Assembly (NCBI GenBank): GCA_025449115.1
Contig: JAHLKC010000068.1
Coordinates: 124,001 to 188,000 of the forward strand
DNA: 64,000 nt
Origin: Chytridium lagenaria
Taxonomy: Eukaryota; Chytridiomycota; Chytridiomycetes; Chytridiales; Chytridiaceae
Reading direction: 5' to 3'
Within the stretch, counting starts at the first letter, position 1, and every line of letters starts with the position of its first letter. The notes under the pieces were generated by a model, which was not told where the DNA came from, did no database searches, and was given only the letters and a program-made list of their open reading frames with translations. The position numbers were made by a program, and so were the translations under genes. This document shows positions 1 through 64,000 of the stretch, piece after piece.

Positions 1-665
1 ACAGTAAACATGGTCAGGCCAATGAACAGAGCGAAGGTTAGAATGGCGGCTTGGAGAACAATAATGCTGTCATAGAAAGTGCAGACTGCGCCAACAGAGT
101 AGGCTTCCTAGAAACAAGAGGAAAAAGAGAATAATGAAGATATCAATAATTAGTATATAAATACTTAGAATGTACATTCATTCAATCGGAATTTAATCGA
201 GTGATTATCATAATTAAAACCAACAAAAGATTGAGATAAAACACCTCAATAAAACCAATTCTAATCCAAAACTCACCGTCAAAGTAAACGCAAGCAACAA
301 ATACATATTTGTAGGATGCGACCTTCTAAATGCAAACAACGCCAGCAACAACCCTAACGCACCCAACGAACTAACAAAAACAAGTGCTGGGCTATCCAAG
401 TAATCAGTTTTCCTCAAAAAAACACTCCTCCTACTTTGTCTGCACAAACTCTTTAATGGGAGCACTGAACATGAAAACGGCGCATACGATCGTCGTCAAC
501 CCCAACTGAGCTGCAAGGATCGAGTATACTTTTCGAACAAAGGACAGGCGGATGCCTTGACTTGCATTCTCCATTGTTTCTTTGACATCGCTCCCATAGA
601 CGGGGGGCTCGGATTCATCGTAGGTTGGGACGGCTCCGGTAAGCGGGTTGGTAGGTGGAGGCCAT
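1..665 (-). CDS. Bax inhibitor-1 / TMBIM (lifeguard) family protein, 3' end outside window
   Basis: Multi-pass membrane protein of the BI-1/TMBIM family, which acts in ER or Golgi calcium leak and cell-death suppression. Reading leftward, a proline- and acid-rich cytosolic N-terminus (PTYDESEPPVYGSDVKETM) leads into a first membrane segment (RKVYSILAAQLGLTTIVCAV). A second hydrophobic block follows (SPALVFVSSLGALGLLLALF), then FRRSHPTNMYLLLAFTLT and, after an intron at about 111-277, the family block GAVCTFYDSIIVLQAAILTF at the window edge. The C-terminal half is off the left end. The likely start is the ATG at 665, reading MASTY, but one extra base must be skipped just after it to stay in the conserved frame. 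A second discontinuity near 410-435 needs either an implausibly short intron (about 22 nt) or another sequence error. The family call is firm and the exact model is not. Confidence 0.82.
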
Positions 666-1245
666 TATGGATGAAGGGAGGAGGAAAGATGGGTAATGGA
701 CTGTGGCGAAGCGAGACTGATGGATGGGAGCACAAGATTTTCGAAAAATACCTTATTACCTGACAAGAAACTCATATGCCGCTGTCACCAACTTCTATGG
801 GTTCAAAGAGAAGTAATCATACTTTATTTTACATTTAAACCGAATAAAGGATCATACAATCCTCGGATGGGTTAAAATCGACCGAAAGTCCAGAACAACT
901 CATCCAAAGCTTCACCCTCTCATAAAGATCCTCCTTAGCGTGACCAACCAGCTCTACAAATTCCTGCAAGTCCTAAATCACCAATAAATCCACAATGAAA
1001 GTTTTTAATGTAAGAAAATGCCGTAAATAACAGATTGAACTCGATCAATAAAGGTGAGGATAACAAGACAAGTACTTGTGAAAATACAATGGTTGATAGG
1101 ATAGAGGGGTGAGGAATTGTTCGCAAAAACGCACGACAAAAAAGCAGACAAAAAAAAACAGAGGCAGAATTACAACAAATAAAAATAAAACATACATTAA
1201 AACATAAAAAAAACACCTAACAAACTACAAAGAACAAAGTGTTGC
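666..1245. other. Intergenic, BI-1 promoter side and chitin synthase 3' side
   Basis: AT-rich stretch between the BI-1 start and the chitin synthase stop, both genes on the minus strand. Short open frames here have no recognisable protein character. I see no RNA gene. Confidence 0.6.
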
Positions 1246-4200
1246 TCAAGAAGAAATCAGCGCCGTGGCCGTCGAAAATCGATTCTTATCAATCATAGCG
1301 TACCCATCCTCCTCCTTTGACCCATACTTCCCGGTTAATTGAGGGTCCTCAGAAGCCCCCGCCCTCTTCATCTTCCTTAAATTTCTCTTCCCTGCATGAT
1401 TCACCTGCAACACATCCGTAAAGAACTTTGCGAGCATAAATAGCAACACGCCGATAAATTTAACAGCCTGCAACACCGCCACACCACCAAGTACAATGAT
1501 CAAGTAGATATCGGTGTTGGCGAGGGTGATAGCGACAAAGTAGAGGGCGGCGTTGGAGGCGAGGTAGGAGAGGATGAGCTTGGTACGGAAACCGCGGTAA
1601 GAATCTTCTTGGGTAAGGTTCACAACAGTGACCTCCTTTTGCTTAGAACGGGCGGCAACAGCCATAAGTTCGGTGCGGACGGCGTTGTAGTAGGCGGAAC
1701 GGTCGGCGCGGTCAGAAACGACGTTGAGGTTTGCGACGAGGGAACCGTCCTTCTTCTCAACAGCGACGGAGGGAAGGACTTCTACAACGTTGTCTCCCCT
1801 ACAAATAATGGTCAACACATACAATCACGGGAAGAGTGGCAGATAAAAAAAACGATACAAATCACGGGGAAAAGTGGTAGATGAATAACGAGACTCACTT
1901 TGTTCCCCAAGAAACATCGTGAAGGTTAGACAAGGCATACACCGTAAGCACGTTAATGTATGACGGCAACATAAGTAGATCTACGAGAAACAAACGAGTC
2001 AGTCATGCATTTTTTAACATCTACCCCAAATACTCACATTGCACAAAACTCGTAAACATATGCGCAAAATCAAGTTGAATGATTGAAGCCGCAAACATGA
2101 CTCCAAAAGTCGACAGCAGCGTCACAATGTAGGCCACACGCAACTTGACTCCCATTTCCAGATTCTTTTCCAAGTTTTTGTAAAGCACATCAGAGACGCT
2201 GATAATGAGTGAATCAAGCATAAAGATCATGGGATCTTCGGTCTGAGTTTCAAGGGCGATGACGGCGTTGGGATTGAGAGCGTTAAAGTAGCCTGTAAGA
2301 AGACCGTTGGTGCTGGTGGTGAATAGGGTGAACATGCGGGAGAATAAGAGTCCGATCATGACGGTGCCGATGAGAGCGAGGACTGCCATGACAGCCTAGA
2401 AAATTGAGGGTTAAGAAGCTGTCTAAACAAACGTTATGCTCCTTACCGTATAAGTCATTTTAAATGCTTGGGGTCGATTACCAAACGAGATGATAAATAG
2501 ACAAATAAGAACAATGGGGTAACTGAACTGAGCTGCTGTGATGATCACATTAATCACCTTGGCACCCATATCCCTCGGCTTAGTAGGGTCGTAAGGATCC
2601 TTCAACATGTTCTTGAGATCATTAAACAAGAACTGGAACGTTGCCGCAAAGTTTCCCAAAATGAACCATGAGAACAGCTGGTTAAGGATATTGTACACAT
2701 ATTGAACTGTGAACCCCAGTTTCCTCCAAATTCTATGATCGGATTGCCACATTCGACCAATGTTGGAAAGGGCGTAGAAACCGGCGAAAAGAGAACCGTT
2801 TAACCATCGTCGTCTTTGGGAAAGGAATTCGGGAACATTGTCAGGAACATCCGTCTCAGCGTATGCTTTTGAGACGTAATGAAGGGTCCATCGCGCATGT
2901 TTCTTCGCTACTAGCTCGAAGCAAAGAATACGATCTTCGGCCTATGCGTATAATAATGTAAGGATTTAGAAAAATTCAAGTGCAAATTCATGTTGTTATA
3001 CATACCAAGTACAAATTTGCGCTGAAAATGGAGCTATCGCCTCCACCTTGCTTTCCTTGCTCTCCCTCGAAATACTTTGCTAGCGGACCATTATTAGGCT
3101 CAATATCCCAGCAGCGCCTCGTAACGGTAAGCAGAGAATGCACCAGGCAATACGGAAATGTAACCAAAGACGGATTCCAAAGCTAAAGAAGAAGCATTAG
3201 ATGAGTCCCCAAATTACAAGACTGCCTTACATTTGTCCAGCAAGTTAGAAATCTTGTATTCAAAGTTCTAAAAAAGAGATTATCAGACCATTTCTGCAGA
3301 AATATGCAAGTGTTCTTACCTGTGACGCCACCAAAGGGTTTAATATGTTCTTAATGTATTTCTTTCCACCTCCAAGGTCGACACGAATCTCACCACAAGC
3401 ACCAGCAATCTGCTCGTTACGGAAGAAAGCTTCCCATAGCGCGTACAAAGCATTGGGGGAAGGTTTTGTTCCCACATCGATAAGCTTTGCCATAAGTCAG
3501 CATTAACAATATAGCCAAAGGAAAATTTAAGGTAAAATGTGGATGATACATACAACACAAACTCTAGGGTTTAATAATGGTGCAAAGCCATTAAAGAACC
3601 ACCTATGACTGTTGATCTTTTTCGCATTCTTCTCCTTTAAGCATAATCTGCATGGGTACGATGCCGTTCTTTGCAGTCCAGATGCTCAGCTTGGAATCCA
3701 GGCAGATTTGCGTGGTAAATTCGTACACGTCTACAGATAACTTGGGTTAAACAACTTAAGACAGGCAAATGCTTACGAGCTTGTACAGGGAGATTGTTGA
3801 TGGAAGATTGGGCAAGACCATCTTGATAGACACCCATGACCTCAAGACACTTGAGGACATCGGGATTGATCTTTGAACGCCCATCAGAAACAATACAGAC
3901 GACCACTTTTCTCCAGCCTTCTTGATCCCAATCCCACTTGCGCTGCTTGCAAAGATATTTCAAGTTTTCTGCTAAACCAAAACATGGTCCTGGTAAAGCC
4001 CTTGTGGTCTTCGTTGTACATTGTCACTACCACGAACATCTAAAGTTATCAAATATTAGAATACGTATCTACCAAATACCCTCGAAGCTCACCTCAATGT
4101 CCCTGCTGTAATTTGCTGCCCTAAGAAAACCTCTTGAACCAAACTCATTGGGATCTTTGGTAGAAAGCATTAACATCTCAGAGATTCGGATGAAAACTGT

Positions 4201-4794
4201 AACAGAAAAAGAAAAACTAACCGCAAGTTACAGCCGTGTATCGCACAGTTGTAAACTCTTCGGAATCTGTCAAAGGGCACATGGCAAGTAGCTCATCCGC
4301 AACCTTTGACTTGATGACAAGGTTTCCAGAGGGGCCGAGTTTGACCGTCTTTTGTCTCCTAGCCAATGTCCTTGGTGCCGTGAGCGGACCCTTGCCATAA
4401 CCGTAGTCAAGGGGACTTGAAGGTGATGCTTCAGCACCTGAGTTGAATCCAACAGAGGGTCCAGTATAGGCTGAGTTGAATCCAACAGAGGGTCCAGTAT
4501 AGGCATTTTCATTGGGTCGCGAGGTGGGTACAATGTACTGGGGAGCTTGAGTTCGAATGGTAGGGCGCGAGAAGAGTGCACCTGGTGCAGGAGGAGGTGC
4601 GCTGTAGGCGGAAGCACCTGGAATCTGACTGCTTGATGCGATGGATGCACCGTCATCAAAGACATTTACTTCGTCAAAGTCGTTGTCTGATGACTCAAGG
4701 GAGGCCCGTCGTTCCCCACGCTAATCTCTGTTGGGGATCTCGCTATAATCCTCACTCTCTCGTTAGGAGGAGATTGCTCGTACGAATGGTCCAT
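1246..4794 (-). CDS. Chitin synthase, division 1 (Chitin_synth_1 type)
   Basis: Membrane glycosyltransferase that polymerises chitin from UDP-GlcNAc at the plasma membrane. A disordered N-terminus ([12 protein letters not shown], then a duplicated [11 protein letters not shown] block) precedes the conserved core: [67 protein letters not shown] and the QRRRWLNG signature of processive chitin synthases. Several C-terminal membrane segments follow, with the division-1 motif [12 protein letters not shown]. At least six introns of about 50-70 nt are supported by clean GT-AG borders, for example exon ends at 4222 and 4093 and an exon start at 4155. The frame breaks at about 4690-4710, 3979-3982 (A run on the plus strand), 3634-3635 and 3107-3109. 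Family-typical sequence continues on both sides each time, so these look like sequence errors. The start is the first ATG, at 4794. Confidence 0.93.
4438..4503. repeat. Exact 33-bp tandem duplication inside the chitin synthase N-terminus
   Basis: Two adjacent identical 33-bp units (4438-4470 and 4471-4503) encode [11 protein letters not shown] twice. The unit is a multiple of three, so the frame is kept. Confidence 0.9.
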
Positions 4795-4901
4795 GGTATA
4801 TAATGTTTTGTTTGGTGGTTGTGTGATGTTTTTTTTTGGGGGTTATGTCTTGTAGGAATATCTACTATATAGTTTGTCTCTTTTGAATTGGCTGAACCCA
4901 G

Positions 4902-4917
4902 CTACGTAGCTACGTAG
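4902..4917. repeat. 16-bp perfect palindrome built from two CTACGTAG units
   Basis: CTACGTAG occurs twice in direct succession. Each unit and the pair are self-complementary. It lies about 110 bp upstream of the chitin synthase ATG, so it could be a binding site for a dimeric regulator. Confidence 0.6.
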
Positions 4918-5066
4918 TCAACGATGGCTAACCAGGTTGAACAAGTAACTAACCAAGTTATGAAGAACGCGCACACACAGGGTATGAACGGTGGTAGTGA
5001 ATGTATGTAAAGTGAAAAGGAGGAGTGCGTGCGGCGTGGATACTTTTTCTGAATTCTGATGAGAGA

Positions 5067-5152
5067 CCAGCCAGCCAGCCTCAAAACAAGTATTTTCTTT
5101 TTTGTCCCCAAAGACACAAGCTGGCTGGCTGCTGGCTGCACATAATACTTGT
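5067..5152. repeat. Interleaved inverted repeats
   Basis: A (CCAG)n arm at 5067-5080 is complementary to the GGCTGGCTG tract at about 5121-5138. ACAAGTATT at 5086-5094 is an exact inverse of AATACTTGT at 5144-5152. The two pairs are interleaved, not nested, so they cannot both form simple hairpins. Confidence 0.6.
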
Positions 5153-5425
5153 GTAACATTAATTTCATGGCTTGAAATGGCAGGTCGTTTGAATTTACTG
5201 GAAAATGCCAGCCTCCTGCTGCATGGTTTTCAAGATATTTCTTTTTCTTAACATCTATGTATTTACTAAAATAAATATTTTTATTCCAATTCCCTGATAA
5301 GTGTCAAAAGTTATTACTTTTTAAAAGACTTGATCGCCCTATGGAAGGAAAGGCTGTATCGGTTATCCCGCTTTTCGGGTCAAATATCACAAAAGAACTC
5401 CCAGCCGCCACACCCTCTGAAGAAA

Positions 5426-8400
5426 CTACTCCGCCTTCATCTCCCCTGCATCTGTCCCCGTCATACTCATCGCCCCTACCATGCCTGACCCTTCTCCCGT
5501 TCCATGCGCAAATACTCCATCCTCATCGCTTAATGTCATGAAACTGCGAACATTCGGAAGGCTTGTCTCAAGCTCAGAGTGATCTTTCAAAAACGATCCC
5601 AGTTCCTATCAGATGAAACCCAAAAAATAAATAAATAATTAGATTCAATAGTGAGCCTCATATAGTACCATATGGAATAACCGGAGGCAATAAAAATGGG
5701 ACTAACCTGCCAACCACCACCGACGCGAACCATGACAGTACCTGCGCGTACAATCCTGCAATAACAAAGCCTAGGAAACAATATGCATGTCAAAAACCTC
5801 CACACATCTACACTGTAAGTCAAATATGGTTCACCTTGGCATAAGATCTCCAAACCAATAGCTCGATTTTCCCTCACCGCCAGGTACAACTTTGATACGA
5901 AGCGGGCATGCATTCACAACTTTGGCAACTTCGATGTCCAAAGGATCATTCAAATTTGGCACTAAAGAAATAAAGGAACCCCAAACATGATTAAAATAAC
6001 AAATAACTTGAAAGGGAGAGAAAGGGGGACTCAAACCCCCGTAAAGAAAAATAGTGTAGAAGAGAAAAAAATTAAAAATAAAAATAAAAATACTCACCAT
6101 AATTATTGGGTGAGGGCAGAAGAATCTTTATGGGCAAGTTATGATATGCTTAGCACTCGCATGCGGAGACAACCGCCCAGGGCCATTTGACAGCGACCGA
6201 TGTCCCAAAGGGGACACCGAGGTTCGTCCCAAATCCTTGGCAAAACCCATCGGCGACGGTGTCCGAAGATAACTCCTCGTCCCAACTGAAGGGGGCGATT
6301 GTCTTCCATTAGGTGACTGCATGGTAGGCGAAGCCGACGCAGATCTCGTCATGGCCGTCGTGGAACCCGTCGTCACCATTGGCGAAATCCTTGGAATGGA
6401 CGAAGCCTTTGATGCCGCCATTTGTTGTTTCTTCAGATTAACTCTTCGCCGAAGATCCTCCCCAGCATTTTTCTTCAGAAAACTCAACGACGCCCACTTT
6501 TTCCGAAGATCATCGTGTCGATGATCTTGCCCTACTTCCGTTGATATAGGGAGCAACACTAAAAGCTTTGCCGTGATCTCCGAATCGTACCAGTCGAATC
6601 GAGCGTCAAGATTATTCACCGCCTCCATCATCTCCGCGACACTCGGTTGTCCCGCTCCCGCATCCGAAGGTTCAGACGGTGCCCTCGCTAACGTCATGGC
6701 AGCCGTCTCTTGAAGCACTCTAGCGAATTCCGCCTGCATTTTCAAAATCTCATTGACCAACACATCCAACGTCCTTAACTTCCCCGCCATATCCGATTCC
6801 TTCCGTTCTCGTTCAATCCACAAATTCAATTCTACAAACTCCATCTCAACCTCTTCCCATCGGTTTATATACGCTTCTGTTCTGCAATCGTCTGGGCTAT
6901 CGTTGATGCTATCTCTCGTAACTTGCCACCCTTGGCGCCACGAGTCCCTCCATTTCCCCCTCAAGCTCCGCCAACACCGTAGCCACCTCGACGTCATTCG
7001 AAATTGTGGAATGTGATGACGATGAAAATGACAACGACGAATCACCTCGTGCCGTCATTCCACCCCTTGCGCATACGACCCCGCCCCAAACCCTCCATGC
7101 CCCATGAGCATCCCTGAATTCCCGGCTACCGTAGCCAGTCGTGATCGAATCTCATCCAACAAACCCTAACCTCCGCGATCCCCACCTCAAAATCTTTCTC
7201 CCTCTCATGCTTCGAAAATGACCCTTGAAGCACAGAAACATCATTCTCAAGTTCATCAAACCGGTCCCGAAGGCTATTCAAAATCCTATCAACGGCTGAA
7301 ATAAACAGATTTGTCATGTCATCATCAAGCCCCACACTCTCGGCATTTAAAACCAGAACCTCAGCTTGACTCTCGAAATTTGAAAGCGAATCACGAAACC
7401 CTTCAAACGTTCCTCAAAACTGCTGCACCTCGTCCTCCAGCACATGGGTTTCATTCAAGAACATGGATCTATCACAACGTCAGATGAATGCGTGGATGCC
7501 GCTTGAACCGCCATCGCCATAGACGTAATCCAGTCCCCAAGTTCCGGCCATCTCGATCGAAAACAGAAAGTTTTTTCAAAAAATCAGTTTTCGTCCATCT
7601 GATGCAATGATGTCGTCCGCTGCTAGAATTGCGCGCTCAGCTTCCTCAAATAAACCATCAACTCTTCATCCTCCCCTCTCTCATTCTCCAATACCTCCAC
7701 CCGATACTTCCTCACCCCATTCACAATCTCCGTAAATGCCTTTGAAAGCTCAAAAAGTTCGCCAAAAGCGCGCCGTGTTCAATTCCATCATCTTCTCCAC
7801 TTGCCGGCCCGCAAAGAACTTAATATAATCCACCAAAAAGTCCATCGTGTCTTCCGGCCTCAATTTTTTGACACCAATCTACCACATTGTCCAACACCAC
7901 CCTCCCCGTCAGCTTTCCATTTGCGACTGGTGTGGATGCTGTCATCGTTGTGATTTTGTAAAAGGGCTTCGAGTTTCTGGGAGAATTCGTCCATACGGGA
8001 ACGCCATGCTGAGGAGTTTGCGAGTTCGGAGGCATCCATGATGGGATTCGTCAATGTGGGGTTTGTGCGGGAAATCGTTAAGGATAGACAGATGGTCGTC
8101 TTTCCGATGCGGAACCTTGGTAGCCGCTGCTCCTCTTAGCGACATGTGATCGATGGAAAGCGAAGGAGCCGCTGTATCGCGTTCTTTTAAAGGTGTGGTG
8201 GGTGAAGCGATAGGTGGCGGGGTGACGGGAAGACCAGGAGCGATGACGTTAATAGGGCTGGGTAGCGAAGAAACGCTGGATCTTCGACGGGTAAAGTCGC
8301 GGGTTGTCACGATTTGTAGATCCTCGAATAGGCGTTTAATGTCGGCCACTTGGACGATGACTTCGGCGTGCTTTTCTGGGGAAAGGCTGAAGGACGATTC

Positions 8401-11400
8401 GATTGAAGAAATTTGCATTTCCAAAGGTTCAAGTCGGTATGCCACTACGGAAAGAGAGAAAGACAGTAGTGGAAACAGTTGAGGGAAAAGTTAGAATTGA
8501 ATAACTGAAACGTGAGGAGTATGCGCCAGAAAGGATAATGTGAACGCGAAAGATTGCAACAAACGTTGAAAGAAAATAAACGAAATATCGGTAGATTTCA
8601 GAAAATTTGAATAACAAAAGTCTAGGGTAAATTATATCACCACTCCACATTCTCTCAATTACCTGGTAGTACTTATTTGCGCGATCCACCCCATTCTTCT
8701 CATCTGCGGCCAACCTCTGCAGCTCCCTAAAATTTGTCCTCAACACCTCCACCCTCCTCTTCAAAGCCTGCTGCAACAAAATTCTGCCAGACCCTTCACT
8801 AGCACCGCACACTTCTCATCCAACCTTACCACAGCCCCCTCGACCTCCTCCAATCTCGGTGCAATCCGTGTCCGAATATTCGTCTCTGCTTCAATTTGAT
8901 CTTTAATCCAGTTCCTTACATTCCTTGAATCAACAGCATCGTGACCTATTATGACGAGATGTCCGCCAATTGAAGAAGGCGTAACAGCGCGCTTGCCTTC
9001 TTCGGACCGTGGAGACCCGTTGAGGAAGTATCGGCTTCGTATAGTGGAGAGAATGGACTCGATGGATGACTCAATCGAATAAACTTGAATCAATAATGTT
9101 TCTACACCGCCTCCCAGATCAAATAACCCGACTTTGTGGTCCTCAAATGTCTTCTGAAGCTTCGAAAGTTTGTGTTGCAAACGTTCTAACAACACATTAT
9201 ATCCATCTTCCAGACCCGCCTCTGCAACCGATAATACCGCAGCCCTCTCCTTCAAACCCTCCACCCTATCCTCCGCCATAATAAGTTCATCCTCCCACCG
9301 CCTCACAAGCGTATCCGTAAGCCTCCCAAACGAATCCAAACTCAACGTCGGTTTCTCCCGTCCAACCTCTTCCGTCTCCGTTAAAATTGTAGACCATCCC
9401 TCTCCATTCTCCATCCTCGATATCTTTTCCGGTATGATTTCGTCTGAGAGCTGTAAACACTCTTTTACCCATTCCAGGAGAGATATTTGATTTTCGAGAA
9501 AACTTGAGACGGTATTGTCGGATGTGGAAAGTTCGTTTATCATGTTAAGGAGGTAGGCGCGGAACCGCTCTATAAGAACCTCAAGACCACCGACATCGAC
9601 GTGACGGATTTTCTCACAAAGAACGTCAAGTGATAATACGTTTTGGCGAAACTTTGCAAGGTTGCTTTCTTCCTTTGTTAAAGCAACTCTTCGTTCAGCG
9701 CAGTGCCTTAAAAACGTGACGACGGTGACAAGCAGCTCTTCGGTGAGGTCTCCTCTCAAGTTTACCTCTACAGAAGTCCGTTCATCGCGAAGACTCGTTT
9801 GAATCTTTTGAAGTGACGCAAGTCTTGCTCCAATGGATTCCTGCATCTCGGTGACTTGGCGAAGGAAGCTTTATACGTAATAAACGTTAGCAATAATGAC
9901 ACGACAAATGATGTTAAATTCGAGTGCGCTAACTCACCCCATCGTAAGAGCCTTATGTTGATTCAAAGCTTCCATCTTCTCTTGCAGGCCCGAATGCTGC
10001 TCCGCCAAGCTTTGTACTATCCGATCAAGCGCCTCAACTACATTCCTTACTTCCTCCTCCTGCACTTCCCCAAACCCATGCGCAGCAAGACTCTCCATCG
10101 AAAAAGATATATGCCCCCGAAGTTTCGACTGAATCTGATGCAACCTCCTCTCATCCATCCGAATAAGTCCTTCTAGCAATTCAGCCGCAGCTGACGCGCT
10201 TTTCGCCGTCGGGAGAGAGAGGTCACTGAAACCCTTCTGAAGATCATCTTGGATGGACTGAAGCTCGTGAAGAAGCTCAAAAGCGGAGGTCGCAAATTGG
10301 GAGCCTTGTTGGGAGACTTGATCGACGGCTTCAGCGCGTTTTCGAATTTGTGATGAGCGGCCGTGGATGTTGTCGACTATGTATTCGATAGGATCAACGT
10401 CGTCCGAGACTGAGGGTACAGTGATGGAGAAGAGAGAGGCAATGTCTAGAAAAGAGTTGGATGACGATATGGTGTCATGGACTGACTTCCAGTGCTGGAC
10501 CAGTTCTACAGTTTGAAGAGTCACGGCTTCAAGTGTCTCTAATCGGCGGAGAAATCAGAGAGGGTGTTCCCTATATTGTCATACTTTTCCAACAAAAGTG
10601 TAACGCCCTCAACATTTTCGATAGACGAGGAGAGATCGGTTTCAAGGGCTTGGCAAGTTGAAGACACGTTCTCAAGATACGAGTTAAACTTTTCCGAGAC
10701 AAGAGAAACTGTTTTCAACGCCTCCTCAAAAATCCGCGTCTTCAACCCATCATACCGCAAACTAAGTGCACTGCAATATTCCCCAACTCTGACATCCTCT
10801 ACACTTCTACCAGTGGCCAACAAAGAATCCAGCGAGACAGCCTTTGACTGCACCCTCGCCGCGATCCACTTCAACTGCGACGACAATTCCAAGCAAGCAT
10901 CCACATCCTCTTGAACACTCCCCGTTGTATTAATACCACGATATTGCTGAACAGCTGACTCTACTATATCCTCAAATTCAGCCAACGCCTTCTCAAGCAC
11001 CCTTCCAGGAGCCGCTACCTCTTTTCGAATCAACCGGACCGTAGCGAGCTGATCCCATCGCTTGCGTGACGTCTCGGCGACTTGGCTAACTTGAGAAAGG
11101 ATCTCCGCTGACCGTTCTTTAATAAAGCTTTCCAGCTCTGGAGGCGCGTGGAGCTCCATCAGCGCTGCAACAGCTTGCTCGGCTCTAGCTCGTCTCATCA
11201 CTTTTGTCCACCCAGCAACAGAAGTTTCAGCTTTTGCAAGGCTTCGTTCCGCAGCTGCAATAACTTCCTCGGTGCAGTTTATGTCAAGACCGTGAGGCAT
11301 CATTTGTGAGATCCTGCGAGACTCCAAAAGAGGCTCAAGGACAGCAGCTGATTCTGTCAATTCTTGCAATGCGAATCGTAAGCCTCCGCAAGTAGAAAAC

Positions 11401-14400
11401 GTTTCCCAATGTCATCAGCACGAAGCCTCATAGAGTCGATAAAAACACGTTGTTCTTCCCGGACGTTCTCGAAGCACGCCATTCTCGCAATAGCCAAGTA
11501 GAGGGAACATTATTAGGGAGGCTTTTATATAGGTTTCGGGGAATGGCGGCGTTTTAAAGGTATTTAACCGCTTCTGAAGCTTGATAAGATCAAATTGGGG
11601 CTTCGGCAAGCGCGTCAGAGAATGGTGAGCGGTTTTGCAGCATGCCATTCAGCCTCGTTTTAAGTGTGTCTAGATCCTGCGACAGTAGCAATCGCTGCTC
11701 TTCTGCTTCGCACAAAGAATTGAGCCATGAAATACCGTGGTTAAAGGCGACTCTCATGTGTTCTTTGACTGAAAGAAGCTCCCGTCTGCGTGCGGTAAGG
11801 CTCTTTTCTTTTTCATCCAACGACCTTTGATATCTTTGAACAGAAGACTGGACTTTCGAGACCTTGAGCGTAAGAAGGTCCTCCTCTTCTGACTTTAATC
11901 CCCTTGCAAGTAAGAGCCCGGCTTGTTCCATTAACGAGGACAAAGCCCCCAGGTCCAATTCATCCAACCCAGCTCTAAAAAGCTTATCCATGGCGGAATT
12001 CTCCAATGCCGCGATAGCATCTGTTTCAGATTTGATCAATGCCTCAACAACACTTTCTTCAGGAGGCCTCCAAGAGTAATCCAATTCCCCACAGCTTCAT
12101 CATATTGCGACGAGGTCTCGGAGAGCTTTGACGAGAACTTCCCAGCAACCTCTTGAATTCCCTCCTCAAACGCGTTGGCGGTTCTAACCCATTCGTTAAC
12201 CAGAGCGCTTAGTTTTTGCGCTGCTTCCTCTCTCGCCACATCCACCGTGGTTACGCGAAGCTGATTGAGTTGAGTTTTAAGAGCAACGGCGTGAACAGCC
12301 ATCGGATTATGTAAAGGATCCATGTATGTCGGAAGCTGGCATTCAGCCACAAGAGTAAGCCATTTCTTGTCCATAGAAAACTTTAACGTCTCAAGAAGAG
12401 AATTAACCTCTAAATCAAGCTGGCTCAGTTTTTCATCCAGCATCTCAATGTCCTCCTGGGATAAAGAAGATGGCGGAGAACCGTAGGTTCCCACAATAGA
12501 AGAGACCGAACTCTCCAGTCTGTCCAACTTTGCAAATGTTTCCGGATACTGCGAATGTGTAGATTTCAACCCGCGGACGTGCCTTTTTCAACACAATGCT
12601 TTGCATCTTTTTCATCTTTTCGCGAACGTCATATAGAGATAACCGGCTCCCCTTAATCTCGGTCACGATTTTTTTGAGGCTCGGCAATATAGTATCTTCC
12701 AAAGGCTGCCGTATAGATAAAGCAAGCTTTAGCAATCTCGTTGAATACAAGTTCAAAAACGCAGGGATATAAGCAAAGGGCGTTATCCTGGAAAGCTTGG
12801 AAGGGGAATGTAGACCGTTGAGTGTAAGCGGAGATCTAGGGCCTGAAATATCTTGGCCTATAAGCTCTTGATGCAAAAAAATCAATTAGCTCGTCAAGAC
12901 GGTGACGCATTCCCTGTATCACAGGGACGTCCTCTCGTTCAACTCGGGCAGCGAGAACCTCAATAGGATGCACGGTGAGATCGGAGACGGCTTCGGATTC
13001 GAGCAACATAAGACTACGTGCAGAGCCAGCTGCGCTGTAGATCATGTTACGAATAAGCTTGGATCGAGTACTAGCAGACATTTCTTCAGTTACGAAAGGC
13101 GTTTTAAGGGCTTCGGATAATTCAGCTGCTAAAAGAGATACGCTTTCATTTGCAGCTTGTAACTCTTCCTGGAGCCCTGATTTTTTATCCGTCCCCTCTA
13201 ACTCTTTCTGAATATCATTAAGAACTAGTGACATAAGAAGTTTAATATTTTGAGTTTAAAATAATAGGGACGCTAAAAATATGAGGTACTCACCTGATTC
13301 CCATTCGTCGCAAAATAGAGCGTAGTATTTTAGCTGCGCGGATGAAGACGGAAAGATCTCGTGAGCAAAAATCTCAATCTGAGACTTTAAGCTGTCATGC
13401 ATTTCAACCACTTCCTTCAGCTGATACGAAATTACAAGCTCCTCTTCCTTTGGGAGGCTCGTTGACAGTCTCATAATTTTGGAAAAAAGGCCTTCCAACT
13501 TCAACCGAATTTGTATGGGACTTGACCCAGAGAACGTTAGTTCATTTGCTCCAGGGCTAGGGGGTTCTCCATCCAGAGTCGCTGCCAGGTCCTCCGAAAT
13601 CAAAATCCTCAAGATCCCTCTATATCAGAAACCTCTTTGCTTATGATACGGCCTATATCTGCTGAGCTCGATGTCTCATCAAAAAGTACGTCCATAATTC
13701 GTTGACACCAAGAACTTAGATGGGAAAGTGAGGGTTGGGCGTCCTTTTCCGAACATAAAGATCTTGTAAACCGATGAAGACTCTGCTGCTGCCGATTTAA
13801 CCAGGTGGCCATCTTGTTCGAATCAGTTAGATAAGAAGAAATGGCGGTTTGGAGTTGGTTGACGGCGGAATGTTCGGTCACCGAGGAACGACGGATGGGT
13901 TGGGAAATTTGGTCAACCGTCACTAATGCGCTTCCGCTCAAAGCTCGACGAAACTCGGAGCTATGTGCTGTTAGAAATATTTGTATAATTAAGATAAGAC
14001 GTACATATATAGCATGACACTCTTTTCATCTGGCTCCATGTCAACCAAATCTTCAGGATCCAGCAATCGACTAATCCTCATCTTTAACTCCGCTAAGCTA
14101 AAAGCTCGTGAAAGGGTTTGCATCCATTCAGACTTAGACGAAGTGTACACATATCTCGATGCCGACGCTGTCTCCTGAGTGGAGACACCTAAAATTGCAG
14201 CCGACTCTAATGGGCCTTTTCGTGTCCGGTTCAGCCGGAGAAAAAGGTCGCTGAGATCGGGAACGAGGTTGGAGTTGAAGGTATGGACAAGGGCCTGTGG
14301 AAAGAATAAGCTAGGCTGTAGAAAAGGTATACGTACCAAAAACGCAACACCATTCTGCCATGACCGAGAAAAGTCTGTGATTTTTGGAAGAATTCCGACT

Positions 14401-15305
14401 TCAACGTAGGGGTAAAGAATCTGCTGACACCACTGCAAGAGATTTGCCTTTGCCATCCTGGCATAATTTGTTTAGACAAAGTCCGACCTCTTGATTCAGA
14501 GGCTTTCCTCTTGATTGTTTTGTTGTCCGAAAGAGGTGTAAGACTTTCGACGGGGCGGGGTGGATGGTGGAGTTGGTTCTTGAAGTTGGTCGTGAGATGT
14601 TGGGATTTTAGGTACTAGTGATGACGTGTTGACGGCATCTATATGTGAACTTGATATGGAGATGATATTCCAAATGAGCCTTTGTGTAAAGAGAGGGAAC
14701 GTATAAGAATGATTGCGAGTGCTAAATAGAGCAGTATGAAGACATATATTTTAACTTACCCTAATGTCAACTTGACGTTTCCATCGATGATCTCCTCCGC
14801 AGCAACGTCGACGGTCTGCCCAAACGAGACTCTAAGAAACGTATAGACTTATTGACGTTGGCTATCTTGTGTATTCTCATCATTCCGGAAACTCTTAATC
14901 CTTCAGGCTCCGGCAGTTGCTCTCCTGTGATGGCTGCTAGCAACTTCAAAAGAATGACACCATCCTTAAGATCCTCATTCATATTCCGGATCATGAGGGG
15001 TGGAGTCGAGTCTATACTACCATCTGCACCGGCAGCTGATTCCGACGCTTTGGATAACTGCATATTGCACCATTTCTTGAATACCTTGGTCTGCACCGCA
15101 AGATGCTGTGCTCTGAGGTCTGAAACCAATGAGTCAACATGCTCCCTAGCTGCACATGTGTCTTCAGTTTTTGCCAGAGAAGGGGCTCTGCTCTTCTTGA
15201 ATCCAGCTGAGGATGTTGTGATCTCGACGATGAAGCATGCAGCTGTTGGGAGGACTGGGTGGGTGTGGAAAGGGACCTCCCCAGCTGTTTTAAAAACCAC
15301 GACAT
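5426..15305 (-). CDS. Spectraplakin-like cytolinker: two CH domains, long helical rod, GAS2 domain
   Basis: Giant cytoskeletal linker of roughly 3,000 residues, predicted to join F-actin through its N-terminus to microtubules through its C-terminus. CH1 (about 15120-14750) shows VFKKWCN, DLKDGVILLKLLAAITGE, then AAEEIIDGNVKLTLG. CH2 (about 14460-14000) shows LLQWCQ, SWQNGVAFL and LLDPEDLVDMEPDEKSVM. From about 13950 to 6550 lies a low-hydrophobicity rod rich in L, E, K and Q with recurrent tryptophans, typical of spectrin-like helical bundles. A Ser/Pro linker follows (6500-6150), then a GAS2/GAR domain (about 5980-5700) with NDPLDIEVAKVVNACPLRIK, GEGKSSYWFGD and YCRIVRAGTVMVRVGGGW. A short acidic tail ends at the stop at 5426-5428. 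The GAS2 exons join through clean GT-AG introns. The rod contains many single-base frame breaks. The start is taken as ATG 15305 (MSWFLKQLG), because the longer open frame begins with TTG. I cannot exclude that the locus is two genes split in the rod. Confidence 0.8.
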
Positions 15306-15358
15306 GCAACGACAATGTCGGTTTTTTTTATTATTTATTATGTTTATGTTTTTGTCAA
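15306..15358. other. 53-bp gap between PTPA stop and spectraplakin start
   Basis: Both genes are on the minus strand. The spacer is a T-rich run on the plus strand and leaves almost no room for a separate promoter and 3' UTR, so either the promoter lies inside PTPA or the true spectraplakin start is further in. Confidence 0.5.
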
Positions 15359-16989
15359 TCAAAAGGAATCGGACCCGGCCGACGTCCGCCTAAAGCACCA
15401 CCGACCATCGCACCTTTCACACCGAACTCTGACCACGCATTTCTCGCATCTCCATTCCCATCCTGTGCGGCAGCCGCAATAGAGCTGGGCACCCTAATTC
15501 CGCAGCACTCGGGATGCATTTGTCCAAAGGCATGAACGTGGGCAAGTTCATCGTGCTCCGAGGGAGGGGACCACTTGCCTCAAATGGAAGAAGAGATCCA
15601 AACAAGAAGTGCTGCATAATAGGCAACTTGGCAAGGACTTCTCCTTTATACATCTTTACCATTCCAGAATTGACCTTGGACCACAACTTCACTCCAGAAA
15701 TATCGTCCAACATGGGAGAGTGCCAGCGCAACGACGCAGATTTGACCTTTAGAATAATGTTAGTCTACGAGGCGAGAGTTGCCTGTATAAAAACTAATAA
15801 AGATTAAATTCACGAACCGAATTGATAAACTTAATGCATGCCAGGTACATGTAGTCTTTAGAAAATTCTTCAATAATCTCCTGATCATGTACACACTTTG
15901 GCTTGAGATACTTGTGGTCTATTCTCATTCTTTTAGTCAGCTGGGACGAAACGAAGAAGAGCAAATCAAATCGATGAACAGTCACGCACCGGATAACTGC
16001 GACGACCCGAACATAAAAGGCAAGAAGTGGTAGTCATCCAATCCCCAAACTCCATGGGATCCAGCGGGCTCGAGCCAGTATTTAAATTGCAAACTCCTCA
16101 TAACTCCAATGTACTTCCAGAAGACTCTGAGAACGAGCCCGGGGTGATCTTCTGGAGTGATCAAACCAAGCTTTTCAATGCAAAGGCTGTTACAAAGTTA
16201 GCTAGTCAGGCAAAGTAAGCATCAACAAGACAAACTCACAGGAAATGCTATAAAATGTGCCTCATGGCCTGTTCCGTAATCAATACGCTTTCTATTTCCA
16301 AAAGAATGAAGTAGGTATGCTGAGACCTCAGCAGCTGCTGGTCTCGACTTGATGATACCGACGGTCAATTCCAAGCAGTTCTTACAAAAGGGGGCAAAGG
16401 AATCAGCACCCAAATAAACTGACCGAAGATCAAAGATCAACCAATATAGACCCAATAAATCCAGGGTGGAGCAACTTACCTCCGATAATCGGTCAAACCA
16501 GGTCTGAAATGCTGGATTCCCAAACCTCGACTTTCCTTCCTTCATAGCTGGATTTCCTCACACCATCCCTCCAACTTAGTTAAGCAATCCATGAGGGCGA
16601 GTACAATCTTAAAACACGCAAATAGAACAATTAGAATTGATTTACTATGTATACAGACAGTGGATGTTAGGTGATAAATGCATAAAGTGATAGACGCTGA
16701 CCTCAGACTCCATAACCTTGGTGGACAAGGGAGTGTTTTTAACGGACGCATTCAGCCTCTCGACAAAGCCCATGTACTCATTGTATGTATCAGAGGTTTG
16801 CCACCTCTCCAAGTCTTCCTTTGACAAGATGGCCTTTGTGGGCTCCCTGAAGCTGTCAGCTTTAGGGGTTGCAGCTGCAGCGACAACTGATGCTGGTGAA
16901 GTGTCCTCTGGAATGTTGATCATTTTTCGAAATAACCCTGAGTGTAACTCCAACACGACCATATGCATTCTCATAATACAGTTCCCCAT
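15359..16989 (-). CDS. Serine/threonine phosphatase 2A activator (PTPA / RRD family)
   Basis: Peptidyl-prolyl isomerase-like activator of the PP2A catalytic subunit, acting in cytosol and nucleus. Family motifs occur in order: [142 protein letters not shown] and the C-terminal [10 protein letters not shown]. These cover the whole family length. Several short introns separate the blocks. A single base is missing near 15575, because the conserved C-terminus ([18 protein letters not shown]) continues in another frame; the stop used here (15359-15361) belongs to that frame. The start is uncertain: ATG 16989 opens the longest frame, but a downstream in-frame Met at MINIPED would also suit the family. 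Confidence 0.93.
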
Positions 16990-18215
16990 GTTTATGCGTT
17001 AGAGAGAATGTTCCACTGAAAGATAAGTCTGTGATTACGATGTGTATTTTATGTACTTTATTTGAGTATCAATATAGGAATGCCAGATGATGGTGCGCAA
17101 GCGTGCTTTTCAATTCAAGATTAAGCAAAAGCTTCGATTCCGAGTTGCACATTGAACCGGTATAAAAGAAGTCGAAAGTAGGCGAAATCTCACATCGTAT
17201 TAGGCTGTTGTATTAAACAGCAATTTTATAGAATTCCTTTTGATTATCACAGCCATTCATTCCGCTAGCCTTCTCAAATCCTTGTTCCTGACTTGCAAAG
17301 TGCTGCTCTGTTTATCATCTATGGTTTTACCATAAGTATTTGGGGAACTAAAAAATAGGGGTGCAATCGACAAAACCTTCTTCTAGGTTTTCTCTATGTA
17401 CTTGCTGACGGGAGGGACTAGGTTTTCTTTATGTATTTCCTGGACTGGAGGGACTAATGGAAGGCTTCGCAGCGAGAGGACTTTGAACGTGCTCATTGGT
17501 ACCAGACATGACCCCGAAGGTCGTATTGTGGGACAAAATGTAGACCACACCCACCACTTCAAACCCATGAAACTTTTGGTCATACTCCGTGATGGCCGCA
17601 CTTCAGAAAAAATAAAAAAATTATCCCGCGCTCACTCCCCAATGGTCCCCAATAATGGTCCCCAAAACATCTTTATTCACCCGTCGAACTCGAACGTAAA
17701 GAAAACCCCCTTGGCCGTTAGAGCGAATACCTGTGTTCAGTCTTTTTTTTTGGTTTTAGTTTTGGAATCATAGACTCCCTCTCTTCACTGCCCAAAAAGG
17801 CTCTTTCTTCAAAAGAAAAGAAAAGTGAAAATAAGGAATAAAGAAACACGGGGGTGATAAGGGCTCGAACAGACGTTCCTATACTGCAAGATTTCTTTAA
17901 GTCTCTTTCGGGCCCCTTTCAGTAGGGAGCAGCAAGGGGTTGTTAGAGAAAGTGAGGGAGAACCGTAACAAAGAAAAAAGATAATCCGGTCTAGTCGGTG
18001 AGGAACTTTTTTAGTGATAGCTAAAGCGCTGGGAAAGCGAGGTTTCTGTCTTGTAAGAAACTCTCGCATTAAGATCACAGCTCACGTCTTGTTATCACAC
18101 CATACCACACCGCACCAACTTTAGCCCTTCATCCTCAATCTATCGAACTAGAAATCTTTATTTGGTCGACCCCAAACTGTGAATTTTTCCAAAACCAAAC
18201 GGGACACTGCCTCTA
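16990..18215. other. 1.2-kb divergent intergenic region
   Basis: Lies between the divergent PTPA and HMG-box genes and presumably carries both promoters. Apart from the imperfect tandem repeat at 17383 and a short reiterated ATGGTCCCC motif at 17642-17663, I see no coding or RNA structure. An open frame at 17396-17773 has no protein-like composition. Confidence 0.5.
17383..17453. repeat. Imperfect tandem repeat, two units of about 35 bp
   Basis: Both units begin CTAGGTTTTCT and end GGAGGGA with a few substitutions between. It could be a remnant of a decayed element, but no transposase or terminal repeat is visible. Confidence 0.6.
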
Positions 18216-20497
18216 ATGGAACCCCCTCCAGACGAGGCCTCCAACTCGCCGTACATGCAGCCAAAGCCGTCATCGCAGAAGACTCCGACACATTCATCTT
18301 CGCAGAAACCGCATTCAAAACAGCACCATCAGCAGCAGCATCAACAGCGGCAGCAACAACAGCAACCACAGCAGCAACATGATCTGGCAGAGCATATACA
18401 GTCATCCAATGCCGAAAGGGCGCAATCTCCTCGATATCTTGAACTTCTCAATTCTACCCGACTGCCACCCCAACATCTGCTCAACCTTTTCAATCACCAG
18501 ATCACCAGCAACATCAACCACCGCATCATCCTTCAGGGCCCACATCTTTTGCTCACCACATGTCAACAGCTCCTCCTGATCATCACCTCCAACAATCCGC
18601 CCAAGGTTACATGAGGTCTTATCCGCTTGGGCCTATCTCACATCCTACCCATGTTCGAAATATCTCCGATTCTTCTCAATCCTCCGCCACTCCGTCCCGC
18701 AATGTCCCCCTTCACCACTTACACGCCTCAACAACAGGTCACTACTCATCACAACGCATGGATCCATCTATCGCTCCCTCATCGTCAGAAAGGACATATG
18801 AGCCCCTACATATGCGAAATGACAGTCAAGGGAGCGGCGCGCCTTCTATGGCTCCGCCAACGGACTTTCAGGCAGGATTTCCCCAGTCAGCGCCGTACCG
18901 CAGCAGGACTGCGTCTACCGATGCGCTTATTATGCCTCAGCAAGGGCACAATCCCCACCCGGCATTCCGATTACAGCAGCTTTGGAGCCTGCTTAATGCC
19001 TGTGCTACGGGACGGAGAACGTGGATGAAGGATCAGGTTCGTCCTTGGAGTGACTTCTCCGCTTTTGATTTTAGACTGCATCATTTTATATTGTTGATTG
19101 CCCAATATTTCACGTTTCTATACTTAAACCATTGACAAAATGTTTCATATCACCTTTTCTCTCGCTCTTAATTACCTCTTTATCCCATTTTTTAACGTTA
19201 CCATTTAAACCGACAGATTATGAATAACTTTAGCAGCGTCATGGCTGGCCTTGACGGTTTAAGTGGAGTTATACTAGAGTCCGGACTGGTTTCCGACGCT
19301 CCCGAATTCTATCCTCGTTCTTTTTCTCAAACTGCTCCACCTATGGCCGATCTTTCTGTTTACCCACAGCGCGTATCAGAAGAGGCCCCACCACCTTCAG
19401 CCTATCCGTATTCTTCCCTACAACCTAACGAAAGATCTCCTCCTGATACGTTTCCTCCACGCCTGCAACCTCAACCTATTGCTTTTAAAACAGGAGGAGC
19501 GGGCTTATCCACATCAGCTTCCGCGCATCAAGTTCCTACTACATCTACACCCGTTACGAAATCAAGGGGCTCATCAGCCACTATTAACCCTTCCACAGCA
19601 GCCACAGCACCGACACAGTCAAGCTCAAGATCCAAGAAGCCCCCGAGAGATCCGAGGATGCCAAAGCAGCCCATGACGTCGTACTTGCTCTATTGTAGAG
19701 ATGTAAGGGAGGATGTGAAGGCCAAGTTTCCGAATATGACGCAAACCGAGGTTGCTACGCAAATGGGGAGGATGTGGAACGAAGTCCCCGAGGACAATAA
19801 AAAGGTAATTAGGTCTTCCGCCCATGTTTTCGAAAATCCTCTATGTACCAAGAATAACATGGTTTATTCTTTGTTACATTATTTTAGCGATACGACGAGA
19901 TGGCCCATCTTCTTCGGGACCAATACAACAACGCGATGATGGCCTATCGCATGCAACAAGCCCTTGAGAACAGCGGTGCTAGCGGCACCCCAACCGAAGA
20001 CGCCACGCACGCGTCACATACCCAAGCCGCTCACCCCGCGATTCCTGATACTACATCTGTCTCTCAGAACGATATTGGACCATCCATTCCAGCAAAGCCA
20101 GTAGCGTCTTCTAACGGCGCTACACCGGGAACCGGTCGACAAAGAGGATCCGGCAAACGCGGCCGTGGCGCAAGTTCATCTCACACACACCCGTCCGCTA
20201 TTGCACCACTACCTTTTCACGTTCCTCCGCGCTCCCCATAACCTTGACATCGGCCCAACTCCACCAGAGACCATGCCTCCGTCGACAACGACTTCGATCC
20301 CAGGGTCTGCGCCGTCATCTGCACCGTCGTCCCCAGGGCCCGTGACTCATCCGGAGGAGCGTGTCAACGCGAATGGAGTTTCCAGAAAAAGAAGAGAAAA
20401 GGAAAGTGACGGCGAAATAATTGAAAAAATTGGGATAGATGAGCAAGATGATGTGAAAGATGAATATGAGAAGATTGCGCCACCTGCTGCCGAATGA
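18216..20497 (+). CDS. HMG-box DNA-binding protein with Gln/His-rich N-terminus
   Basis: Nuclear chromatin or transcription protein. From ATG 18216 (MEPPPDEASNSPYMQ) the N-terminal third is low-complexity, with a Gln/His run at residues 35-55. An intron lies between about 19036 (donor after GGATCAG) and 19216, and a second at about 19804-19887 splits the HMG box. The box runs from DPRMPKQPMTSYLLYCRDVR through FPNMTQTEVATQMGRMW and, after the intron, YDEMAHLLRDQYNNAMMAYR, matching the three-helix L-shaped fold with its Pro-x-x-Pro-x-x-x-Tyr/Phe start. A Ser/Pro tail ends in an acidic and basic cluster (SRKRREKESDGE). Frame breaks near 18440 and 20225 are needed to keep natural composition. No orthology to a named HMG protein can be claimed. 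Confidence 0.85.
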
Positions 20498-22250
20498 GCA
20501 AACTCGGCTTGCTTTTGCTTTTATTTGTTACTTATTTTTAAGAAGTCACCACGTTTTTTCGGCGTTTTGATGCGATGAGATTTTTGTTTCTCTTTTATCT
20601 CGCTCGTTTTCTACGTGTTTGTCTCGTTATCTTACCGCTTGCTTCAGTCTTTGGTTCTCTTTTATTGAAGTTTATCATTGCCGTTTTCATAGATTTGTAC
20701 CTCCATGATTCCATTCCTCTCTTCCCCCATTTTTTATTTCAATTTTGCAGTAACCCCATATCGCTTCTTCGGTTTCGTCACTATCACTCCCTCTTTCTTT
20801 CGTTATGTCTTTTTTTTTTTTTGTTGGTTTTTTTGAAAGCATTTTTCTCCTCTCACTAAAATCCCGCCCTCCTCTTACGCACCCTCTTTTTTTTCCCTTT
20901 TCCCTTGAGGTCGTTCAGCCTCAGGAGTCTAGACCTGGGAGAACGGTTTTGCTTGGCTTGGGATCATACCTTTATGCTACCTGTGTTTTCGGACATCCGA
21001 AAGTATGAGTAAGCCACGTAGGCCTAGACAGCTGCCCACCTGTTTCTCAAAACGAGCCACGCGTTCTCCTTGGCTTTGTTCATTGTGGTATTCGCTCCTC
21101 AACTTTAAACCTCCTCAATCTGATACTTTGTTTCAGATTTTTTCGCAACCCCTTCACACCTTGTTTTTTAGACTTTGAAACCGTTACAACCCAGTCTTAC
21201 CCCTTTTATGTTCGATCATTCATTGTTTGATAAAGTTTCTTATTTATGTTGAAGTGAAATCTGGGGGTCCATCTGCCTTTTTTCTACATTTTTTTGCTGT
21301 AGGCCATGCGATCCAGCGTTTGTCACAACAACTGCTAAAAAAAAAAAATAACTCGATAAGTTTATTTGATCCCGTAACTACGAATATGTAGAGGAGTCAA
21401 ACTCTTTTCCGCTCTATGTCATTTTCATACCGTTGAAAACCTGCAATCGCTTGTAGCCCGACACTTCCTAATTAACTCTTGACATAATATAACAAGAGTT
21501 TTTTAAAGTCAATATTATTAATATATGCCAGCCATTTGACCGAATTACTGTGTCGTCCTCTTCTCATCATGCTACAAGTTAAATTTCACCTCTTAAAACG
21601 ATCTTTTGTCCAGACATGAAATAAAAAGGGCAATGAACGTATGATGGTGTTATGGACGTATTGGGAAACCAATTTGTTTCAAATAAGAAAAAAGGCTCTT
21701 TAGACGGACACCGAAAAGGTAGAGCATCCACAACATCAGCTTTTGAACGCTTTTTTTGGCACCCCCTCAAGACCCACCACATCACCAACAACAACAACAG
21801 CATAAAAAAAAAGAAAAGAAAAAAAAAAAAAACCACCAAGAGAAATAATAGGGGATATCTTCCACAACAAACACCATCATCTCGCACCAAATGCATCATC
21901 CCAAATCCGCAATCCAGCACAACAAAAGATGAAATACAAAAAGAAGGCTAACAACAGAAGAGGACAAAATAAACAATTGGGCACCACAGTCAAAAAAAAA
22001 AAAGAAGAAGAAAGAAATGGAAAGTAGGAAGGTGGGAAAACACAGCACGGCGAGAATCGCGTGACATAACAGAAACGGGATGCGGCAGATATAAAGAAAA
22101 TGTTGAGGTGTAATCCGGGATGGCAATAAAACGAGCCTCCACTCGAAGGTGGCAAAATAATTGACACAACAGAACAGTAATTCAGCTTAAAAGTGAAAGA
22201 AATTTCCAACACTCCCGTCACTAAATGACCGTAATCAAAACACCATTCCA
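20498..22250. other. 1.75-kb convergent intergenic region
   Basis: 3' flanks of the HMG-box and U2A' genes. T-rich in the left half and A-rich in the right, with several homopolymers. The open frames here (for example 20575-20859, Phe/Leu-rich) reflect pyrimidine bias, and I see no gene. Confidence 0.6.
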
Positions 22251-23518
22251 TCATTCCTCGTCTTCATCCTCCTCCATATCATTTTCCCCCGCACTCGGAG
22301 TCGGAACAGCGGCCACTTTCCCTTTCACCCCAGGTACCACCCCACCCTCCAGCTGTCTCTTGAGTCGCTCAATCTCTTCTAAAGTCGATGCATTCTTAAT
22401 GGCCTCTCTAATTCTTGCAGCTTCCTCGGGACTAACTCCGGGGAGCGGAGCGTTTCGTGAGGGCGCCTTCTTCGGGATTCCTTCTCCAGGCTCAAAGGTC
22501 CCCTTTGTGGATGAGAGAGATGCAGCAAGCTGCTTGCCGGATTCAGATGCAAAGAGTGTCTTCGATTCTGCGCGTTCCTATTAATTAAAAGTCAGTTGAT
22601 AGTTTAATTTAATTTTTTGAGGAAGAAAACGTCAGCATCTGATAAAATTACCATCAATGACAAAGCAAGAACATACACATTTGAAAAAAAAACTTACCCT
22701 ATCCCACACATGTTTAAAATCCAAAACCCTGACCTTAGGGCATCTGAAAATAACATACAGCCGATAATGTTTCTTCATCGCAACAGGGTTATCCATTAAA
22801 CTCAAGTGTGTCAGCTCCTTAAACGCCGACAACACATCCAAATCTCCCAGCTCTGCAATCTGGTTATTCGTCAAGATCAAGGCGGTAAGATTGGGAGTCT
22901 TTTTCGGGACCTCGGGGTCGATTTTTTGGATACGGTTGTTGGAGAGAAGGAGACATTTAAGACGAGTCATTGGGGGGAAGTTGTCGAGCTTGCGGAGGTC
23001 ATTGTTGGTGAAATCGATGGTATCATTTTGATCCTGTTGGTGTTTGACGGCACGATGGGTAAGATGGGTTTCGAGTCCATGTGAAGATTTGTTTAGCAAA
23101 GAAATATAGTATGGGTATAGGCCGACATAGATTGAAGATAGTAGCGAGACTATAGTCGTATCAGCCCTCCTTTAGAGAATGCAACGCCATTCCATAGTTA
23201 TGCAAAATAACGGAACAAGCATCACTCAAGCTGACGAAAACTGAGGGTGAAAATCGGGCTCACCTTGGTAATCGCCAAGTTTTCGATTTTAGTTATCTTA
23301 AGACCTGCATGCCGTCAAGGAATAAGTAATGAAGTTCGTCAGCATTCATGCGACAGTCCAACGACAACAACGGTGTCCGGTTTCCACCCATCCCTTAATC
23401 AAAACAAATGACAACAAAACGCCTCCGCTTTCACACCTCTCAAATCCAATGCTCTGTCCTTCACAGGGTCGAGGTAGGATGGTGCCTGCGAGAGCACCTC
23501 GTAGTCGAGCTTGACCAT
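22251..23518 (-). CDS. LEA1: U2 snRNP protein A' (U2A'/Lea1)
   Basis: Leucine-rich-repeat subunit of the U2 snRNP that binds U2B'' and the U2 snRNA stem-loop IV during branch-point recognition. Four exons join with clean borders. Exon 1 starts at ATG 23518 (MVKLDYEVLSQAPSYLDPVK, then DRALDLRG). Exon 2 gives LKITKIENLAITK. Exon 3 carries the LRRs (DQNDTIDFTNNDLRKLDNFP, LKCLLLSNNRIQKID, LTALILTNNQIAELGDLD) and the LRR cap (LTHLSLMDNPVAMKKHYRLY, VRVLDFKHVWDR). Exon 4 (about 22576-22251) encodes ERAESKTLF and GVSPEEAARIREAIKNASTL and ends in an acidic tail. Length and domain order match the family throughout and no frame break is seen, unlike most neighbours. Confidence 0.95.
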
Positions 23519-23595
23519 GTCGTTGTTGAGAGCGCAGTCCCACTTGCTGGTGCTGGACTTGCTTTTTTTTTCTGACCTTCTGCAAAAATTCTTTG
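23519..23595. promoter_or_regulatory. 77-bp bidirectional promoter interval
   Basis: Separates the divergent U2A' and unknown-protein start codons. It contains a T run but no motif I can name. The role is inferred from geometry. Confidence 0.4.
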
Positions 23596-24735
23596 ATGGA
23601 ACCTCCGAGACCCCCGCCAAAGGATGGGATTGTGATGACTGGGTTCACTCTCATGCGTCACGACGGGACATAGTCGAAGATTCACCTCGAGTGGTTTTGG
23701 AACTGGCAGAGTCACAGCTATTCCTTAAGGATATTCCGTCAGCAAATGCATCACTCATTCCTTTCGCAGAGCATCTTATTTCTCGGATAGGTTAGTACCT
23801 TTTCACTTCCTTCTTCTCCTTTCATCACGCTTCTTAAATATGTTTACATCATTAGTGTGAACATATCCATGAATGTGATACTAAGATATCATCAAGTGGA
23901 GTTTCATTAAAGGCTTCTAGACTTGTATTAAGCTTGATTACTGCTCATTGTCCATTTTGTCAAAACAGAGTCTCTCTCACGGCATACCCGTGCCATCAGC
24001 AACGACATCCCCTCCGCCACCTCCGTGCTGGTCACAGTGGTGGACCACTACCTTCTCCGTCGCGATCTCGAAATAACGCGCGGCTCATTCCAAGACGCCG
24101 ACCACATTCTCTCCCTTCGTTCCCGCGTCTCCATCACCGCCAAACTCCTCACAGACATCTACAATCGCCAACGCAACCCAGACACGTGGGATGATCAACG
24201 CCAAGCTGGATCTCCGTCTCACATGGCTGAAAAGACGGCTGAAGCGAGAATCAAGGAGCTGTCGGATACTGCGAGAAGCTGTTATGTGCATGTTGTGAAA
24301 AAGGGTCCGGATCATTCTGAGGAAAAATGGCTGTTGCGGAGCAGGTTGTGGAGTACCTTGGGGTGGGCTTCAGAAGCTCGTTAAGGATCTGGCGGCATCG
24401 TTGCCGTCGGGTGCTATTGGGGCCGCAAGAGCAATAAACGCACCGGACGTGAAAAGATGGATGGTTGACGTGTGCACAGATTTGCAAATCAAGGTATGCA
24501 ATGCGTTGAACTTAGACTGCTTGAGCTTATGACTTGGAAACACTTGAACTAGGTATCGTTATTAGAACTAACTGAATATTTTGAAAAGGTGTTGGATGCC
24601 ATCGAAGGTCAGGATCTGCGACTTCGAAGACGACAGGCAAATCGAAACGTGGATGCTATCATTCATATTCTGGATGAGCAAAGAGATATGTTACTCCACG
24701 TTGAGCGCGAATTGAAAAGACTATCAGAACTCTGA
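23596..24735 (+). CDS. Hypothetical helical protein, unrecognised family
   Basis: Proposed start ATG 23596 (MEPPRPPPKDGIVMTGF), after which one base must be skipped near 23665 to enter the long frame IVEDSPRVVLELAESQLFLK. An intron at about 23789-23969 and two later ones near 24378 and 24495-24588 connect further mostly helical, charged blocks: ATSVLVTVVDHYLLRRDLEI, KLLTDIYNRQRNPDTWDDQR, KRWMVDVCTDLQIK and a C-terminal amphipathic helix (AIIHILDEQRDMLLHVEREL). Composition suggests a soluble, coiled-coil-prone subunit of a complex. It shares a 77-bp divergent promoter with U2A'. I do not recognise the family and assign no function. The stop is at 24733-24735. Confidence 0.6.
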
Positions 24736-25157
24736 ATCTTCATTGGCGCGTATTCTATTGTAAATAATTTAAACCGTAGTTTACCATTATTGCATGCGTT
24801 TTCGCAGTATAATTATTTATTGTAGAGGCCAACATGTTTTTTGTTTTTCATTGATCAAGTGAGCTGTTTCTTGCATTCAACAATCTTTCCTTTTTGTTAC
24901 CGTCCAAGATTTCCAAGACTTTACCTCGTTGCAAAAAAAATACTCCGTCTTACCCTATCTGCGGACCACGCATTGTTGGATAGAAGAATCCAAAGATTGA
25001 GTGAAATTTTGCATTATTGTTTCATGAGTAGCATTTAGTGTACTAGTGCATGGATAAAGACAATTACAAAGAATGTCCACATAAAACGTCAACGCATTTC
25101 TCCCTTTTCCATCGTATCAGACATCTCGGAATCCTAACAATCGTCGCATTCTTCATC
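24736..25157. other. Intergenic
   Basis: AT-rich interval between two plus-strand genes. No supported feature. Confidence 0.5.
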
Positions 25158-26469
25158 ATGGTCCATATTCATCTCCCCTCCTCCCTCTTCGCGACAACCA
25201 TTGTTGCCAGCGTCCTCGTCTCCTCATGCTCCGCCCAGACCTTTTCCTGCTGGCCCATCAACAACACTGGATCGCTCTACGATTTCATCACCTGTCTTTC
25301 AAAGCATTACATTCCCGCCGATTACATCAAGACTCGAGCTGAATTCGACGCAAAGCTTCCTGTGGCTGGTTTGACCATGTTAGCGGCGGATATGCTTGCG
25401 AATGGATGCCCCACGCAGGTGCCGTCGGATGTGCAGGGATTGTGGAGGTGAAGGTTATTCAGGATACGGCTGTTGGAAGGAACTTTTGCGTTGCTGCGGA
25501 GACGACGGTATGTTTTGTCGTTGATTCATCTTGCGTCAATGTTGCAAATGTGAATTTGCAATATCGTCATGCAGCATGATCAATACGAAAAAAGCCAACT
25601 TTGTATTCTTTCTTTCCTGGTATTGCCTTCTAATCTGATGCGCATAACAGATTGACAGTAAAAGCCGCTTTACAAAAGGTTGGGGCGTTTTTGTGGTTCC
25701 ATTTGGGGCTGGTGAACGGGAAGGAGCAGGTCTGCACCTTCAAGCTCCGCATCCGATATTCGATGGAAGCACTGACCTTGTCGCTGCCGATCTCTTCCGA
25801 AATGTTCAAGGATTTGTAAGTTTATAACCCAAACCCTTTTTTTTTTTCTTAAAATCAATAATTACCCAATAACCTTATTCAATTATGTAAAAGCGATCCC
25901 TTCTTCTTGCCACACGGCACCGTAACGCGTATCAGGTGGACTCCACCTGCACACCAAACAGTGGGTACAGTCTCACGGATCCTACGCACAGTGATGGCGA
26001 GCCCTTTTTCAACTTTGCTTCCGCCATCCTTCAATATCAAAATGCAACCACCTGCTCTGATTCCAACTGCGGTATCCTCCAGCTCCACGGAAAGGGCGCC
26101 AATACATGTTCCTCTGATACGTTTTTCCTCTCTGCCGGAACGGGTGTCGCGAGCGTGTACAACAACAACCCCACATGGCACGTGAATCGTATGGCGACGG
26201 CGCTTTTGCAGAGTAAGCCGGTGGGAAGTAACTGGACGGCAGGGACTCCTGCTAGCTCCTCGTGTACGCTCACGGCTACGAGGAATGTTGTGGGGAAGAT
26301 CGTGAACGGGATTTCCTTTGCACAGGTTTGCAGTGGGACTGTCACGTCGTCAAAGGTGACGGGGAGGTTTTCGCATATTGAGACGGCGCAAGCAGGAAGG
26401 GAGATTACCGAGGAGGTTTTAGGGGTGTGGAGGAATGCGTTTACTGGAATCTTTAATGGAACGTATTAA
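25158..26469 (+). CDS. Secreted protein with His/Asp-rich conserved motifs, unrecognised family
   Basis: The start at ATG 25158 gives a clear signal peptide (MVHIHLPSSLFATTIVASVL, then VSSCSAQ). The mature part continues TFSCWPINNTGSLYDFITCL and, after a one-base break in the C run at 25409-25412, AGIVEVKVIQDTAVGRNFCV. Introns at about 25509-25650 and 25816-25894 join GWGVFVVPFGAG, LHLQAPHPIFDGSTDLVAAD, SLLLATRHRNAYQ and LTDPTHSDGEPFFNFASAIL. Conserved-looking His, Asp, Arg and Thr residues (HPxxDxxT, TRHRNA, DPTHSDGE) resemble an active or metal site, but I cannot name a family. The C-terminal half (CTLTATRNVVGKIVNG, IETAQAGREI) is Gly/Ser/Thr-rich and typical of extracellular proteins. Confidence 0.7.
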
Positions 26470-26492
26470 TAATATGTATTATTTATATTCAA

Positions 26493-26515
26493 TAGATAGA
26501 TGGATGGATAGATAG
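26493..26515. repeat. GATA/GGAT tetranucleotide microsatellite
   Basis: Short run of GATA and GGAT units in the 3' flank of the secreted-protein gene. Confidence 0.8.
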
Positions 26516-26833
26516 TACTTTAATATTATTAATTCATTTTACATACATTTTACTCATCCATTGAAGGTAACACACACTGTATGCTGCTGAGGTGACACGA
26601 GTGTATTTGTAATAAAGTTTGTTTGTGTTGGACTCGATCTCATTCTGTAATAAATAAATATTAATAAATAAATAATGATGATGTTGTATTTATTTACATA
26701 ACGACTATAACTGACCTGTCTACCTATGTTATGTGGCTATGCAAAGTGAATTATATTACAAGTCAAACTTTATTTATTATTATTTTATTATTAATTATAT
26801 ATGAAAAAAGGGCATCGCCTCAATTCGCCTCAT

Positions 26834-26863
26834 CATCCATCCATCCATCCATCCATCCATCCA
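26834..26863. repeat. (ATCC)n microsatellite
   Basis: About seven uninterrupted ATCC units, followed at about 26894-26911 by a CATA run. Both lie in the gap before the cyclin gene (26470-27013), which holds nothing else I can support. Confidence 0.85.
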
Positions 26864-27013
26864 ACCCACCCATTCTTACTACTATATACCTATATACATA
26901 CATACATACATTCCTGTTGTTCATTGATAATTATATATTATTTACATTCATAGGTACCATCAACCACCACCATCATCCATCAACCGTCATTCATCATTCA
27001 TCAATTATAACAA

Positions 27014-28309
27014 ATGACTTCAATCTACACAAAGGCATCTTCATTGATCCCACCTCCTACTTCTCTCTTTGCTTCTCTGTCCATATCGTCTTCCATCAAC
27101 AACAGTAACAACAACAACAGTAACAATAATAATAATAAGACCATGCCTATCCCTTCCCCTTCTTCTCCATCTTCTTTCACCACTTCTGCTTCCACTGCAG
27201 CTGCTGTGGAACCATTGGCCACTCTCGCTTCCAATCTCACCATCAGCTTGGTCTACGAAAGGCTTTGCGGACCAGCAGCCGTGCAGAGGCATCAACTTCA
27301 GCAAAAGGCAGTCGCGGAAGCTCCTCAATCTCCCGTCTCTCCATCTTCAGCAGTAACAGCAGAATCTTTCACACCGTCTCCTCAATCAACACTGTCCCCC
27401 ACAAGCGCTTCCACAATGGGCCTTAAAAGAAGGTCGTCCAACACGGGTGGCCCGGCTCTATCAGTAGTCACATCAAACCTTGGCGCCAAATCCCATCTCT
27501 CTGCTGCTGTCTCTGCGACAGAGTCTGCATGTTCCTTCCGCACACCCGTCTCTCCCCCATTCTCTCCCGCACACACTCTTTACGAAAAAACTCAAAGTCA
27601 GATGATGCCGTTCCCAGAGTCACCAAAGAGAAGGCGAACTGCCGATGGATGGGCTGAAGTTCAGATCGTGGAACCCACCACACCAACCCCAGACCGCTCG
27701 CCTGTACCATCAACCCCCTCGACACCTTCCACAGCCTCCACTCTGACACCAACCTCCCCAAACCCGTTAAGCGACAACTACTTTCATGCTGTCAAAACCC
27801 GTCTCCAGACCTACCACCAAACACATGTTCTCACCCGTCTCGTCTCTGCGGCCCTTCGCACACGTCTCTTGCCTTCCCACGTCGTTACCCTCGCTCTTTA
27901 TCACGTCTGGCGTCTTCTCCAACTCTCCACCCTTCCCAACCACATTGCAACCCCTGACAAGCTCCTCCTCGCTGGACTCATGCTCGCGGAAGCTTCTCTC
28001 GTAGACCGCCCCATTTCAACAAGGTCCTGGGCAAAAATCTATGGTGCCGCTCTTTGTCCCACGTGGGCAGTTCAAAGATTCGCCGCTGCTGGCGTCAAGG
28101 CACCTTGGATGCCTACACCCGCAGAAGTTGCTGCAATCAAGATGGATGCATTGAATGCGTTGAACTTTAACATTCATATCAATGAGAGAGTTTATGCTGG
28201 CTGGTTGGTGGCCATTGAGAACTCGACAAAAGCCTCGATTGCCTTGGAAAAGGCCGCTGCTGCCGTTGAGGCCGGATCGGGCACACCTCCCCTGTCTCCT
28301 CTTCCTTGA
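27014..28309 (+). CDS. PCL/PHO80-like cyclin
   Basis: Single intact exon of 431 residues. A long low-complexity N-terminus (Asn run at residues 30-41 from an AAC/AAT microsatellite, then Ser/Pro/Thr-rich sequence with several SP/TP sites and a basic SPKRRRT patch at about 202-208) precedes a cyclin box at about residues 270-400. The box reads HVLTRLVSAALRTRLLPSHV, VTLALYHVWRLLQLS, DKLLLAGLMLAEASLVDRPI, STRSWAKIYG, MDALNALNFNIHINERVYAG. The pattern (helix 1 SALxxR, a second helix with LAGLMLA, then the M-x-x-x-x-L-L/N-F-x-I-x-I segment) is that of Pho85-type partner cyclins. The likely role is binding a Pho85-like CDK in nutrient or morphogenesis control. The N-terminal SP/TP sites suggest phosphorylation. 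Confidence 0.82.
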   Translation: MTSIYTKASSLIPPPTSLFASLSISSSINNSNNNNSNNNNNKTMPIPSPSSPSSFTTSASTAAAVEPLATLASNLTISLVYERLCGPAAVQRHQLQQKAVAEAPQSPVSPSSAVTAESFTPSPQSTLSPTSASTMGLKRRSSNTGGPALSVVTSNLGAKSHLSAAVSATESACSFRTPVSPPFSPAHTLYEKTQSQMMPFPESPKRRRTADGWAEVQIVEPTTPTPDRSPVPSTPSTPSTASTLTPTSPNPLSDNYFHAVKTRLQTYHQTHVLTRLVSAALRTRLLPSHVVTLALYHVWRLLQLSTLPNHIATPDKLLLAGLMLAEASLVDRPISTRSWAKIYGAALCPTWAVQRFAAAGVKAPWMPTPAEVAAIKMDALNALNFNIHINERVYAGWLVAIENSTKASIALEKAAAAVEAGSGTPPLSPLP

Positions 28310-29185
28310 ATTCATTCGCTATTTCCTTTCTATCTTATTTTTATATCTCTATCGTATCGGTCCTAGCGACCATTCTCGCCTGTTTAATTGTTTAGACGTA
28401 TTCTTTTGTTGCTCGTTCGTTGATACCTTTGAACGATACTGGATTATTTATTTATTTTATGACCATTAATGAATAATTAATTGATACACATTCTGTTTTA
28501 CTTCTATGATGGATTATTCAAAGAGCCTGGCATAATCTTAACCTCCTTGTCCATGCCGTCAGGAGTTTGAGAGGATCAATTCTAATGATGCTTATGAAAA
28601 GCAATCGTACCATTTTTACTTGCGTATGATCATTGCGTTTATAGGCTGCTTGGAAATACTCAAAGTTCAATTAAAGAACACCACTGACTGACGCCACAAT
28701 GATGGCGACGTGAGTGGTGAGGCTTTACTCAGCTGTGTTGTTGGTCAGAAGTCTGTCTTCTCGCGTCTCCTCTGACCAAGAACACGCGTGATGTGTCCCG
28801 ATTCCTGAATCCATCTCTCTCTCGCTCTCTATGATCTAATACAAATCTCTCTTTACGGACTTCCATCACCTAAAATCACTCGGAATCATTTTTATCTCTT
28901 TTGCTTTTATTAAGATAAATTTATATCTATTATCGCGTGCTTGCGAATAAACTTCTTCTGGGGCGTTCAGCCTCGCTGTCTCGTGGTGATGAGCTGATTG
29001 ACCACAGGCTCCGTTTATTATTAGGATTTAGGGTTTGTTTTTTTTAAAATTCCTTTTTTTTTTTTTTTTTTTTAGGGCTTTTCGGTGAGCAGGAAAGTGA
29101 CACCTTCTGTGTTGGTTTCCTCAAAAGACGCCAGCAAGTCTCCCAACGCCGATCATTCGTCTCCCTTTCTCGTATACTTTAAATT
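28310..29185. other. Intergenic with a 20-T homopolymer
   Basis: Promoter side of the Prm10-like gene. It contains 20 consecutive T at 29054-29073, about 110 bp before the next ATG. No gene seen. Confidence 0.5.
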
Positions 29186-32100
29186 ATGGACGAGCGCAGG
29201 ATCCGCGATGGCCCTCATGCTGCCGCCATGAATGACGGTTCGGTTACAACCAGAGAACATCCCTCCGATCAACATCAACCACCACAACCCTCCCTTCCTG
29301 TCAACTTCATACCCTCAGAAGCAGCTCCTCAGCATTCCCGGAACTGGTTGAAATGGGGCAAGAATTCCTCAAACCGTCGGAAGAAGTCATGCTGTCAAAC
29401 GCATTAAACGATCGTCCTCCCGACGTCGAGAAGCAGCACCAACGCAAACTCGTCCCAACCCATCCATCCTTCTACACCGTCAAGCTGCAACGTCAACCAT
29501 ATCGTCCATCTCCATATCCTCCTCACTCCAACTTCAGATCTATCACGGAGTAATCGACCAAGAGGGCTAATGCGTGATTATCCTGATCTCACGGACTTGG
29601 ACAGTGTACTATGGATCATGATCATTTCGGATCACTTAGTTCAAGGATCTCATCTACTAACCCAATCTCAACCTCACCCCGTCTTTGAACGCCGGAACCA
29701 GTCCTCATCGATACGATTCTAACCCTGCACACATAAGTCTGGGAAAAAGTGCCTCTCGACATCTTCCCCTCCTTCAACCCCATCCACCAATGACACTTCC
29801 GCACCCTTTGTCCGCCGAAACTCCAACTTTGGTTGGCTATCCTTTGGCAAACCCTCCTCCCCCATCTCCGTCCCCCTCGCCTCCGCTCCGTCGCAGCCCA
29901 ACAAACCGCCATGTCCTTAAACTCCACCACCACGTCCCCGCCTCCATCTCACCTGCAATACCATCCCACGTCGCGGTTCCACCATCGGACCCACCCATCA
30001 AGACGAATCCACAGACGTACCTCATATTCACGCTCTCTCGTTTCCTCGTCGTCACGCCTCGGATGTGTCACGTCCGAACTCACCATCGTCGGATCGTCCG
30101 GTTTTCGTGGCCGCTGATCTGCCGTTACCGCATCGTGATTATATGAATTCTTTGTCGAGGCCGCGTTGCCTGCTATGGAAAGGATGGATGGGAATGCGGG
30201 GGAAGATAAGGCCGTGGTGTTGAAAGGTGCGGGTGCGGAGTTGGTGCAGAATGTGGTGTTGGATTTGAGTTCTGGCGAACTACAAAAGGTGGATATGCGA
30301 ACGCCTGAGGAGGAAGATAAGGCTGTTTTAAAAGATGCACCGTTCTTGATATCAGATAGTGTTGTCTCGGAGAAAGATAACGCGGCTTTGGAAAAGCCTA
30401 TTCAAGAACCTCTTAATGGTATGGGATGCTTGATTATACTTGCAAGTGCTCATGATATAATTTTAATTCAGATAAAACCACTACCGCCGCGGAAGTCATT
30501 CCAGATAGCTCACCTGAATCATCCCCATCCTTATCTCCATCATCTCTCCTAAGCCTCTCGTCCTCCATGCCACGAACATCACCTGAACCCATCCCAACCT
30601 CAATTCACAACGCCGACAATACCTCAAGCCAAAGCATCAAATCCGTCCCATCGGTAGACGAAGAACCCGACTATAATTCTGACAGCGTCAACGGTAACGA
30701 CAGCACGGCTCCACCTTCCTCCTCCACGTCCTCTCCTTACACAAGAAACTCAACACCCTCGTTATCTCCTCTCCCTACCGACCCTCCCCGTCATCGCCAA
30801 TCCCGATTACGGTCCTACCAGTTCCTTTTTTCCGGTACCTCAAAACATCGCGTTGAAGAATCCTCAACCGCGTCTCAAGCCGAGACATTCGACACTGAGG
30901 CAACAAAAGACGCATCTATTGATCCTACCCCAATCGAACCCGAAAAACCCCGTAGAACACGTAAACACACTCACTCTGTCTTTCTCAACACCCAATCCCG
31001 TTGGTCCCTATCCCTCTCTTCCGTTCCTTATCCGCCCCAAACATCGACCTCATCCTCACTGAAGAAACAACCCTACAACCTCCACCCCACCTGCGACATG
31101 GACGGTCTACACCCAGTTGACGCATCCTCCCATCACCCCGCTCGTCACAGTCTCGACGTGGTGGTCGCCGCCAACATCTGGGTGTCACTGAATCCGAACT
31201 CCCCGTATCCTAGCAGAGGAAGGGATCAGCCGATGGGCCGCAGTGAAAGCCACCTCCATCAAAACAACCTCCCGACAACGTCAGCAGGTCATATAAACGA
31301 CATCCATCCCCGCATTCTCATAAACAAGGCGTCGCGTCGTCCTCTGCGTCTTTTGCGTCAAGATCGTCTCGGGGATCGAGGGTCATGGAATGTCACGTGC
31401 GGATTCCATCACGTCCATGGAATCGAACCGCGAACATCGATTGAATAGGTCTGGGACGCTGGGTTTGGAAAAGGAGGGTGAAAGGAGGAGACGGAGGAGG
31501 TCTGGGTATGTTGCGGATGAGGTTGAGGAGGAGGGATCGTTTGATGAAAGTGGTGCGTCGGAGAGTGATGACGTGCCAAGGAGACCGCCAGTGTTGCCGA
31601 GAGCGTTGAGGAGGGAGTCGGAGAAACGGTATAGGGAACGGGATAGGGTGGTGTCTTCAGCGGCGTCGACGAGGTCTTCCAGGTCTTCAAAATCGTCAAA
31701 GTCGGCGAGACGACGAGAGCGGGATGTGGCGGTTCAAGAACGTCATGGAGGTGGTGGAGGGGTGACGACGCGTGACGTTGATGACGTGAAATTGGATGCG
31801 GTTGTGGTGGATATGAATGGGATTGTGGGGATTGTGGATGATACGGGGATGGGTGGGAAGAGGCCTGCGAGGAGGAAGACTGTGAAGGAATCGAGTGGTA
31901 GTGTGCTTCTTTGCTGTTACGAGCTGCTTTTACGGGGACGGGAAGAGTGGAGATGATAAAGTGTCAACACATACGATTGTTCAAGGGTTAGATGATGATG
32001 ATATGGTAAAGAGTCTATTTATTTATTTTGATATTTAACTTACGTCATACTGGTGCAGGCTGTGAAGAGGGATTTTTTGATAAAGTTATCACGAACGTTG

Positions 32101-33819
32101 CAATGTATGGAGCGCCTTCGCATCGTTTGGAGTATCATCTTTCCTTGTGTCCAAGACGTTAGAGGTAAAGCTGATTACATTGTCTTCCCAGTAAGGGTTG
32201 CGAGAATGTATAAAGCTGATAGAGGTTTTAGGAATGATTATGATCTCATTTGGAGGTGAGAGTAGTCACTCGAACACGCATATCGTGAAAACAGCGCAAG
32301 GTTTGTTTTTAAAATTATAATATTTGTTAAAGATTTATTTGCAAACAGGCTTCAACATGGGAAAACTCGCCCAAGTCAACGCCCTTTGCCTCACTCTCAC
32401 CCATGCTCATTGAGTCTACGATGCCGTCGACCTTTTGGAGGCCGTTAAAGCCGACAACGACTACCCTTGGTATATTATCCTTGCAACGTAAGCCCCACCC
32501 ATTTTACCACGCTAACCTCTTTCAGTTTCCAGTCACCTCCTTACTCTCTGTATCCTCGGATTCGGTGGAAACTGGGTTGATGCCATGATAGCCGCGGTCC
32601 TTGGACTTTTTGTTGGCATCCTATCGTTGCTGAGTGAACGCTATTCGAGCGTCACGTATCTTTTAGAGTTTTTCGCGAGGTATGTCTTTTCCAGTATTAT
32701 GGGGGGTTTTTTTTCTCTAATGGTGTGATAGTTGTGTACGGCTTTTATCGCGAGGTCGCTACAGTGGATTCTGGGTCACGTGGGATCTGCTTTAATTATA
32801 TTGCGATTGTGTTGAGTTCGATCGCGATTCTGCTTCCGGGTTTGTCGTTGACGATCAGTATCATTGAACTGTCTACAAGGAATATGGTGTCAGGGACTGT
32901 GAGACTTTTTGGGGCATTGTTTACGGCCATGTTGTTGGGATTTGGGATGACGATTGGTGGAGCTTTGGTATGTCTTTTTTGTCTTTTCTTTATTTGCATC
33001 CTTTTTTTTCATTATTTTCATCCTATTTTTTTTAATGGTAATGATTCTTATATTCTTTGTAGGTGTTCTGGAATAGCTATCCAAGTTCGGGGACTACTTC
33101 GTCGGCTTGTGGGGCGCCTCAGAATCCGCTTTGGGCGTTGTTGTTGTTTTGGCCAATGTCGTTTGCGGTTAATATTTTCTTTCAGGCGAACATGCATCAG
33201 GTTAATAACTTATCCTTGATTCTTGTCAGATTTTGCTGTTCATTTTTTTTTATGACGGCCCGTTTTTTTTGTCATGGACCTTTTTTTTTTGATGTTGCGT
33301 TTCGCTTCTGGCGTATCCTCTCTATTTTTATCGAGTTTCTCTTTATGCGTTTCCTTTCCACTTAGCCCCTCTCTCTCAGCTCCTGACCTCATTCTTTTCT
33401 TTTCTCCATTCTATTTCTTTTCACAGTGGCCCATCATGACCGCCTCCGCCGCATTAGGCTGGATCACCTCCCTTCTTCTCAACATGGCCCCCCATTTCCA
33501 AACCAACGCCTCCGCCGTCACCGCCATCTCCTCCCTCGTGATAGGTCTCGTCTCAAACCTCCATTCCCGTCTCACCCACGATGTAGCGGTCGCCCCGGTC
33601 CTCTCTGGTATTCTCCTTCAAGTTCCAGGATCCCTTGGTGTTCGATCGTCATTGTCGTTCTTTGTGTCAACGTCGCAAAGCAATCAGAGTATTGTCGATG
33701 GAGTGCAGTTTACGTTTCAAATGTTGACTATTGGGATGTCGTTAGCGTTGGGGTTGTTTGTGGCTACGTTTTTGGTATGGCCGTTGAGGGGGCCAAAGTA
33801 CAAGTACCTGACGATTTAG
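29186..33819 (+). CDS. Prm10/ThrE-family multi-pass membrane protein with long disordered N-terminus
   Basis: ATG 29186 (MDERRIRDGPHAAAMNDGSV) opens about 2.7 kb of Ser/Pro/Arg-rich disordered sequence broken by several frame changes. From about 32060 the ThrE/DUF1212 domain begins: AVKRDFLIKLSRTL, YGAPSHRLEYHLSL, KADYIVFP, MIMISFGGESSHSNTHIVKT, FNMGKLAQVNALCLTLTHAH, ILGFGGNWVDAMIAAVLGLF, FNYIAIVLSSIAILLPGLSL, TISIIELSTRNMVSGTVRLF, GFGMTIGGAL, WPIMTASAALGWITSLLLNM and SGILLQVPGSLGVRSSLSFF. Introns with GT-AG borders separate these blocks. Fungal members are pheromone-regulated or vacuolar membrane proteins; bacterial relatives export threonine and serine. About ten membrane spans are expected. 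One in-frame TGA (32411-32413) and several one-base breaks interrupt the domain, so the copy is either inactive or mis-sequenced. Confidence 0.82.
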
Positions 33820-33982
33820 TATTAAACCGGACAAAAACTAATTTTAAAATACTTCCAATCCCCTTTTTTTTAAGGTGCACATATATATATATTTAATACA
33901 AGAAATATAACGAGAATCTATTAGACAATATTACAATATCCTAAATTTACTAAGGAATATCAAACCGCAACATCAACACTCT

Positions 33983-36181
33983 TCACTTTGCGCTTATCGC
34001 ATATCCATCTGCAAACGGATTCTCCTCTTCCACAACCTCATTTGATTGCGGTGTGAATGTAGGCTTCCCATCCCCCGAAATCTCCTCCAAACTCAACCCC
34101 TTTGTCTCCGGAATCCACATCGTAACAGCAGCCCCCAATAACATGAAAACCCAAACCCCACAAAAAGCCCCGAAATAGAAGCATTCCGTCCCCCAATATC
34201 CTTCAACGGTCCAAACAAATACACGGCGATAATAGCGCCAAGTTTCCCACTGGACGCAGATATACCTATGACATGTTTAGAGCAGGGTTAAAAAAACAAC
34301 ATGGAACTCTTACCATGACATGTTGTCCGGAAACGTGTTGGGAAGACTTCACTGGGAAGAATAAAGGTCGTGGTGTTGGGACCAAAGTTGAAGAAAAAGG
34401 AGGAGATGGTGTAGATTGCGACAAAGGCTGCGGCGGGGATGCGGTTGAAGCCTCCGGCGAGGACGAAGAGAGTGACTGAGAGGATTAAAAAAGCCCATGA
34501 TTTGAATGCGAGTGCGTCCAAGTCTTTCAACTACAGAAAGGTAGGAAATGAAATTACAAAAAAATAGAAGAAGGAAGGATATTTATGACTTAGTATTTAC
34601 CTGTAAAGACAGTCACCCAATAGCCAGGAACTGTAGATATTTGAGTCAGAATAAAAAAATTGGTAGATTGTATGCATCATTTGAATAAATCAAAAAGATT
34701 GCGTCTTACCGGTTCCTAAACATGAAATGATCACATTACCAACAGCCTGTGTCCATAGGTCATTAAAAACTGTAGAGCGATCGGAGAATCTAATTACTGT
34801 CAGGTTTTTAAAATAGAAAGGGTATTTCGTACCCTATAGCCTGCAACAATACACTCTGGTTCAATTGAACACCATAAAACCCAATCTACATTTGATCAGT
34901 AAATGTGAAAAGGCAACTCCAAATCCTCACATCTAGCGCAAACCACGCTATTGAGCATCCTAAAAGAATCTTGAGGTTACTCCATACCCCAAAATGCCTC
35001 CAAAATGAATTGCTATGGTGAGGTAAGGTTGATGCAGAGAGATTGCCCCCAACAGGTCTTAATGGTGTCAGCGATTCCTGAGAGCTTTGTCTCCCTCCCA
35101 TCAACGGCTCCACTTCCATCTCCGGTTGTCCGCGTCCACCTTCCGCCGCCGCCATATCCTTTAATGCTATCTTCACATTCTGTGTATATTGAGGTGTTTC
35201 CGGCATAGACAGTCTAGCGGTGATAGTAAACAACCCAGGTACAGCTCCGAAGGCTAGGCACAATCGCCAAACGTTATCGAGATGCGCTACGTCTTGCTCG
35301 ACTTTGTCCCGGAAGGCGGCGAGAGAGGCGACGGCGACAATGGAGCCGAAAAGAATGCCGAAACCTTGCATTGCGAAGACGAGGGCGATAGTCATACCGC
35401 GACGGTGTTTATCCGCAAATTCGGAGGTGATGACGGCTATTATGTTAAAGTAAGACTGGAACGCCGCAATTGTAATTACCGCTTAAAGGATCTAGGTTAT
35501 TGTCAGTTTACTCGTCACCAAAAAATGGGATTCTTACAGTCTCCACCGATGCCAATTCCAAGAATAAACCTCCAGAACGCCTGCAAGTGTCAATAAAGCA
35601 AGCATGACCGAAACGTGGAGAAAGACATACAAGATATATCAGGTTGGGTGTTGTAGCTCCTTGTAAAGCTACAGTTGCAGACGCCAGCGTTGCCAATATA
35701 ATAAGAAAAAGTTCCAGACCGTATATCTGATACAGGCGTTAATCACGAAAAAAAAGGAGAGGGCGCTGTTTACTCTCTGCCGTCCAAGTTTATCAGCCAG
35801 TACACCAAACATCAGTTGTCCAATGAGGGTCCCGACTGTTGCTGCTCCCTTTACTAATCCATCCTCAAATGGCGGAATGCGGTCATCGTAGTAAATGTAG
35901 GAGATCATGGGCATGACCAGGTTACTTATGATGCATGAGATTCGGCATAGAGGCTATGATGCTGAGCATGGCTTACATGATAAATAGGTCGTAGGCCTAC
36001 ATGATGTCAATATGTATGAAGCCATCACCTCAAGTCAAATACTCGGAAAGTCTCAACTCACATCTACAAAAAACCCAACCCCAGCAACCAACACTCGAGA
36101 CAGCTGCGTTCTGGTCATCCCCAATAACATGATCCTCCTCTCCTTCTGGTCGTCCTCCTCCACGGCCACATTGGGAAGCAT
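33983..36181 (-). CDS. PHO84-like inorganic phosphate:H+ symporter (MFS)
   Basis: Major-facilitator phosphate transporter of the plasma membrane, PHS family. Start ATG 36181 (MLPNVAVEEDDQKERRIMLL) leads to LSRVLVAGVGFFVD, then across an intron AYDLFII and VMPMISYIYYDD. Signature blocks follow: VKGAATVGTLIGQLMFGVLA DKLGRQRV, AVITSEFADKHRRGMTIALV, a central loop (residues about 270-320) containing GGRGQPEMEVEPLMGGRQSS, then SCSIAW-type TM7, GFYGVQLNQS, and SSFFFNFGPNTTTFILPSEV FPTRFRTTCHG. The C-terminus after a one-base break reads TMWIPETKGLSLEEISG. Eight or more short introns are present. It diverges from the ADCK2-type gene, with only 49 bp between the two ATGs. Phosphate specificity is inferred from the FNFGPNTTTF and PxEVFPTR motifs. 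Confidence 0.9.
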
Positions 36182-36230
36182 CGCAGTGTCTCTCACCTAC
36201 ATGCAAAAGTTGCACAAGATATATAAATAT
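36182..36230. promoter_or_regulatory. 49-bp bidirectional promoter interval
   Basis: Sits between the two divergent start codons and has a TATA-like ATATATAAATAT next to the plus-strand ATG. Promoter function is inferred from position. Either gene could draw on elements within the other's 5' end. Confidence 0.4.
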
Positions 36231-38163
36231 ATGTTTAGAACCATCTTGTTGAGACACTTGACATCTGGAAGGGCAGGGTTTTCAACCTCCCAAACATCGT
36301 CACGATGGTGGAGCCAGCCGTTACGGTATCCACGACGCACTTTGATGGTATTTGCAACGGGAACCGCGTCAGTGGCAGTCACGCTAAGTTTGAGAAAAGT
36401 GGAAAATGAGCCAGCATCTATAGTTCACATCGTTCCTCACACTGAAACAAGGGCAGTCGTCACTCTTCCAAGAGACAAAGAGAACACCCTTACGGCTCTT
36501 CCTGTCCGTTTAGCTTGCCGAGGCATTTACCTCGCAGTTCTCTTCACCCCACTCGTTATCACCTTCCCGATCTGTATATATTCTGGGGGGAGGCATATCC
36601 TTAGTGACCCTAAAACCGACATCTCGCCCTCATCATACTGGTGGATCCATCTCCTCACCGCTACATTAGAACAAGCTGGCCCTCTTTGGATTAAGCTATC
36701 ACAATGGGGGTCTTCGAGGGCCGACGTGCTCGAACGGGAATTTGTCGCATTCTAGGTAGACTGCGAAGTCATGTCACTCCACACTTTTCAATCATACCAA
36801 AACCGTCTTGGGAAACCTCCCAGGAGTCGCTGGAGAAGCAAACTTGATCCAATGCTTTACAGAATTTGACGCCAAACCGGTTGGAGTTGGCGCCGTGAGC
36901 CAAGTGTATCGCGCAAGATTGAAACCTGGTGTTGTCCGAAAACTCAATCTCGCAAAGGATACGGGGGAAGTGGCTGTCAAAGTTTTGCATCCTCTTGTTG
37001 AGGACAGTATTTACCTTGATAGTGTTATTCTACGCGGATGCGGTCGATTCATTTCATATATCGTTCCAAGTATGCAATACTTGGCCATGAACGAAGAGCT
37101 TATGACCTTCTCCAACATGATGGAACAGCAGCTGGATCTTCGATGCGAGGCGAAAAATCTTACGCGGTTGGTTAGCGAATGCTCTTAGTAGTGTTGATAT
37201 AATCTTTGCTTTAGTTTTAGACAAAACTTTGCAAAGGAAGGAATCCCAGTTATATTTCCTCACCCAGTTACCGAGCTGACGACCAAACAAGTCCTTGTCG
37301 AAAGCTTTCACGAAGGTGTGCCTTTGTCCGCATTCCTTGAATCAAACCCTACCGTATATGACGAAGATCTCTCCCAAGTCGGGATTCGCGCTTTTTTGGT
37401 AACGCCTTCCTTTTAAATAGCATTAATCGACTTCGAAGAAAATGACTTTGAGACACAATTTCACCCATGGTAAGCTTTTTTATATCCGGATATCTAATCA
37501 TCTCTTAGCGGATCTTCATCCCGGAAACGCACTCATCACCTTTTTTAAGCCGTCCCGTCCCCACCCCACCATTATCCCCGCTTACGAAAGAGACAATGCT
37601 ATCAGTCCGCCCGAAATGCACCGTCTGCTCCAAAGTGCACACTCAATAGACGAGTTCCGCTCCACCCTCACCGATCTTTGGAAGAAAGGGTAAAATAAAT
37701 TTTTTTTACAACCTTCACTCACTATTTGACCAGCTACAAACCCGCCATCATCGCCTTAGACGTTGGTCTTGTTTCCGAACTCCTCCCCCACAACTCCCGA
37801 AACCTCACCGACGTCTTCACAGCAGCCGTCAACGGCGACGGCGACACCATCGCCAACCTCCTCACCTCCCGCTGTCGCAACCCCTCCCTAGTCATCGACA
37901 TCCCCATGGTTCGCGCTAAAATGCGTCATCTCGTCCAAGATGTCACGCCGAGACTTGGGCGTGGAGAAAAAGTCTTACCGTTGTCTCAACTCCACAGCGC
38001 GGATGTGGTTGTGAGGGCTGCCGAGATGTTTCGCACACATCGGATAGGAATGGATGGAGATTGGATTTCGTTGTTTGTCGCGGCAGCGTTGATTGAAGGG
38101 ATTGGGAGGAAGTTGGATTCAGATTTGGATTTGTTTGAGGTCCTTGCTGATGAGATAAAATAA
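36231..38163 (+). CDS. ABC1/UbiB atypical kinase, ADCK2-like, mitochondrial
   Basis: Start ATG 36231 gives an arginine-rich presequence without acidic residues (MFRTILLRHLTSGRAGFST), suggesting mitochondrial import. A hydrophobic segment follows (GIYLAVLFTPLVITFPICIY). The ABC1 core begins with EQAGPLWIKLSQWGSSRADV, where the family KxGQ motif appears as KLSQ. Then come GVGAVSQVYRARL (the position of the atypical nucleotide-binding loop), VAVKVLHP (ATP-binding lysine), ADLHPGNALI (catalytic loop) and IIALDVGLVSEL in place of DFG. That last motif resembles ADCK2 (LDAGIV-type) more than COQ8. Members of the superfamily support coenzyme Q or lipid metabolism. Frame breaks at about 36752 and 36800 and introns near 37165-37215, 37400-37505 and 37692-37732 are required. 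Stop at 38161-38163. Confidence 0.88.
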
Positions 38164-38484
38164 GACGGCTTGTCTTTTTATTTTTTTTAAATTTTCGTTA
38201 ATATGTTGAAGGAAGAGGGTGAGTTGATAACAGAGTTTACGTTAAAGGCGTTCAACACCACTCGCGGCTCGGTTTTATACAAATTTCACAAGCGTTGGAA
38301 ACCGCGCATTTTGTTATTATTAAAATATGTTATAGAAAGGTTGCAGCGTAAAGAGGTGCAGGAATGAATATCCTTGGTATATCCGCAATCTCGAAAACTA
38401 TTTCGTATACCCACATCTCGAATCATACCCCCATCTAAAAATAAAAAAAAATCACATCAGAAGCCAAAAAGAAATTCAAAAAAC
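38164..38484. other. Convergent intergenic
   Basis: About 320 bp between two converging 3' ends. No supported feature. Confidence 0.5.
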
Positions 38485-41400
38485 CTACTTATTACTCCAA
38501 TACCCTGCTGCAAATACTCCACCTCCACCTTTAGTCCCAGCGCCCCCAAAAGGCGATCCATCTCCTGCCGTCCATCCCGTAGCGGGATCCCCGTACTCGT
38601 CGCCGACAACCATGTAATCAGGGACCATCAAGCCGGTTCGGAAGGGAACGGTCCAGACGGCGACGGAAGCCAAGTTCGTCAGTTACCAGCGAGGAAGAGA
38701 CCCATAAGTGTGCGCGTAGGTGAGGGTGCGAGGAAGATGATACCTAATAAAATTTAGATGTTTGGAAAAGAGTGAAAATGATTACCTGTTCCTTGGGCCT
38801 CGTATTTTTTACGGTCAATTTGGAACCCTCCCGATTCCAAAAATTGGACTGAAAAAGAAAGAATTTAAGCATTATGCATAAAAACACCAATTGTAACAAT
38901 TTCATAAAAGGAAATACGTAAACCCCACGCCGCAATTATAAAAGTCCCAAAAACCACTCACCCATGATAGCCCCTCCCTCCCCCTCCCTCCGTCTCGTAA
39001 ACGAATTATCCTTTGGACCTCCCAGCACAATCATATGATACTTTGCCGCAAGTCCGTCCCTCACATCCACATCCCTAATAATCTGCGTCCCACCCCTTCC
39101 AAACATATACCACGACGCTGCAAGATTCTGCGCCGCCTTCCTGTACACCGATATATCAATCACTGTAGGGTTGGATGGAATCACAATGAGAAATTGATGC
39201 GTGAGAATCTAGGAGCGGCGTTTAGAGGTGAGAATGCGAAAGGAACGGGACTTACTTGAGCGGCCGGGCCGTAGGTGCTGGAGTAACGTTCAACACTAAT
39301 CCAGAGGAGGTCGGTGGCGACCTAAACACAAAAAAACACAAAGGTCAATTACTAGCTTTCACAAAGCCTCTCAAACCAAATGAACTAAACATCGCCATTC
39401 AAATAAATTAAAAAATAAATAAATCATGAAGCCTCGAAGTCCAGACTCACAGAAAAAATACAACCTAAAATTACAAAAAACACCTCACCTTCCACTCCGC
39501 CTCACCGTCCTCCCTCAAATACGACGGCCCAATCTTTGGCGGCTCTGCAAAGTCCGTCCCATCAATCGACCAACTGTCAATCTTAACTCTCTCATCCTTC
39601 CCCCATCCAAATCTCCTCACATTCGTCGTATTCAGAATCCACCGATTCCCATCCCTATGCACACGAATAGAAGCAAGTCTACAAACCCCGTCATCATCAA
39701 TACACAAAATATAAAAGTAAAAGTGTTTTTACCTGTACGGTACCTCCAACTGTAAAATCCTTATACTCCCCTTCGACCCCGACGACGCCGGATTCAAAGT
39801 ACTCAAAGTAAACGCGTCGGGAAGTGGCGGGTGCGGCAAACCAGGATTTCGTTCAGGATCAACATGTTTATCCAAAAACTCTTGCAATGTATCATCATTC
39901 ACAACACCCTCAAACCAATGGCCCTGACCAGGAACTTCCGAGATACTACAAAAATAAGGATCAGGCGTCAGGAGGGGATATTTACTTGACGGAAACCGGA
40001 TTCCTGTTCCATTCATTCACAAGCCTCACAAGACGTCTCGTGTTTAGCGGCGGAACGTTATCGTCGTTTCCACCCGTCCTCGCAAGAATAGGTACTCCAG
40101 CCTACCCAAATATCAAACACCACTCCTATAAAAATCACTCACCATATTCGCCGCATATAAATCAATATCATTTTCCGCAATAGACGATTCCATAATCTCC
40201 GCAAATCAATAAAGGCTATAAGAACGCTTCCACTTACCCCTCTAAACACTGGATCTGCATAAGCATCCCCAACCCTCATATAATATGGTGTATAAAACTG
40301 TATCTTCAGGTATCCGGAGGCAGGTATAGCTACAAAACATCAACATGAAAAATGGCAATGCAAACCATACCCGCTAAAGCTCTATCAGGATGATGACTCG
40401 TCATCCACCATGCACCCTGTCCACCGTTACTATGCCCTGAAAGATATAAGAAAATAACAAGAAATAGGGGGCATCGGGGGGAGAGTAATACCTGTATACA
40501 CTAGTCGATTCTCATCAATCGCCAAACTTTGTTGGAGATGAAGGGGGACACCATGCATATGTGAAAGGTAGATGACAGCCATTTCAACGTTTTTGAATGA
40601 CGGTCCGTGCCAATCGAAACCCCTGATATATTATAAATACAAAAACCTTTTTGGAAAATAATTCAAAAACTTACCATGGCGTTCTTCCGGTTGGGAATAA
40701 CATCTATGCCGGAATGAAACATTAAAAAGAGTAAATGATAAGGAGTGCAAAAATAGGAGGCAGGAAATATACCCAAGCGTACTCCTGCTGCCGATACGCT
40801 TCCGTCCAAAACGGTGATGCAGCTTCAACGCCAGCTCTGAAAAGAATTTTAGTTACACTCCAACGGTGATGAAAAACACCCGAATAAGACCTACCCATGC
40901 CAATGCCAAAACTACAGGACAACTCGGCTTCCCTCCATACGAACAAGCCTTCTTCGGGGGCCTCGCCATAGCTACAAAAATCATAGAAGTTAGCAACCAC
41001 CAAATCTTCAAAGCCCGTCAAAAAAAAAACAACTAATCAACTCACCATACTGCACGCTCCCATCATAATCAACAAAAGTCAGTTTATACGCGTCCCCCCA
41101 TTTCCTTCTAGCAAGGTTGTACCTTCCCGCAGATACATTAAAAGTGACAAAGGAGTCAAGGTCGATCATTTGAAGCGTAATGTCAACATAGTCGGGGACT
41201 TTGGGAAGAGTGTCAGGGAAATGAACTTCAACGGGAAGCGGGTAGACTTGACCAGGGCCAAGTTTGACGCTGAAGATGATGGGTATGCTGGCTTCGAGCT
41301 TTAAAAGATTTAGTAAAGAAGATTGTGAACGATAACGATGTAAATTAAAATTATAGAAAGAAAATGCACGAAAAAACCCATAGTGCCTATTATATACGCA

Positions 41401-42630
41401 TATTTTAAAAAAATTTGTGCCATAAAAGTGCGAAGAATGGAATCATTTCCGCGTTTAAGAGCTGCGCCGTACAAGAGCGAGGGGAAAGGAATAGAATTAT
41501 ACCTGCGTTCCATCATTCGCCACTCCAACCACATCCAAAATTTGCACCCACCCCTCCTCCGAATACTCAATATTCGTCAACACTCCCGGCTCCCCATTCG
41601 TCATTTCGTCAATATCGCCAACAGTGCTCACCCCGCCCCCCATCTTTGGCGGCAAACTCTGTCCCGTGATATTACAATTCATCACCGTCACAGAAAAATA
41701 CGGCGTGATGAGTCGTCCATCCATAATTTCCGGAGAAATTCCGTCTTCGGGAAACACGACAATGCCTTTATGAGGCCCCTCGAGGTCAATGGGGGTAAAT
41801 GTACCAGAGAAGAGAACTTTGGGAGGGACGGCACTAAAATATAGCGGTCAGCGCCAAATTGTATTGTGACAACGTACCCTCCGAAAAGTCTGACGTCCAT
41901 AACAGCGCAAATGTAAATCATGTGGTATCCTTCCTCGAGATAAACGGCCGACCCTGATGAATGCGAATACCCATAAACGTTTGCAATAAACGCCCTATCA
42001 TCAATCTTGAATGACACCACATGCATGAAACTCGCAAGGTAAATTCCTGATTTCGGAACATGGAATTCACCCCTAAAATACGTTGCATGATGAAGCGACG
42101 TCCACCCTAAAAATCTCGGTTTAGATAAAAACAAAACTAGAGAAACATTCCATACCGAATGGATCTTGGTTGAATTCCCACCGAACAGAAGAATGTCTGA
42201 CAGGACCAACGGTTTGGTCTTGGTTTGTGCGAATCTTGGACCATTTGACGAAACCCCCGTCGGCAAGTTCAGAGGGATACCTGTCAGTCTGAGAAAACGG
42301 GAGATTCTCGAACCCGCCTTAACCAAATAAATATACAAACGATGAAAGTTGGTTACCGTAAGCGCTTAAAGGGTCTGTTCCGAGTTCACGAGCGCCTATC
42401 GCAAAGGGGCCGAGTAACTAGAGAGTGGGTGGTAAGTTGAGGGGGATACCCAGACATGAATGTAGAAAAGCGGGACTTACCTCCCATTCGACGGGGAGGA
42501 GAGGGGTGTTGGGGTCACCCGTGTTAATGGGTAGGTCTTGGTCAAAGGCGTTTTGAACAATGAACTGTTCTGCCGCGGCCAAGCATGACGGTAAGAGGAG
42601 GAGAAGGCCAAAGAGACCTCGAGACCGCAT
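38485..42630 (-). CDS. Secreted alpha/beta serine hydrolase with S9/prolyl-oligopeptidase-like catalytic domain
   Basis: Start ATG 42630 gives a signal peptide (MRSRGLFGLLLLLPSCLAAA). The N-terminal region (LLGPFAIGARELGTDPLSAY; ATYFRGEFHVPKSGIYLASF; VYLEEGYHMIYICAVMDVRL) looks like beta-rich accessory domains. The hydrolase domain shows AMARPPKKACSYGGKPSCPV, then FDWHGPSFKNVEMAVIYLSH, the nucleophile elbow LVYTGHSNGGQGAWWMTSHH (Gly-His-Ser-Asn-Gly), an acid at GGNDDNVPP and a histidine at VPGQGHWFEGVV, a complete Ser-Asp-His set. A further C-terminal domain ends VPFRTGLMVPDYMVVGDEYG and GYWSNK at the stop (38485). There are more than ten short introns. The protein is far larger than a minimal S9 enzyme. 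The substrate is unknown: peptidase and esterase are both possible. Confidence 0.82.
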
Positions 42631-42757
42631 GGCAACGAAATTTGGTAACAGAAATTGTCACCCCCGCTCATGTCCAGACAATAAATATGAAGGGGGCAGC
42701 TTTACGTGTAGTTATTCGTTCTTTATTAATTACAATCGTCTTTTTCTAGCAGGGTAT

Positions 42758-44065
42758 CTACTCCTTCTTCTTATTGCTGTCAGTCTTCTTTGCAGGTCTT
42801 GCCTTTCCTTTGCGAGATACGAGCGACGGTAAAAGTCGATAAAGAGGAGGAGGAAGTGCCGTTGATGGCCATCGAGAAGAGGAAGGCGTTCCAGCCAGCA
42901 CAAGATTTGGTGTAGTGAAAGTAGACATACGGTTACTGAGGAGGAAGGACATAGAGATTGGAAGATTGTCCGGAAGTCAAGTGTTTCTATTTTATATGTT
43001 AGAGGACGGGTTTTGTGTTTTCATTGGTACGTACCTTAAACCAGACGTTTTGACTAGCGAGGAAGCGTAGTAGTAGTAATACCTGTAAAGTGTAATTTAG
43101 AATGTGGAGAAGTAGTAGGTTTTCTAAGTTCAAGATTTTTAAGCTTACATGAAGACGTGAACAAGCGTGTTGGCCATCATACCAATGCTGCAAAGGAATT
43201 TTTTATCAGTACGTCATGATAATATACCACATTGCTTATCGAAAAAACGATACCATATTGGAGCCAAGTCCAGACCATCAAGATCACAAATGCATGATGG
43301 TACCAGTGCAGAAAGATAAGAGGTTTCTGATGATTGTTCAAGTCAAGAGATTAGAGCTTAAAACCGGCGAAATAATTATAGAAAACATCATTACTTTTTC
43401 AAAACCAAGATGACAGTGTCCAAAAGCTCGTAGAATTTACTAATGTAGTAAATGTACATGGTGTAGTAGAGAGGGCCTTGCACGTTTGCAGCTTCGGTCG
43501 TGCAAAAGACTTCATCAATACCACGGGTCTATCACATTTTTAAGGCCATTATTAGATTCAAAGGACGAAAGCGGTGTCTTCTTTGAATAAGTTTAAAGGT
43601 GATATGCACTTACGTATGCGATCTTGGCAATCTCGGTGATGGTACCAAGGAACATGGCGAGTGACCAGAGACAGAGGATCATGTTGTGCGCAGCAGTGAT
43701 TCCCGTTAGCTTGAAAGGCTCACGACCGCTCATGTACATCTAAGTTGCAAGTGTTAAATGTGGATGAACATCGATATTGAGTGCTGATGGATTACCCTGA
43801 GTCCAATGATTGTGCTAAAGTAAATGACCCAGGCGATGGCAATGACCTATTAAAATATGTTAAACGTGTGTCAGTGATTGTAAACAAGGGTACCAGATGA
43901 ATGGGAATTGAATGAATGAATGTTAATTACCCTCAGATTCGACAACGGAGTTGTGCCCACAGCCCATCTGAACCCAAACGGTGACCATAGCTGCTCCCAT
44001 TCCCACTTTGTGATATCGAGGTCAAGCGAGAATGGACCCGTAAGAAATTCGGTGATGTAGTCCAT
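42758..44065 (-). CDS. Very-long-chain fatty acid elongase (ELO/SUR4 family)
   Basis: ER membrane 3-ketoacyl-CoA synthase of the elongase complex. ATG 44065 starts MDYITEFLTGPFSLDLDITK. Membrane segments follow: AIAWVIYFSTIIGLR, HNMILCLWSLAMFLGTITEI, then the family block YYISKFYELLDTVILVLKK, the histidine box HWYHHAFVILMVWTWLQYG, ANTLVHVFM with YYYYASSL, and YTKSCAGWNAFLFSM. Exons of 40-140 bp are separated by short introns at about 43869-43931, 43741-43797, 43533-43612, 43298-43385, 43195-43253 and 43085-43147. The tail is basic and ends NKKKE, fitting a KKxx ER-retrieval signal. One A appears missing at the donor near 43408 and further single-base breaks affect the last exon, so the C-terminal 70 residues are approximate. 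Confidence 0.9.
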
Positions 44066-44465
44066 TTCAATTTGACTTTATCCCCTTCTCAGTTTTGAAT
44101 CGCGTAAAGCACCGTCGTTTGCTGTGTGTGTATGCGGACGGATGGATGGGATGTACCGATCTAGTTTGTGTAACTTAAATTTTTCCGCATATTATTATCC
44201 ATTCTGTTCGGACTCGGACGTCATTCAGACATCAGATATCGTTAAATAGTTAATACTCACTGACACCTGTACTGTAGAGGTACATATTGATAATTTTAAA
44301 GCTTTAATATACGCACATAGTAATATATAAGGTAATAAAGACGACAACTGCACGTAAATAAAAAAGTACACTTTCGAATCATTGCGGTAAAGATCTTTAT
44401 TAGCATTTTAAGTTTCCATTAGGTCCGGCGGGTACATTTTCTCTATACGAGCGCGCTGCAACAAC
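44066..44465. other. Intergenic
   Basis: AT-rich 400-bp interval upstream of the elongase start. Nothing else supported. Confidence 0.5.
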
Positions 44466-45421
44466 TTATATATTCCTCGTAAGCATACTGGGCCGTCCAC
44501 TGGCGACAGCAGTCGAAGTGCTGCTCCTCAGAGCCTCAGCATAAGACATCTTAAGAGGAGCCTCGAGAACAGGAGCTCTTTGCGGGTGGGCAAAGTGTAC
44601 TTGACGCAAAACGAATGGATGGGCCTTGCTCTCTGAGATTTGGGTTGGTAGAGGCGCGGAGGAGGACGGAGGATGGGGTTTTTACAGTCTTACAGGGAGA
44701 AAAGGGCGGGTTTCCGGGCATCGGAGGGGTAGGGTGGTCGAGGATTTGAGAAGCGGTTGGGGAAGTTGGCGTTTCAGGCGGGGTGGGTAAAACGTGTTCT
44801 TGATAGGGACGTCTTGATGGATCGAGTCAGTGATGGGGATCGGGTTTGTGGAAGCAGCAGCCTTCCTTGTGACAATCGCAGCGACTTCTTCTTTAGAAAG
44901 GAGCACAATAGGCGCTTCCGCATTCGTTTTTTTGGTAGAAATGGTTGGGGGTTTACAGCACCTGCCTTGAGGCGGTTGGGCAGAGGCTTCGCTGTCGTAA
45001 AAGTTTCGGGCTTCGTGGCCGGAGCTTGTGAGGAATGGCCGTGGACACGTGAGTACCGACGACGTATGCGTAGCTAGATCTCCGACCAGCGTCGATGTCG
45101 GAGACAAATGCGGTGAGTCGAATGTCGGTAGGTGGTGAGAGCAGCGAAAAGTCTGCAGGCTGCGGACGGTGCGACTGCAGTTGAGGTAAGTAATGGAAAA
45201 GAGTGGATTAGTTAAGGGAAGAGGAGAAGGGAGGTAAAAAGGAGTGAGGTTTCGATGAGAGAAGTGAAGCTCACCTTGGCGGGTGCATTATAATAGGGGT
45301 TGGCACGGCGGTGAAGCTCATCCAGGGCGGGGCTAGGGCGAGGGGGTAAGAGCCAGCTGGTTTGCTGGGCCGTGAGGTGTACAGTCTGGGGCACACGGTG
45401 GTGATGAGCAATCTTGGTCAT
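44466..45421 (-). CDS. Small hypothetical protein, Ser/Pro/Thr-rich
   Basis: Proposed start ATG 45421 (MTKIAHHHRVPQTVHLTAQQ), with exon 1 ending NPYYNAPAK before an intron at about 45183-45274. The second part (SHRPQPADFSLLSPPTDIRL, VSDIDAGRRSSYAYVVGTHV) passes into lysine- and proline-rich sequence (SKEEVAAIVTRKAAASTNPI) with at least one frame break. The C-terminus appears to end KMSYAEALRSSTSTAVASGR and a stop at 44466-44468. About 290 residues. No domain is recognisable; composition is that of a disordered regulatory or RNA-associated protein. The exon-1 splice and natural-looking ends support a real gene. Confidence 0.45.
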
Positions 45422-46440
45422 GTTGAGAACAGGTATATGCGTGTATGAAGTGAAGATGAGAGATTTGGAGAGGGATCGTGTCAGCTATTTATGTGCGTGG
45501 ATGTAAAAGATGTTCTACATTGTAAACAAACTTGATTCGCTGTAAATGAAGCTTGTAAATTCCTTTGTCGCGTTCATCTCACACGAACGTTATTTTGTTC
45601 GCGTAAATCCTCACATTTTTGGTCTCCTCATCCATCAGTGATTCATGAGACGTTAACGAAACTTCTGATACGTCTGATGTTATACCAGCTGTAAATCTTA
45701 AAAAACATCCTTTGTCGCGCTCCGATAACACATTTGCTTTTAATTCGCGTTAAAGTGTGAGAGATCACCTCACTGAATTATAAGGCTGAAACTGTAGTGT
45801 ATTTTCCTGTCCATAAGATGTTGAGATTGGTTGGTTGGTCTCTGAGCATGATGTTCATTTGAGAGCGGATGGAAAGTTCTAGAGGTCATGCAGATGCTTG
45901 AGACACGTTAAAAAAATGGAGCTTGATGACGCCAGAGAAAATAAAAACCACTCTGATTACGCGCCTTTAGTCGTCTCCACTCCCACGTCTATGAATTACG
46001 CGTATACGCACGTAATCACCCTAGTGTAATTTAGGAAGAAGTCGTAATTCCATGTTTCATGTATTGATTAATGTGTAAAGTTTAGAACGTACCTACAGGT
46101 TGTATGGAAAAAATATTAGTATTTCTGTATTAGTATTATCACTAGGTATAGGTAAATAGGTATATACCTTTTTATTTATTAATATATAGGTTATCAGGTT
46201 ACAACCTGGTATCACAGAATAATATCACAGGTGGATACGATTGTCACACAAGACAAAGGCTTGTTCCCACTTGGTTTCCACTTGTCCGTCATAATTTTAC
46301 ACACATCCCTTTGAGTGACCACAACCTGGGTAAATACAAATAATAATTATATGGAAAAACTGCCTTTTTTTATGTAATATTAAAATAAATAATAGTAAAA
46401 AATTACTTTGATAATTAATAACTATTAGAGAGAGAGAGAG
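45422..46440. other. 1-kb divergent intergenic region, AT-rich
   Basis: Separates the small hypothetical and metallopeptidase genes and presumably contains both promoters. A GA dinucleotide run (46427-46440) ends exactly at the plus-strand ATG. No other structure seen. Confidence 0.5.
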
Positions 46441-48133
46441 ATGGAAGACGGCGTCTCTAACAGGGATGCTGTTGCTGCCATGATCCCTGATGGAGAACCG
46501 TCGATTCAGGAGGCGCTAAAAGATAATACTAAAGAACAAGTCTCAGGGACAGATAACAGTGACTCTGTTGAATTGGGAAAAGATGTCAATGAAGAGTCGA
46601 CTGCCAGTACACCTCCACCCATCTCAATGAGTTACAGTGACGTCCCTAGATACGATCGCATCTCTCCTTTCGACTCTACTGTCGTGGAATCATGGGATGC
46701 TGGTGATGCTCTTCCTCTTTCCACCGCCCGTCTGCTTGCATCCCCCATCGGACAGTCCACATCAACGACTCCCGCCAACGCAACAGACTCCAACCCTTTC
46801 AGATTTGCATTCACCTGCACCGCCAACCAAACTCTCTGTGATCTTGCAAAGACTGCATTTGTTTCGGCTGGATACCGCATTGGAAAATCTCTGCAGATAT
46901 CGCAACCCATCATTGTCTCTGCCAACTTTTACTCCTTCTGCAGGGGTCTGGATGGCAAGTCTTCATGCAGCAATTCCACCGCTTCAAGAGCTCCCGTTGG
47001 AAGAGCATCTCCTTCCGCTTACTTTGCTGCAAAACCAAAGTCTTCCTCCTCCAAGATGTACTACTTCTACCCTCAAGCCTTGGTCAAGCAGCTCTCTGTG
47101 GATGCTTCACCGACCTTTTCTTCCACCGATATCCTGGCCGAGTTCAACAGTGACGTCTCCTTCTACTACGCAAGTGTGAGTGTCATTTAAATGAATCCAA
47201 TCTGGTTGCTTTTTTTTAATGATCATTTTTCTAAATCTATACCAAATATACAATCCAGTCTGGAAGACCAATTGGTCCAAACGAGATTGATCTCGAGTTT
47301 GTAATTGCTCACGAGCTCACACACGGTCTCGGTTTGACACTGGATGGACAGATTACTCTACCTTTGGTCAGAGCGACCCTGCTCTAGCCCTTCCTGCCAA
47401 TACCAAACCCTTCCTGGCACCTGGATTCTTTATGCAAGGACCCTCTTCTGCTTCTGCTAACGTCATCAACTGGCAGCCCCTCGCAGCCTTTGACTCGGTT
47501 GTAGCGGACTCTACATCAAAGGAATCTCTTGCTGCCATTGGCGAGCGTCTCTTCCGTGCTTACCCAGGCTCAAAGTCTTTCCCTATTCCGCTAAAGGATT
47601 TCATCCAAGGCTTCGCCACTAATAAGGATGCCCTCGACGCAGGGGCTTTGGTTCAGTCCATCGTCACCCGAGGAAATGCCTCCCTCACACTTAACACTGC
47701 CGCCGACCCCAACCTCTCCCTCAAGCTCAACACCCCGAAAACCTTCCAACCAGGAACCTCTATCTCCCACGCCGACTTTAATACCTACTTTTTCTCCCCC
47801 GATTTTCTCATGATCCCCGCTGTCGGAGGCTGGGCGGGGACCACCTTGGATGGTATCATTCAAAACGTGACCACTGGCGTCCCCGCATCAGCTCTCGGAT
47901 CTCTCGGTTCTGGGGGTATCCTACGGCCTAGCACCCTTGCTGTTCTTAATGCCCTTGGCTGGAGTGTTGTCAACCCGTCTTTTGCAACTACCGCGGCACC
48001 TAGCCTTGAACTGAACAAGAATCCCTCCACCACGTTTTTTGATTCCTCCGCGCCAACCTTCTCCCCACTTTCCATTCCTCTCGTTTCCATCGTCCTAATC
48101 TTTACGCTTCTTTTCCAGCGCCTTTTCGTTTAA
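46441..48133 (+). CDS. Putative zinc metallopeptidase with HELTHGLGF motif and hydrophobic C-terminus
   Basis: ATG 46441 starts MEDGVSNRDAVAAMIPDGEP, an acidic stretch without a signal peptide. It is followed by FRFAFTCTANQTLCDLAKTA and several Cys and N-glycosylation-like NxS/T sites. An intron (about 47174-47258) precedes EIDLEFVIAHELTHGLG, a zincin-type HExxH at about 47309-47323. One T is missing at 47333-47335, after which TGWTDYSTFGQSDPALALP continues in the new frame. The C-terminal region (GILRPSTLAVLNALGWSVVN) ends in a Ser/Pro segment and a hydrophobic tail (IPLVSIVLIFTLLFQRLF) typical of a GPI-anchor signal. A surface-anchored protease is inferred. Lack of a signal peptide suggests an unrecognised upstream exon. 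Fungal proteins with an HExxHGLGF motif form an uncharacterised zincin group. Confidence 0.68.
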
Positions 48134-48344
48134 ACCTTTCCTTGAAAAACAGTTACTTTTAGCTCTCTTTTAGGCGGTTCCTTGAAGAAAGTTTAGACAT
48201 GAATAAATAATGAACCTTTGAAAATTTTCATCCGAACGAGGTTTTCGAACGTTTTTGCTTCCAACTCGCAAAACAACCTCAGCACAGACCAAAGAGTACC
48301 CCATCACCAACTCACCGCAACCCCACGCGAACCACATCTCTCGA

Positions 48345-51304
48345 ATGGGTGTGCCCGGTCTCTGGAGATATCTAGAAACGCCCGACACATGCACATCCGT
48401 TCCTCTCCCCCTTTTGTGTGCAGACCGTCTTCAACTCCAATCGCACCCTAATACACCTACATCCATGGAGCGTAGCAGGGTTCTACCCGATTCAACGGCC
48501 TTTCGAGCCCATAAGTCGTTGCTGAACTTTGGGGCGACCAATACAGCCAAGATAAGGAGTTATGCGGAAGAAGGGGCGAAGATGAGAGCAATGTTGGGGG
48601 TGAAGGAGGATATGGGTGCGGGGTATCATCCGTTGAGGGTTGCGATTGATGTTAGGTAAGTTGGATAGCGTTAGGATCATTGTAAAAGCTGTGGTTTTGA
48701 AAGAAATAGCCTCGTTCAGTGTATAAACTTTTGCTTTGTTTGTAGTTGTATTTGGTAACGGGTCTTTTTTTACATCTTCCTTTTTGAACAGTGCGTGGTT
48801 TTATCCTTCAAAGATGGTTCCGTCTGAACAAGAATCAGGAGGTGGGTTGGATAAGCTTTTTTGGAACTTTTTTTCTGCGAGGTGTTGCTGAGCTCTAAAG
48901 CGTCTGTCCTGTTTTTCTAATGACTTTATATTTTCAGGCTCGAATCCTATAATCAGGAATGCGTTTTTCAAATGCCTCAAGCTCGTCAAACTTGGTATCA
49001 TACCCGTAAGTCCCATCAATCCTTCATCGCTACCACAACATCACTCGTTTCTCAACATTTTTACGTTATTGGACCTTTCCCTTCCATCATCTACTGGGTT
49101 ACTTGCTGATTGCTATCATTTTGGGGAAAAAAAGGTGTTTGTGTTTGATTCTCTCACTCGCCGACCGAGCGTAAAGAGGACAGCTATGTTCAAGTCCGCC
49201 GGCGGGACTCACCCTGAATTGTTAGAACAGCTTCGAAGGATGGCCAAGTTGTTCAAATTTCCTGTATTGGATGCAGCAACGGAAGCCGAGGCTGAGTGTG
49301 CCGTGAGTACACCCCCATCAATACCCCCAACTCTCCCTCATACTAACCCTCGCCACTTTCCCGCAGCGCCTCAATGCCCTCGGTATCGTTGACGGGGTTT
49401 TCTCCAACGATGTTGATTGCCTTCTCTTTGGTGGCCAGATTGTGTTGAGGTCTACTCTTGAGAAGGATGCGGATGTGGATGATGGGGATGTTGTTAGGAC
49501 GCCTGTGAAGAAGAAGAGAAGGGTTGATGGGAAGGCTGCTGCTCGTCGGGTTGCCAATTTCGTGGACGTGATGAGTGCTGACAGGATTGAAAGTGGGGTT
49601 GGGATGAATAGGAATAGGTTGGTGGCGGCGGCGATGTTGGCAGGATCGGATTGTAAGTTGATTGCTTGGTTTCGCCTTTCCTTGTTTTTCTTGTTTCTAG
49701 GGATCTCTGCTTTTGAGCCTAGTCGTTGAATGTTTGAAATTGAAATGGATATAGTCTGTTCGCTTCTTTTAAGCTGGCTCTCACTTTCTTTTGCTGCCCT
49801 TTCTAAATAGACACCTCAGGTATCAGTAATATTGGTACCAAGACGGCTTTTGAAATCGCTCGAACTGGTCTGGCTGACTCTGTCATGGACGCAGCTCTTG
49901 GACAGGATTTCGAGGCTCTCTCCATTGCCCGCGATGACCTTGAAACCGAGATTCGGACCAACCGATCTAAGAAACTACGCAGCCGGCGCGATGTTTCCCT
50001 CCCCCATGATTTTCCTCAACCCGACGTGTTCAAAGCCTACATGGACCCCGTTCTCGCGCTTGACGGTAATGAGGCGCTTGGAGGGGAGATTGAGGATATG
50101 TGCCGGGAGTGGATGGAAGGGAGTTGGATGTGGGGATGAGGGGGTTTATGAGGATGGTGTTAAAGTGGAGTGAGGAGACGACGGAGGCAAAGATGGTTTC
50201 GCTTGTAGTGCCGGCTTTGAGGAATCGCAGGATGAGGATTGAGGCACATAAAAGGGCGATGGGGTTGACGGAGGAGATGTTTGAGGAGGTTGAGAAGGAT
50301 GCTGAGAGGAGGGTTGAGGATATGAAGAAGGGACGGAGGAGTTTGTCGAGGTCTTCGTCTGTAGTTCCGGAAGGGAAGATTACAAATTTCTTTGCGGTTA
50401 GGAAGAGTAGTAGTTTTACGGCCGGGTTGGTGAGGGTTAAGACAGAGGAGGGGGAGCTTGGGAGCCCGTCCGCGTCTCCTTTTGTGGAGTCACCTGTGAA
50501 TGGGATGATGGATTCGACGCTTGTGAATGAAGTTGTGTCTGTGAGGGTTTCAAAGGAGGGTGTTGAGATGGCTAAAGTGAGGGTATCGCATGAACTCTTC
50601 GCGTCTCGTATCCTTGGAAGCTCTACCTCTTCTTATGAGAGTCGATCGTTGAGCAGCACCAACCCGTTTCTCACAAACCCTACTGCGAATGACGAAGACG
50701 ACGAGGACGAGGCGGTTGAATCCGATTGCGAATGGATCGAAGCGTCCATTGCAAGAGTCATTGCCCCCAACGCCTTTTACACATTCAAGGCTCAGTATGT
50801 CAGCAAATACCCCAAACGTCGACCCGCCACCCCTAGTACGAAGCCAAGCCTTGTGGACTTGGGACTCCTCAAGTTCACAAGCCTGTACCTCGAAAGGGGG
50901 CGTTCCAATTCGCCCTTGAAAGCATCACCCCATCCTCGACGTGCGGGACACCCACGACCCCAAAGTTTGGTGCACAGCGAGCAACGTTGGAGGCTGAGAG
51001 GGCGTTTTGGGATAAGCCACCGATTTCGGGGGAACCTGCGGTGATGTCGTTGACGCCTTATGTGAGAGATGAGTTTGAGAGCGATGATGATGAACGAGGG
51101 AAACGGCGGTGGGAGGAGGATGACGAGGAGAGTGTGTTGAGAGCGCCGAGGAAAAGGAAGGTGGCGGCGACGTTGGAGGATATTAGTTATAAGGTGCGGC
51201 CAGAGTCACCTTTGATGGGGAGGGGTCTGGATGATGAGTTTGAGGAGTTTGATGGGTTTGGGGGATGGTGGGGGAGAGGGGGGATGAGAGAGTTCGGTCT
51301 GTGA
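48345..51304 (+). CDS. XPG/Rad2-type structure-specific nuclease, GEN1/Yen1-like
   Basis: Nuclear flap or Holliday-junction nuclease. ATG 48345 starts with the invariant N-terminus MGVPGLWRYLE. After about 85 non-conserved residues comes HPLRVAIDV, spliced to SAWFYPSK (first metal-binding Asp). Then FKCLKLVKLGIIP, VFVFDS, and the XPG-I block AATEAEAECA with its metal-binding glutamates, RLNALGIVDGVFSNDVDCLL FGG (metal-binding aspartates), and the helix-hairpin-helix region VAAAMLAGSDYTSGISNIGT. The SNDVDCLLFGG form favours GEN1/Yen1 over FEN1, EXO1 or XPG. The C-terminal 400 residues are Ser- and acid-rich, including KGRRSLSRSSS and a PIP-like GKITNFFAV. Introns occur near 48655-48791, 48940, 49003-49134, 49303-49366, 49653-49809. 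Frame breaks near 50130 and 50950 are required. Confidence 0.85.
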
Positions 51305-51686
51305 AAGCGTTGTTTGGGAGTCCGTTTTAGTTTATTTGTGCGGTCCCCTAGTACCCAGTATACAAACCCAAAGTCTTAGGCTTTCTTTCCTTCTTTTTTC
51401 AATTTTTTTATAACACCTCTCCCCCTGCTATTGATTGTGTCGACGTACACTGCCCGCCCGCCCGTAAACTTTTTTTGCTATTTAGGAATCCCAATTCTTG
51501 GTGTTTTGTGGATATTATATTTTTTTTGTCTTATCCTTATTGCTTATTGATCACCCCCTTTTACCCGACTTACCCTTTTTTTATTCTGTTGTTGTTTCTT
51601 TTGAAGAATGCGTATATTGAGCACGCTGTGATTCGTTTGTTTTCTTTTTTATTTACTCTTGTATATTGTGTGTAAGACTCGAACAA

Positions 51687-51706
51687 CCCCCCCCCCCCCC
51701 CCCCCC
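51687..51706. repeat. 20-base C homopolymer
   Basis: Uninterrupted run of 20 C. Length in the true genome is uncertain given the homopolymer errors seen elsewhere. Confidence 0.8.
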
Positions 51707-52520
51707 AATCCATCTTCCCCTCCCACCTTGTTTGTAATAGCATATTATCTTTTTTTTATCGATGCTTCTTTTGATTCCCCCCAAATTCCCACTTGTATTG
51801 TGACTTATTATTTTTTGTATCTGGGTTGAATGTGATATTTGAGAAGAATGATGATTTCTTTTTTATTCTTTTTTCTGGATTATGTTGGAAATTGGCTATC
51901 GTGGTGTTGGAGTTTGTAAAAAACGAACGCGTCAGTGTCTCTAAGGACCAGGATTGCAAGTTTACGTTAATCATCTATGACCGTGATGAATTAATAACCT
52001 ATGGCGCGCTACGCAGTGAGTATGATAAAGGAAAGTCGACATAGACGTACACTTTCAACCTAAACAATAAAAAATCAAATACATGGAAACTTCTTTGCGC
52101 ACTGTTTCAAGATGTGAAACGCCGATGCTCCTTAATGGTTTACATGGGGCGAGTTTTTCGACGACTGAAAGATGTATGCGCACTATGTGGAAAAAAAGAA
52201 AGGTCGACATCTTATTTTTACAAAGGAAAACGCAAAGGGGCGTTTCCAAAAAACAACATGACGATATGACCTCTGGGGCGGTTCAAACAAACAGAGGCAA
52301 AGAAAGGATAGGTATACACAAGAAAAACACGTATGTAAAATACACGAAAAATCAACAAGATAATGTGAGGGCCCGAAAAGGCACGCCATGAACAAAGGTC
52401 GTGCTGAATAAATACGAATGAGACCGCTATGGTTCAAGAGGGCGGGAATAAATAAAATGGCCACAAATCAAGGGCGGCGACACGGAAAAGTAAACAGTTT
52501 TTCAAAAAGCTTACGAAGAT

Positions 52521-52610
52521 AAAAAAAACAACAAAACAAAACAAAACAAAACAAGGGAGGAAAAACAAGAGAAGGAGAGAGAGGGAGAGAGAGAGAGGGA
52601 GAGTGAGAGA
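52521..52610. repeat. (AAAAC)n followed by (GA)n-rich simple repeats
   Basis: About five AAAAC units (to about 52554), then a purine-only GAGAG/GGGAG tract (about 52569-52610). Confidence 0.8.
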
Positions 52611-53333
52611 TAGAAAGGTATGAGTGTGATTTGTACATAAACAAGTGTCGACAACCGCACACACGACAAGACAGGGGCACGACGCGGTGGAAAAGCTCGT
52701 CATGTCGTTTGGTGATAAGCTTTCGAAACGGTCAGTTGGCGCTCAAACAATAGTTGGGTGGTGTGAGGTGTCGATGATAACGGCGGAGAAGGTTTTCTTT
52801 GGGTGGAGTAAAATGGAGGTGTCGAGTTTGATGGTTTGCGAAAGATTGAGGAGAAATTGATGGATAGTGAGTTTGGGTTGAGTGTCAATAAGCGGCGACG
52901 TAGATACCAGTTCGGGAAAGTAAGAGAGGGGTTAAAAGAATTGGGTAGGTGTGAGTTGGGTAGGTGTGAAAGAGAGTTAAAAAACAATCAACCATCCTAA
53001 AGCCAAAGAGAGAAAACCCATAAGTAATAAATAGGACCACGTTACACCACCAGTCAAAGGCACCAAAGAATCTCCTGAAAAAATCTCCTTAGAAGCAAAC
53101 ATCCACCAAAAGAATAAAGAAATATGACTAAAATACCCCACAATAGACAGGGGATAACGAAGGGGAATTCCGACACAACCAAATCCTTCAAAAGAAAATC
53201 AATAAACTACAAATTCCCAATATCATCAAAATAAAAATAGAATGAACCCTTAAACAACGGAAAAAAGTCAAAGGATGCCCTAACGTCCAAAAAAAAAAAG
53301 AGAAGTTCTGGCCAAATTCTTCCTGGTCATCCT

Positions 53334-56300
53334 TCACCTAAGCTCCCCAAAAGTCCTCCCACCCGCACACTCCAAAGCAGCACGTCCAAACTCGCCAGCA
53401 CCGCATCCCTGGCCAACATTTCCGAACCCAGCAGAACCCTGCGGCGGCAAAGCAAGAGATAAGGTATTGGTGCTATTCGGCACCACGCAGTACGAAGATG
53501 TGCCAGAGAGCGAAGCAAAACGTATCATTGGGCGGGGACTTGGGAGGACAAAGTTGCAATATGCTGGTTCGAATCAACGGAGTGTTGCCCGGGAAACGGC
53601 AAGGCCAGGGCGTAATCCAATGGCGAAAGATCAGACAGCAACATGTCAAGGACACCATCGCCAACGTCTTGAGAAGGGCCGGGCAAGGACTCTGTTGCAT
53701 TCAAGTTTGAAAGCGAGTTCATGCAGTTAACGAAGGCGGGGTCAATTCCATTTAATTTCCCTTGCGTGGGCTGCGGTTAAAGAAGGGAGATAGGTAACAA
53801 TATGAGAGATATTAATTAAGGATTCTACGACACAACAAATAGTAAATAGGTACTTACGATAAAACTCTCCAACACAGCCTGAGGAACTTCCGCTGGCGTC
53901 GAAATGGCCCGCTTTTTCCTTCTGCAAGTAGCAAAGACGCGAAGCGAGATGTCGTCTTGTGCTGCAACTGCAACTTCTTGGTCCAAGCCCACCTCATCCT
54001 CTTCATCTACACACGGAGACCATGTCGATGACTGCCCTGGCGTAGAGACTCCACAAGAGACCATGCCAGAACGCTCTCCTCCCATCGTGCGAACCTTCGG
54101 ACCGCGCCGAGCAACCGCCTGAGCAATAGAGGAAGCCAGTAAAGGGGCTGGAGAACCACCGTGGTCACCGCTGATGTTCTGAGGCGACGAACCCCAAGAC
54201 TGCCCAGGCAAAGGCACCAGCTTGGCGTCGAGTGTGGAGGGAGCCGGAGACCAGAAGGGTGGTGGAGGCGGGAACTGCATCACTGCACCTGGGAATGCCT
54301 GGAGGCTCTCTGCAGCCTGAGCGGCCTGTCTATCCATCGGTGTGTCTTGCTTGGGCGAAAGTGCCGGCGTGACATAGTGACTAGAAACGTCGAGCTTTGG
54401 CTTGGGGGCAACGGCGACCGAGGCAGGAATTTCGATAACACCCTCCATTGCAGAGTTAGCCCGAGGAGTAACTGGGTCTTGAACGCTCTTTGTAGCTTCA
54501 GTCACGCTAGTAGGAACGATCGAAAGACCAGGAAGGGACTCAAGTATCCCTTCCATTCCAGAAGATGGCTCCGAGACTCCCACGACGTCTTGATTTCCCG
54601 CACCCCTCACAGCGCCCGGGAAAATAGGAGCCTTTTGCAAAATGAAACAGATTAGTTCAAATCACAGCTGGTGGCGAAATAGAATTACTTACCGACTGGT
54701 GAGAAGAGTCAAAAGGGATGAGGTCTGGCTGTTGCGCGTTTCCAGCTTAATGTCTGATTGCCGTCTTGCGCACAGGGTGGACCGCCAAGGGCCACAGTCT
54801 CACAGTTGCTGATGCCCATACCGACGTCATTAATAGAAGACTGAGTCAAAAATAATAGATTTGAACGGTTAGTTTAAACGAAACAATAGCGCTGTATGAA
54901 GAATTAAATTAAGAAAAAACTCTTACCTGATGTTGTTGTGACAAAAGCATGGATAGAACACCATCAAGCTCATTTGAATGCTTAAGATAAAGAGCCTTCT
55001 CCTCTTTCATGGACTGGATGACCGCTTCCGCAGAAGACAGGTCGACGATCAGGCGCTCTGTTTCCTTCTTGATCTCATTGACGGAGGCAAGCTCAGCGAC
55101 CAAACGCTGATTCTCGATTTGAATCTTCTCCAACTCACGGGACTGAGCCTGGATCTGACTCTTCAGGTTGGTCTCATTCTCCTGCAAGCTCTTCAGCTTG
55201 ACAAGAATCCTGGGATCATTCTTGAAATACTTGGGCGAGGTTGAATCTCAACGGAGCGCGAGGTCAACGAATTGGTTTGACAGTCAATGGACGTGACGGA
55301 CGCGGAAACCTGGCAGCCCGTTGAGTTGCACGTGACTGTCTCCGTTTGCACAGACGTGGATGGTGGTGCAGCAGTCTGAGCTCCAGAGGTAGCTGTGGCT
55401 GGTAAGCTGATCTGAGTAGCCACGGAACTTGCAGTGACGGCCGAATCACAGTCTTCAAGAGTCGACGTGCCAACATTTTCAGTCGTGACCGTTTCTCCAA
55501 CCTTTTTATTGGCGGTGGATGTTGATGTTGACGTGCTCCTGTTCCTTTTGTTGATGGCAGGGGAGTTCTTCACCCTGAAATCGGGACAATTTCGGAATTT
55601 TCTTTCTTTGTCGGAAGTCAACCCTCCAAACATCCCCAAGAACCCAAGCTCCTGAGTCGGAGTGGAGCTTTCTTTCATACTCGAGTACTTGAGGCCGTTC
55701 AAACTCACAACCAGGTCATCGATGGAAGCATTCTCTGCTGGTGCAGGGGGATGGCGCGATTCTATCGCGTTGATTCCCACTGAGACCACCGTCGCCTCAC
55801 TTTTAGCTTCAGCCTCAGCCTCAGAGTTTGCAGACTCAACAACGACAGCGCTGGAAGCTTGAGGAAGGACCGGCTCAGCGTTATCAGCCGTAACTTCGGG
55901 AACGGTGACCTTAAGGGAGACGACATTGTTTGGCACCAGCTGAATCGCTGGGGTGACCTGGATCACCGCACCGTTGGAGAAGCCGGACTTTTCCATGGCA
56001 ATGCTGACGCTGCCAGTATTTGAAGCGTCAACAACCGCATCACTCTCCAAAATCTCAGGCCGAGCAGTGGTAGTGACCGCACACTCGAGGTGGGAGCTTG
56101 GGGATGTAGTGGACCCTTGGGTCTCTGGTACAACGCTAGAGGATGCCGACTCGTCAGGCCTTTTTGAGGCCTCAGAAATTTTGTTCCGGAGTGATAACCT
56201 TGACTTCCACATTAGAACCCTTGAACCCAGTCTCCACCTTCACTGGAGTCTTCAACGCTTCAGCGTTTTCTGTCTCCGCACGATAGTCCTCGCTTGAGGC

Positions 56301-57648
56301 TTCCTCAGGTTCAGTAGCTTCATTGCCGCCGGCACTTGTGACGTAGGAGAGGGGACTGGATTGTTGAGAACCGTCGACTATCTCAATTGGAGAAAGACCA
56401 ATGTCGTTAACAACAACGTCCGTCTTCTGGAATTTTTCTCCATCCGACGTCTTTGAAGCCAGCACCGTCTCGGTGACGGTAACAGCCTTCTTTAAATCAG
56501 CAAGCTTTGATGGAGCGGCAGGACGGAAACCTCGAGAGACTACAGGAACATGTGACTTGGTTGATGCGATCCCCACTGATGCAGGTTGGAGGGCAGACCT
56601 GGCCTTGAGCGAAGAGGTTGCAAGAGGCTTCCTTACCGGTTCAGCTGTAACAATATGCTTAGGAGCTTCCGTTTTCACCGCTTTTCCCTCCTCTGCCGCC
56701 TCCTTCGATCGTATCACCTTATCGGCAACAAAGATCTTTGAAGGTACGGCAAGTTTCGAAAGGGAAGCCTTCGACGAAGCAGGCGGAGGGACAGCTTGAT
56801 GCCTCATGGGAACGTTTGGCTTGAGGTTGGTGGACGGCATAGAAGCGGACTTGGCGGTCAGGACAGTCTTGGAGTGATGTGCGGCCATAGTCTCTTTAAC
56901 AGGTGCGGCTGCACCAACTCTCTTCAAAGCATTTTCTCCCGACCCTTTCGGTCGATGTCGCTCGTCTTCTGAACCTTCCTCTCAACTGCCGAAGTACCAG
57001 CGCAAACGCCAACCACTTTCTCTTCAAGATGGGGTCGACCGGTGCTGCTCTGGGTCGGATTGGGGTGCTCCAAGTCTTTTCTGACGGTGCTGCAACATTA
57101 TAGTTCCAGGCGTTCTTGAAGGGGGGTCGAAGTTCCAAAGCGTTTGCGGCTGATGACGAGGAAAGAGCGTTCTTGCGCTCGTCGGCCTTTGGAGGCGTCT
57201 CTTGCCTGTTCGCCCAGTTCTTCCTCGCCTCCTCCTTGGTAGGGTGCATCTGACCTCCTTCACCACCTTTGCGGGCCCTGCGCTTCTTGTGGATGTGGGG
57301 AGAATGCTGGGTGTGGGTTTGGTGGTGCTGCTGCTGCGCAGGCGGGAGGGGAGAGGCAACTCTTGGCTGGATACTTTCCTGACCCGGCCGCAGTTTGTTT
57401 GCTGAAGACGAGGAGGTTGAATGCCCAATGTCTTACCGTCTGGTCGTTCTTTTAGAATCTGACGGGGGGCTTAGGGATTCCGGTGATGAACTCATTGGGC
57501 TTTTGATCTTTCCCTTGTCGACGAGAGTGGTGAGAGCAATGGCTCTGTCGGCATGGAGTAATGGGCCAGTTTCTTCAAGTCAAATGCTCAGCAGCTTTCT
57601 CGCTCTCAATGGAATTCTCGACGGAGGGAACGGAATAGTTGACTCCAT
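53334..57648 (-). CDS. Large disordered protein with one coiled coil, unrecognised
   Basis: Start taken as ATG 57648 (MESTIPFPPSRIPLRARKLL); a longer frame nearer 57428 begins with TTG. The first 250 residues are basic and Ser/Pro-rich. The middle is Ala/Val/Thr/Glu-rich low complexity (for example PVVSRGFRPAAPSKLADLKK). A compact coiled coil of about 90 residues spans 55187-54909 (LKSQIQAQSRELEKIQIENQ, then RLIVDLSSAEAVIQSMKEEK). After an intron, another disordered part contains TRP/SP motifs and a basic ATCRRKKRAIST patch, and the C-terminus reads DVGDGVLDMLLSDLSPLDYA before Gly-rich sequence. About 1,250 residues, with several one-base breaks (for example near 56930, 57235, 55200 and 53525). 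The basic patches and acidic/Leu segment would suit a nuclear scaffold or regulator, but no known domain is visible. Confidence 0.6.
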
Positions 57649-58466
57649 GGTAGGGTCTGCATGGGATCTGTGGTGATGACTGCGTTTGCAGAGTCCTTAA
57701 GGACGGGGTCTGTGACGGGGAAGACGTCTCCCCCGATCATTGTTTTCTCTCTGTATGTTGGGATACCGTTGAAAGCGAAGGTTGGAAAAAACGGAAAACT
57801 ATTACGGGGGGAGCCAGCAGACTTTTTATCCAGAAAAATACCAACTGCGGATAGGTGGTCAGGCTGGACAGGTGGACGGAAAAGACTTTTGAGTGAGATG
57901 AAGCGGAAGTTGAACTGAAGGCATCGTCTTTGTATTTTTTTTTATTTTGATCTGACATGTGCAATGCATTTTTCCCCCTGTGGTTTAAATTATATTCTTT
58001 TCCGTGTCGTCCTTTTATTTCGAGATTTTCTTGTTCAAAGTTCTGCTTAAAGTACAAACTTACCCGATTCTATTAATAAATTTGAAAACATTGTCGTTAA
58101 GAATTTAACGTTTGTGTTTTCTTTCAAAAAACAAAATAAAGTAATGCATAGAATTCAAATGTAGAATCGACCAGGATGATCGTAAGTAGTGAAATTCTGC
58201 CAGTCGAGATAAAAAAAAATATAGCAAACTACAAATATGAAAAAAAATATAATTAACAAATATGTAAGCGATAAAAACGGTCTAGTATAGACAGGTACAT
58301 GGCCTGTAGTCAAAAACATAAAAGAGTTGGTAAAAGAATCAAGTAAGAACAAAACAAGCAGACCGTCCGACAAAAATATATGTATACTAATAACCACATA
58401 AAGAAAACGGGTCCAAAACATAGAATACTCTGTCGGGAAAAGAGTAAAATCCCACTAAAATATCTT
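57649..58466. other. Intergenic
   Basis: Upstream flank of the disordered-protein gene and 3' flank of the TIR-NACHT-WD40 gene, A-rich near 58200. No gene supported. Confidence 0.5.
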
Positions 58467-61400
58467 TCACACATGAATAATAACCACAAACCCTGCCGGC
58501 GTTCCAATCGCCACAATCCTGCCCTGAAAACTCGTTAAATTTCCCCTCAACGTCGCCGGCACCCACAACCTCCTCGTCCCATTCTCTTTCCGGTCCATCA
58601 TCCATCCATCCTCCTGTAACACCCAAACCGTTGAAAACGCGCCTGGTCGAATCACATCCCCAGGAACAGGTGACCCATGTTTCTCCTCCGTCTCCGTCTC
58701 AGGTGTCTTAATAGCATCTCCAGTGAGGTTACTCACAGACAGCTTTTTGGCAACCGCCACACCGTTTACTGATACAACGGTAGGACGCCGGAATAAAAGA
58801 GGGGAGCCTTGTCTCCTCGTTGACGAATCATGGAACGGCTCCTCTTCATCGTCATCAGGCATCCCACCAGAAGCCCCTCCATCAGTTAATCCAAGCATTT
58901 CAGCTTTCGCCACTCTCCTTGCGGCTTCCTCCCAACTTCCCACATTCAGCGAACGCGTTTCAATGACACGTACAAGCCTGCCAGTTTCCGCGTTCCACAC
59001 GCGCACGGTCGAATCAGCACCTGCGGACGTGACAAACCGTCCATCGACGCTCACAGCTAGAGCGCGAACGGTATCCCCATGCCCGTCATCTTCCGCCGCA
59101 GCCGCGCGTAACGAAAGCGGCGAAAGCGGTGACGTAACATTAGCTGGTGTCCCGGCAGCTTTCGACGATAAAGCCGTTGGCAATAACATCTGTACAGAAG
59201 TTGGTAACATCAAACCCCCAGAGTTCCGCGCTGGATCGCATTCCCATACCCTCACAGTGCGATCATCACTCCCCGAAACAATGCGTCTTCCATCAGGTGA
59301 CACCGCCACGCAATTCACGCTGTTCGTATGTCCCTCCAATATCTGCACACATCGACCCGTCTCCATCTCCCAAACCCTCACTGTGGTGTCTTTAGACCCA
59401 GACACGACCCATCGTCCATCCGGACTCACACAAACAGCATTGACAACGTTCGCATGTCCATCGAGAATACGTACGGCTTTTCCGCTATTCATATCCCAAA
59501 TCCTAACAGTCCGATCCTCTCCACACGACACAATCCACCGTCCATCAGGCCCAACCGCAACCCCACAAACTGCCCCCGTATGTCCCTTCAAAGTCCAAAC
59601 GGTCTCCCCATTCTTCGCATCCTGCACCAAAACACTATCCGCTCCACCACCTAAAATCACAATTCTCCCACCATCAGGTGTCATAGCTAATCCATTCACA
59701 CCCCACGTCTTCCCTTTTGCGCTCCTCACACAACGTCCCGTCGCCGCATCCCACGTTTTTACCATGCCATCAGCACCCCCAGAGACAATCCACCGTCCAT
59801 CCGCACTACACGTCACATTCCACACCTGATCTCCGTGTCCCTCCAACGTTCGTGCCAGCATCCCTGTTTCAGCGTCAAACACACGGACAGCGCGATCGTG
59901 GCCACCACTGACGATCCAGCGACCATCCATGGATACGCAGACGGTTGAGACGGTCCGTGTGTGTGCGCGTAAGGTCCATAAGCAGGGATGCCATTGTTCA
60001 GGGGTGCCACGGACGACTCTAGGGACGCGTCGGAATGATGGGGAGGACGAGGCGAAACGGTGGAGACGTGGAGAGTAGGTGCGGTAGAGGTGGGACGCGG
60101 GGGGTGAGAAGGGGAGGGCGGAGATGTAGATGTGGTAGGAGGAGGCTGTGAGGGGGTAATAGAAGTCTTGGAGGAAACGTTGAGCGTCTCGGACTAGGTG
60201 TTTTGTTTGCGCTAGATCGAGAGGTGGGTTGGGGGAGGCTATAGATTGTTGGAGAAGCTTGGTGATAGATGCTGGGACGGGGCCAGAGTCGTCGGAGAGG
60301 GAGGCGGCGGTGAGGGAGGGAGAGGAATTAAGTGAAGAAGGTTTTGCTTTATTTGCAAGGGATGCAGCGGCTGTAGCGGCGTTGGCGAGGTTGCGTTGGA
60401 AAAAGGTCATGACGGAGGAAAGAGCCGTGGCGGGTTTGATGGAATGAAGGTACAGCGCGAGAGCGCGAAGAGAAATAAAGGCGGTGGAACCAATGGATGA
60501 CATCAGGAGAGATGTTCAAGCCATTCCAAAAGTTTTTCAGAACAGACGAGACAGGTGAGTTCTTCAACCGCCTTAAGGATTTTAGGATCCACTGCGGCAG
60601 CCATCGCAGCGGAGGCAGCGGCGGATTGGAGAGCTGGGGTACCGGGAGTTGCGGTGACCATTCCATTTGGGGCTGCAACGACGTCGGCTGCAGTAGGAGA
60701 ATCTGATATCATTTGACCCAGAGCGAGAAGGTGAAAACACCAGTGTTTAATCGCATATCGGAGTTCATCAGATACTTTCCCCTGAAAACGGCCCTCCAGG
60801 TCTGGGATTTCAGCGTTAAGCCATGCAACAGGATCCTCAAGATCCAATGGGTTAGGTCGAAGGCCTGTCATGAGAAGAACCATGCAGCGAAGGGAAAGAT
60901 CCGCCTCAGCCTTTGCGATGTTGATACGGAACCGCTCATCCACACATCGATCAGATGTTAAAAAGTCTTTAAAATCTGTATGAGAAAGTCGGAGGCGAGG
61001 TGAGGGCAGAGGGGCTGGGGTAAATCCGATGCCGTTCATGTTGGCGCTCGCGTTAACGGAAGTAAAATCAGATTCATCGCAAAATTCTACAAAACTTGCA
61101 ATTTTGTACAGTGTTCTTCTAGTGTCGACTAAGCTCATGTCAAGGAGTTTGGAGAGAACAGGGATGCTAATGGGTTCTTTGATGACGAGCATTGCGCCCA
61201 CCACGCGTCGGAACATCTCAACCTCCGTGTAATCACCTGCTCCCAACCTGGACTCAAGGAGTCCATGGTAGACTTTATCCAGTCCAACTGGGAACGTCTC
61301 GAGTGATGCCAAGAGCTGTGCAGGGCTGGTTGCAATGCCACCAGCAGTTCGAAGTGGTTCGAATGCGAGGTGAAGCCACAAAAATTGACCCAGAGACTTT

Positions 61401-63429
61401 CCCGTAAGGATAGCAGATGCCTCATGATAGTCATCTTCGGTGATAGCCGGCAAAATAGATCTAATAAGCGAGCCAGCGTAAGCAAATAGGTCTTTTCTCT
61501 GCATCATCCCAAACAACTCCACTTCCGCCGGTTTAAGAGGTGCAAGTTGCTCTTGAATGCCTTGATCCATTGCTGATGTAAAAATAAATCTAACTTCTAA
61601 CGGAAACTTATCCCATTCACCCACGATAGCATTAATAAGATCCTTTCTGGGTTCCACCGGCATCGCGTCAATCCCGTCAATAATAATAACAAGCGTATCT
61701 TTTCTCAATTCTCCAGCCTCAGCAGCAGCTACAAGTGGGTCTACCAATAACTTCCTAATCCTCTGCGGAGTTGACGTCTCTCTATCCGCCACATCTACCG
61801 CATTCCCACAAACACTTAATAGCGTCTCCTTCATACTCTCCATCTCCAGCGCCAATCTGTACGCCAGGGTGTTAATGATGGTGGATGGAAGTAAGCGATC
61901 AGAATGATCAGGGCGGATCTGGAACCACGATAACCTCACATTTCTTGGTGGAGTGGTGCACCATCGAGCCATTGCAACAGACTTTCCGTTCCGAGGGTCC
62001 GACGAGCCATAAAGCTTTGTGAGCGATACGATGGTCTTTTTCAACCCAGCTAGAGAGTTGATCGTGAAGCCAGACTCGAGTGGCACGGTGGCACTTTTCA
62101 GCAAGATGTTCCATTTCTTTGGCGTGGCCAAGAGGTTTTAGCCATACACGTAAAAGTTCGAGGCCCTTTGGGACAACTGGCTTTTGTTGGTTTTTGAAGA
62201 GAGTTGGGACGTGCGGGTATTGGGGAGCTAAGACGGAGGAAGGCGGAACCACGTCTTGACCTTGTGGGTGTTCCAGGGGGGGAGAAATGGGAAGGGTTGG
62301 AAGTGGTCGATAAACGGTTCAAAATTTCGGATGGAAGAAGTATAGAGGTTCCATCGGTAAACTTTGTTGAGAGCCGAGCCTTTGAGGGCGACGGCAGTTC
62401 GGAAGCTCCTGCTGCGACAAGGATGGACTTGAGGAGATCCTCCATGACGGCTTTCCATTCATCTGCATCCCTGTCAAACGTTTCGGCAAGTTGCAGACCA
62501 ATATGCCCTGCGGTCAGAATCTCTGACCAAGACCGCTGAAGGCGCGATGTGATGACAGGGACAAAGGGTCGACGAATCTCGTCCGCGTAGAGCATTTCCT
62601 TTTTGGAAATCGGATCATCCTATGCGGAAGAAGGTGTTTGAGTACGCAACCCAGCAATACATAATTATTACCTCATAGGATGGAGTGACGAGTGGGCAGA
62701 AGATGGCGCATTCAGAGATGAGAAACGGATCATACGGCTTGGTGTCTTCAGTAGCATCCACAGTTGCCACCTCAAGGTCCAGACTCGCCAGGGAAGCTCT
62801 GATTTGTTGGCAAGCTCATGATCCACAGGACTATTGAAAAGATGTCAGATGCCATGCACAAAATGTTCTGTCCCTATAAAAAGCAATCATCCACTCACTT
62901 AAAACTCAGAAACACATCGTAACGAATATCCGGTGTTCCAACAGAGACTTCTTCATTCTCATATGGCGCTGCATGGAATGCGTCAGATTCCGTCTGAAGA
63001 ACTAGAATGATCATGATGCCGAAACCTACCAGCAAGCTCGGATTCTTCGAGATCCTTCAACAGATGCGAGTCAGCAGTAGGGAGGGCTTCATCGTTTGCC
63101 GATGGCTCTGCCTGAAGGCGCCGCGATTGATGAGATGAGGAAGAGCTGATGATCCGCCTAAAAAAACCGATGGTAAAGGAATATTAGGGACATCACGATG
63201 AAGACAGTTTGAATAGAAAGAGTTGATCACCATTCGGCATTGGAGCATCTGATATTGAATCTGTATGGTCGTGAATGTGGTAAGTAATAGCAGAGCCAAA
63301 TGAAGACTGAGTACCTCTGTTGAAAATGAGAGAGAACTTTGCTTCAAGTGATGTTGATGCCGCAGATGGCTTTGGCCTTGGAGACGAGGCGGGTGACGAT
63401 GAGAGGGATGACGGTGCGGCAGGTGCCAT
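58467..63429 (-). CDS. TIR-NACHT-WD40 NLR-like receptor
   Basis: Predicted intracellular STAND receptor of about 1,570 residues. ATG 63429 (MAPAAPSSLSSSPASSPRPK) starts a disordered leader. The TIR domain (about 62935-62450) shows IRYDVFLSF, then across an intron (62831-62898) VDHELANK and ASLASLDLEVATVDATED, CAIFCPLVTPSYE, and across intron 62620-62671 ISKKEMLYADEIRRPFVPVI, whose KKE aligns with the NADase glutamate. A Pro/Ser linker leads to the NACHT module: ALWLVG plus DPRNGKSVAMARW (Walker A), LVIIIDGIDAM (Walker B) and a helical C-terminal part ending LLEWLEHLS at 60503. The WD40 block (about 59990-58950) has at least seven blades with DGRWIVSGG-type cores, then a C-terminal segment to 58467. 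A one-base loss in GG at 60506-60507 splits NACHT and WD40; restoring continuity gives the linker EHLS-LMSSIGSTAF usual in fungal NACHT-WD40 proteins. A further one-base break lies near 62795, inside the TIR region. Two separate genes is the alternative. Confidence 0.85.
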
Positions 63430-64000
63430 AGTATGGTGTGGTATGTAATGGTTAAACTGCGTGATGACGTTCGGAGGTGACGTCGACGGGTGATGAATTG
63501 GTTGGTGTCGTTGTTGAATGGGAAGTCGAATGACGAATAAAGTCAAAGAACGACGCGCGAAATCTTTTGAGATTAAAGGTATGTGTAACCCTTTGTTTCA
63601 ATTCTCTGGAATTCCGATGCTGAATTGTCACCTCCCTTTCAAATGGCCATTTTAAGGGTTATTTCTTTATTAATAAATAAATAGGTATTTACATAGTGAA
63701 TAGTAGAGAAGCCTCACCATCTGGAACTGAAGGGGGTTATTTTTTAACCATATCTTGAAGGGGGTTGGACGTTCTCAACCTTCTTGTTGCCGACGCTTCC
63801 CATTCAAAGAATGTTCCATCTAAAACATGAAGGATGCAACATCCGTCGCGACCCGCAGCGTGATTCCAAAGAGATAGCTGTATGGCATTTTATAACATAT
63901 ATTTCATAAAAGATGCCCATCAAGTAAAACTTAAATATTTTTCTTACTTTACTTCAACTATCAAAAAAAAAGCAGATATGAAAAGCATCAAAAACTCATG
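63430..64000. promoter_or_regulatory. Upstream region of the NLR-like gene
   Basis: AT-rich 570 bp to the window edge. No coding sequence supported; it probably contains the receptor gene's promoter. Confidence 0.35.

Follow-up and report, generated by a model that had tools for sequence, protein, structure and literature searches.

The gene analyzed here can be compared with several described systems. Plant TNL proteins are arranged in the order TIR, switch and sensor, Apaf-1 couples a STAND switch (NB-ARC, together with a CARD domain) to a WD40 sensor, and bacteria are known for layouts of the TIR-NACHT-WD40 type. TIR domains with NADase activity usually carry a Trp residue four positions before the catalytic Glu, and in the NACHT family, the Walker B Asp is usually followed by a second acidic residue. 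Among fungi, section 17 of PMC9815663, with Daskalov, Dyrka and Saupe (2020) among its sources, states that TIR domains occur in the NLRs of Chytridiomycota, and an early survey (PMC2939053) reports no PF01582 in its fungi. The HET domain is described as a likely distant relative of TIR (PMC4986451, PMC12881547), and many fungal NLR repeats as showing strong internal conservation (PMC4986451). We analyzed a stretch of 64,000 nucleotides from Chytridium lagenaria (contig JAHLKC010000068.1, hereafter "the window"), which carries an uncommon but previously reported kind of fungal immune-type receptor; we assign a probability of roughly 0.6 to this chytrid STAND protein of the NLR type acting as an immune or cell-death receptor.

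The window gene is a TIR-NACHT-WD40 unit with several exons on the minus strand (63429-58467), encoding in this order a TIR domain, a NACHT of the NPHP3_N type and a WD40 propeller, which confirms the single-strand, single-gene arrangement of a YDVFLSF TIR start, NACHT and WD40 that had been proposed in a sequence-only reading of this DNA. Exon 1 (63315..63429, start codon at 63429) encodes a low-complexity N-terminus ending in ..LEAKFSLIFNR, with a weak likeness (tblastn E 0.18) to the start of P0002 (SSRLEEKLSLIFNR), a related protein discussed below; its junction with exon 2 as drawn does not keep the frame. Exon 2 (63030..63157), with an AG upstream and a GT downstream, encodes a linker ahead of the TIR domain and again matches the P0002 N-terminus weakly, and exon 3 (62899..62968) carries the TIR start motif RYDVFLSF. 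Exon 4 (62672..62830), holding the middle of the TIR domain and an internal reading-frame change near 62.8 kb, is bounded by a phase 2 intron (62831..62898) and a phase 0 intron (62620..62671); both introns had been proposed from the sequence, begin with GT and end with AG precisely at the proposed positions, and, with splice sites read by eye, match the introns of three TIR-SEL1 paralogs of the same genome in both position and phase. The TIR domain (62422..62924) extends over exons 3-5, with a KKE motif that includes the putative catalytic Glu directly past the phase 0 intron. Exon 5 (58467..62619) encodes the TIR remainder, a linker, the NACHT (61574..61999), a helical part and the WD40 propeller (58941..59984, approximate ends; six stretches in Pfam, seven blades by eye), and includes frame changes near 62.2 kb, near 61.99 kb (in Walker A, at the NACHT start) and near 60.51 kb (at the NACHT/WD40 join). 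The full Walker A/B pair claimed earlier therefore stands in part: in the window, a frame change splits Walker A, which is intact as GPSGSGKS in P0002, and Walker B is present (IIIDGID) but lacks the usual next acidic residue. The sensor-1 Arg, as read from the sequence, is not present in the window NACHT. Elsewhere, inspection by eye of the open reading frames at 40000-58460 of the window and in L034 revealed nothing recognizably immune-related.

Pfam profile searches, a check that the sequence-only reading had called for, are clear for NPHP3_N (E 9e-7 and 29.7 bits for the window NACHT piece against a cut-off of 24.8, and 60.5 bits for the NACHT part of P0002) and for WD40 (E 2e-70 for the last piece of the gene), with the Pfam NACHT profile itself scoring below its cut-off. 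The window TIR, when read through, reaches E 4.9e-6 and 27.5 bits with TIR_2 (PF13676), marginally short of the curated cut-off of 28 bits that the P0002 TIR exceeds (35.4 bits, E 1.7e-8), and the window is not matched by PF01582 in the Pfam search. NCBIfam gave no match to the TIR and NACHT pieces, Pfam gave no HET domain in the N-terminal pieces up to E 1, and neither NB-ARC nor LRR is among the matches listed for the window pieces (for the WD40 piece, the best 25 of 62 families); the NACHT part of P0002 matches NB-ARC at E 0.13 only. No ARM or tandem SAM was found by Pfam ahead of the window TIR in the pieces scanned, the short stretch before exon 3 being read by eye.

In the case of the TIR domain, we note that the PDB matches of the window TIR alone in phmmer were limited to SAKe proteins and a scatter of weak ones, with TIR chains absent, and that a two-row profile of the window and P0002 TIRs gave TIRAP as the best TIR chain at E 0.7, ranked below unrelated SAKe proteins. 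A profile of the window TIR and four paralogs matches SARM1, RPP1, Roq1 and RPS4, with the SARM1 match being obtained only when the paralogs are included. Protein searches with the TIR and linker yielded none of 1781 candidates at E 0.01 for the window (where the linker was joined at the wrong point in the query) and, among 2681 candidates at E 10, only P0002 itself for the P0002 query, which places wider TIR kin beyond the reach of direct protein search. Structure prediction, also suggested earlier, was applied to the P0002 TIR; the resulting AlphaFold model, built from a five-row alignment, has a TIR-like order of elements, but its mean pLDDT of 40 is too low for confidence in a flavodoxin-like fold. 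Judged by its sequence, the window TIR is a divergent TIR domain.

An intact ortholog, P0002 from Phlyctochytrium planicorne (Chytridiomycota), is a collinear protein of 1481 amino acids with a TIR above the Pfam cut-off, and in tblastn, it aligns collinearly with TIR exons 4-5 (E 2.8e-41) and with the NACHT and WD40 part (E 0.0), up to the stop, matches that greatly exceed chance. Related NACHT-WD40 proteins are found in five further chytrid records, such that Chytridiomycota proteins form the top six of the 16 relatives found, followed mostly by basidiomycete NACHT-WD40 relatives; the full layout including the TIR domain was seen outside Chytridium lagenaria in one other species only. That the gene encodes a STAND protein of TIR-NACHT-WD40 layout and that the fungus is early-diverging, as described earlier, is borne out by these six proteins and by a genome in which chitin synthase occurs together with a flagellar radial-spoke family. 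The window gene and P0002 are 78% identical in the WD40 part, 55% in the NACHT and 45% in the TIR, the WD40 being the most and the TIR the least conserved, and against a NACHT-WD40 query, P0002 and P0001 (from P. bullatum) are 51% and 55% identical. P0005, the NACHT part of which is too short, was left out of the NACHT tree. Both P0002 and P0001 bear the public name "POC1 centriolar protein A"; like the window gene, they are NACHT-WD40 proteins (P0002 with a TIR), nothing observed links them to centrioles, and the name, which seems to reflect the propeller alone, can be corrected for these two related proteins.

The same genome has 18 places, strong and weak, with a TIR domain (nine above the Pfam cut-off) and one with a HET domain, on another contig. 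The earlier statement that TIR effectors are scarce in fungi fits the PMC2939053 survey, but sits poorly with these 18 places and with the Chytridiomycota TIR-NLRs described in PMC9815663. The nearest kin of the window TIR in the genome are the TIR domains of TIR-SEL1 genes. Three more TIR-NACHT-WD40 genes have a TIR of a different kind, apparently making four such genes in all, which, with two kinds of TIR, look like a receptor family. One of the three (C35) has a SAM ahead of its TIR (Pfam SAM_2, 21.1 bits against a cut-off of 20.5), and the second SAM exon of another (C8) resembles its C35 counterpart (13/30 identical); Pfam found no SAM match in C8 and C76.

If the window gene is a receptor of the kind we favor, the WD40 propeller would act as the sensor of a ligand or of a guarded host protein, the NACHT as a nucleotide-controlled oligomerization switch (as expected from its family), and the N-terminal TIR as the output domain. 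At rest, the protein would be a monomer in which the propeller holds the NACHT shut; ligand binding would open the NACHT, and opened copies could then assemble in the manner of the Apaf-1 wheel or a plant TNL resistosome. Clustering of the TIR domains may create joint active sites at which NAD+ or a related nucleotide is cleaved, with the loss of NAD+ or the resulting product leading to cell death or a defense state. In favor of this reading are the Pfam domains in the window and in P0002, the collinear alignment of the two, the chytrid origin of the top relatives, the kept Glu, the profile match to SARM1 and plant TIRs, and the three further genes of this layout; against it are the frame changes, the divergence of the window TIR, the incomplete Walker B and missing sensor-1 Arg, the missing Trp and the Thr of P0004 described next, and a full layout seen in a single other species.

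The residues relevant to this last step give a mixed picture. The putative catalytic Glu on helix C is, in our alignments, kept in the window, P0002, the three TIR-SEL1 paralogs and one TIR-ANK gene, and the catalytic KE of SARM1 aligns with the profile of the window and paralog TIRs. The position four residues before this Glu, however, is occupied by Ile in the window TIR, by Thr in that of P0002 and by Asn in the TIR-SEL1 paralogs, and P0004 (Chytridiales sp. JEL 0842) has Thr in place of the Glu itself, at a point where its gene model is doubtful. With the Glu kept and the Trp absent, NAD cleavage by the window TIR appears possible, and we give nucleotide cleavage by this TIR about an even chance. 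The TIR could instead be a scaffold or adaptor of the MyD88 type, in a receptor that assembles and recruits other TIR proteins, such as those of the TIR-SEL1 genes, without cleaving NAD+; we consider this the less likely reading in view of the Glu that the window TIR retains along with P0002 and all three TIR-SEL1 paralogs, even though the missing Trp, the Thr of P0004 and the low conservation of the TIR relative to the other domains would fit it, and the TIR-SEL1 genes, as the closest TIR kin in the genome, would be natural partners.

The conservation of the domains also bears on what is sensed. That the propeller is the most conserved domain suggests a fixed ligand, and the gradient from WD40 through NACHT to TIR is the reverse of that of a fast-evolving sensor; in addition, the blade pairs are 31-67% alike, without the strong internal conservation of many fungal NLR repeats described in PMC4986451. 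These points would suit a conserved, non-immune STAND switch for development or stress-induced death which, like Apaf-1 or SARM1, would respond to an endogenous ligand that stays the same and not to a pathogen or to self/non-self differences. However, a conserved sensor is also expected of a guard receptor for a conserved host protein, and four genes with two TIR kinds have the look of a receptor family; we regard the non-immune switch, too, as the less likely reading. The ligand of so strongly conserved a propeller is a fair pull-down target.

The window gene is very likely genuine, even as its assembled form has at least four frame changes in approximately 4.4 kb and no complete open frame. 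These breaks would be expected if the window copy were a pseudogene of a once-working receptor, which we consider improbable: open pieces of 544 and 682 amino acids persist, the WD40 part keeps its high identity to P0002, and the assembly shows one-base gaps at a similar rate in a control locus (one locus only), where 2589 aligned columns of two nearly identical contigs carrying an HSP70-family gene contain 7 gaps of one base and a single substitution. On the basis of this contig pair, assembly error is the likelier cause of the frame breaks than a dead gene.

Acquisition of the whole unit from a bacterium with the same TIR-NACHT-WD40 layout, one of the origins put forward by the sequence-only reading, is unsupported and highly improbable, as the bacterial layouts mentioned at the outset, the 329 plasmid records that match P0002 (the five listed doing so only in or around the WD40 part) and P0014, a metagenome protein of unstated origin with TIR_2, NPHP3_N and TPR, are outweighed by the intron positions and phases common to the window TIR and the TIR-SEL1 genes, which argue against a recent transfer from bacteria, by nearest NACHT-WD40 relatives that are chytrid and then mostly basidiomycete, and by a single pattern scan of prokaryote genomes (a weak test) in which 150 stretches matched and none was confirmed by tblastn as a relative of the TIR alignment.

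Should the TIR cleave NAD+ upon activation, TIR-based cell death would reach the flagellated fungi with a receptor plan like that of plant TNLs, and there would be a likely TIR-bearing forerunner with which to compare the HET-NACHT-WD40 proteins that serve allorecognition in Podospora. A broader conjecture, which we hold to be doubtful, is that TIR, not HET, is the standard effector of NACHT-WD40 receptors in zoosporic fungi, with TIR modules being swapped on one NACHT-WD40 backbone (the TIR-SEL1 type in the window gene, and the other kind, fronted by SAM in at least one case, in its paralogs). SAM-TIR-NACHT-WD40 would then join a SARM1-type executioner to an Apaf-1-like switch and sensor, and would show the state that gave rise to the HET-NACHT-WD40 receptors of Dikarya.

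Compared with known systems, the window gene shares with plant TNLs (RPP1, Roq1) the TIR profile match and the order of TIR, switch and sensor, but has an NPHP3_N-type NACHT and WD40 where these have NB-ARC and LRR. Apaf-1 has in common with it a STAND switch and a WD40 sensor, the latter matching the window gene, but differs in its NB-ARC and CARD. SARM1 matches in its TIR profile and catalytic KE, but has ARM and tandem SAM domains, neither of which was found in the window gene, where NACHT-WD40 lies behind the TIR; the C35 paralog comes closer, with its SAM-TIR. The HET-E/HNWD receptors of Podospora have the same effector-NACHT-WD40 layout, but with HET at the N-terminus in place of TIR_2, and with highly alike WD repeats where the window blade pairs are only 31-67% identical. 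The window gene has two features of a fungal NLR, NPHP3_N above cut-off and WD40 repeats at the C-terminus, and shares with the Chytridiomycota TIR-NLRs described in PMC9815663 both the phylum and the presence of a TIR domain in an NLR.

On the minus strand of the window, the TIR-NACHT-WD40 gene at 63429–58467 is very likely a real receptor-type gene and an additional case of an already reported kind; one publication, which cites a 2020 chapter among other sources, names plants, bacteria and Chytridiomycota as groups with reported TIR domains in NLRs (PMC9815663). Of two earlier surveys, one gives no NLR matches for chytrids (2014, PMC4986451) and the other gives the TIR family PF01582 as absent from the fungi it covered (2010, PMC2939053). 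A full-text literature search, for which most subscription journals were outside the scope, gave no chytrid TIR-NACHT-WD40 or SAM-TIR-NACHT-WD40 protein in titles or the starts of abstracts.

Profile searches of the pieces of this gene identify an NPHP3_N-type NACHT domain (29.7 bits against a cut-off of 24.8) and a WD40 propeller (E = 2e-70), with a TIR_2 domain falling just under its cut-off (27.5 bits against 28). The introns proposed in the sequence-only reading, at 62620–62671 and 62831–62898, do have GT-AG ends at exactly those sites. We note that, by eye, the NACHT domain (61574–61999) carries DGID without a following acidic residue and lacks the Arg that normally follows the sensor-1 strand, in contrast to the paralogs on contigs C8, C35 and C76 of the same assembly.

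As assembled, the gene contains at least four frame changes (inside exon 4, at ~62.2 kb, in Walker A and at the NACHT/WD40 boundary), and the exon 1/2 junction is out of frame in the exon model as drawn. These frame changes are probably not real. Our control is a single locus, picked since a family search returned it twice and split, namely the same HSP70-family gene on contigs C47 (202700–205300) and C250 (25200–27800), which form a near-identical pair differing by seven one-base gaps (five in one copy, two in the other) and one substitution in 2589 aligned columns. Had the two copies truly diverged, substitutions should outnumber gaps; at this rate several breaks would be expected in a gene as long as that in the window. 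A near-identical pair that differs almost only by one-base gaps is a sign of indel errors, and also of a duplicate or haplotype that was left uncollapsed.

A protein search with the linker and NACHT region (up to the propeller) gave 16 relatives at E 0.001 among 8000 scored candidates. The top six are all Chytridiomycota: Phlyctochytrium bullatum (55% identity to the query), Phlyctochytrium planicorne (51%), Irineochytrium annulatum (39%), Chytridiales sp. JEL 0842 (33%), Cladochytrium tenue (36%, at 63% query coverage) and Synchytrium microbalum (27%). Seven of the remaining ten have basidiomycete names, one name is incomplete and two are nameless. The P. planicorne relative is predicted as one protein (1481 aa) that carries TIR (35.4 bits in the TIR_2 profile search, above the cut-off), NACHT and WD40 and is collinear with the window gene from the TIR through the stop (tblastn), such that the full predicted layout is seen in one further species. 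The models of P. bullatum and of relative P0003 start just before Walker A, and that of relative P0005 after NACHT; all three are silent on the presence of a TIR because they start downstream of its place. In the JEL 0842 and Synchytrium proteins the NLR part opens with stretches resembling a TIR end, suggesting the full layout in two more species. Among the public models, both Phlyctochytrium proteins are labelled POC1 centriolar protein A, yet are NACHT-WD40 proteins (with a TIR in P. planicorne); the JEL 0842 model opens with an unrelated secreted-looking stretch; and the Synchytrium model continues into a Sac1-type (Syja_N) domain, and is perhaps two genes fused. A metagenome protein (P0014) carries TIR_2, NPHP3_N and TPR repeats, in the order of the window gene with another sensor.

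The assembly (356 contigs, 41.9 Mb) holds 18 distinct TIR places, strong and weak matches together: three each on C36 and C17, two on C6, and one each on C2, C8, C24, C25, C35, C62, C68 (the window), C76, C138 and C300. Half of these (9/18) pass the TIR_2 cut-off, namely those on C36 (at 102, 176 and 185 kb), those on C24 and C62 with neighbouring matches added, and those on C35, C8, C76 and C138 after exon joining. Besides the window, eight places are weaker: C25 (E 0.0013), C2 (E 0.46, resembling its neighbours by eye), and those on C6 (two), C17 (three) and C300, recognised by likeness to the C35 TIR (E 7e-6 to 4e-11); C300 may be a duplicate contig. Partners seen with the TIR are SEL1 repeats (Sel1 E 1.2e-62 on C138; in L023 and L024, two genes on C36, by eye), ankyrin repeats (C25) and NACHT-WD40 (C35, C8 and C76). 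C24 apparently has two TIRs in tandem. L023 and L024 flank a long stretch of coding repeats like ARGSVVADKPAEHGSV. In the same genome, HET occurs at one place, radial-spoke gives one match, and chitin synthase matches lie on C59, C68, C92 and C157 (8 rows); chitin synthase fragments are found in the window at ~3551–3978 on the minus strand (C68:127551–127978). Taken with the chytrid origin of the gene's nearest relatives, the chitin synthase and radial-spoke matches fit most naturally with a flagellated true fungus close to Phlyctochytrium.

On C35, C8 and C76, the TIR, NACHT and WD40 exons are closely spaced on one strand, and we infer one gene in each case. The C35 gene (minus strand, at ~7.4–2.5 kb of locus C35:21000–30500) reads SAM-TIR-NACHT-WD40, with SAM_2 at 21.1 bits against 20.5 and TIR_2 at 42.9 bits; the C8 (L037/L043) and C76 (L032) genes have the DNMLLEWE kind of TIR; a SAM is likely in the C8 gene and no more than possible in the C76 gene. 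This set, with several TIR-NACHT-WD40 genes, two TIR kinds and at least one SAM in front, is more unusual than the window gene itself.

In a tree of 13 TIRs, in which six forks are open and for which the tree tool issued a long-branch warning, the window and P. planicorne TIRs join the three TIR-SEL1 TIRs (support 97/95), and those of C35, C8 and C76 are placed with the other kind. The window TIR introns (phases 2 and 0) share position and phase with the three TIR-SEL1 genes, with splice sites assigned by eye and the L024 copy having its own frame change in the compared region. In the Synchytrium protein, a TIR of the TIR-SEL1 kind apparently ends right before NACHT (19/43 identical to a TIR-SEL1 TIR). 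The NACHT tree, whose 19 rows include no bacterial set and place P0014 on a very long branch, groups the window with four chytrid orthologs (100/100), and sets chytrid apart from basidiomycete rows with weak support (67/86). Two TIR kinds on a NACHT-WD40 backbone imply that TIR and NACHT-WD40 were joined more than once, or that the TIR was swapped.

Alignments place a Glu at the SARM1 catalytic position in the window, P. planicorne, TIR-SEL1 and C25 TIRs. Known TIR NADases have a Trp four residues before the catalytic Glu; this Trp is absent from the aligned window-kind TIRs, and JEL 0842 has Thr at the Glu position; TIR activity across the whole group is thus not assured, judging by these residues. 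Between the window gene and P. planicorne, identity (gap columns excluded) is 78% for WD40 (265/339), 55% for NACHT (165/300) and 45% for TIR (60/134), and the higher value for WD40 than for TIR points to tighter constraint on the sensor than on the effector. This comparison, of a single species pair, fits a putative fixed ligand, or a partner under guard, better than it fits a hypervariable sensor for allorecognition. The 2014 survey reports strong internal conservation for a significant part of the repeats in fungal NLRs (PMC4986451), whereas the WD40 blade pairs of the window gene are 31–67% alike.
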